Shown in pieces: positions 1 through 37,882 of a DNA stretch of 37,882 nucleotides. A model generated the notes under the pieces. It was not told where the DNA came from and did not search any database. It saw only the letters and a list, made by a program, of their open reading frames with translations. The DNA comes from Bdellovibrio sp. (GTDB taxonomy: Bacteria; Myxococcota; SpSt-1050), in contig DYEF01000027.1 of the NCBI GenBank assembly GCA_020725805.1, positions 1 to 37,882 on the forward strand, read 5' to 3'. The position numbers and the translations under genes are program-made. Each line of letters begins with the position of its first letter. The first letter of the stretch is position 1.

Positions 1-1
1 T

Positions 2-748
2 AAGGCAAATATCAGTTTTGCCAGTTTTTATGTGCCGGGCAAGTATGAATATGTCTACGGCTTTATGTACAGTGTAGATGGCGGAATCAACTGGGTATAT
101 GGGGTAACAGATAATACATTCTACAAGAGCTGGATATACATCGATAAGGCAAAGTTAGGTAGATTAAATTTACTTAATCCAACACAAGGAGATCATCTAG
201 TAATAAGTGAATTTATGGTTGCCGGTACTGATGCTGATGATGAGTTTATAGAGATTTATAATCCAACAGTTTCAGCTATTGATATTTCTGGATGGAAGAT
301 TAGGTACTCTGCTGCCACAACTGCACCAACAAGTTGTACATCTACACCTTCATTTACTTTCCCATCAGGGACAATTATACAACCCCGTAAATATATATTA
401 CTTGCAGAGACAGGAAAGACATATGCATCAATTGCAGATTTTACTCAGACCTCGATTTCACTTTCTGCTACAGGCGGGCATATTTTTATATGTGATTCAA
501 GCAATAATAGAGTGGATTTAGTGGGCTATGGGACAGCCTCGTATCCCGAAACTGCTGCATCTGTTGTTGCACCAGCCAATAAGTCAGTTGAAAGAAAGGC
601 AAGAGCAACCTCGACGAGTGATACGATGAAGATCGGAGGGGTAGATGAATTTCTTGGAAATGGTTATGATACTGAAAATAACTCCCAGGACTTTGTGTTA
701 AGAGATGTTCCACAACCTCAGAATTCTTCTTCTACTCCCGAGCCGTAA
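2..748 (+). CDS. Lamin-tail-domain surface protein, 3' part
   Basis: The reading frame is open from the first bases of the window, so the 5' end lies outside it and the first in-window GTG (32) is unlikely to be the real start. After a short beta-rich stretch containing FYVPGKYEYVYGFMYSVDGG comes a lamin tail domain (LTD). Its hallmarks are HLVISEFM, DEFIEIYNPT, ISGWKI, the IIQPRKYILLAETG strand and VDLVGYG. The protein ends in a short Ser/Pro-rich tail (NSSSTPEP) with no membrane anchor or sorting signal. In bacteria LTD domains sit on secreted or surface proteins as Ig-fold adhesion or binding modules, so an extracellular role is likely; the specific function is unknown. A strong terminator follows 28 bases after the stop codon. 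Confidence 0.85.
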   Translation, partial: KANISFASFYVPGKYEYVYGFMYSVDGGINWVYGVTDNTFYKSWIYIDKAKLGRLNLLNPTQGDHLVISEFMVAGTDADDEFIEIYNPTVSAIDISGWKIRYSAATTAPTSCTSTPSFTFPSGTIIQPRKYILLAETGKTYASIADFTQTSISLSATGGHIFICDSSNNRVDLVGYGTASYPETAASVVAPANKSVERKARATSTSDTMKIGGVDEFLGNGYDTENNSQDFVLRDVPQPQNSSSTPEP

Positions 749-776
749 TCAGTAAGTATCAGATGAATTGATAATT

Positions 777-810
777 AAAGGACGGATGAAATATCCGTCC
801 TTTTTTATTT
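777..810 (+). terminator. Rho-independent terminator (or attenuator before terC)
   Basis: A perfect 11-bp stem (AAAGGACGGAT, 777-787, with ATCCGTCCTTT, 793-803) closes a 5-base loop and is followed by T-rich sequence to 810. It lies 28 bases after the LTD gene stop. Only 42 bases separate the stem from the terC start codon, which leaves little room for a terC promoter. It may therefore act as an attenuator between the two genes rather than a full stop. Confidence 0.85.
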
Positions 811-845
811 GCCAAAGGGATAATTTTGTATCAAGAAGGGCTACT

Positions 846-1769
846 ATGTCTATGAGCTTTGAAAATGAAGTAATCGGAATTTCAGTCTTTACTGTCTGCG
901 TAATCATTATGCTCCTTATCGATATGCTGGTCTTCAACAGGGAGGCGCACAGGATTTCGTTTAAGGAAGCTCTAATCTGGACGATATTCTGGATTGTTGT
1001 CGGAGTTTTATTCGGGGTTGGTGTCTGGTACTTTCTGGGGAGAAAGGTTGCAGTAGAGTATTTTGCAGGATATCTCATAGAGAAATCGCTCTCCGTTGAC
1101 AATATCTTCGTCTTCATTGTCCTGTTTAAGTTTTTTAAGGTTGATTATAAGTATCACCAGAAGATTCTATTCTGGGGGGTTTTGGGGGCAATAATTTTCA
1201 GGGCTTTGATGATATTTTTAGGAGTTGCTCTCGTAAACAAATTCAGCTGGCTCTTTTATGTTTTCGGTATCATCTTGATTTATTCTGCTGTAAAACTCCT
1301 TGTCAGAAAAGAAGAGGATATCCATCCCGAAAAGTCTTTTGTAATAAGACTTGCAAACAAAATGCTTCCGATAAAGGACGATAATTCCGGCAGGTTCTTT
1401 TACAGAGAGGACAAACTCTATTTTACACATCTTTTTGTAGTTTTACTTGCAATTGAGACTACAGATATAGTTTTTGCAGTGGATTCCATACCGGCAGTCT
1501 TTGCCATTACAACAGACCCATTTGTAGTTTACACCTCAAATATTCTTGCAATATTGGGATTGAGAGCTCTTTACTTCGTATTACACAACTTTATGGCGCG
1601 TTTTAAGTATCTGGATATCGGTCTCTCCGTTATTCTGGCATTTGTTGGTATAAAGATGCTAATTAAGGATTTTACTCACATTAAGGTAGAGTATTCGCTC
1701 GGATTTATCTTTATCGTTTTACTTCTCTCGGTTGTCTTCTCTTTAATTTCGGACAGGAAGAAAAAATAA
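846..1769 (+). CDS. TerC/Alx-family integral membrane transporter
   Basis: A 307-residue polytopic membrane protein of the TerC family. Both family signatures are present: SVDNIFVF (residues 83-90) and TTDIVFAVDSIPAVFAIT (205-222), each with the conserved membrane Asp (D85, D213). About eight or nine hydrophobic segments are visible, and the tail is basic (DRKKK). Characterised Alx/TerC members export Mn2+ or other metals, or help metalate exported proteins, so metal efflux at the inner membrane is the likely role. I chose ATG 846 because AAGAAGGG (833-840) lies five bases upstream; the frame stays open to an ATG at 768, but that would place the upstream terminator hairpin inside the gene. 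No Mn-sensing yybP-ykoY riboswitch is recognisable upstream. Confidence 0.92.
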   Translation: MSMSFENEVIGISVFTVCVIIMLLIDMLVFNREAHRISFKEALIWTIFWIVVGVLFGVGVWYFLGRKVAVEYFAGYLIEKSLSVDNIFVFIVLFKFFKVDYKYHQKILFWGVLGAIIFRALMIFLGVALVNKFSWLFYVFGIILIYSAVKLLVRKEEDIHPEKSFVIRLANKMLPIKDDNSGRFFYREDKLYFTHLFVVLLAIETTDIVFAVDSIPAVFAITTDPFVVYTSNILAILGLRALYFVLHNFMARFKYLDIGLSVILAFVGIKMLIKDFTHIKVEYSLGFIFIVLLLSVVFSLISDRKKK

Positions 1770-2161
1770 TATAATCCTGAATTTCCCAAAATTAGTCCTT
1801 TATTTTGTTAAGCTCAATATTATGAGTATTCCCCGATATTTCGTCTTCTAATGTTATTGTTCATCAGTCTCTTAAATCATCCGGCATTTTTCCTGCAGAC
1901 TTTCCTTCTTTCTGCTCAATTGCACTTATCATACACAAAGAAACAAAAACTATTAGTATGAGCCTGTAACGAAGAATATGAATTATTATAAAAAAGTACT
2001 ATTTTGTATTATTAAACATCAACTTTTCAGCAGCTGCAGCAGCTGGAAACGGTAAGAGAGAGAGCTATCGTCTCAGAAATTGTCGGATGAATATATAATT
2101 AGCAATGACAATATGTTTTATGGTAAGAGCGCTGGTAATTCCTGTCAGCAATAAAACTTGT
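1770..2161. other. Intergenic region with a possible small gene remnant
   Basis: Between terC and the convergent protease gene there is no full gene. On the minus strand an open frame of 35 codons (1971 to 1864) reads RYRLILIVFVSLCMISAIEQ and then a short hydrophilic tail. It looks like the end of a signal peptide or lipoprotein leader, but it has no ATG or GTG at its head and an upstream stop, so it may be a decayed gene. No convincing terminator was found for either flanking gene. Confidence 0.4.
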
Positions 2162-4417
2162 TTAATCCACGATCGAACAGCTGCAACCGGATGAGGATAT
2201 TACTTCTTCTTCTGCAGGCTCTTCTTCGGTATCTTCTTCACCGCCCTTGAGTGAAAAATTTGCAACAACAGGTGTGTCGTAATCCATCTTTACGGTGCAG
2301 CTCTTGTTCTTGCCGCAGGAGCCTATGTTCCATCCGTCGAAGCTGGAGTTTGAATTCGGGACGGCGGAGAGTGTTACCTCGATGCCCTTTTCGAACCATC
2401 CGGAGCAGTCGCTCTTGCAGTTGAGTCCTGAGGGGTAAGACATAACTGTTCCCGAACCGCTTCCTTTGAAATCCACACTGAGTTTTCTGTACTCCGTCTG
2501 TGTGCCTGACTTTTCGAATGAGGCATAGATCTGATGGTCACTTGTGACATTCGTAAATGTATATGAACTGATTTTTCCCTGTGATTTCCCGTCTACAAGT
2601 ACATCCTTGATTGAATATCCCGAATCCGGTGTAATCGTAAACTTCTGCGAAGCCCCTTTGTTTACCGTGATTGTCCCGGATGGTGAAATAGTACCGCCGG
2701 TTCCGGCAGATGCAGTTATCTTGTATGTCGTAACAGAATTAATTGCAAAGGTTACACTTATTGTATGATTCGACGTTACATTGGAGAATGTATAGGAGTT
2801 TGTACTGGCAACGGGGTTGTTGTCTACAAGTAGGGTATCTATATGGTATCCCTGATTTGGAGTGATTATGAAAGTCTGTGAACCTCCCTGCGGGACATTG
2901 ACCGTGCCAGACGGTTCGATCTTTCCGTTTGCACCGGCAGTTGCAGTGATCGCATAGGTCGGTACGGTGCTCTTCTTGAAGTTTGCAACAACTGAGGTTG
3001 GTTTTGTAATGTTGAACTGATAGGGATTCTGAGTGGTTGTGATATCGCCGGTAAATCCGGTAAATTCATAACCTGCATTTGGTGTTGCAGAGAGAGTGAT
3101 TGGGGAATTCGGTGCAAGCCAGCACTCGGGTGTACAGTATGGATTGACTTTACCGGCCGCTGTATCGGACGGGGCAGACTTGAGCTGGTACTGGGTAGTG
3201 AATTTGAATGTAATAGTCATCGGTGCTGTAGGTGCTGTGATTGCGTCCAGCATATCTTTTCCGTCGGTACGTGAGTCGAAGAAGTACTTGTATTTCCCGT
3301 CTGCGCTCTTCTGCTCGGGTTTGACATTGACGGGATGAGAGGTGCCGGCAATCCATGTAAAGGTTTTGGGAGCCTTGAAAACCGTATTGTCAACATTCAG
3401 TTCAAGCCCGGTCGGGTCTGTGGCTATTGTAACCTGAACTGCATCTGCATCGCTTACCACATCACCGTATGCCACTCCCATCTGCCCGAAACTTGTACAG
3501 GTATATGTGTTTCTGCTCGAATCATAACAGTCCCTGACCTCGCTGTAATCTATTCTGAAATAACCGTTTTCGCCCCAGTACTGTCCTGCGCTGTTTTTCA
3601 CAATAAAACAGTTGTTGTAATCATCCCAGCCTACTATCAGAACCCCGTGACCCGAATCTATACTGCAACTCCCGCTTTTATGTTTGTAGACTCCGCTGTT
3701 GTAATACTGATAGTCATCACAGGCGATCATCCCGACCGGAACCGGCCCGTACTGATAGACTGCGGCCTTAAGTTCATTTACATTCTGTTCTACACCGATC
3801 CAGTCCTTGATTTTGTAATATTTTACCTTGTTTCTGTAATCTGCACAGGCTTTGGCACACCTTGTGGCGGATGGGTCTGATGTGGATGGGCTGTACGGAA
3901 AACAGGATTCCAGATATGTGCCGCTGTCCTGCAAAAATGATGCAGCATTCATCAAGAGTCCTCCATTGCATCCATAATTTGATGTGTCACAGGAGACGAG
4001 TATTTGTTCAGCAAAGTCAACATTTATATTCGGTGTCTTTTTGGTTATCAGGTACTTTGATTCTATCGCGCCTGTAGATGCGAATGACCAGCAACTCCCG
4101 CAATAACCCTGGTCCTTCGGTTTGGTTACGTAACTACCGTTATTGTTTCTCCAGTCGAAAGATGCCGGAAGAGCCATTTTTAATGTCCCTGCAATATTAC
4201 TATTGAACTTTGTATCTCTTGGCAGAACAAGACTAAATACCGCCTTTCGCTGTTCCGGGGTCATCTTTGTATAAACGGTTTCACCCGCAGTCCAGTAGAG
4301 ATTATTTTCGGTTATAGCCTTCTGAACCTCTTCGAGGGATACGCTCAGACCATTACCGGCGTAAACAAGAGATGAGTATAACAATAAAAATGAGACAGAT
4401 AATATTAATCTCTTCAT
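2162..4417 (-). CDS. Secreted papain-like (C1A) cysteine protease with InlB-type repeats
   Basis: The 751-residue precursor starts with a signal peptide (residues 1-20, ending VYA) and a short propeptide-like segment. A papain fold follows at about 82-320: oxyanion Gln103, catalytic Cys109 in QGYCGSCWSF, His257 in SGHGVLIVGW and Asn275 in KNSAGQYWGENGYF, so all catalytic residues are present. After an Ig-like stretch come four divergent InlB B-like beta-repeats (about 408-481, 488-558, 565-635, 645-722), each with an ITPNxGY-like core and ending VxxxF. A Glu-rich spacer (727-738) leads to the unusual end SSSGCSCSIVD. The start at 4417 has GAGGAGGT seven bases upstream; a longer frame to 4459 is unlikely. 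It is probably an exported or surface-held protease; substrate unknown. Confidence 0.93.
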   Translation of the reverse strand: MKRLILSVSFLLLYSSLVYAGNGLSVSLEEVQKAITENNLYWTAGETVYTKMTPEQRKAVFSLVLPRDTKFNSNIAGTLKMALPASFDWRNNNGSYVTKPKDQGYCGSCWSFASTGAIESKYLITKKTPNINVDFAEQILVSCDTSNYGCNGGLLMNAASFLQDSGTYLESCFPYSPSTSDPSATRCAKACADYRNKVKYYKIKDWIGVEQNVNELKAAVYQYGPVPVGMIACDDYQYYNSGVYKHKSGSCSIDSGHGVLIVGWDDYNNCFIVKNSAGQYWGENGYFRIDYSEVRDCYDSSRNTYTCTSFGQMGVAYGDVVSDADAVQVTIATDPTGLELNVDNTVFKAPKTFTWIAGTSHPVNVKPEQKSADGKYKYFFDSRTDGKDMLDAITAPTAPMTITFKFTTQYQLKSAPSDTAAGKVNPYCTPECWLAPNSPITLSATPNAGYEFTGFTGDITTTQNPYQFNITKPTSVVANFKKSTVPTYAITATAGANGKIEPSGTVNVPQGGSQTFIITPNQGYHIDTLLVDNNPVASTNSYTFSNVTSNHTISVTFAINSVTTYKITASAGTGGTISPSGTITVNKGASQKFTITPDSGYSIKDVLVDGKSQGKISSYTFTNVTSDHQIYASFEKSGTQTEYRKLSVDFKGSGSGTVMSYPSGLNCKSDCSGWFEKGIEVTLSAVPNSNSSFDGWNIGSCGKNKSCTVKMDYDTPVVANFSLKGGEEDTEEEPAEEEVISSSGCSCSIVD

Positions 4418-4450
4418 AAAACAGACCTCCTCACAGAAGCCATATATAAT

Positions 4451-4479
4451 ATAATACACAGATAATTTGAAAAGGTAAA
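4451..4479 (-). promoter_or_regulatory. Candidate promoter for the C1A protease gene
   Basis: Reading the minus strand, TTTACC (4479-4474) and TATTAT (4456-4451) are separated by 17 bases, and the protease ATG lies about 34 bases further on. Matches to the sigma-70 consensus are 4/6 and 5/6. This is prediction only. Confidence 0.4.
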
Positions 4480-4571
4480 TAAGGTCTTGATTTTACTATG
4501 CCATTTTTTTCATATCAGGCTGTCTGAGTGACCTGACGGGCTTTGGGAAGTTTACATAAAAACAGTAAAAT

Positions 4572-4634
4572 GTGCCAGGTACATTGGGTTAACTTGTTGA
4601 AATCATTGGACAATATAGATTTGGTTTTTTAGGT
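4572..4634 (+). repeat. Dispersed intergenic element, copy 1
   Basis: GTGCCAGGTACA is followed by GGGTTAACTTGTTGA (4586-4600) and a T-rich TTTGGTTTTTTAGG tail. Related sequences occur at 7695-7764 (GTGCCAGGTA plus TTAATCTGTTGA) and 23401-23442 (GGGCTAACTTGTTGA plus TTTGGTTTTTCGG), all upstream of plus-strand genes. Function unknown. Confidence 0.45.
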
Positions 4635-4771
4635 TTTTAGGTTATTCGGACTGGATTGGTCTTATGTCTTCTAACAATACCTGTTAAACCGGAAATATTT
4701 CTTTCGAATGTTGTATGTGGAAAATGGCATAGGCAAAAAAAATCTAAATGAATGATAAAAATCAATTTTAA

Positions 4772-4799
4772 TTGTTATCACAAATTATTATGATAAAAT
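4772..4799 (+). promoter_or_regulatory. Candidate promoter for the GH16 lipoprotein
   Basis: TTGTTA (4772-4777) and TAAAAT (4794-4799) are separated by 16 bases. Transcription would start near 4806, just ahead of the CGGAGGTT ribosome binding site (4813-4820) and the ATG at 4826. Prediction from consensus only. Confidence 0.45.
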
Positions 4800-4825
4800 T
4801 TATCAGTTTTTTCGGAGGTTTTTAT

Positions 4826-7186
4826 ATGAAGAGAATTTTAACCTTTATCCTGTTTCTGGGTTTGGGCTATCTGGGTTGTTCTGATGCGGGAGATGATAGC
4901 AATACTGATATAAATGCCTTAAAGGATATCTCTCTTGAAGATACTGCGGTGATTAGCGATGCGCTTACAGATATACCTGATGTAAGCCCCGCTGATACCG
5001 GTTCTGATGAGGGTCTGCCTGATTCGGGTTTTGACTCCGGTACTGATATTACCGAGATTTCTGATGATGCCGGACCCTTTGATGTTACTGCTGATACCGG
5101 AGGTTCTGATATTGTCACAGAAGATATTTCTGTTTCTGACATATTTGATACTGGTATCAATGATGTAAGCGGGGACTCTGCGGTTACCGATATTTACGAG
5201 GATGTTATTGTTGCGGATGAAGGTGGTGGCGATACTGATACTTTGCAGGATTTTGGACCGGCAGATATTGCTGATGCCGGAGATACTCAGGATACGGGTA
5301 GTTCTCTGACTCCTCCGGTACTCAAACTCATTACTGCATCACCTTCTCCCGAGACGACTGTAAAAATAGGCGGAAGTGCAAATGACGGGACTACAATTTA
5401 TATTTTCAAGAACAAGGACTGCTCGGTAAAGCCAGTATTGATTCTTCCGACATCCTCATTCAACTCGGCGGGAGCCGATGTGACTGTAACTGCCGGTAGT
5501 ACCACTTACTTCTCCGCCTATGTGAGCAATGGTCTGGTAAATTCCGCCTGCTCGAATTTTGTAACCTATGTACACCACAACAATGCCTACTGGTATATCT
5601 CGTTCTTCGATGATTTCAAGGGACCCCAGAGCGGTGAGGACCCTGAATGCTACAATATTCCTCCGCAGTGCATCGGTGAATATCTCTCAGGTCTTTATGA
5701 ATGTCCGCAGACCGAGGTCCACAGCGGCCTTTCTGCCCTGAACAAGTGCAACTGGACAATATTAAGACAGCCCAACTGGATGGCTATGGAGTACGGGCCC
5801 GTGAAAAACGGGACCAATGGTTTTACACCTCTTGAGGTCTCTGTTGCACCGAATACTGATAATGGTATCCTGATTCTTTCCGCGAATGCTTATAAGTGGG
5901 ACGGAACAAAGCTTAATGTTGCAAATCTTACAACAGAGGAGAAGAATTGTCTCTCTCAGCCCCAGTCAAACTGGCTGCTTCACGAAAATAATTTACCTGA
6001 TTGCAGAAACGTAGTAAATTACAACTGTGTCTGGGAGAAGAACACACTCAATTGCCCTGTAATGGCAGGCGCAGTTTATAGCAAGAAATTCAGTTCATAC
6101 AAAACAGGAAATACAGAGGTAAAAAAGGAGAGAGGTTTTATTCAGGAGTACGGGAGATGGGAGGTGAGGGCAAAACTCCCGTCAGGAATGGGTTCGTTCC
6201 CTGCTCACTGGCTGCTACCCCAGTCAGGGAGCTGGCCGGAGAGGGGCGAGATCGATATAATGGAGGCAGACAGGTATGCAAAGGAATCGTATCAGACATA
6301 TCACACAGGTTACTGCGAAGGCTCTCCCAAACCTTATTACCCTGACCATCAGGACTGTACGAATAACGGCGGACAGAGGTATCATCTTGCACAGGGGGGC
6401 AGACTTGCTTTGAGAAGCGGTTCTTTTGCAGATGATTATCATATTTTCACTGCTGAGTGGAGTAAGGACAGGATAGATTTTTACACCGATAATGTTCTGG
6501 TTCTCAGCATTAATACGGGGGATATGAGTTACGGTTCGTTTACCGACTATTACAGATATGCAGGACAGGCAAGGCCAATGAATATCCCGTTCGGTGAGTT
6601 CTTTATTATCCTCAATCAGACTGTTCACAATGACAGTTACGGAAATATCTCCCCGCTGAGTTTTATAACTCAAATGCATAAAATAGATTATGTTAAGGTA
6701 TTTGATATGTGTTCATCTCCTTCGGATTTCTGCAAAGATGGTTTTTACTTCGACGGCAACGACGGCTATTGTTATCCTTCAGACAGCTCGGGTATGCAGA
6801 AGGCCTACAAATCCCCTTGCAGAGAGAGAAGTCAGCTTATTCCTGAGCCGCAGCCGCTCAACACACAGCTGTTTTACAACTGCACAAATCCCTGTCCCTA
6901 CGGCGGTTGGTCTGATGGCTCAAACTGTCAGATATTCAATTCTCCCTTTGGCAGAGAGGTCTTTTTCTACCCCGACGAGACAGGGAATCTTTATTATATT
7001 ACCGACGGGAGCCCAAACGGAAACTGCACCGATACGGTAAATGGTGTAACCTTCCCTGTGGGTTATTTTGACGGGGCAAACTGTTATCTGGACAAGACAC
7101 TTTCGGCACTGCACGGAAAATATTTCAGATGGGGGAGCCCGAAACCGACAGCATTTTATTATAAACCGTTTTGCAAATTCGAGTAA
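4826..7186 (+). CDS. GH16 beta-glucanase-like lipoprotein with Asp-rich linker
   Basis: The 786-residue precursor has a lipoprotein-type signal with Cys18 (YLGC, a relaxed lipobox). An Asp/Thr/Ser/Gly-rich linker of about 145 residues (19-163) is followed by a beta-sandwich-like segment (about 164-250). The GH16 domain (about 255-650) carries the catalytic signature GEIDIMEAD with Glu475, Asp477 and Glu480, the laminarinase-type ExDxxE form. GRWEVRAKLPSG and FPAHWLLP are typical substrate-cleft strands. The Cys-rich C-terminal region (about 650-786) holds three short motifs resembling G-Y/F/W-x-DG-x-N-C. It likely hydrolyses a beta-1,3 or beta-1,3/1,4-glucan or similar polysaccharide outside the cell, anchored to the outer membrane by lipid. 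The start has CGGAGGTT five bases upstream; an upstream in-frame ATG at 4790 lacks one. Confidence 0.92.
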   Translation: MKRILTFILFLGLGYLGCSDAGDDSNTDINALKDISLEDTAVISDALTDIPDVSPADTGSDEGLPDSGFDSGTDITEISDDAGPFDVTADTGGSDIVTEDISVSDIFDTGINDVSGDSAVTDIYEDVIVADEGGGDTDTLQDFGPADIADAGDTQDTGSSLTPPVLKLITASPSPETTVKIGGSANDGTTIYIFKNKDCSVKPVLILPTSSFNSAGADVTVTAGSTTYFSAYVSNGLVNSACSNFVTYVHHNNAYWYISFFDDFKGPQSGEDPECYNIPPQCIGEYLSGLYECPQTEVHSGLSALNKCNWTILRQPNWMAMEYGPVKNGTNGFTPLEVSVAPNTDNGILILSANAYKWDGTKLNVANLTTEEKNCLSQPQSNWLLHENNLPDCRNVVNYNCVWEKNTLNCPVMAGAVYSKKFSSYKTGNTEVKKERGFIQEYGRWEVRAKLPSGMGSFPAHWLLPQSGSWPERGEIDIMEADRYAKESYQTYHTGYCEGSPKPYYPDHQDCTNNGGQRYHLAQGGRLALRSGSFADDYHIFTAEWSKDRIDFYTDNVLVLSINTGDMSYGSFTDYYRYAGQARPMNIPFGEFFIILNQTVHNDSYGNISPLSFITQMHKIDYVKVFDMCSSPSDFCKDGFYFDGNDGYCYPSDSSGMQKAYKSPCRERSQLIPEPQPLNTQLFYNCTNPCPYGGWSDGSNCQIFNSPFGREVFFYPDETGNLYYITDGSPNGNCTDTVNGVTFPVGYFDGANCYLDKTLSALHGKYFRWGSPKPTAFYYKPFCKFE

Positions 7187-7200
7187 AGTAAGGAGTATTT

Positions 7201-7620
7201 ATGTTTGAACCCAGAAGATTTGCAGATGTAAAGATTGGCGAGAAGGCGTCCATAAGGAGGAGTTATACGGAGGAGGATATCGAACTTTTCGTTATGGTGA
7301 GCCAGGACCGAAATCCGATACATTCGTCCGAAGAATACGCAAAGACCACGAGGTTTAAGCACAGGATTGTACCGGGACTACTCACTGCCTCGATGATTTC
7401 CGGTGTGCTGGGTACAAAATTACCCGGTTACGGGACAATCTATATGTCGCAGGACCTGAAATTCCTGCATCCTGTCTATTTCGGCGACGAACTGGAGTGT
7501 GAGGTCGAGGTTGTCGAGAAGATTGAAGAAAAGAGAATAATAATTCTGGATACGAAGATCAGGAATCAGGATAACCGGATAGTTATTTCGGGTAAGGCAA
7601 CTGTTATGCTCGAATCCTGA
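7201..7620 (+). CDS. MaoC-like hotdog-fold hydratase
   Basis: The 139-residue protein is a single MaoC-like hotdog domain. The hydratase dyad lies in SQDRNPIH, with Asp36 and His41 in the position used by (R)-specific enoyl-CoA hydratases such as PhaJ. VPGLLTASMISGVLG and DLKFLHPVYFGDELECEVEV fit the family core. It probably hydrates trans-2-enoyl-CoA (or an acyl carrier protein ester) in the cytoplasm, linking beta-oxidation and fatty-acid or PHA metabolism; the exact substrate cannot be read. It starts 14 bases after the GH16 stop with AAGGAG (7190-7195) five bases upstream of ATG, so it is probably co-transcribed with the glucanase even though the two functions look unrelated. Confidence 0.9.
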   Translation: MFEPRRFADVKIGEKASIRRSYTEEDIELFVMVSQDRNPIHSSEEYAKTTRFKHRIVPGLLTASMISGVLGTKLPGYGTIYMSQDLKFLHPVYFGDELECEVEVVEKIEEKRIIILDTKIRNQDNRIVISGKATVMLES

Positions 7621-7694
7621 TATTACTGGCTCAAAAAACCTGTTTTTCCGGAGCCGGCTAAAAGCTTATAAATAGATTCTTGTGTCATTTTGCG

Positions 7695-7764
7695 GGTGCC
7701 AGGTATGTTTTAATCTGTTGATTTTGTTGGCAAAAATACTGATCTGAGCTTAAGGTGCCAGGCA
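7695..7764 (+). repeat. Dispersed intergenic element, two partial copies
   Basis: GGTGCCAGGTATG (7695-7707), followed by TTTTAATCTGTTGATTTTGTTGG, and GGTGCCAGGCA (7754-7764), followed by ATTTTAATCTAATCTGCTG, sit 60 bases apart in the gap before the transporter gene. They resemble the 4572-4634 element. No hairpin or coding capacity is evident. Confidence 0.4.
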
Positions 7765-7854
7765 GAGAAATGTAAATTTTAATCTAATCTGCTGTTAAAA
7801 TTAACACAATATTTGTTTGACATATTGACATAAAAAAATGATAAGTAAAGGCGT

Positions 7855-9201
7855 ATGAACGATATGATTCAGCATTCTCAGGCATTTAAGGTAAGAAGAT
7901 TTATAAACTGGTTTCCGCTGGGGCTATCCTATGCCCTTTTGTATATGGGCAGGTATAATCTTACGGTGAGCCAGACGGTTCTCGGCAATCTGATGCCCAA
8001 GGACGCCTTCGGGACCATCTTTGGTGTGGGAGCGTGGGTATATGCAATTGCGTTCCTGATAAACGGACCGCTGACTGACAAGATCGGAGGCAAACGGGGC
8101 ATTCTCATAGGTGTATTCGGGGCTGCAATTTCGAATCTCCTGATGGGCCTGTATATTCATTATGCGGTATCACTGCCGCCGGGCACAAATATAAATATTG
8201 TTCCTGTATTTGTCGCCCTGTATGCAATGAATATGTATTTTCAGAGTTACGGTGCGGTCGCAATAGTAAAGGTAAATGCGCACTGGTTCCATGTGAGAGA
8301 GCGGGGTACTTTTTCGGGTATTTTCGGTATAATGATTTCGACCGGTCTCTTTCTGGCCTTCGATGTAAGCGAAAAGATACTGAAAATGGTTCACAAAAGC
8401 GGCTCCTATGATGCCGAAGGTGTATGGTGGGTCTTCTTTGCCCCCTCGATTCTGCTCTTTACATTCTTCCTGATAGAACTTTTTGTATTGAAGGATAAGC
8501 CTTCTCAGGCCGGATTCGAGGATTTTGATACACAGGACGCCTCGAGCGGAGAGGACGATAAGGCTCCGCCCATATTTGATGTACTGAAAAAGATACTCAC
8601 AAATAAAATAATCCTTACCATCGCACTCGTTGAGTTCTGCACGGGTGTTCTCAGAAACGGTGTTATGCACTGGTTCAAGATTTTCGCAAAGGAACACATC
8701 AGGGCGGGTGATACGGCAGGCTGGCAGTATGTTAATGACAACTGGGGACTTATGCTTATGATAGCCGGAATTACAGGCGGGATGATAGCCGGTGTTGTCA
8801 GTGATAAATTCTTCCAGTCCCGCAGACCTCCGGTGGCAGCAATCTTATATGCTGTAATGTTCTTTGCTGTAATTCTTATGATACCGTTTTTACATAACGG
8901 GTGGGTTCTGGGCCTGATGGTCTTTCTGGTCTCTATCTGTGTAATCGGGACACACGGGGTACTCTCAGGTACGGCGACGATGGATTTCGGAGGAAGAAAG
9001 GGTGCTGCAACTGCTGTCGGCATTATCGACGGTTTCGTATATCTCGGTACCGGTTTTCAGTCCCTTGCGCTCGGTTTCATTACGATGCGAAACTGGCTCT
9101 TCTGGCCTGTATTTCTGGCACCGTTTGCACTGATAGGGGTCTTTTTGCTGAGCCGCATCTGGAATGCAACGCCGCTTAAAAAATCTGCCTCATCTCACTG
9201 A
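7855..9201 (+). CDS. MFS transporter, organophosphate:phosphate antiporter (GlpT/UhpT-like) type
   Basis: The 448-residue protein has about twelve hydrophobic segments. Its N-terminal region RRFINWFPLGLSYALLYMGR and the TM2-3 loop NGPLTDKIGGKRGILIG match the organophosphate:phosphate antiporter family, in which GlpT and UhpT exchange sugar phosphates or glycerol-3-phosphate for phosphate. MHWFKIFAKEH and SDKFFQSRRPP mark the second half and its TM8-9 loop. The substrate is inferred only at family level. The ATG at 7855 has just a weak AAAGG three bases upstream; Met4 (7864) is an alternative start. The gene stands alone after a 234-base gap and is convergent with the next gene, with a single base between the two stop codons and a TCAGAATTCTGA palindrome over the junction. 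Confidence 0.88.
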   Translation: MNDMIQHSQAFKVRRFINWFPLGLSYALLYMGRYNLTVSQTVLGNLMPKDAFGTIFGVGAWVYAIAFLINGPLTDKIGGKRGILIGVFGAAISNLLMGLYIHYAVSLPPGTNINIVPVFVALYAMNMYFQSYGAVAIVKVNAHWFHVRERGTFSGIFGIMISTGLFLAFDVSEKILKMVHKSGSYDAEGVWWVFFAPSILLFTFFLIELFVLKDKPSQAGFEDFDTQDASSGEDDKAPPIFDVLKKILTNKIILTIALVEFCTGVLRNGVMHWFKIFAKEHIRAGDTAGWQYVNDNWGLMLMIAGITGGMIAGVVSDKFFQSRRPPVAAILYAVMFFAVILMIPFLHNGWVLGLMVFLVSICVIGTHGVLSGTATMDFGGRKGAATAVGIIDGFVYLGTGFQSLALGFITMRNWLFWPVFLAPFALIGVFLLSRIWNATPLKKSASSH

Positions 9202-9202
9202 T

Positions 9203-9748
9203 TCAGAATTCTGATCCGAAATTAAAGGAAATAAAACTGAAGTATTCTTCCTTGATTTCAAAGAAAGCCAGTCTGAATCTTGAGTAGGTAAGTTCCGAAA
9301 AGAGTGCTGATATCAGGTCATTTTTCTGAGGTATTTTTGCGCCGAGTCCGAGGATTATCGAATATGTTGTGGCACTGTTTTTGCGGTCGGAAAGATATGT
9401 AATCTGGCTCAGAATATCGTGTGTAAAGAACGGGATAACCGTGTCAGATATATTGAAGTAAACCCTGATGGCAAGACCGAATCTTATTGTCTGCATCTCT
9501 TTTTCTGTAAGTGTATAGTAATTATACCAGCTTGCCGCACCTATTTCGGTGTTGATTGTCTTTTTGGTGTCAGATACAGGGTACAGGAGGTGAAGGGCGC
9601 CTCCGTAAATACCGGCCGTCTTACTGCTGAATTCATTTTTTAGCGAAAATCCGGCAGAAGATGTAAGTCTTACCTTTGCATTAGCCTCGCAAAGAGGTAA
9701 GAATTCTATACCGAACAGAATCAGTAACAACAGCCCGGCTCTAATCAA
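9203..9748 (-). CDS. Small outer-membrane beta-barrel-like protein
   Basis: The 181-residue precursor has a signal peptide (about residues 1-24, ending ANA) and then alternating amphipathic strands with many Tyr/Phe/Ser. It ends in FISFNFGSEF with a C-terminal Phe, the pattern used for BAM-dependent insertion, so an eight- to ten-strand barrel is plausible. No named family is recognised. The start is TTG at 9748-9746, overlapping the TGA stop of the upstream propeller gene (TTGA), with GAGGAG eight bases upstream. Translation is therefore probably coupled, and the two proteins may work together at the cell envelope. Confidence 0.7.
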   Translation of the reverse strand: MIRAGLLLLILFGIEFLPLCEANAKVRLTSSAGFSLKNEFSSKTAGIYGGALHLLYPVSDTKKTINTEIGAASWYNYYTLTEKEMQTIRFGLAIRVYFNISDTVIPFFTHDILSQITYLSDRKNSATTYSIILGLGAKIPQKNDLISALFSELTYSRFRLAFFEIKEEYFSFISFNFGSEF

Positions 9749-11034
9749 TTTACAATCTCCTCGACAAAGTAAAAGCCGTTGTTATCTTCATAGATGTATC
9801 TGACCCGGTCGGTTCCGTCAAAGAGAAACTGCGGTCCTTCGGGAGATTCCGATATCGACGGTATACTCCTGAATGTCTGTGCATCGAGTCCGAGCGAAAA
9901 GCCTATCTGCTCGTCTTTGTCCTGATAGGAATATAATATATGTTCCGAATCGGGGCTGAAGATGATTTTGTAAAATTTGTCGTGAGTGGCAACTTTTTTA
10001 TCGTTGATAAAGAGCGACTCCTTCTTCCCTTCTTTTACGACATATGCGAATTTTGCAGAATCCGGTGAGAATGCAACCGAGTTCTGGTTTGAGGACCAGA
10101 TAATCTCTTCATAGGAACCTGTCTTGCTGCCGTTTATGTATATCGCAGTTCTGTCTGCATTCTCCGAATCAGGTGCAATGAATGCAAAATCCTGTGAATT
10201 CGGGGCAAATCTGCAGTAGAGCGGTCTCGAGTTCTTCATCAGAGGGAACTTGAATATCTTCTTGTCTGCTGTGGCCACAATATTTTTCTTGTCGTTTGCA
10301 ATTGTCATAATTTTTTTCGAATCCTTTGATATGCAATAGTAATATACCCCTCCTGAAAATTTCTGCTGTTCTTTTCCGTTTATTACCAGAAACTCGGTAC
10401 TACCGTCTGTTGCCAGATAATATATATCGGAAGATTCAGAGAATCTGATATCTCTTACCATTTTGTACTTCTTCTGTTCCTTCTCATTTACGACCAGAAA
10501 TTCGTTCTCCTTCTCCTTCGCCTTGAATACGATGCCCTTCTGGTCGGGGAGGAATGCTATAAAATCAATGCGGTCATATCTCTTCTTCTGAGGCTCATCC
10601 CCGGTTACAACAAATTCTTTACCATTTTCCGTTCCGACATAGATAAACTGATTCAGGACTTTAGAATAGGCAAATGCCCTGCTCTTGGAGGAGAGAAATT
10701 TTGAATACTCTTTGCCGTCAACTACCCAGAATAGATTTTTACAACCGTCTCTGGATGCCAGGAATGCAACCTTTTCGGTATTGGGTAAGAATGTAACTGT
10801 AGAGATGCAGTCGTAGAGAGCCTCCTGAACCTTCCCGTTTACTGAGATAGAGACCTTGTTGTCCCGTTTTACCGGATATGCCACAGATTTGAGGCTCTGG
10901 CTGAATGCTATCTCCCTGCGGTCATAGTTGTCATATGAAGGATTCGAGTCGATATTTACTCTCTGAATCTCCTTGAAACCGGCAAAGGCTGCTACCGGTA
11001 TAAAAAGCAGAAAAATAAAAACCTTCTTACTCAT
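9745..11034 (-). CDS. Exported TolB-like beta-propeller (PD40-type) protein
   Basis: The 429-residue precursor has a signal peptide ending AAFA (about residues 1-18). The rest is about seven repeats in which a propeller strand such as FSPDSxxxAYV alternates with a VVNGKEQxKY-type strand: for example NGKVQEALYD, VDGKEYSKF, VNEKEQKKYK, INGKEQQKF, INGSKTGSYE and INDKKVATHDK. This is the WD40-like/PD40 propeller style found in TolB and related periplasmic proteins. No catalytic residues are evident; protein binding in the periplasm is a guess. ATG 11034 has GAGGAGGT six bases upstream. The stop overlaps the TTG start of the downstream barrel gene, forming a two-gene operon. Confidence 0.75.
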   Translation of the reverse strand: MSKKVFIFLLFIPVAAFAGFKEIQRVNIDSNPSYDNYDRREIAFSQSLKSVAYPVKRDNKVSISVNGKVQEALYDCISTVTFLPNTEKVAFLASRDGCKNLFWVVDGKEYSKFLSSKSRAFAYSKVLNQFIYVGTENGKEFVVTGDEPQKKRYDRIDFIAFLPDQKGIVFKAKEKENEFLVVNEKEQKKYKMVRDIRFSESSDIYYLATDGSTEFLVINGKEQQKFSGGVYYYCISKDSKKIMTIANDKKNIVATADKKIFKFPLMKNSRPLYCRFAPNSQDFAFIAPDSENADRTAIYINGSKTGSYEEIIWSSNQNSVAFSPDSAKFAYVVKEGKKESLFINDKKVATHDKFYKIIFSPDSEHILYSYQDKDEQIGFSLGLDAQTFRSIPSISESPEGPQFLFDGTDRVRYIYEDNNGFYFVEEIVN

Positions 11035-11100
11035 TACGATACCTCCTCATTTGCATAAAAATATATATTTTCTTTGGGAATATAACAATAAAAATTGATA

Positions 11101-11129
11101 TTGAACTTAATTAATTTTACTATTGTAAA
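11101..11129 (+). promoter_or_regulatory. Candidate promoter for the M1 peptidase gene
   Basis: TTGAAC (11101-11106), a 17-base spacer, and TGTAAA (11124-11129) lie in the AT-rich divergent gap. The predicted leader would be only about 20 bases. AAAGGAT (11136-11142) is too far from the ATG (16 bases) to be a normal ribosome binding site. Confidence 0.3.
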
Positions 11130-11158
11130 ACAGATAAAGGATTGTAAAATATCACTTT

Positions 11159-12844
11159 ATGAAAACTCTCCTAAATACGATTATATGTTTATATCTGTTA
11201 ACAGGAACTCTTACGGCCGGACTATTGAAGGATGAATATAAAAACATCGTCCCCAAAAACAGACCGCAGTACCAGATAGAGATAGAGCTCGACTACGAAA
11301 ACCGCTCCTATAAGGGGAAGGAGAGAATTCTCTTCGATTACCCTTTTTCGAAGAATCTCGGAATCGTTTTGAGATTATTTGCAAACAGCGGCACAGTATC
11401 GGAGAAGAATCTTATTATAAAATCAATAAGGGTTGACGGTGCTGAAACAGATTTTGTCTATAATGACAATAATACGGTTACACTAAAGGGAGATTTCAGG
11501 GAGAAGAAGAGATACAGGCTGGATATAGAATTTTCTGCGTCACTTCCCGAAATCCCGGATGAAGATTCGGATATTTTCCTGACATCATTAAAACAACTGC
11601 TGGGACTTTCCGGGCAGAAGGTATCAGAGAACAATTACGGGATTTTCGGCTGTTCGTCAACCGTTTGCAATATAGCCACACCCGTGCCGTCGCTTGCAAA
11701 GACCGGTATAAACGGATGGTTTGTTACCGGGATAAACGGGCTGGGTGATTATCAGAGAGGTGATTTTGCAGACTACAATGTTGGTGTAATAGCGGATTCG
11801 TCCGTAGTTGTGGTAAGCAACGGGGTTATAAAAAAATCAGAGAAACTTCCTGACGGGAAAATCAGGTATTCTTTCGGGGCAGAATCGGTCAATGACATTA
11901 TTCTCGGTGCATCTGCGTCTTTTAAGTACGAGAGGAAGGAGATTGACGGAGTACTTTACAGTTCGTATTATGTCTCCGATGCGAATCATAAACTCGCCCT
12001 CTCTTCAATAGAGATTGCCTCACAGGCCGTAAACTTCTTCTCGAAGTATTATGCAGCATATCCCTATACCGAACTCAAGATTGTATCCGCCCCTATGACC
12101 GGAGGTGCCGGCGGGGTCGAGTTTCCTGCACTTATAACGGTCGGTGACTTTTTGTATTCGGAGCTTCAGATGACACAGCCGGACGGGAGATTCGTCTCGA
12201 GGGACCTGATATCCCAGATGTTCGAATTTGTGGTCGTTCACGAAGTGGCACACCAGTGGTTCAGTACCCTTGTCCCCTCAGATTCGAGAAAGGAACCATA
12301 TCTCGACGAGGGACTAGCCAGTTTCTCGGCATATCTGTATTTTCAGAATAAATACGGAGATAAGGAGGCTAAAAAATTTCTGGAGAATCAGATACGGCTC
12401 AACTATGTAATGATGAGACTTATGGGTTATAGTGATCTGCCGGTCAGTACCCCTGTTGCGGAATACAGGAATATGTTTCAGTATGCAGGTATAATATATG
12501 GCAAGGCCCCTCTCTTTTTTGTAAAACTCAGAGAGCTTATCGGTGATTCGAGGTTCGGTTTCCTTATATCAGGCTGGGTAAAGGAGAGGAGTTTCAGGGA
12601 TTCCGAGATGAGACAGCTTATTACAGTCCTGAAAAAGAATGAACCTCAGAAGGTATCGCAGATAGAGGCGCTCTATTCGAGGTGGTTCGAAAATACCTAC
12701 GGGGATGCCGATATCGGGAAGGGGTCGTTAGGCGACCTCCTGAAGTTTCTGAATGAGGGAGAAGATGTCGATATCGACCTCAATCTCGATAATTTCAAAG
12801 ACTGGCTCGAGAACACATTTGATATGTTCAGACAGTACAGATAG
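11159..12844 (+). CDS. M1-family zinc metallopeptidase, exported
   Basis: The 561-residue precursor has a signal peptide (about residues 1-20). An N-terminal beta-domain is followed by the M1 gluzincin domain. The zinc signature HEVAHQW has His361, Glu362 and His365, with the third ligand Glu384 after exactly 18 residues (EPYLDEGLASF). The upstream GGAGGVEFPA replaces the classical GAMEN exopeptidase loop and keeps a glutamate (Glu321). Length and end fit bacterial M1 proteins without the large C-terminal helical domain of PepN. It most likely trims peptides in the periplasm or outside. It is the first gene of a pair: a DUF2007 membrane protein follows after 11 bases. Upstream lies the divergent propeller gene. 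Confidence 0.9.
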   Translation: MKTLLNTIICLYLLTGTLTAGLLKDEYKNIVPKNRPQYQIEIELDYENRSYKGKERILFDYPFSKNLGIVLRLFANSGTVSEKNLIIKSIRVDGAETDFVYNDNNTVTLKGDFREKKRYRLDIEFSASLPEIPDEDSDIFLTSLKQLLGLSGQKVSENNYGIFGCSSTVCNIATPVPSLAKTGINGWFVTGINGLGDYQRGDFADYNVGVIADSSVVVVSNGVIKKSEKLPDGKIRYSFGAESVNDIILGASASFKYERKEIDGVLYSSYYVSDANHKLALSSIEIASQAVNFFSKYYAAYPYTELKIVSAPMTGGAGGVEFPALITVGDFLYSELQMTQPDGRFVSRDLISQMFEFVVVHEVAHQWFSTLVPSDSRKEPYLDEGLASFSAYLYFQNKYGDKEAKKFLENQIRLNYVMMRLMGYSDLPVSTPVAEYRNMFQYAGIIYGKAPLFFVKLRELIGDSRFGFLISGWVKERSFRDSEMRQLITVLKKNEPQKVSQIEALYSRWFENTYGDADIGKGSLGDLLKFLNEGEDVDIDLNLDNFKDWLENTFDMFRQYR

Positions 12845-12855
12845 GAGATCTATGA

Positions 12856-13374
12856 TTGGAAGAGAATCTCGTAAAAGTGAAGGAATTTGGTAATCCGATC
12901 GAGGCAAATCTAACAAGAAGCAGATTTGAAGCGGAAGGTATATGGGTATTTATTGCCGGGGAGCATCTTTATAACAAGGAGGGACATATTGCGGAGCCTT
13001 TGGTTCTGATGGTCAGGAAAAGTGATTACGCAAAGGCGGTCGGGCTATTGATGGAGATAGAGAAGGAGATAAGACGATATGATGAGGCCAGAAGCCCGAG
13101 ATGCCCGTTCTGTATGTCTACCGATATTTATATCAGAAGAGTTCATCCTCTTTTGTTCATAATAACCTTTATTCTGTTTTTAGTGGTCTTTACAGGGTTG
13201 AATCTTCCGTATGATATACTGCCTCTGAATCAGAGGGAGATAATCCTTATCTTCTTCTCGCTGATGTCGGTATTGACCCTGATAATTATCTTCTACCCGA
13301 AAGATTATGTGTGCAGGAAATGTCTGAATGTATTCAGGACACCCGTACCTCCCCAGAATGTGGATTCGGACTGA
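12856..13374 (+). CDS. DUF2007 membrane protein with a split zinc ribbon
   Basis: The 172-residue protein begins with a DUF2007 domain (about residues 4-70; VKEFGNPIEANLTRSRFEAEGI is the typical opening), a small alpha/beta fold annotated as a possible signal-transducing domain. Two Cys pairs follow, CPFC (83 and 86) and CRKC (153 and 156), which would form one zinc ribbon. They flank two predicted membrane helices (about 98-115 and 127-147) that form a hairpin. Start is TTG 12856, eight bases after TAGGAG; an ATG at 12852 is out of frame and closes quickly. The ribosome binding site overlaps the stop of the M1 peptidase gene, so the two are co-transcribed. The partner and biochemical role are unknown. 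Confidence 0.8.
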   Translation: MEENLVKVKEFGNPIEANLTRSRFEAEGIWVFIAGEHLYNKEGHIAEPLVLMVRKSDYAKAVGLLMEIEKEIRRYDEARSPRCPFCMSTDIYIRRVHPLLFIITFILFLVVFTGLNLPYDILPLNQREIILIFFSLMSVLTLIIIFYPKDYVCRKCLNVFRTPVPPQNVDSD

Positions 13375-13413
13375 AAATAATATGCCGGGCGCTTATCTTC
13401 TTCAAGAATTATG

Positions 13414-13440
13414 TTGAATTATACGCACATTGATTATAAT
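13414..13440 (+). promoter_or_regulatory. Candidate promoter for the Ig-lipoprotein/regulator operon
   Basis: A perfect TATAAT (13435-13440) with TTGAAT (13414-13419) 15 bases upstream, a slightly short spacer. Transcription would start near 13447, ahead of GGAGGT and ATG 13471. Confidence 0.45.
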
Positions 13441-13470
13441 ATATTTTACCAATGAATGTGGAGGTAAAAG

Positions 13471-14910
13471 ATGAAAAATGATAAAGCTCTGCAGATGACC
13501 CTTATTATCCTGATATTGTTTATGTTTACTGACTGTGATTGCTCGAGTTCGAGCAGCCTTTCCGTTACGGCCGACCCGCTCGAGGTTCCGGCGGACGGAA
13601 TCTCTTCGATAAAGATTACAGCCTATCTGGAGTATGACGACAGTACCGCCTCTGACGGGACGAATGTAAATTTTCTGACAACCGACGGGAGTTTTGACGC
13701 AGACACAGACAAGAAAGAGGCACAGGCCTCCACAATCGGCGGATATGCCACAATCTATCTTTACAGCTCCACTACACCCGGAGAAGTGACTGTTACAGCG
13801 AGTTTTACTACACCCAACGGCAAGAACCTTTCTGCATCCGTCAAGGTAAAATTTATCGAATTTGCAGGCGCCAACCACCGGAATATGACATTTACCTGCA
13901 GTGCAAGGAATATCGGGGCACTTGACACAGCCGGCATTACATCGCCGATTCAGGTAAGATGCGACCTTGAGGTTAAAAATGCAAAAGGTGTTCAGATATT
14001 AAGGCCTCAGCCTAAATTTATTACAGAGGCAGGCTCACTAAAGACGATTACTCCTGACAATAATACCGACCCGGAGTATTATATTTATACTGCCTCCGGT
14101 AATCCCCCTCTTGATGTGGACCCGCTTCCGGGTGAGCCGTCGGTAAATAATCCCGAGATCTCCGGAGTGATTAATAACCCGCGTGATGGTCTTGCAACGA
14201 TATGTGCCGTGATAAAGGGTGAAGAGGGGTTCGATGATACGAATAATAACGGAAAATATGACAGCGGCGAACCATTTGACGATATCTCCGAGCCGTTTGT
14301 CGATGCAAATGATAATGGCGAATATGACGAGGGGGAGATATTCATCGATACGAATTCCAACTCCAAGTTCGATGGTTCTAACGGCAAATTTGATAAAGAG
14401 ACGGATATATGGAAGTGTTTTAAGATTCTGTGGTCGGGTGCACCATATATCGGGGCGGAATTTTCGAATATAACACCGACCGGCAAGGTTCTACCTGCAG
14501 GGGCATCCCAGACCTTTACTCTTACGCTCGTGGACCAGAACCTGAATCCCGTCGCATTCGACAGCAATTACGATTATATATCAATTGAGGTTGACAATCT
14601 CTGTTCAACCTGTATAGAGAATGGCGGGGATGTCAAGGTCTTTACGCAGACCTATCCCGGTATGGGAATAAGGAAAGGCATTTACGGAGATGATGTGATA
14701 GAACCAAACTCATTCGACAAATTCAGGAAGTGGAGTTTCAAGCTCAAGGATAAGCTGACCGAGCGTGACCCCACTCAGGAGATTGATGTAACCATTACGG
14801 CAAAGGCGCGGTATACGCCTGCCCCCAAGGGAGGAGACCTCAATTACAATATAGATACTATGGAGAGTCCGACAATTTCGGCAACCTGTAAATTTCAGGC
14901 AGGAGAATAA
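13471..14910 (+). CDS. Ig-like lipoprotein with calcium-type Asp/Asn loops
   Basis: The 479-residue precursor has a hydrophobic leader followed by TDCDCSSSSS. Cys22 or Cys24 may be lipidated, but Asp at -1 is atypical, so processing is uncertain. An invasin/Big_1-like Ig domain follows (about 30-130; SVTADPLEVPADG, YATIYLYSS, EVTVTASF). Residues 255-312 hold three EF-hand-like Asp/Asn loops (DDTNNNGKYDSGE, VDANDNGEYDEGE, IDTNSNSKFDGSNGKFD), as in dockerin or thrombospondin-3 calcium loops. A second beta-sandwich follows. It is probably an envelope structural or adhesion protein; no enzyme motif is visible. GGAGGT precedes the ATG. The next gene, a response regulator, starts three bases after the stop, so the two are very likely one operon. 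Confidence 0.75.
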   Translation: MKNDKALQMTLIILILFMFTDCDCSSSSSLSVTADPLEVPADGISSIKITAYLEYDDSTASDGTNVNFLTTDGSFDADTDKKEAQASTIGGYATIYLYSSTTPGEVTVTASFTTPNGKNLSASVKVKFIEFAGANHRNMTFTCSARNIGALDTAGITSPIQVRCDLEVKNAKGVQILRPQPKFITEAGSLKTITPDNNTDPEYYIYTASGNPPLDVDPLPGEPSVNNPEISGVINNPRDGLATICAVIKGEEGFDDTNNNGKYDSGEPFDDISEPFVDANDNGEYDEGEIFIDTNSNSKFDGSNGKFDKETDIWKCFKILWSGAPYIGAEFSNITPTGKVLPAGASQTFTLTLVDQNLNPVAFDSNYDYISIEVDNLCSTCIENGGDVKVFTQTYPGMGIRKGIYGDDVIEPNSFDKFRKWSFKLKDKLTERDPTQEIDVTITAKARYTPAPKGGDLNYNIDTMESPTISATCKFQAGE

Positions 14911-14913
14911 TAT

Positions 14914-16926
14914 ATGAGCAAGACGATTCTTATTGTTGAAGATGACAAGAGTGTTCAGAAATTACTCTCGGATGCACTTGAGGGAGAGGGTTTCTCTGTC
15001 CTTGTGGAGAAGGACGGGAACTGGGCACTCAAGACATTCGAAACCAAGAATGTGGACTTCATCATTATGGATGTCTTAATCCCTGTGATGAACGGCTTTC
15101 AGCTCGCGGACAGAATCAGGAAAAGCCCAAAGGGCGAGAGTATCCCGATTCTGATGATAAGCGGTGTTTACAGGGCGGTCAGTCACCGCAATGAGGCAAT
15201 AAAGAAATACCGTGTGCTGGATTATCTGGACAAGCCTGTAAAACTCGAGCAGATTTTCAATATACTCAAGAAGACATTCGGAAGCGAATATCCCGGTCTC
15301 TCACCTGCGCCGAAGCCGGAGTCGAGGGGTGAGACATACGCCGATTCAATGGGCATCTCGGAGAGATATGAGGTGGACAGGCAGGAGGAGGAGATGTCCT
15401 TTGATATCAGCACCAAGGGGAATCTCAGGGATACTCCTTTCCCGGAACTCCTCTCGGCATTTTATCAGAAGAGGGCAACAGGCGTACTGCTCCTAAAATA
15501 CGAGAAGATAAAGAAGATAGTCTATATAAGGGACGGAAGGCCGATCTTTGTCAAATCGAATCTCTTAAACGAGTGCCTCGGCAGGGTTCTGGTCAGAGAG
15601 AAGATGATAACCGAGGAGGAACTCAACGAATCCGTCAAACTGATGAAGGATTCCGGAAGACAGCAGGGGACAATCCTTATCGAGATGGGTGCAATCTCTC
15701 CCCACAACCTGAAATACGGACTCGAGAAGCAGCTCGAGATAAAACTCTATGATATATTCGGCTGGCCCGAGGGTGAGTATCAGTTCAACCTGAAGGATGA
15801 TTTCGAGACACCGATTACGACACTGGAACTCTCAGTCGCCTCTCTCGTTTATGAGGGCATCAAGAGAAATTATGATGTCGGAAAGATCGAGCAGTATCTG
15901 GAGAGATTTCAGAACCAGTACCTGCATCCCAACCCGAATCCCCAGCTGAGATTTCAGGAGATGCTGATGGATGAGGACGAGGAGAATATCCTGAAGTCTA
16001 TTGACGGAAGCCGCACTCTCAGAGAGACAATGATGAATTCGCAGATATCCAGAGAGAGAATGCTCCGCTTCATTTTTGCGCTAAAGATGACCGGTATGAT
16101 TGTAATTAATCCATATCCGGCCGGTCAGGAGGCGCCTCCTCCGATTCCCGTTGCACCTCCTCCTCTCCCGGTAAAGCAGGCAGAACCCCCGAAGATTCAG
16201 CAGGAGAGTATAATTCCTCTCGAGGACAGGGAGATCAAGAACAAGATTGTAAAGAAGCTCTCGGTTGCAAAGAGCGGAAACTATTTCGACCTATTAGGTG
16301 TAAACCAGATGTCGACAGTCTCTGAGGTAAAGAAGGCATATATTGCCCTTGCCAAGGAGTTTCATCCCGACAGAATTCCTAATTCGGCCGGAAGGGAAGT
16401 AAGGAAGATGGCGGAGGAGCTCTTTCAGATACTCACGGAGGCACACAACACCCTGATAGACGAACAGAAAAGGCAGGAATATGTCAGTAAGGTAATGCAG
16501 GCAGGGAAGGCAGAGGCGGCAGATGATGTAACAAGGCTCCTTGCAGCCGAAGGAAAGTTTCAGGCGGGTGAGGAGTTCCTCAAAAAGAGGCTATTCTCGA
16601 AGGCAGTTGAGAATTTCAGGGAGGCAATAGAGCTCTATCCGGAAGAGGCTGAGTATTTCGCACATTACGGATGGGCACTCTATCAGTCCGAACCCGAGAA
16701 TCAGGAAGTACTCAAGAAGGCAAGAGATGCCCTCGCCACTGCTATTACCAAGAATCCTAAACTGGACAAGGCATACCTCTTTATGGGATATATCTACAAG
16801 GGGATAAACAGGGATGACCTTGCCGAGAGGCAGTTTGAGAAGGCTATTCAGTGCAACCCCGACTGTACAGACGCACTCCGTGAACTTAAGCTGCTGGATA
16901 TGAAGAAGAGGGAACTCAAGAGATAA
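14914..16926 (+). CDS. Response regulator fused to DUF4388 (PATAN), DnaJ and TPR domains
   Basis: A 670-residue cytoplasmic protein with clear modules. A REC domain (about 3-122) has acidic Asp10/Asp11, phospho-acceptor Asp53 in IIMDVLIPVMNG, Ser83 and Lys107 in YLDKPV. DUF4388/PATAN follows (about 168-292; GNLRDTPFPELLSAF, TGVLLL, YIRDGRPIFVKS), then a helical region (about 355-400) ending MIVINP and a Pro-rich linker (about 401-430). A J-domain (about 455-524) carries HPD at 484-486, and TPR-like repeats run from about 550 to 655. PATAN regulators in deltaproteobacteria and cyanobacteria control motility, polarity or gliding. The intact HPD means the J-domain could stimulate an Hsp70. No DNA-binding or output enzyme domain is seen, so it likely acts by protein contacts. 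It starts three bases after the lipoprotein gene. Confidence 0.9.
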   Translation: MSKTILIVEDDKSVQKLLSDALEGEGFSVLVEKDGNWALKTFETKNVDFIIMDVLIPVMNGFQLADRIRKSPKGESIPILMISGVYRAVSHRNEAIKKYRVLDYLDKPVKLEQIFNILKKTFGSEYPGLSPAPKPESRGETYADSMGISERYEVDRQEEEMSFDISTKGNLRDTPFPELLSAFYQKRATGVLLLKYEKIKKIVYIRDGRPIFVKSNLLNECLGRVLVREKMITEEELNESVKLMKDSGRQQGTILIEMGAISPHNLKYGLEKQLEIKLYDIFGWPEGEYQFNLKDDFETPITTLELSVASLVYEGIKRNYDVGKIEQYLERFQNQYLHPNPNPQLRFQEMLMDEDEENILKSIDGSRTLRETMMNSQISRERMLRFIFALKMTGMIVINPYPAGQEAPPPIPVAPPPLPVKQAEPPKIQQESIIPLEDREIKNKIVKKLSVAKSGNYFDLLGVNQMSTVSEVKKAYIALAKEFHPDRIPNSAGREVRKMAEELFQILTEAHNTLIDEQKRQEYVSKVMQAGKAEAADDVTRLLAAEGKFQAGEEFLKKRLFSKAVENFREAIELYPEEAEYFAHYGWALYQSEPENQEVLKKARDALATAITKNPKLDKAYLFMGYIYKGINRDDLAERQFEKAIQCNPDCTDALRELKLLDMKKRELKR

Positions 16927-16947
16927 TAATCCGACAGAAAGGTATTT

Positions 16948-18369
16948 ATGCCAACTTCAGGAACAGCATTATCTCTCTTTCAGAAGGTAATGTATGCGCT
17001 CGGCAATTTTGCACAGGGGGTAGGCCCTGCCGTCGTGATAGGATGGCTGCAGTACTTCTATACAAAATCAGAGAGTACGCTCGACGGAAATATCGTGAGG
17101 GAGGGGACAGCCTTTCTCTCCTATGCCGCATTTGGTTTTATTGCAGGCGGTGCCAGACTTATGGAGGCGATCTCGAACCCGGTTTACGGATATATCTCTG
17201 ACAGGACAAAGTCGAGATGGGGGAGAAGAAAGCCGTTTATCATATTCCTTTCGCCGCTGCTCGCATTTACTTTCATGGCAATGTGGTTTCCGCTCTATCC
17301 AATGGCACATATAGCAAACGGTATATGGCTTGCGGTTATGCTGGGCATATTCTGGCTGAGTTATGCCGGTGTTGTAGGCCCGTATCTCTCACTGCTGCCG
17401 GAGATCACTCCGTATCAGGATGAGCGGATAAAGCTCTCGGAGATAATGGGTTACTTCGAAGTAGGCGGGATGCTCGTGGCAACCATTGTGGCCGGAATGG
17501 TCATTGAGGGGTTTGCAGACGGACTGAATCTCGGCTTTGTCAGGATATCAGACGGTTATAAGGTGCTTGCTGTTGCTGTGGGCATGGTTACATTGCTCTG
17601 CTTCTGGTTCTCTGTCAGATATGTCAGTGAGACTCCTCACAGCAGTTCCAAGGAGGTTCCGTTCAACTTCATCGATGCAATAAAGAATACTTTTAAGAAC
17701 AGGCTCTTTATTCCGTATGTGGCATCGGTTGCCTTCTTCAGGATAGGAATCGATTCTGTCATAATTTCCATGCCATATATGATAGTCAAGATTCTCGGCA
17801 AAAAAGAGGACCTTGCGGGGATTATGCAGGGGGCGGTGATTGTATTCTCTCTGATTCTCTTTCCGCTCGTCTCGAAGCTCTCGACGAAATACGGCAAGAA
17901 GATTATCTATAATCTCGGTCTTTTGGGATTTGCCATAGGTCTGCCGCTCTTTTATTTTACTGCATCATTACCTTTTTTTGGTTCGGCAATCGTAAAAATC
18001 CTATCTGTTATCAATGTCAGTTTTGAAAATGAGTTCTTTGCCGCCCAGATGGCTCATCTGGTATTTATCCTCGGACTGATTTCCTTCCCAATATCCACTG
18101 CGTTTGTCTTGCCGAGGGCGATATTTGCAGATGTCGTTGACAATGACGAGAAGGAGACAGGATACAGACGGGAGGCGATGTACAACGGTATGGAGGGGAT
18201 AATCTCTAAATCGGCCGCCGCCCTTGTCCCGGTAATCACCACACAGCTCTTCTCTCTCTTCGGTGCAACCTCTGACAGACCGCTTGGAATACTGCTTGTC
18301 GGCCCTGTTGCGGGACTTCTGGTCTTCTTGGGTTTTCTCTCATTTCTGAAATATCCGCTGAGAGACTGA
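16948..18369 (+). CDS. GPH-family sugar (glycoside-pentoside-hexuronide) transporter
   Basis: The 473-residue protein has about twelve membrane segments. YALGNFAQGVGPAVVIGWLQYFYT and AISNPVYGYISDRTKSRWGRRKP (TM2-3 loop) match the glycoside-pentoside-hexuronide:cation symporter family. LSYAGVVGPYLSLLPEI is the family's TM4 region and VVDNDEKETGYRREAMYNG its TM10-11 loop. Members such as MelB and the plant sucrose carriers import sugars with Na+ or H+; several deltaproteobacterial members have unknown substrates. AAAGG precedes the ATG by seven bases. The gap from the regulator gene is 21 bases, so it is probably the third gene of that operon. The downstream gap holds a 9-bp tandem repeat and no clear terminator. 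Confidence 0.85.
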   Translation: MPTSGTALSLFQKVMYALGNFAQGVGPAVVIGWLQYFYTKSESTLDGNIVREGTAFLSYAAFGFIAGGARLMEAISNPVYGYISDRTKSRWGRRKPFIIFLSPLLAFTFMAMWFPLYPMAHIANGIWLAVMLGIFWLSYAGVVGPYLSLLPEITPYQDERIKLSEIMGYFEVGGMLVATIVAGMVIEGFADGLNLGFVRISDGYKVLAVAVGMVTLLCFWFSVRYVSETPHSSSKEVPFNFIDAIKNTFKNRLFIPYVASVAFFRIGIDSVIISMPYMIVKILGKKEDLAGIMQGAVIVFSLILFPLVSKLSTKYGKKIIYNLGLLGFAIGLPLFYFTASLPFFGSAIVKILSVINVSFENEFFAAQMAHLVFILGLISFPISTAFVLPRAIFADVVDNDEKETGYRREAMYNGMEGIISKSAAALVPVITTQLFSLFGATSDRPLGILLVGPVAGLLVFLGFLSFLKYPLRD

Positions 18370-18411
18370 ACCGCTCAAACCGTTCAAACTGCTCAAACTG
18401 TTCAAACCGTT
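18369..18411. repeat. 9-bp tandem repeat (YYGYTCAAA), copy 1
   Basis: The units CCGCTCAAA, CCGTTCAAA, CTGCTCAAA, CTGTTCAAA and a partial CCGTT run head to tail with an exact 9-base period between two convergent genes. The same unit occurs at 20254-20275 and, inverted, at 23292-23326. Confidence 0.85.
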
Positions 18412-18420
18412 ATCGCTGTT

Positions 18421-18903
18421 TCAGGGGAAGATATTTATAAATACAGCCTTTGAGTTTTCATCTATCCCGAATTTCTCCGACAGACCGGCATTGATTTCAA
18501 GTACATACCTTGAAGGTTTACTGATGCTGATGCTCTCTTCCGATAAAGGGGTTGCATTTCTGTGGATTCCAGCCACCATCATATCCGATGAGATGAATAT
18601 CATATCAAGGGGGATGTAGGTGTTTTTCATCCAGAATGAGTGTATGGCGTCATCCCTGAAGATAAAAAGCATTCCTGATTCTTCGGGCAGATTCTTCCTG
18701 AACATCAGTCCCTTCTGACGCTCTTCATCCGTTGCCGCTATCTCTACCTTAAAGACGGCTATAAGTTTCTCCTCTTTATAGAACTGAACATAATATTGCG
18801 GATTCTCTTTGTCGGACGGACTGCCGGATTCACTTTTGAAGTCCCGCATATGACAGGAGATTAATGTGATTGTGAGAAAGAAGAATATCTTTTTTGTAAA
18901 CAT
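18421..18903 (-). CDS. DUF192 lipoprotein
   Basis: The 160-residue precursor has a lipobox LISC (Cys17). The DUF192 domain spans about residues 48-158 and shows the family hallmarks EERQKGLMFRKNLPEESGMLFIF, HSFWMKNTYIPLDMIFI and a closing YVLEINAGLSEKFGI. DUF192 proteins are small exported beta-rich proteins of unknown biochemical role, often lipid-anchored. The ATG at 18903 has no clear ribosome binding site and lies 11 bases after the stop of the Cys-rich lipoprotein gene, so translation is probably coupled to that gene. Confidence 0.9.
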   Translation of the reverse strand: MFTKKIFFFLTITLISCHMRDFKSESGSPSDKENPQYYVQFYKEEKLIAVFKVEIAATDEERQKGLMFRKNLPEESGMLFIFRDDAIHSFWMKNTYIPLDMIFISSDMMVAGIHRNATPLSEESISISKPSRYVLEINAGLSEKFGIDENSKAVFINIFP

Positions 18904-18914
18904 TTTTTATGGTG

Positions 18915-19313
18915 TCAGTTTGCGGCGTCTTCCGGCGTTCCTGTGTCAGAAGTACTCCCTCCAGCATCCTGCATCCCTGCTATACAGTCCAGATTCTGCT
19001 TGGGCACACAGAAGGAGGTGTTTTTCAGTTCCGGGTCGAGAGATGTAAAATTCTTCAGGCACCTGAATCCGGAAGGGCAGTCAGAATTGCTGATACAGGT
19101 CTTGGAGCAGAAACCGTCCGAACCGAGATAAGAGAGGCACCAGTGATGAATACAGTCCGAGGCAATATCATTGAATGCCATATTGTTCGAGCAGGAGGCC
19201 GGCGGGATAGGGAGTTTACAGCTTTTCCCTATATCATCTTCGGAACAGGCAATAATTTTTACAGATATCAGTACTGTCATCAGAAGGATTATGATTACTG
19301 CTAATCTCTTCAT
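18915..19313 (-). CDS. Cys-rich lipoprotein
   Basis: The 132-residue precursor has a lipobox-like IIAC (Cys23) after a hydrophobic leader. The mature part is Cys-rich, with spaced pairs in CSKTCISNSDCPSGFRC, a disulphide-knot style common in lipoproteins of Myxococcota and relatives. It ends in an Asp/Ser/Gly/Thr tail (MQDAGGSTSDTGTPEDAAN) reminiscent of the GH16 linker. I do not recognise a function. ATG 19313 has GGAGGA eight bases upstream; a longer frame to 19379 lacks this. It is the first gene of a pair with the DUF192 gene. Confidence 0.75.
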   Translation of the reverse strand: MKRLAVIIILLMTVLISVKIIACSEDDIGKSCKLPIPPASCSNNMAFNDIASDCIHHWCLSYLGSDGFCSKTCISNSDCPSGFRCLKNFTSLDPELKNTSFCVPKQNLDCIAGMQDAGGSTSDTGTPEDAAN

Positions 19314-19485
19314 TTTAAATTCCTCCGCTAAAATCTGGTTATTACAACAAAGAACGGAATAAATCAAATCAAATCTCAATGCAGATTAAAAACAGGTAGT
19401 CGCCGGTAAATCTGTTTTCCCTGCAGTCATATTTTTTATTGTAATCGGCAACCTTTTGGTTTATTGATTGTGCCGAGGAGTATAT

Positions 19486-20250
19486 ATGTGGATGAATCTC
19501 TTCAATCCTTCAGATACAGATGAGGTCGCGAAGAAGATTTTGCAGAAAGGGGAGATAGTTGTCCTTACAGGGGCGGGTATCTCCACGGAGAGCGGAATCC
19601 CTGATTTCAGGTCACCTGACGGGATATGGAGCAGGTATGATTTTACAGAATATGCCACAATTGATGCACTCCTTAAAAATCCCGTTAAGGTCTTTGGTTT
19701 TTTTAAGGAATTTATCGACCCTCTGAAGACAGCTTCACCAAATAAGGCTCACTATGCGGTCGCAAGGCTCGAGGAGGCCGGAATTGTTAAGGCCGTTATT
19801 ACCCAGAATATTGATAATCTTCATCAGAAGGCGGGTAGTAAAAATGTCGTCGAGCTTCATGGGAACGCCACAGTCGCAAGATGTATGGGTTGCCGCAAAC
19901 TCTACCCTCTTAAGGAATTGGAGAGTGAAAAATACGGTTTTCCGCCGGTCTGTCCTGATTGCAGAAAACTCATCAAGCCTGATGTAATACTCTTCGGTGA
20001 GATGCTTCCGGAAGATGCGCTCAAAAGCGCCTACCAGTATTCGATGGGGACAAAACTGATGCTTGTAATAGGTACATCCGGAACCGTTGCACCGGCGAGT
20101 GCGCTTCCCCATCTTGCAAAACGTTCGGGGGCGGACATCGTCGAAATCAATCTGGAGCCGACCATAATTACAAAGAGTGTTACGGATTATTTTCTACAGG
20201 GGAAAGCCGGTGAGATTATGAATGAACTCGCCGGAAAGATACTCGGATAA
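19486..20250 (+). CDS. Sir2-family NAD-dependent protein deacylase (sirtuin)
   Basis: The 254-residue protein carries the full sirtuin signature. NAD-binding GAGIS (29-33) sits in LTGAGISTESGIPDFRS, followed by TQNID (106-110), the catalytic His125 in ELHGN, and a zinc site from Cys133/Cys136 and Cys156/Cys159. GTSGTVAPAS and EINLEPT complete the Rossmann core. It removes acetyl or other acyl groups from protein lysines using NAD+, in the cytoplasm. I chose ATG 19486 because GAGGAG (19475-19480) lies five bases upstream; the open frame extends to a TTG at 19468, before that site. It is a single gene, convergent with the following barrel gene. Confidence 0.94.
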   Translation: MWMNLFNPSDTDEVAKKILQKGEIVVLTGAGISTESGIPDFRSPDGIWSRYDFTEYATIDALLKNPVKVFGFFKEFIDPLKTASPNKAHYAVARLEEAGIVKAVITQNIDNLHQKAGSKNVVELHGNATVARCMGCRKLYPLKELESEKYGFPPVCPDCRKLIKPDVILFGEMLPEDALKSAYQYSMGTKLMLVIGTSGTVAPASALPHLAKRSGADIVEINLEPTIITKSVTDYFLQGKAGEIMNELAGKILG

Positions 20251-20253
20251 ATA

Positions 20254-20275
20254 TCAAAACCGTTCAAACTGCTAA
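20254..20275. repeat. 9-bp repeat (YYGYTCAAA), copy 2
   Basis: TCAAAACCGTTCAAACTGCTAA contains one full unit with partial units either side. It sits in the 28-base gap between the sirtuin gene and the convergent outer-membrane barrel gene. Confidence 0.65.
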
Positions 20276-20278
20276 CTA

Positions 20279-21517
20279 TTAATAGTAGAATTTTATAAAT
20301 ACGAGGGAGAGACTTTTGGTGTAACTGATATCTTCATTAAGAATATCTCTTCTGTCCGAGTTTCTGGCAAGGAATTTCTCGCTTATGCCGGCAGATAGCA
20401 TTCTGTTTATCATAAATTCCAGAGAGCCGTTGAACTCGAATACAAGGTCGGTATTCCCTTTGAGATTTGCATCATCTACGAGAGGTTTGCCAAAGAGCTC
20501 ATAGGAGAATGCTCCTTCGAGGTCGAGCTGCAGCCTGCCGGCAAAGAGGTAGGAGAGTTTTGCATAGACCTTATCGATTCCGTAATAACCGTAAAGGGAT
20601 GCCGGCTGAAAATCCCTCGAATAGCCGAGCGATGCCCTGGACTGCAGATTGAAATCATAAGTCAGTTCGAATCTGCCGATTACAGAACGGTAGTTATCTC
20701 CTTTGGAGGAGAACGTATCTCCGTATCCGACCTTCAGTGTGGTGGAGAGTCTCGGTGTCATCAATCCCATAAGTCCCGCGGTCGCCCTTATTCCCATCTG
20801 GTCCTGATTTTCAAGTACAGTATTCCCTACCGTCTTCTTGTTGGGATAGCTTCTTACATCCATTGACGAATCTATAACAAATGCGGTCTTTGGGAAGAAT
20901 TTCCACTTTATCTTGAGTTCGGGCTGATGGGCTATTGCGTCCATATACTCGAGCCCGGTATCTTTATCAAAGAGGTCAAAATAGAACTTGTAGCCGAGGT
21001 TGAGTTCGAAAGCCCCTCCGGAAGGGATATATTCGATCGCCGCACCTGCGGAGTTGGACGTGCGGTTGAAGTTACCGACCGCATCCGAACGCGGGTCGTT
21101 GTTGCGGGTAAACATATCAGAAATGATAAATCTGAACTGCCCTTTGGGATTGAATGTCAGGTTCATATCGGCGTCGGCATTCAGTGTGCTGTTGTCAGCC
21201 GTCTGCTCATTATCTATACCAAAATACTTTATTATATTGAGTCCGGCTCCCAGTTCGAAGGAGACAGCCTTTTCGGGGGTCTTAAGCTCAAGGACAGGTT
21301 TTATATTCATCTGTGAATCGGGAATGGCGTATTTGTCGGGCTGGTATCTGACGTTTGTATCATAACCGCCCTCGAGTCCGAGCCCAAGATGCAGCCTTGT
21401 CTCACCGATAAGGAGTCCGTTACCCTCTGCCTGAGCAGAATACCCGTTAAGGCCTGTAAGGGCAATAATAAATAAAAAAGCAATATTTCTAATCCAATTC
21501 ACTGGCATAAATACCAT
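20279..21517 (-). CDS. Outer-membrane beta-barrel of the exopolysaccharide-linked BBP2_2 type
   Basis: The 412-residue precursor has a signal peptide (about residues 1-30, ending SAQA). The rest is alternating amphipathic strands with regular Tyr/Phe and short turns. LHLGLGLEGGYDTNVRYQ near the start and SLGYSRDFQPASLYGYYGIDKVYAKLSYLF further on are typical of the BBP2_2 putative barrel family, often coded beside exopolysaccharide clusters. The protein ends in FIKFYY, an aromatic outer-membrane end. A part in EPS export or outer-membrane structure fits the neighbouring locus but is inference. The start is uncertain: ATG 21517, Met4 and a nearby GTG are all possible, and AAAAGG lies 12 bases before the first. 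It is probably co-transcribed with the upstream small periplasmic protein. Confidence 0.75.
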   Translation of the reverse strand: MVFMPVNWIRNIAFLFIIALTGLNGYSAQAEGNGLLIGETRLHLGLGLEGGYDTNVRYQPDKYAIPDSQMNIKPVLELKTPEKAVSFELGAGLNIIKYFGIDNEQTADNSTLNADADMNLTFNPKGQFRFIISDMFTRNNDPRSDAVGNFNRTSNSAGAAIEYIPSGGAFELNLGYKFYFDLFDKDTGLEYMDAIAHQPELKIKWKFFPKTAFVIDSSMDVRSYPNKKTVGNTVLENQDQMGIRATAGLMGLMTPRLSTTLKVGYGDTFSSKGDNYRSVIGRFELTYDFNLQSRASLGYSRDFQPASLYGYYGIDKVYAKLSYLFAGRLQLDLEGAFSYELFGKPLVDDANLKGNTDLVFEFNGSLEFMINRMLSAGISEKFLARNSDRRDILNEDISYTKSLSLVFIKFYY

Positions 21518-21544
21518 TTAACAGTAGAGCCTTTTAACACACAA

Positions 21545-21590
21545 AAATCAAGATGCAAGTAAAAAAATCACAAATTTTGCATTTTGATTT
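21545..21590 (-). terminator. AT-rich inverted repeat at the end of the small periplasmic gene
   Basis: AAATCAAGATGCAA (21545-21558) pairs with TTGCATTTTGATTT (21577-21590), 14 positions with one mismatch, around an 18-base loop. It overlaps the stop codon of the minus-strand gene ending at 21589. It could weaken read-through into the barrel gene or stabilise the upstream message; the long loop makes it a poor classical terminator. Confidence 0.4.
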
Positions 21591-22125
21591 ATTGGTACGG
21601 GCTGGCTCTGGGTGGTCTTTCGACCACAATAATATCCTTCTTTGGTTCGTCGGTGGGGTCTCTCTCGGTGATATCCTTCGGCTCCTCCACCTCAACCTTT
21701 GTTTCGCCCGGCGTCATCGATATCTTACCGGCGCAGGCATTTGCCTCCTGATTGAGCGATTTTGCCTTCTGGTAGGCAATCTCGACTTTCTCAAATTCAT
21801 GCTGGGCAACGATTTCATCTTTCTTGATTATTGCCTCCTGAAGTGCCACATCTGCCTGTTCGGCAATCTTCAGCAATGCCTTGATGGCAGTAAGATTCTC
21901 ATTTATACAATTGATCTTTACCACATCCTTCTCTTTTCTCGCCTCATCCAGAAGGTTCAGGATATCTTTATAGATATTCCGCATCTTTTTCAGGTTTTCC
22001 TGACTTTTGGAGAGCATCTCCTTATCGGACATCTTCTTCTCGGGTTCGCCCTGCTTCTCCTGCGCATAAAGCGAGAATACACTGATAATACTAAATATTA
22101 TTGCAAAAATTATTAATCTCTTCAT
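21589..22125 (-). CDS. Small exported helical protein
   Basis: The 178-residue precursor has a signal peptide (about residues 1-21, SLYAQ). The mature part is highly charged and helix-forming, with heptad-like stretches (SKSQENLKKMRNIYKDILNLLDEARKEK) and two Cys (in INCINENL and NACAGK). The tail is acidic then Pro-rich. I do not recognise a family. ATG 22125 is preferred over 22128 because GGAGGT then sits five bases upstream. It is 71 bases before the EPS-type barrel gene on the same strand, so a periplasmic role beside that barrel is possible but unproven. Confidence 0.7.
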   Translation of the reverse strand: MKRLIIFAIIFSIISVFSLYAQEKQGEPEKKMSDKEMLSKSQENLKKMRNIYKDILNLLDEARKEKDVVKINCINENLTAIKALLKIAEQADVALQEAIIKKDEIVAQHEFEKVEIAYQKAKSLNQEANACAGKISMTPGETKVEVEEPKDITERDPTDEPKKDIIVVERPPRASPYQ

Positions 22126-22144
22126 CATCCACCTCCATTATCAT

Positions 22145-22174
22145 ATAATAATACACTATTTCGGCATAAATCAA
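22145..22174 (-). promoter_or_regulatory. Candidate promoter for the small helical protein/barrel operon
   Basis: On the minus strand TTGATT (22174-22169) and TATTAT (22150-22145) are spaced by 18 bases and lead into the GGAGGT site before ATG 22125. Consensus matches are 4/6 and 5/6. Confidence 0.4.
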
Positions 22175-22214
22175 GTATTTTTTTAACTTTTTTATGTTTT
22201 TCGGTCGTTCCGGT

Positions 22215-23240
22215 TTATGGGCAGGATTTATATCTGCTATTTACAAAGAAAAGATACTCTTCCTGTCTTGAGTGAGAGGCCGGGTCGAGTTCGTACGGAA
22301 GGACATATCTGAACCAGCTGACGAATCTTTCTATGCCCTCTTCAATCTCTGTATCGGGTGCATAGCCGGTGATTCTTCTCAGGAGTCTGTTGTCGCAGCA
22401 GGTATATTTAAGGTCATATTTTTTACCTCTTCTGTATTTAATAACCGGACTTTTGCTCAGGTATCTTCCAATAAGGTGTACAATCTTCTCGATCGGGACT
22501 GTCTTCCCAGTGCCTATATTTATTATAAGGTTTTTACCGTATTTGCTGAATATTTCATTTCTCTTCCTCATAAGCAGCAGGACCGAATTAGAGAGGTCAT
22601 CTATATATGTAAAATCTCTTTTAATCCCTTTACCGAATATCTGTACTGCTCTGTTTTTGCTGATCAGGTCTGCAAACCTGAAATACGACATATCCGGTCT
22701 CCCGTACTCGCCATATACGGTAAAGAACCTGAGTCCCAGCGAGGAGACAGAGGATTTCCTGAATATATCCTCGGTCAGAAGTTTTGTCTTTGCATATCCC
22801 GAAATAGGTTTTAGGTCTACGGCCTGTTCTGAGAATCTTCTTCCGGTTATATTACCATATACCGAACTGGAGGAGGCGAACAGAACCGGAATGTTATATC
22901 TCCGTGCGAACTCTTCAACGGCGAGGGCTGCCTCAATTGTTAGCTTCTCTGCCCACTTTCTCTCTTTTTCGAAGCGCTCTATACCTGAGACCGCCGCCAG
23001 ATGGATTATACATTCAGTATCTGACCTGAATTTTTCAAGCAGAGAGAGTCTTACTTTCTCTCTGTAAAATTCGAAATTATCGAGCATCGAGAGATTTCTG
23101 AGCCTTATTTCTTTTATCCAGACGTCGTCAGTTTGCAGCAGTGCATCAATGCCTGTCACCCGATAACCTTCGCCTGTCAGTCTGTGACACAGGTGGAAAC
23201 CTATAAAGCCGGCCGCTCCTGTAAGAAGAATTCTCTTCAT
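22215..23240 (-). CDS. NAD-dependent epimerase, UDP-glucuronate 4-epimerase-like
   Basis: The 341-residue protein is an extended short-chain dehydrogenase. It has the Rossmann motif GAAGFIG near the start, SSSSVYGN, the catalytic YAKTK (YxxxK) and the substrate-region motif RFFTVYGEYGRPDMSYFRF. That last motif is typical of UDP-glucuronate 4-epimerases (CapI/WbnF group), followed by GKGIKRDFTYIDDL. It would convert UDP-GlcA to UDP-GalA for the polysaccharide locus next door, but other nucleotide-sugar epimerase substrates cannot be excluded. ATG 23240 has AAAGGT about seven bases upstream. The frame stays open to 23327, but that extension simply translates the 9-bp repeat into PFKPFNPFKP and should not be included. 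Confidence 0.85.
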   Translation of the reverse strand: MKRILLTGAAGFIGFHLCHRLTGEGYRVTGIDALLQTDDVWIKEIRLRNLSMLDNFEFYREKVRLSLLEKFRSDTECIIHLAAVSGIERFEKERKWAEKLTIEAALAVEEFARRYNIPVLFASSSSVYGNITGRRFSEQAVDLKPISGYAKTKLLTEDIFRKSSVSSLGLRFFTVYGEYGRPDMSYFRFADLISKNRAVQIFGKGIKRDFTYIDDLSNSVLLLMRKRNEIFSKYGKNLIINIGTGKTVPIEKIVHLIGRYLSKSPVIKYRRGKKYDLKYTCCDNRLLRRITGYAPDTEIEEGIERFVSWFRYVLPYELDPASHSRQEEYLFFVNSRYKSCP

Positions 23241-23291
23241 AGACTCTACCTTTATATCACTTTTTTCACAAATGGTATAAATAAATTTAGG

Positions 23292-23326
23292 TTTGAACGG
23301 GTTGAACGGTTTAAACGGTCTGAACA
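23292..23326. repeat. 9-bp tandem repeat, inverted copy 3
   Basis: TTTGAACGG, GTTGAACGG, TTTAAACGG and TCTGAAC repeat with a 9-base period. TTTGAACGG is the exact reverse complement of the CCGTTCAAA unit at 18380. It lies in the leader between the epimerase gene and the divergent NusG-like gene. Confidence 0.8.
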
Positions 23327-23400
23327 AAATTACAGAAATTCCCTTGACTAAGATTAATCGGTATATTAAGATTTGCCTCCGATAAAGTATCCCCGTGTTA

Positions 23401-23442
23401 GGGCTAACTTGTTGATATTGTGCTATATTTTTTGGTTTTTCG
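23401..23442 (+). promoter_or_regulatory. Element and extended -10 promoter upstream of the NusG-like gene
   Basis: GGGCTAACTTGTTGA (23401-23415) matches 14 of 15 bases of the element at 4586-4600. It is followed by TGCTATATT (23421-23429), an extended -10 box. Transcription would start near 23436, giving a leader of about 43 bases to ATG 23479. Consensus-based prediction. Confidence 0.4.
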
Positions 23443-23478
23443 GTGAACCCGACGGGGACGGAGTGTAAGTATTGGCAT

Positions 23479-23973
23479 ATGCTTCCGGAGGTAGATAACT
23501 GGGCAGTAATTCATACACACTCAAGGTGCGAGAAGGTGGTGGCTGATTTTCTCTCCGAGAAGAATGTCAGGTACTATCTCCCGCTCTATAAGAAGAGGCG
23601 GAGATATGGAAAACATATCAGGGAATCGATGCTGCCGCTCTTCCCGGGGTATCTCTTTTATGATTTCGACTCGATCTCGAAGACGCTTATTTACAGGACT
23701 CATAAAGTGGCTGGTATAATCGAGGCTAAAGACAAAGTGCAGCTAAAAAGAGAGCTCGAGAATATCAGCCGTGCACTTGACTCCGGTGAATTCTTCGAGA
23801 AAGCCGATTTCGAGACCCCGGGCAGAAGGGTCAGAGTCGTCGGCGGACCTCTTGAAGGTATAGAAGGTGAATTTGTAAAACGAAAGAATAGGACAAAACT
23901 GGTGATAAAGATACACATACTTGGAATGGCTGTTGAGACGGATATAGACGAGGCTTATGTTAAGGCACTATGA
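23479..23973 (+). CDS. Specialised NusG-family antiterminator (UpxY/RfaH/LoaP-like)
   Basis: The 164-residue protein has the NusG N-terminal (NGN) fold, starting NWAVIHTHSRCEKVVADFLSE and continuing MLPLFPGYLFYDF, the RNA polymerase-contact region. A KOW domain follows (GRRVRVVGGPLEGIEGEFVKRKNRTKLVI). Its sequence and position at the head of a long polysaccharide gene run fit the specialised NusG paralogues (RfaH, UpxY, LoaP) that stop premature termination in capsule or EPS operons. The start is uncertain: GTG 23443 extends the frame by 12 residues, but a predicted promoter at 23421-23429 would leave it only about seven bases of leader, so ATG 23479 is preferred. Neither has a strong ribosome binding site. 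No ops or JUMPstart sequence is recognisable. Confidence 0.88.
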   Translation: MLPEVDNWAVIHTHSRCEKVVADFLSEKNVRYYLPLYKKRRRYGKHIRESMLPLFPGYLFYDFDSISKTLIYRTHKVAGIIEAKDKVQLKRELENISRALDSGEFFEKADFETPGRRVRVVGGPLEGIEGEFVKRKNRTKLVIKIHILGMAVETDIDEAYVKAL

Positions 23974-24029
23974 TAGCAGAGAAGATTCAGAACGAGCTGA
24001 GGGAGCGATTAAAAGATTTAGAGAATTAG
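23970..24029 (+). CDS. Possible 19-residue ORF coupled to the NusG-like gene
   Basis: ATG 23970 overlaps the NusG-like TGA stop (ATGA), the classical coupling arrangement. It encodes MIAEKIQNELRERLKDLEN, one charged helix, before a TAG. It could be a micro-protein, a leader, or the remnant of a longer gene. There is no independent support. Confidence 0.25.
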   Translation: MIAEKIQNELRERLKDLEN

Positions 24030-24044
24030 TCTTAAAAAGGTGTT

Positions 24045-24356
24045 TTGAAAGTATCTATGAGTCGCTCAAAAGAAAAATGCACTGAATTTGTTCGTAAACT
24101 CCCGTCTTTTTTCAGGGGACTGCTCTGGTTTATGGATTTTGATAAGATTGATGTTTTAAGAGACAGAGAGAGTATTTTATATCAGGTGCTCGGGAAGGGA
24201 AGGATGGAACACATAAGATATGCCGAAGGGCTCTATGGTAAAGAAGAGATATTAAAATTTGCTAAAAGAAACCTTGTCGATGCGAAGGATATTCCGGATG
24301 AATTTGCCCGGAAGATAATCGAGAAAGGAGAAATATGGATAGGAGCAGAGAAATAA
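24045..24356 (+). CDS. Small protein resembling DUF6922 (possible toxin-antitoxin component)
   Basis: The 103-residue protein has a core LWFMDFDKIDVLRDRESILYQVLGKGRMEHIRYAEGLYGKEEILKF. It recalls the short DUF6922 pattern (FWDxDFxxLD...IIERVLxxGDLExxRWLxxxYGKEEI), found beside AbiEii-like nucleotidyltransferase genes in toxin-antitoxin loci. This is recognition from memory, not a search. TTG 24045 has AAAAAGG four bases upstream; ATG 24057 is the alternative start. Its 3' end overlaps a 47-residue ORF by 22 bases. No full toxin gene follows, so the pair may be decayed. Composition is host-like, not that of the AT-rich cassette downstream. Confidence 0.6.
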   Translation: MKVSMSRSKEKCTEFVRKLPSFFRGLLWFMDFDKIDVLRDRESILYQVLGKGRMEHIRYAEGLYGKEEILKFAKRNLVDAKDIPDEFARKIIEKGEIWIGAEK

Positions 24357-24478
24357 AAGAACAACTTATAAGGTCAATAGACTCATTGAGAGAATCCTTT
24401 GAGTATGCGATTAAGAACAAAAAGGGTTTGAGACTATTTGTAAAATACTATTTTACATCTGGTAGAACCAATTGTTAA
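24335..24478 (+). CDS. Small overlapping ORF, possible truncated partner gene
   Basis: ATG 24335 has AAGGAG four bases upstream and overlaps the end of the preceding gene by 22 bases. It encodes 47 residues (MDRSREIKEQLIRSIDSLRE... ending SGRTNC), mostly one amphipathic helix. The good ribosome binding site and overlap suggest a real or once-real gene. The abrupt end near an inverted repeat suggests truncation. Function unknown. Confidence 0.4.
   Translation: MDRSREIKEQLIRSIDSLRESFEYAIKNKKGLRLFVKYYFTSGRTNC
24440..24456. promoter_or_regulatory. Perfect inverted repeat, possible operator
   Basis: GTAAAATA C TATTTTAC is a perfect 8-bp palindrome around one central base. GGTAGAA occurs twice nearby as a direct repeat (24461-24467 and 24492-24498). 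It lies inside the 3' end of the 47-residue ORF and about 50 bases before the truncated oxidoreductase start. An operator or a recombination scar are both possible. Confidence 0.35.
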
Positions 24479-24507
24479 TTACTGCTTGACAAATGGTAGA
24501 ATAAAAT

Positions 24508-24729
24508 ATGCCTAATCCGAAGAGAGTAAAGTGCAGAGTTGGAGATGTAAGATATCACAGCGAGAGTGTGTCTTCTGTATATTTATCTCCCCTTTCAAGT
24601 TTACCAAAATTTAAGTCAGGACAGTTTTTGCATTTTACACTTGATGATTTTGACCCCTCCAGTGGTTTCTGGCCCGAGTCAAGGGTATTTTCGATAGCAT
24701 TTAATGATTTTTATTTGATATGTTTTTAA
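24508..24729 (+). pseudogene. Truncated FAD-binding oxidoreductase, 5' fragment
   Basis: The 73-codon frame begins like the FAD-binding domain of ferredoxin-NADP reductase-type oxidoreductases: VYLSPLSSLPKFKSGQFLHFTLDDF, then WPESRVFSIA, where the family RxFSIAS flavin motif should continue. Instead, from about 24703 the sequence turns AT-rich and reads FNDFYLICF before a stop. The NAD-binding half is absent. This looks like a host gene cut off at the edge of an inserted or exchanged cassette. Its stop overlaps the ATG of the following acyltransferase by 10 bases, so its translation may feed into the first cassette gene. Confidence 0.7.
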
Positions 24730-25298
24730 GAGTTAAAAAGTATTTAAAAAGATTAATAATTTATTTAACGCCTCTTCTTTCAATATTGTTTTCAATATTT
24801 TTTAATAAAAAAATCTTTAAGAGTAGACACTTTAGAGAGACATTAGTTGGGTGGAGATGGGTATTTAGGGGTATTTTGTTCCAAAAAGTTCTTCGTATTA
24901 ATTCTCATATCCCCTGGCCGGTGAATTTTACTACAACTATTGTTAATCCGGATAGCATAATTTTTGATGTGGATGATTTAAATAATTTTCAATCACCCGG
25001 GTGTTATTTTCAGTGTAATGAAGGAAAAATATATATAGGTAAAGGTACTTATATAGGTCCAAATACAGGTATTATAACAAGTGAACATAGTATAGATAAT
25101 TTGGACATTCATCTACCAGCAAAAGATGTTGTAATTGGAAAAAATTGTTGGATTGGAATGAATTGTGTAATTTTACCAGGTATAGTATTAGGGGATCACA
25201 CTATAGTAGGGGCATGAAGTATAGTAACTGAAAGTTTTGAGGAAGGTAATGTAATTATTGCCGGTGCGCCTGCAAAGGTTATTAAAGTGTTAAAATGA
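24720..25298 (+). pseudogene. Hexapeptide-repeat acyltransferase interrupted by a TGA stop
   Basis: The frame runs 24720-25298 with one internal stop, TGA at 25215-25217 (codon 166 of 193). Upstream lie an N-terminal membrane-proximal helix region and left-handed beta-helix hexapeptides (IYIGKGTYIGPNTGI, VVIGKNCWIGMNCVILPGIVLGDHTIVGA). Downstream the same frame continues SIVTESFEEGNVIIAGAPAKVIKVLK, the standard family ending. Family members read GAGS at the break, so GGA (Gly) to TGA is a single-base change. The enzyme would O- or N-acetylate a sugar. Either the gene is newly inactivated, the shortened product still works, or the base is an assembly error. Confidence 0.8.
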
Positions 25299-25302
25299 TT
25301 TT

Positions 25303-26619
25303 ATGCTAAGTAGATTTATCTTTTATGTTAAGAATTACTATTTTAATGATAAAACATATAAAAATCTAATATTTGGTTCAATTTGGAATTCAGTTGCTAA
25401 TTTTGTAAGCAGAATGAGTAATTTTTTTTCATTTGTTATTATTTCAAATTTATTGGGTAGGGTAGGATTTGGTGAATTAGGTATGATTAATAGTACAATT
25501 GGCACATTAGGAATATTCGGGGGGATGGGTATGGGTGTAGCGGGTTCAAAGTTTATTTCTGAATACAGAGAGAAAGATAAATTAAAGGCAGGTTCTTTTA
25601 TTGGAATAATATTAATGTTGTCAGCTACTTGCACTATTGTGATTAGTTTAATACTGATAATTTTTAGAAGAACAATTTCCTATCATCTGCTTGGTGCACC
25701 TCATTTGGAAAAAGCTCTTTTATTAAGCGTATTTTTACTTATGGCAAATATTTTTCTGGGTGTTTTGACTGGCATTTTATCAGGATTTGAGGATTTCAAG
25801 AAATTATCGATCGTAAATATGATTGTTTCGGTAATTTCATTGCCTGTAATATTTATCTTCAGCAAATATTTTAAATTATATGGAGCAATATCTGGCTTTT
25901 CACTATCAATATTAATAAACTCATTATTTATCTTTGGTATTATTACTTCAAGGTGTAAGAAAGAGAATATTAAAATTACATTTTCAAATTTTAATAATTA
26001 TTATAAAGCACTATTATCGTTTAGTTTACCAATGCTGATATCGAATTTATTTAGTGGAGGAATCACATGGGTGTGTATGGTGATTGTTGCAAATACTCAG
26101 AATGGATATAGTGAGATAGGTTTATATAATGCAATAACACAAGTGAGGAATATAATCTTTTTTATTCCTACGGTTATAAGTCAGGTAATGATCCCGGTAA
26201 TATCCAATAAATTGGCTGAAAAAAATATAAATGATGTTAAAAAGATAATTAAGGCAGGAATTATTAGTATTTTAATTCTTGTTTTGCCGCTAATATTGGT
26301 ATTGGGATTATTCCCCAATGGTATAATGTATCTATATGGTAAAGAATTTGCAAATTCTAATTGTGTGTTTTATCTTATGTTAATTACTTCATTGCTATAT
26401 TGTATACAGGTAGCACCTGCTTCATTTTACATTGCAAGTGGGAAGACAAATATATCTTTATTATACAACATTATTTGGGGTGTTGTAATGGTCATTCTGA
26501 CATATATATTAAGAGAATATGGAGCGTCAGGATTATATATAGCACATTTAGTGGCATACTCTTTAATATTCTACTTGTTTACAATAGGAACATTTAATTT
26601 TCTTAAGAGAAGTTACTGA
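25303..26619 (+). CDS. wzx: Wzx-type oligosaccharide flippase
   Basis: The 438-residue protein has about twelve to fourteen membrane segments and the MATE/MOP-like opening FGSIWNSVANFVSRMSNFFSFVIISNLLG with GELGMINSTIGTLGIFGGMGMGVAGSKFISEYR. These mark a polysaccharide biosynthesis (Wzx/RfbX) flippase, which moves lipid-linked repeat units across the inner membrane. FYIASGKTNISLLYNIIWGVVMV near the end is also typical. It starts four bases after the acyltransferase frame ends and there is no clear ribosome binding site. Presence of Wzy in the same run indicates a Wzx/Wzy-dependent pathway. AT-rich codon use. Confidence 0.9.
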   Translation: MLSRFIFYVKNYYFNDKTYKNLIFGSIWNSVANFVSRMSNFFSFVIISNLLGRVGFGELGMINSTIGTLGIFGGMGMGVAGSKFISEYREKDKLKAGSFIGIILMLSATCTIVISLILIIFRRTISYHLLGAPHLEKALLLSVFLLMANIFLGVLTGILSGFEDFKKLSIVNMIVSVISLPVIFIFSKYFKLYGAISGFSLSILINSLFIFGIITSRCKKENIKITFSNFNNYYKALLSFSLPMLISNLFSGGITWVCMVIVANTQNGYSEIGLYNAITQVRNIIFFIPTVISQVMIPVISNKLAEKNINDVKKIIKAGIISILILVLPLILVLGLFPNGIMYLYGKEFANSNCVFYLMLITSLLYCIQVAPASFYIASGKTNISLLYNIIWGVVMVILTYILREYGASGLYIAHLVAYSLIFYLFTIGTFNFLKRSY

Positions 26620-26620
26620 T

Positions 26621-28486
26621 ATGTGTGGTATTTTTGGTTTAATAAATAAAAACAAAAAAGAGATTAACATAGATAAAATTATAGCTTGTACAGAATTGAT
26701 CAGACATAGGGGACCCGATGATGAAGGATATATGTTTTTTGATACTGGTAATAATACATTATTATCTTTTAAAGGGAAAGATACAGATAAAAATTTAGAA
26801 TATCTGCCGGATGTTAGAAAGTATGCTAAAACAAATAGCGATATTATTTTTGCACATCGACGGCTTTCAATTATCGATTTATCAGTTGATGGGCATCAGC
26901 CGATGGTAAGGAATGATAATGTTTTAATATATAATGGAGAAATATACAATTATGTCGAAATTAAGGATGAATTGAAAAGTTATGGTTTCAATTTTAAATC
27001 AAATAGTGATACAGAAGTAATTCTTGCAGCTTATGAAAAATGGGGAATTGATTGTTTAAAAAAGTTCGATGGGATGTATGCGTTTAGTTTATTGGATACT
27101 AAGAATAGGCTGCTTTATCTTTGCAGAGACCATGCGGGGATAAAGCCGTTATATTACTATAATGGTAATGATTATTTTATTTTTGCATCGGAAATAAAGC
27201 CGATATTGATGTTTATAGAAAAGATAGAATATAATTATAAGAGCATTGTTGAGTTTTTTGCGCTGTCGCTATCCAGATATGGAGAGAAAACATTTTTACA
27301 GGATATCTATCAAGTAGAACAGGGCACTTTTATTAACATTAATCTTTCCAATTTCCACATAAAAAACAACAAATATTGGGATATTAGAGAATGTTTCAAA
27401 AGAGATCATAATTTGTCGTTTGATGAATCTGTAAATATATTAAGTGAAAATTTTTCAAGGGTAATATCATTACAAAAGAGATCAGATGTGAAGGTAGGGA
27501 CATGTCTTTCTGGCGGAATTGATTCTTCCGGTATAGTTTTTGAACTTTCCAGATCAGGTCCGGTTGAGTCGTTTAGTTATATTGATTTAAATAAGGAGAT
27601 TTCAGAAGAAAAATATATTGAGAATGTAGTTAAATCAACACATACGCACAATAATAAGATTTATCTTACCAACATTAGTGTAGATTTATTAGAAAAAGTA
27701 ATATGTTTTCAGGAAAGCCCATTCAATTCACTGAGTATACTTGCTCAATATAGATTATTTGAAAAAGCAAGTGAAATGGGAGTTAAGGTATTACTTGATG
27801 GTCAGGGAGCGGATGAATTATTTTGTGGTTACGATATATATAGGTATTTTTATTATTATAAATATTTCCCAAAAAGTCTACTAGTAGGGAATAAAAGAGA
27901 AATTATTTCAGGACTAATAAAAAGTAAAATACCGAGATACTTCTGGAATATTTATTTTAATAAAAAGCTTAAAATAATAAAAAATGAGTATAAAAATCCA
28001 TTAGATATGTCGAGAATGAAACTTAATTATGATTCAATAAATGATTTGATAATTGATCAGTTTACTTATGCTCAGCTACCGGTATTGTTGCATTATGAGG
28101 ATAGGAATTCCATGGCAAATTCCGTAGAAAGCAGGGTTCCTTATCTGAGTAGAAATATGTTTGAAGAGTATTTATATGATTTTTCAAAATATGGAATTAG
28201 TAGTGATGGAGAGACAAAATATTTATTGAAAAATATGCTATATAAAAAATATAACTCTGATGTGTTCAAAAGGAAAAATAAAATTAATTTCAGAGTTGGT
28301 GATTATTCGTTTTTTATAAACAATAAGAGCAATATTATTGATATAATTTACGGATATGGGGATATCTTTGATAATAAAGAAATGAATTTAATTGAAAGAA
28401 GATATAATTATTTTGTGACAAAAAAATCAGAATTATTATGTAAGATAGTAACATATTGCTTGTTTAATAAAATATTTAAAGGGTAA
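26621..28486 (+). CDS. Asparagine synthetase-like glutamine amidotransferase (AsnB/WbpS type)
   Basis: The 621-residue protein starts MCGIFG; after Met removal Cys2 is the glutamine amidotransferase II nucleophile. RHRGPDDEG and YNGEIYNYVEIKDEL belong to the same domain (about residues 1-230). The synthetase domain has the pyrophosphate loop SGGIDSS (297-303), LLDGQGADELFCGY and NSMANSVESRVPYLS. In polysaccharide loci such enzymes (WbpS of Pseudomonas O-antigen clusters is the known type) are thought to amidate a uronic acid residue rather than make asparagine. With a UDP-glucuronate epimerase nearby this is the likely role here, but it is inference. It starts one base after the Wzx stop. Confidence 0.9.
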   Translation: MCGIFGLINKNKKEINIDKIIACTELIRHRGPDDEGYMFFDTGNNTLLSFKGKDTDKNLEYLPDVRKYAKTNSDIIFAHRRLSIIDLSVDGHQPMVRNDNVLIYNGEIYNYVEIKDELKSYGFNFKSNSDTEVILAAYEKWGIDCLKKFDGMYAFSLLDTKNRLLYLCRDHAGIKPLYYYNGNDYFIFASEIKPILMFIEKIEYNYKSIVEFFALSLSRYGEKTFLQDIYQVEQGTFININLSNFHIKNNKYWDIRECFKRDHNLSFDESVNILSENFSRVISLQKRSDVKVGTCLSGGIDSSGIVFELSRSGPVESFSYIDLNKEISEEKYIENVVKSTHTHNNKIYLTNISVDLLEKVICFQESPFNSLSILAQYRLFEKASEMGVKVLLDGQGADELFCGYDIYRYFYYYKYFPKSLLVGNKREIISGLIKSKIPRYFWNIYFNKKLKIIKNEYKNPLDMSRMKLNYDSINDLIIDQFTYAQLPVLLHYEDRNSMANSVESRVPYLSRNMFEEYLYDFSKYGISSDGETKYLLKNMLYKKYNSDVFKRKNKINFRVGDYSFFINNKSNIIDIIYGYGDIFDNKEMNLIERRYNYFVTKKSELLCKIVTYCLFNKIFKG

Positions 28487-28489
28487 TAA

Positions 28490-29710
28490 ATGAAAAGAGA
28501 AATATTGTTTATCTCATATTATTCTCCTTTTATTAGAACTGTGGCGTCGATAAGAATTGAGAATATGATAAGGCAATTGATAAAACATAACTGGAATGTA
28601 ACTCTTCTTTCTCCTGATGAAAAATATTTTCATAATATAGATGATAAAATAAATATTGAGAATTTGAATATAATAAGAACAAGTTTTATTACGAAATTGT
28701 TATCTGGTATTGAGAAAGAAAATAAAGCACTTGAATATTTGTCAAGAGGTTTATCAAAATTGTCGAGAACAATAGGTTTTGAGCCGGAAACAGGATGGTT
28801 GTATGATATTTTGAATTACTATAAAAAATATGCAATGAATATAAATTTTGCAATCTGTTCTGGTGGCCCGTTTGTATCTTTTATAGCAGCTTATCTGATA
28901 AAAAAATATATTAACCCTGAATTTAAATATATGCTGGATTACAGAGATCTATGGAATGGGAATCCACATAATAGATATACGCTTTTTAGTCATATTGAAT
29001 CAAAAATATTGAAGAATGCATCTGGTATATTTGCTGTATCACCATCTATGGTGCAAATATTAAGTAGATATAATGATAAATGTTATTTAATAACAAATGG
29101 TTTTAATAAAAAAGATATAGAGAATATTATTACAGAGAAGAGATCTGAAATCACCAATAATCTAGTATATGCTGGGACATTTTATAAAGATCTAAGAACT
29201 ATTGATCCTCTGTTTCGTTCTATAAAATTACTAAAAGAAGAAGGAATAGATATCATTTTTGATTTCTATGGTAGTCAGGTAGAATATGTAAAAAACAAAG
29301 GAAAAATTTACGGAATTTCTGGTAATATTAGGTGTTTTGGAAATAGACATAGGAATGAAGTTTTACGAGCATTATTTGAGGCAATGGGAGTTGTTGTAAT
29401 AATTAATTCAAATAAGGAAAGTAATCTCTTTCAGGATACCATTATTACCGGAAAAATATTCGAATGTATTGCTTTGAATAGAAATGTACTTGTTATAGCT
29501 CCTAAAAGTTCTGATTCAAACAAAATTTTGGAAGAAATTGGTTATGAAAAGGCAATCCCTGGTAATGAAATCTTACAAATTAATAATAGAATTAAATTTT
29601 ATATGAATAATAGAGAGAGAATTATTGATTATAATTTAATCAAAAAATATGAGTGGGATTCCATTGGGAGCAGCTTAAATCAATATCTTTTAGATATATG
29701 TGGAAAATAA
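28490..29710 (+). CDS. Glycosyltransferase, GT4-like (GT-B fold)
   Basis: The 406-residue protein has a GT-B pattern. The N-terminal domain contains ILFISYYSPF, ICSGGPFVSFIAAYLI and YMLDYRDLWNG, the acceptor-side motif of this family (DLW). The C-terminal domain begins VYAGTFYKDLRTIDPLFRSI and holds VFGNRHRNEVL-like and VIINSNKESN segments. The usual EX7E motif of the C-terminal half is weak here. Donor and acceptor sugars cannot be read. It starts four bases after the amidotransferase gene and its 3' end overlaps the Wzy start by 13 bases. Confidence 0.82.
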   Translation: MKREILFISYYSPFIRTVASIRIENMIRQLIKHNWNVTLLSPDEKYFHNIDDKINIENLNIIRTSFITKLLSGIEKENKALEYLSRGLSKLSRTIGFEPETGWLYDILNYYKKYAMNINFAICSGGPFVSFIAAYLIKKYINPEFKYMLDYRDLWNGNPHNRYTLFSHIESKILKNASGIFAVSPSMVQILSRYNDKCYLITNGFNKKDIENIITEKRSEITNNLVYAGTFYKDLRTIDPLFRSIKLLKEEGIDIIFDFYGSQVEYVKNKGKIYGISGNIRCFGNRHRNEVLRALFEAMGVVVIINSNKESNLFQDTIITGKIFECIALNRNVLVIAPKSSDSNKILEEIGYEKAIPGNEILQINNRIKFYMNNRERIIDYNLIKKYEWDSIGSSLNQYLLDICGK

Positions 29711-30903
29711 TCAGTAAATTATTACTCGTTTTACCTCTGTTTATTTCAGTACATCTTGGTCCATTGATTGATATTATTAATCACATTTTTGAAATAGGAA
29801 GTGATGATTACGCAAGATTGGGATTTAGTCAAATCATTAGGGGCGTGCTTATTATACTTATGCTATTATCTGGTTTATATTTAAGACATAAGATTAAGTT
29901 AGACTCGATGTCAAAACTATTGTTGATTTTTAGTGCCTATATATTTCTTTTCTCTTGGGTTCATATATCTCCTTATAAAGATTTTGTTTTTGGACTAAAG
30001 GTGCTTTTTATTACTGTGGTTTATATAAATTCAAAAGTTTTGTTTTCAAGTAATATAATTGGAGATAAGTTTGTTAAATCTGCTTATTATATGATTGCAT
30101 TGACTGTTTTTATTTCGCTAATTGTCGGATATTATATGGATGTTCCTTCTTACGAAGGCATAGATTTTGCTTTAGCTGGAATAACCGGACAACCAGCTGG
30201 ACCATCCGCAAATATTGCATCAATTTTCCCTATAATATTTATTGGGAATTTGCAGAATATCAGCAATTGGAAAATAATAAATTTACTATTTTGTATTATC
30301 TTATCTTTAGCTATGATGAGAAGAACAGGCATAATAGCTATATCTCTTTCAAGCTTATTTGTTATTATTTTGTCTCTTAGTAAGGTTAAAGATGTTTTGA
30401 AGAAACTAATATTACTTTTTTTAATTATTGTAATTGTTATTGTCGGGTGGTATTTTATAAAAAAATATTCTTTCGATCAAGCAATTGAGATGAGGTTTGA
30501 AGAAGCTGACATAAGAAAAGGAGGAACGGGCTCTGGAAGAAGCTTTTTTTGGATGGAAAGTATTGATTATATAATGAATGTTGATTCCTTTGTAGATATT
30601 TTATTCGGGGAAGGGTATGGCAGCTCTAGCCAAATTATGTTTAAAAGATTAGGAATATACGTTGGGACACATAGTGAAATTTTTGATTTATTATTAAATT
30701 TTGGAATTGTCGGATTAGTTTTCTTCTTTTTCTACATTATTATATTTTTAAAATTTATGTTTGAGTCTCATTTTAACCATCTTTATGTAATAGTATTTAT
30801 CATAACAATTTCGTTTGTAGTTTTTACGGGAGGTTTTTTTGATCCAAATTTTAGTGCAATTTTTTTTCTTATAGGATATTTAAATGTTAAGTACAAAAAA
30901 TAA
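29698..30903 (+). CDS. wzy: Wzy-type O-antigen/EPS polymerase
   Basis: The 401-residue protein has about eleven membrane segments, beginning MWKIISKLLLVLPLFISVHLG. A periplasmic loop in the second half (IKKYSFDQAIEMRFEEADIRKGGTGSGRSFFWMES) is followed by a second cluster of helices and ends FFLIGYLNVKYKK. Low sequence conservation but this architecture is typical of Wzy polymerases, which join repeat units at the periplasmic face. MMRRTGIIAISLSSLFVII is a common inner motif. ATG 29698 is preferred; the frame extends to 29653 but that reads into the previous gene and breaks the membrane start. No clear ribosome binding site, so translation is probably coupled to the upstream gene. Confidence 0.8.
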   Translation: MWKIISKLLLVLPLFISVHLGPLIDIINHIFEIGSDDYARLGFSQIIRGVLIILMLLSGLYLRHKIKLDSMSKLLLIFSAYIFLFSWVHISPYKDFVFGLKVLFITVVYINSKVLFSSNIIGDKFVKSAYYMIALTVFISLIVGYYMDVPSYEGIDFALAGITGQPAGPSANIASIFPIIFIGNLQNISNWKIINLLFCIILSLAMMRRTGIIAISLSSLFVIILSLSKVKDVLKKLILLFLIIVIVIVGWYFIKKYSFDQAIEMRFEEADIRKGGTGSGRSFFWMESIDYIMNVDSFVDILFGEGYGSSSQIMFKRLGIYVGTHSEIFDLLLNFGIVGLVFFFFYIIIFLKFMFESHFNHLYVIVFIITISFVVFTGGFFDPNFSAIFFLIGYLNVKYKK

Positions 30904-31068
30904 AGGATATTTTGGTGTTAGATATTATTAGAAAAGTAGGTTGTTTAATTTAAATTAGAATGTTCTATATATTGAGCCAATAAGAATATAGTAATTTTAA
31001 TATAAGGAAATAATGAGGTTTGTTGATTATATAGTATATAATAATTCTTGCTTGATTTAAAGGAGAAA

Positions 31069-32268
31069 TTGATTTCCAAGATTTTCTATATAGATTCATT
31101 GGATTTTTCTGTTGAGACTTCTGGTTCAGGAGGAACAAGTGTATCTCAATCAGCTATTCGTACCTGTGGGAACAAATTTATGTATATTGGGGTAGGAGAT
31201 TCAAAAAAATTAGAAATTGGTAAATGGAACAAAATTATAAAAAACAAAGAACATATCTGGTTTTTCCCTGTGTGCAGAAATAAAGTACTTGAGAGGGTAC
31301 CACTTGGTTTTCGTGATTTATACTTTGCAATAAGTGTTTATATAAATAGAAAAAAAATATTTGGAAATAATTATACTACATGTTCGATTTTTACTGGGAA
31401 TACATTTATTTTATGGATATTTTCATTCTTAACAGGTAAAAAAAGAATTTATTATTATGCCCCTGGTCTAAGATATTCAGATTTTTTCACCCGCCATCGA
31501 TTAATAGGCAAACTTATTTTTCCTTTTTTTAAGAAAATACATGCAGCTTCTTTAAATAGAGCATCGATTATTTTTGCTGCAGCTTCTAAGGAAGAAATTA
31601 ACAGGTATAGTTTGGAGTTAGAAAAATACGGTTTTAATAAAAAAATTAGGCAACAACCTACAATGATTAATGTACAAATTTTTTATCCTAGGGATAAAAA
31701 ATCCATGCGTCAGAAGCACAATTTGCCTATGGATATACCTATTTTTATTTATGTGGGCAGGCTCGCAAAAGTGAAAGGTGTAGATTTTTTGATTGATGCG
31801 GTTTCCTCTTTTAAAGATAGATATGGAGATTGCCGTATTATAATATGTGGTGATGGAGAACAAGATACACATCTTAGGACTTATGTTGATCGTATTAATA
31901 TGAATGATATTGTGCTATTCAAAGGTAATTGTCCTTCGAATCTTGTTGCTGAGTATATCGGTGCATCAGACGTTTGTCTTGTGGGATCATTTTATGAAGG
32001 TTTTTCTGTTGCAATGATAGAGGAAGTAGTATCTGGCAGGCCTGTAGTAAGTACAAATGTTAGTGGTGCATCTGATTTAATTAAAGATGGAATAAATGGC
32101 TTCATTGTTTCAGAAAGAAATCCACATATTTTTGCTACTAAAATGTTTCAGTCGTTAAAACTTCAAGAATCTTCTCTGAAATACAGTAATGAACTAAGCG
32201 AAATTTATGATGAAAAAAAACAGTGGGATCGTATTATGTTAGAAATTGATAGATATGGATATGAATAA
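31069..32268 (+). CDS. Glycosyltransferase, GT4 family
   Basis: The 399-residue protein has a classical GT4 C-terminal half: IFIYVGRLAKVKGVDFLIDAV (phosphate-binding start), IICGDGEQ, FKGNCPSNLVAEYI, then FYEGFSVAMIEEVVSGRPVVSTNVSGASDLI, which holds the EX7E-type motif (E-G-F...E-E) that binds the donor nucleotide. The N-terminal half includes ETSGSGGTSVSQSAI, a glycine-rich loop facing the acceptor. Start taken as TTG 31069 after AAAGGAG with a short three-base spacer; TTG 31048 is an alternative. The upstream gap of about 165 bases is AT-rich and has a TATAAT at 31037-31042 without a good -35. Sugar specificity unknown. Confidence 0.85.
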   Translation: MISKIFYIDSLDFSVETSGSGGTSVSQSAIRTCGNKFMYIGVGDSKKLEIGKWNKIIKNKEHIWFFPVCRNKVLERVPLGFRDLYFAISVYINRKKIFGNNYTTCSIFTGNTFILWIFSFLTGKKRIYYYAPGLRYSDFFTRHRLIGKLIFPFFKKIHAASLNRASIIFAAASKEEINRYSLELEKYGFNKKIRQQPTMINVQIFYPRDKKSMRQKHNLPMDIPIFIYVGRLAKVKGVDFLIDAVSSFKDRYGDCRIIICGDGEQDTHLRTYVDRINMNDIVLFKGNCPSNLVAEYIGASDVCLVGSFYEGFSVAMIEEVVSGRPVVSTNVSGASDLIKDGINGFIVSERNPHIFATKMFQSLKLQESSLKYSNELSEIYDEKKQWDRIMLEIDRYGYE

Positions 32269-32342
32269 AATTAATAATTTTATTTTATTGGGTTTTATAG
32301 TGAATTTTCTTGATTCTCGCAAATTTGTTAAAATAAGTTAAA

Positions 32343-33584
32343 ATGAAAATTCTTGTTGTTCATAATTTTTATCAGTCTCACTCTCCTTCTGGGGAGGATA
32401 CTGTCTTTAAGAATGAAGTAGATTTGTTGAGAGGAAGAGGCATAAATGTTATTACCTATACGAGGCATAATAATGAAATCGTAAGTTTTCTTGATAAAAT
32501 TAAATCGTCATTCACAAGTATTTGGTCAGAAAAGACTTATAAGGACATTAAAGTAATTATAAGAAGAGAAAGACCGGATATTGTGCACTTTCATAATATA
32601 TGGTATCTTATATCACCATCCGCTTATTTTGCTTGCAAAGAAGAAAATATCCCTGTAATTCAAACATTGCATAATTTTAGAATATGCTGCACTAATGGGT
32701 TATTATTTAGGAACTCGAAAATATGTGAAGAATGCATTCCTTCGAAGAATGATTGCTTGAACTTACTATTTAATCCAAGATTAAAATTGATAGTTAATGG
32801 GTTGAAATATTATTGTTATAGGAAATCTAGATTATATACTTTACCTGTGGCTGTAAATCAATTTTGGCATTGGATGAAAAGAACTTGGATTGATAAAATT
32901 GATGCATATATCTCACTTACTAAGTTTGCGAAAGGAAAATTTGTGGAAATGGGTATACCAGAAAAGAAAATTTATGTGAAACCTAATTTTTTAATTAACC
33001 CACCTGAACCTAGATATATAAATAGTAATTATGCTGTTTTTATTGGACGATTAACGGAAGAAAAAGGTATAAGATTTTTAATAGAGACTATTAAAATCTT
33101 AATTAGAAATAAAGAACTTCATAATGATCCAAATAAATTCTATTTTAAAATTGTAGGTGATGGACCTCTTAGGAGTCAGATTGAAAATGATGTGAAAAAA
33201 GAAAATATAAGTATAGTAGAATTTACAGGTAGGAAAAGTTCAGATGATGTAATAAAAATATTGAAGGATGCTAAATTTATGATAATGCCATCAATATGTT
33301 ATGAAACTTTTGGTTTAACAATAATTGAAGCATTTGCTTGTGGTAAACCAGTTGTTGCTTCGAATCATGGTGCTATGGCAGAGATTGTTGAGAATGGCAG
33401 AACTGGACTACTTTTTAATGTGGGAAGGCAAGGAGATCTTGCTAGAAAGATTAAGTGGATGATTTTTAATGAAAGTGCTTGTGTTAAAATGGGTAAAAAT
33501 GCAAGAGTGGAGTTTGAGGAAAAATATAGACCGGAGAAAAACTACGAAATTTTTATGAATATTGTGAATAAGATAATTGTTTAG
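32343..33584 (+). CDS. Glycosyltransferase, GT4 family with Cys-rich insert
   Basis: The 413-residue protein shows PSGEDTVFKNEVDLLRGRG and HFHNIWYLISPSAY in the N-terminal acceptor domain. A Cys cluster (CCTNGLLFRNSKICEECI), typical of a subgroup of capsule GT4 enzymes and possibly metal-binding, follows. The C-terminal donor domain has VFIGRLTEEKGIRFLIETI, IVGDGPLRSQIE, FTGRKSSDDVIKIL and the EX7E region ETFGLTIIEAFACGKPVVASNHGAMAEIV. It is a retaining GT-B enzyme at the inner membrane face. There is no visible ribosome binding site before ATG 32343. Confidence 0.87.
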   Translation: MKILVVHNFYQSHSPSGEDTVFKNEVDLLRGRGINVITYTRHNNEIVSFLDKIKSSFTSIWSEKTYKDIKVIIRRERPDIVHFHNIWYLISPSAYFACKEENIPVIQTLHNFRICCTNGLLFRNSKICEECIPSKNDCLNLLFNPRLKLIVNGLKYYCYRKSRLYTLPVAVNQFWHWMKRTWIDKIDAYISLTKFAKGKFVEMGIPEKKIYVKPNFLINPPEPRYINSNYAVFIGRLTEEKGIRFLIETIKILIRNKELHNDPNKFYFKIVGDGPLRSQIENDVKKENISIVEFTGRKSSDDVIKILKDAKFMIMPSICYETFGLTIIEAFACGKPVVASNHGAMAEIVENGRTGLLFNVGRQGDLARKIKWMIFNESACVKMGKNARVEFEEKYRPEKNYEIFMNIVNKIIV

Positions 33585-33676
33585 GTTATTAATCTCTTAT
33601 GTAAGATACTACGTTAAGGATGTTAATGTTATTGATTTAGGAAGAAAATATATATTATTTGAAAGGATGGATGATA

Positions 33677-34900
33677 ATGAGAATATTAGTTTCAGCATTT
33701 GGTTGTGCTCCCAATTGGGGATCTGAAGTGGCTGTTGGTTGGAATTATGTTAAGGAGTTGGATAAAATACATGAGCTGGATGTAATTGTGGAATCTGGCT
33801 TTAAAGGTAGAATTGAGGAATATGTAAATAATTATAATGAACCTCGGTGTAATTTCCATTTCATTGATATCGGTGATGAAGGAAGATCTCTAGCTCCAAG
33901 ACAGGGGAACTGGTTGTTTTACTATTATTATAGAAAGTGGCAATTAAAAGTGTATAAATATGTTATTGATCTCATGCATAGAAAGAAGTTTGATATAATA
34001 CATCATTTAAATTTAACAGGATATAGAGAGCCAGGCTTTTTATGGATGTTGAGAGATATCCCATATGTTCATGGACCTATTAGTGGTTTTCAGCAATTTC
34101 CAACATCTTACCTTGATATATTGAGTTATAAAGAGAAGATATATGAATTAACTAGAAATGTAATAAATTACATTCAATCGCGGTACCATAAAAGGTTTAT
34201 TAATGCAATAAATAGAGCAGATGCTGTGTTGGCTGGTACTAGATATGACCAAAAAATAATCAAAAAAACATTTGGTATTGATTCTATTGTGGTGCCTGTA
34301 AATGGAACTTTTGAACGTAAACAATTACCTGAAAGGATTATTAATGAAACAATTAATGTTATATGGATAGGAAAGTATTTATCAAGAAAAGCCTTACTAA
34401 TTGCTATAAGGGCAGTTGGGGAGGCTATAAAGAAAAATAGAAATATATATTTTCATATTGTTGGTGTTGAGGAGAAATTTAAGAAAAATGTAGATTTGAT
34501 GATAAATATGTATGCTTCTTTCGATAATTGTATAAACTATGGTGTGCTTGAATATAATAAAACTCATGATTTGCTTGCTAGGTGTGATATTTTGTTTTTT
34601 ACAAGTCTTCAGGATAGTACACCATCGGTGATTATGGAAGCACTTACATTTGGTGTTCCTGTAGTATGTCATGATATATATGGTATGGGAGATGTTATAG
34701 ATGAGAGCTGTGGAGTTAAAATTTCTGTTATTGATAGTAATACAAGTATAAGAAAATTTAGTGAAATATTAATTGAACTATCTAATAATAAAGATTTATT
34801 GCTTAGGTTGTCTATTGGTGCTAAAAAGAGATCTGAATTGTTTACATGGGAAAAAAACGCTAAAATAATTAATAATATATATGAATCAATAGCAAAATAG
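33677..34900 (+). CDS. Glycosyltransferase, GT4 family (SAxxCxPxxGSE subgroup)
   Basis: The 407-residue protein begins MRILVSAFGCAPNWGSEVAVGWNYV, the N-terminal pattern of a GT4 subgroup common in EPS clusters. FDIIHHLNLTGYREPGFLW, PYVHGPISGFQQFP and IWIGKYLSRKALLIAIRAV follow. The C-terminal part has LQDSTPSVIMEALTFGVPVVCHDIYGMGDVI, the EX7E-like donor-binding stretch in which the first Glu is replaced by Asp. ATG 33677 follows AAAGGA by nine bases; ATG 33671 and TTG 33659 are alternatives. Donor and acceptor unknown. Confidence 0.85.
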   Translation: MRILVSAFGCAPNWGSEVAVGWNYVKELDKIHELDVIVESGFKGRIEEYVNNYNEPRCNFHFIDIGDEGRSLAPRQGNWLFYYYYRKWQLKVYKYVIDLMHRKKFDIIHHLNLTGYREPGFLWMLRDIPYVHGPISGFQQFPTSYLDILSYKEKIYELTRNVINYIQSRYHKRFINAINRADAVLAGTRYDQKIIKKTFGIDSIVVPVNGTFERKQLPERIINETINVIWIGKYLSRKALLIAIRAVGEAIKKNRNIYFHIVGVEEKFKKNVDLMINMYASFDNCINYGVLEYNKTHDLLARCDILFFTSLQDSTPSVIMEALTFGVPVVCHDIYGMGDVIDESCGVKISVIDSNTSIRKFSEILIELSNNKDLLLRLSIGAKKRSELFTWEKNAKIINNIYESIAK

Positions 34901-35009
34901 GTTTTGCAAAATTTATTTATTAAAATGATAATACCAATGTTAATTTATATTAATATGAACGATAAATCTAAAATATTTTGTAATGTAAGTGTTAAAATTA
35001 TGTAGAAAC

Positions 35010-35777
35010 ATGTGCTATACTGAAAATATTTCAATACTTATTGTTTCCTGTGATAAATATCAAGATATGTGGGAACCATATTTTTTCTTGTTTGATAAAA
35101 ATTGGAGTAATTGTCCATATAAAGTATATTTGATGACTAATTATCTAAAACCAGATTTGGCAAAAATTGGAATAATTAATGTAGGCGAAGATATTTCATG
35201 GTCTGATAATTTGGCTTATTCATTAAAAAAAATAAAAAGTAAATATGTATTTATTCTTCTTGACGATTTCTTTATAGTAGATACCGTTAAAAACGATCAA
35301 GTTGTGCAAGTTGTCAACTGGGCAATTGATAATGATGTAGATTACTTACATTTATTTAGATATCCGAGACCAAAAAAATTGATTTGCAATAATATTGGAA
35401 TTATTCCAGCACGTACAATGTATAGAGTTTCGACTATATCAAGCTTATTTAAAAAAGAAGTTTTATCGAATTTGCTGGACGAAAAAGAATCAGCGTGGGA
35501 TTTTGAAATAAAAGGCTCTTTAAGGTCTAAAAATTATAACGAATTTTATTCTGTAGATGATGATTTAATACCTGTTGTTAACGGTGTGATAAGAGGTAAG
35601 TGGAATAGAAAGATAATTAAATATTTTAAGAAAAATAAAATTAGCTATTGTTCTAATCGTCCTGTTCTCTCAGTAAGAGAACAAATTCTTTATGAATTGA
35701 GTATTTTGCGGTCAAAAATCTTTTCTTTTTTACCTTATAATGTTCAAGTAAGTTTAAGAAATTTATTTAGGAGTTAA
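35010..35777 (+). CDS. Putative GT-A-type glycosyltransferase
   Basis: The 255-residue protein (262 if GTG 34989 is the start) opens ENISILIVSCDKYQDMWEPYFFLF, followed by YKVYLMTNY and DNLAYSLKKIKSKYVFILLDDFFIVD. The LLDDFF motif is in the position of the DxD metal/nucleotide site of GT-A folds. It resembles a family of uncharacterised capsule-locus proteins with this opening, so a transferase is likely but unproven; specificity unknown. It ends with a basic helix (ILRSKIFSFLPYNVQVSLRNLFRS) that may touch the membrane. No ribosome binding site was found for either start. It is followed after three bases by the sugar dehydratase gene. Confidence 0.65.
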   Translation: MCYTENISILIVSCDKYQDMWEPYFFLFDKNWSNCPYKVYLMTNYLKPDLAKIGIINVGEDISWSDNLAYSLKKIKSKYVFILLDDFFIVDTVKNDQVVQVVNWAIDNDVDYLHLFRYPRPKKLICNNIGIIPARTMYRVSTISSLFKKEVLSNLLDEKESAWDFEIKGSLRSKNYNEFYSVDDDLIPVVNGVIRGKWNRKIIKYFKKNKISYCSNRPVLSVREQILYELSILRSKIFSFLPYNVQVSLRNLFRS

Positions 35778-35780
35778 TAT

Positions 35781-36959
35781 ATGATTCCATTAATGAAATT
35801 TACTTTTATCAATGAGTATGAAACCAAAGAAGAACTAATTGAATTTATTAGAAAAACGAGTAAGTTTAGTATGGGAGAAAAGTGTTTAGAGTTTGAACAG
35901 GGGTTTTCAAGATTTCAAGGTAGAAGGTATTCAGTCTTATTCAATAGTGGAGCTAGTGCAAATCTTGCTCTGCTTCAATCGTTAAAAAATTTAGGAAGGA
36001 TAAAGGAAGGAGATAATGTAGGGTTTTCTGCACTTACTTGGGCTACAAACGTTATGCCTATTATACAAATTGGTTTGAATCCAATACCTGTTGATTGTTC
36101 TGTAAATACATTAAATGTAATGAGTAATAATTTACTAGCGACATTGGAAAAGTATAAACTAAGAGTTTTGTTTATAACAAATGCCCTTGGTTTTGCTGGC
36201 GATTTGTTAAATATTAAAGAAATTTGCAATGAGAGGGGAATAATACTGATCGAGGATAATTGTGAGTCATTAGGTACAGAGTTGTATGGGACTAAAACCG
36301 GTAATTTTGGATTAGCTTCAACGTTTTCGTTTTTTGTTGCTCACCATATGTCCACTATTGAAGGGGGAATGGTATCAACTGATGATGAAGAGTTGTATGA
36401 TATGTTAATTATTGTAAGAGCTAATGGCTGGGATCGTAATCTAAGACATGATAAACAAATCAGATTAAGAAAAGCACATAATATTTTAAGTGAGTTTGAA
36501 GCTAAATATACATTTTACGATTTAGCTTTTAATATGAGACCAACCGAAATAACAGGATTTTTAGGCTTAACGCAATTAAAATATTTATCGCAGAATATTG
36601 AGAAGAGGAATCAAAATTATCAATTAATAGAAGCGGTAATAGAGAAAAACAGCGATCTAATACTTATTTCTCACGAACATATATCTAAGCTTTCCCCTTT
36701 TGCAACTGTAATTGTTTGCAAAAGTAAAGAACTTAGGGATAAATATTTATATCGATTTTCCGGAGCAGGAATAGAAATTAGACCAGTGATTGCCGGAAAT
36801 ATCCAAAGACAGCCATTTTTTAAAAAATACATTAACATAAATGTTGATTTACCAAGTACAGATTTTATTCATTATTGTGGTTTTTATTGTGGTAACTATC
36901 CAGAGTTGACAGATATGGATATTGAAACTATTATAAGCTGTCTTCATAAATTAGATTAA
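35781..36959 (+). CDS. ColD-like PLP-dependent 4-keto-6-deoxysugar 3-dehydratase (DegT/DnrJ fold)
   Basis: The 392-residue protein is a DegT/DnrJ/EryC1-fold enzyme (FSMGEKCLEFEQGFSRFQ, SGASANLALLQSL, ILIEDNCESLGTELYG). In the PLP site the normal Schiff-base lysine is replaced: STFSFFVAHHMSTIEGGM has His188 where aminotransferases have Lys. This is the signature of ColD (GDP-4-keto-6-deoxymannose 3-dehydratase) and of the CDP-sugar 3-dehydrases (E1/RfbH). Length and absence of the Fe-S cysteines favour ColD over E1. The product would be a 3,6-dideoxysugar such as colitose or a relative. A GDP- or CDP-sugar 4,6-dehydratase is not in this window. It precedes the GT26 gene by four bases. Confidence 0.88.
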   Translation: MIPLMKFTFINEYETKEELIEFIRKTSKFSMGEKCLEFEQGFSRFQGRRYSVLFNSGASANLALLQSLKNLGRIKEGDNVGFSALTWATNVMPIIQIGLNPIPVDCSVNTLNVMSNNLLATLEKYKLRVLFITNALGFAGDLLNIKEICNERGIILIEDNCESLGTELYGTKTGNFGLASTFSFFVAHHMSTIEGGMVSTDDEELYDMLIIVRANGWDRNLRHDKQIRLRKAHNILSEFEAKYTFYDLAFNMRPTEITGFLGLTQLKYLSQNIEKRNQNYQLIEAVIEKNSDLILISHEHISKLSPFATVIVCKSKELRDKYLYRFSGAGIEIRPVIAGNIQRQPFFKKYININVDLPSTDFIHYCGFYCGNYPELTDMDIETIISCLHKLD

Positions 36960-36963
36960 TAAT

Positions 36964-37734
36964 ATGAGTGAGAAGATATTAAATTTTAATGTTTTTGATG
37001 GTGATCTTAATAGGTGGATTACTGAGTTAGTTAACAAGTATATACTAAATAATACATCCAGAGCATTATATTTTGTTCAATTAAATCCTCATTCTTTCGA
37101 GGTTTCTCTTAAGGATGAAATTTTTTATAATGCAGTAAAAAACGCTGATTTTGTGTTTCCTGATGGTATCGGAATTGTTTTAGCGTCTAGAATATTAAGT
37201 GGAAAAATTATTAGACGAATAAGCGGTTATGATATATTTATTAACTTAAGTCATTATTTGAATACATATAAAGAACAAAAATTTTCATATTTTTTTTTGG
37301 GAAGTAACGAAAATACTTTGAATAAAATTATTACAAAAATGTCATATGATTTTCCTAATATAAAAGTCGCTGGTGTGTTTGCGCCACCTTTTAAAGATGA
37401 ATTTAATTATAATGAAATAGAAATTATGTTAGATAGAATAAATGAATCTAAAGCTGACGTGTTGTGGATAGGAATGACAGCACCAAAACAAGAGAAATGG
37501 GCATTCCTGAATAAAGATAAACTGAATGTAAAATTGATAGCTCCTGTCGGAGCCGTATTTGATTATTACGTGGGAAATGTTGTTTTGGCTCCAAAGTGGA
37601 TAAGAAATAACGGATTTGAGTGGCTTTTTAGGTTTTTACAAGAACCAAAAAGATTATTTTATAGAAATTTTATAACTAGTCCTAAATTCTTGTTTAGAGT
37701 TATTTCGTATAAAATTAAAAGTTATTTCACATAA
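36964..37734 (+). CDS. WecG/TagA/CpsF-family glycosyltransferase (GT26)
   Basis: The 256-residue protein matches the WecG/TagA family: YFVQLNPHSFEVSLKDEIFYNAVKNADFVFPDGIGIV near the start, FFLGSNENTLNKI, then LWIGMTAPKQEKWAF and LIAPVGAVFDYYVG. The end WLFRFLQEPKRLFYRNF is the family membrane-contact tail. These enzymes add the second sugar (in characterised cases N-acetylmannosamine or its acid) to the lipid-linked sugar in teichoic acid, ECA or capsule assembly. It is the last AT-rich gene of the cassette; the next gene shows host-like composition and a strong AAGGAG. Confidence 0.92.
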   Translation: MSEKILNFNVFDGDLNRWITELVNKYILNNTSRALYFVQLNPHSFEVSLKDEIFYNAVKNADFVFPDGIGIVLASRILSGKIIRRISGYDIFINLSHYLNTYKEQKFSYFFLGSNENTLNKIITKMSYDFPNIKVAGVFAPPFKDEFNYNEIEIMLDRINESKADVLWIGMTAPKQEKWAFLNKDKLNVKLIAPVGAVFDYYVGNVVLAPKWIRNNGFEWLFRFLQEPKRLFYRNFITSPKFLFRVISYKIKSYFT

Positions 37735-37742
37735 GGAGATAT

Positions 37743-37882
37743 ATGAACAGAGACATAGCCGTTATTGGTTCAGGTTACTGGGGGAAGAATATTGTCAGAA
37801 ATATGTATGAACTCGGAAGGCTCAGATATGTATGTGACAGCAATTCTGAACTATTAAAGGAGATAAAGGCAAAGTATCCTGA
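37743..37882 (+). CDS. Gfo/Idh/MocA-type oxidoreductase, 5' part (WlbA/WbpB-like)
   Basis: Only the first 46 codons are in the window; the frame is open at the end. MNRDIAVIGSGYWGKNIVRN is the N-terminal Rossmann start of the Gfo/Idh/MocA family, in the form seen in nucleotide-sugar 3-dehydrogenases such as WlbA/WbpB that oxidise UDP-GlcNAcA. AAGGAG lies five bases before the ATG. Codon use is host-like, so this is taken as the conserved right flank of the cassette. Confidence 0.85.
   Translation, partial: MNRDIAVIGSGYWGKNIVRNMYELGRLRYVCDSNSELLKEIKAKYP

Follow-up and report, generated by a model that had tools for sequence, protein, structure and literature searches.

The polysaccharide locus at the end of the window (the whole stretch analyzed, contig C22 at its full 37,882 bp, from a 3.29-Mb draft genome in 115 contigs that is 97.9% complete) is best explained as the site of a cassette exchange, in which an earlier cassette was quite probably displaced by an AT-rich one, with the left breakpoint at position 24700 and the start of a reductase gene left as a relic. 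Polysaccharide genes lie on one strand in DNA of about 28% GC that begins near 24700 and continues to the contig end. Read this way, the region is a variable locus for a polysaccharide of the O-antigen or capsule type, lying 3′ of an RfaH/UpxY-like NusG paralog. Relic genes from O-antigen and capsule replacement are already documented, and the present case is a clean but ordinary example; its value is that, in a Myxococcota lineage that has received little study, one edge of a cassette swap is located to a few bases, and that the layers can be read in order, from the host regulator through an older import to the newest one.

Truncated reductase gene upstream of the AT-rich cassette

The open reading frame (ORF) at 24508 to 24729 on the forward strand encodes 73 amino acids, MPNPKRVKCRV...WPESRVFSIA followed by a nonfamily tail, FNDFYLICF, that runs to a stop codon at 24727 to 24729. 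In tblastn searches, residues up to 64 matched seven independent loci at 44 to 59% identity (44 to 55% for the intact reductases beside rfbH and rfbF), and all alignments ended at residue 64, the alanine of RVFSIA, at base 24699. Position 65 is phenylalanine in the window and serine in all six intact relatives examined. A reading of this DNA made from sequence alone had described an oxidoreductase frame that stays family-like up to RVFSIA and is then ended by AT-rich sequence, and the searches bore out both the truncation and its coordinates to within a few bases. Intact relatives are 235 to 247 amino acids long; the stub (24508 to 24699) retains 64 of the roughly 240 residues of the family, the mark of a truncated gene. 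Missing from it are the remainder of the FAD-binding domain and the entire NAD-binding domain, and therefore no active reductase is possible.

The sequence-only reading also took the fragment for a host gene, a flank sacrificed when the cassette was exchanged, and here the evidence points elsewhere. On a codon-usage score trained on window genes, the stub scored −0.02, intermediate between host genes (mean, 0.36; standard deviation, 0.16) and cassette genes (mean, −0.29). Only 2% of host 64-codon segments were as low, placing the stub outside 98% of host segments of its length, and 1% of cassette segments were as high. The gene is absent from the same-genus (G001) and same-order (G002) genomes that were compared, and its relatives sit in polysaccharide cassettes beside rfbH and rfbF. 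Together, the nonhost codon usage, the absence from related genomes, and the setting of the relatives make it most likely that the stub is what remains, at the 5′ end, of an E3-like FNR-type reductase gene, a relic of an earlier polysaccharide cassette and the start of what was probably the first gene of that old sugar-gene set.

Pfam and PDB searches with the 73-residue stub gave no credible direct match, and comparison with plasmid sequences gave no match. A second match within the window's own genome (contig C61, E value of 0.034) was rejected as chance, as it falls on a thymidine-kinase region but in a different frame. Matches in Alteromonas and Paraglaciecola were also set aside; they cover only about 30 residues, and the Alteromonas protein is a different, multidomain one.

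Composition and sequence at the junction

At the junction (24700 to 24719, forward strand), reductase similarity stops and AT-rich DNA starts, with a GC content of 40.4% in 24508 to 24700 versus 16% in 24701 to 24800. The largest 200-bp GC step within 23300 to 26000 lies at 24699 (0.16), coinciding with the end of similarity. Measured at 24700, the step is 0.155 (39% to 23.5% over 200 bp), a value equaled or exceeded at 1% of host positions and at no cassette position, and codon usage switches together with composition where the reductase similarity ends. The recombination or insertion junction that had been proposed to within a few bases could thus be placed at 24700, with foreign AT-rich cassette DNA downstream. 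The GC profile is not smooth, but it falls in two steps rather than in a single host-to-foreign step, from about 46% to 38% near 23860 to 24000 and then to 29% near 24700. By segment, GC is 46.5% in the nusG paralog, 38% in the DUF6922 gene, 31% in a 47-codon ORF, 40% in the stub, and 29% from the acyltransferase gene onward. The composition is atypical before 24700 is reached, and this position is the inner edge of that stretch rather than a host/foreign boundary.

The GC step alone would not prove exchange, because undisturbed Salmonella O-antigen clusters show similar steps, with dideoxyhexose (ddh) genes at about 40 to 45% GC and flippase, polymerase, and transferase genes at 28 to 37% (PMC3715488). 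Stronger evidence comes from the truncation in midgene. The locus resembles the Salmonella galactose-initiated O-antigen clusters both in this composition (intermediate GC in the ddh genes, low GC in flippase and transferase genes) and in that exchange and decay leave truncated genes at junctions there, with wzy remnants in B1 and D1 and an H-repeat remnant at the D2 junction (PMC3715488). Unlike those remnants, the present one is a ferredoxin-less reductase stub by a linked NusG paralog in Myxococcota, it came with no visible insertion-sequence remnant, and its ancestor is one that we infer for the locus.

The junction DNA had no match in E. coli. A long repeat was sought at the junction and none was found, the sole direct repeat that touches it being weak, 71% identical, AT-rich, and 91 bp away. 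The seam showed no terminator or RNA hairpin, and among the window ORFs we saw no insertion-sequence gene. Because all of these elements are missing, the seam would have formed by an illegitimate join, or by a deletion that came after recombination through the shared regulator.

An assembly chimera, a join at 24700 between reads from two strains that occur together and carry different cassettes after the same regulator, would fit a multicontig draft, the tendency of variable polysaccharide loci to be assembly break sites, and a G001 contig that also ends there. Such an artifact is unlikely, however, given that both sides of the seam belong to the same functional class, lie on the same strand, and keep a regulator-to-operon order, that the ORFs abut with no gap, and that the only direct repeat touching the seam is the weak one, not a long shared repeat.

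Intact relatives and the CDP-3,6-dideoxyhexose pathway

Intact reductases were found in Chitinispirillaceae, Fibrobacter, Verrucomicrobia, Anaerolineae (two), and one Myxococcota metagenome-assembled genome (MAG) (loci L028, 6001 to 6744; L029, 6001 to 6744; L030, 6001 to 6723; L031, 5998 to 6705; L032, 5998 to 6705; and L033, 6001 to 6723). All six matched NAD-binding domains, five of the six matched FAD-binding domains, and no others matched. Within a few kilobases of each of the six intact relatives with readable flanks, representing four phyla, are rfbH (NF011936) and rfbF (TIGR02623), all above NCBIfam cutoffs. A gene for an rfbG-like dehydratase is also nearby, above the TIGR02622 cutoff in L012 (where tested) and recognized elsewhere by sequence or Pfam. 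Among other Myxococcota rfbH loci, no such reductase lies within 1.5 kb, with the exception of one genome (G040).

The rfb genes make CDP-3,6-dideoxyhexoses, with E3 reducing the intermediate produced by E1, or RfbH (PMC8987622). Like E3 (DdhD/AscD), the intact relatives are FAD/NAD reductases, and in every locus read they are encoded beside rfbH, rfbF, and an rfbG-like gene. Unlike known E3, which has its own [2Fe-2S] cluster (PMC8987622), they have FAD- and NAD-binding domains only. Proteins of 235 to 247 amino acids that lack an iron-sulfur domain and lie beside rfbH and rfbF in four phyla are possibly compact E3 enzymes, which makes this rfbH-linked family a candidate ferredoxin-free E3 and a modest side finding. 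A broader and rather doubtful proposal is that the stub belongs with them to an undescribed E3 class, recurring adjacent or nearly adjacent to rfbH in cassettes of at least four phyla, in which electrons would pass from FAD directly to the [2Fe-2S] cluster of RfbH, and that the NusG-linked locus would be a repeatedly used cassette-exchange site in this lineage. In L028, small gene pairs judged by sequence to be nucleotidyltransferase/HEPN-like surround the reductase and lie between it and rfbH (813 to 2937 and 6848 to 7619), resembling toxin-antitoxin pairs within a polysaccharide cassette.

RfbH and RfbF were not found in the window's genome or in G001. Other matches to the intact reductase in the window's genome are remote FNR proteins only, identical at no more than about 27% of positions and encoded in a hydrogenase/heterodisulfide-reductase-like locus on contig C40. 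These searches bear on whether the AT-rich cassette was inserted into, rather than substituted for, a reductase operon that survives with its 3′ half past the contig end. The contig does end in AT-rich cassette sequence at 37882, leaving the right junction off the contig, but insertion is quite unlikely, since searches across a genome of this completeness turned up neither RfbH, nor RfbF, nor the remainder of the reductase, and matched RfbG only below its cutoff. We infer that the whole dideoxyhexose pathway was once at the locus and was replaced, not interrupted.

Replacement would have built the locus in three layers. The first would be the host regulator and DUF6922 gene, and the second the import of a cassette beginning with an E3-like FNR reductase that would have served as electron donor to RfbH for CDP-3,6-dideoxyhexose. 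In the third, the AT-rich cassette would have displaced the earlier one from codon 65 onward, with a left breakpoint at base 24700, after reductase codon 64 and 20 bases short of the ATG that opens the new cassette, and the stub would have persisted between the regulator and the new operon.

Cassette genes and translation start signals

The first gene of the new cassette (24720 to 25217 from its predicted start, forward strand) encodes a hexapeptide-repeat acyltransferase (PF00132, 8.6e−12 across the stop; acetyltransferases in PDB). Its ATG overlaps the reductase fragment, as the sequence-only reading had pointed out, the stub stop and the new start sharing ten bases. An in-frame TGA at 25215 to 25217 falls within the hexapeptide domain, and the frame continues with a family-like tail, which makes the gene a pseudogene unless the sequence contains an error. 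An alternative genetic code was rejected, as the neighboring nusG itself terminates with TGA.

The acyltransferase gene has no Shine-Dalgarno match (duplex energy, 0.6 kcal/mol), that of the stub is weak (−2.8 kcal/mol), and several other cassette genes also lack one. Judging from this arrangement, the stub start signal could possibly feed translation of the next gene. A functional role for the 73-codon ORF as a leader, retained as a short gene to couple translation into the acyltransferase, would account for the ten-base overlap and the missing Shine-Dalgarno match but is highly improbable, considering the other cassette genes without a match, the weak signal of the stub itself, the break in the acyltransferase, and the fact that none of the relatives has a short version.

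The rest of the displacing cassette (25303 to 37734, forward strand) encodes a flippase, an asparagine synthase-like protein, several glycosyltransferases, a putative polymerase, a DegT-like aminotransferase, and WecG/TagA; genes with no family match were named from sequence and position.

Conserved NusG anchor and a probable older breakpoint

The NusG paralog (23443 to 23973, forward strand; likely start ATG at 23479) is a putative UpxY/RfaH-like antiterminator and the conserved host anchor of the locus. It has an N-terminal NusG domain (PF02357, 4.5e−13), is 83% identical in G001, and has host-like codon usage (0.33). Like the UpxY-, LoaP-, and RfaH-type paralogs, regulators that activate the polysaccharide operons within which they are encoded (PMC7593976), it lies directly upstream of a long polysaccharide operon on the same strand. 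Unlike them, it scores under all three curated cutoffs (UpxY, 8e−24 and 84.5 of 100 bits; LoaP, 50.4 of 125; RfaH, 44.5 of 144.5).

The DUF6922 gene that follows (24045 to 24356, forward strand; PF21956) has residues 1 to 76 in common with G001 and a different C terminus. DNA similarity to G001 by blastn covers 23398 to 23951 and 24102 to 24271 of the window and then ends inside this gene. As judged from these alignments, an older breakpoint is at about 24272, about 430 bp before the 24700 junction. After DUF6922, G001 carries an AbiEii-type gene (locus L010) that is missing in the window, and its contig ends 0.97 kb past nusG. Different genes follow the nusG paralog in G002 and G008, among them (named from sequence) carbamoyltransferase- and acyltransferase-like genes or a flippase-like gene. 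Because these three genomes differ 3′ of nusG or DUF6922, the NusG regulator is the stable element and the content that follows it varies. With G001 truncated at this point and other genes in G002 and G008, an intact reductase at the same locus was not found in any genome.

The 47-codon ORF (24335 to 24478, forward strand) has a strong Shine-Dalgarno match (−8.7 kcal/mol), no Pfam match, and no similarity in the loci compared; it is possibly another remnant. Just upstream of the stub, at 24440 to 24458, is a 19-bp perfect dyad, TGTAAAATACTATTTTACA (RNA fold z-score, −1.8), which may be an operator or chance in AT-rich DNA. DNA directly 5′ of the nusG paralog is conserved in both genus members (window 23360 to 23442 and L010 3450 to 3535; GGGCTAACT..TTGATATTGTGCTA.ATT), a block that is likely a shared promoter or leader, though the genes further upstream differ.
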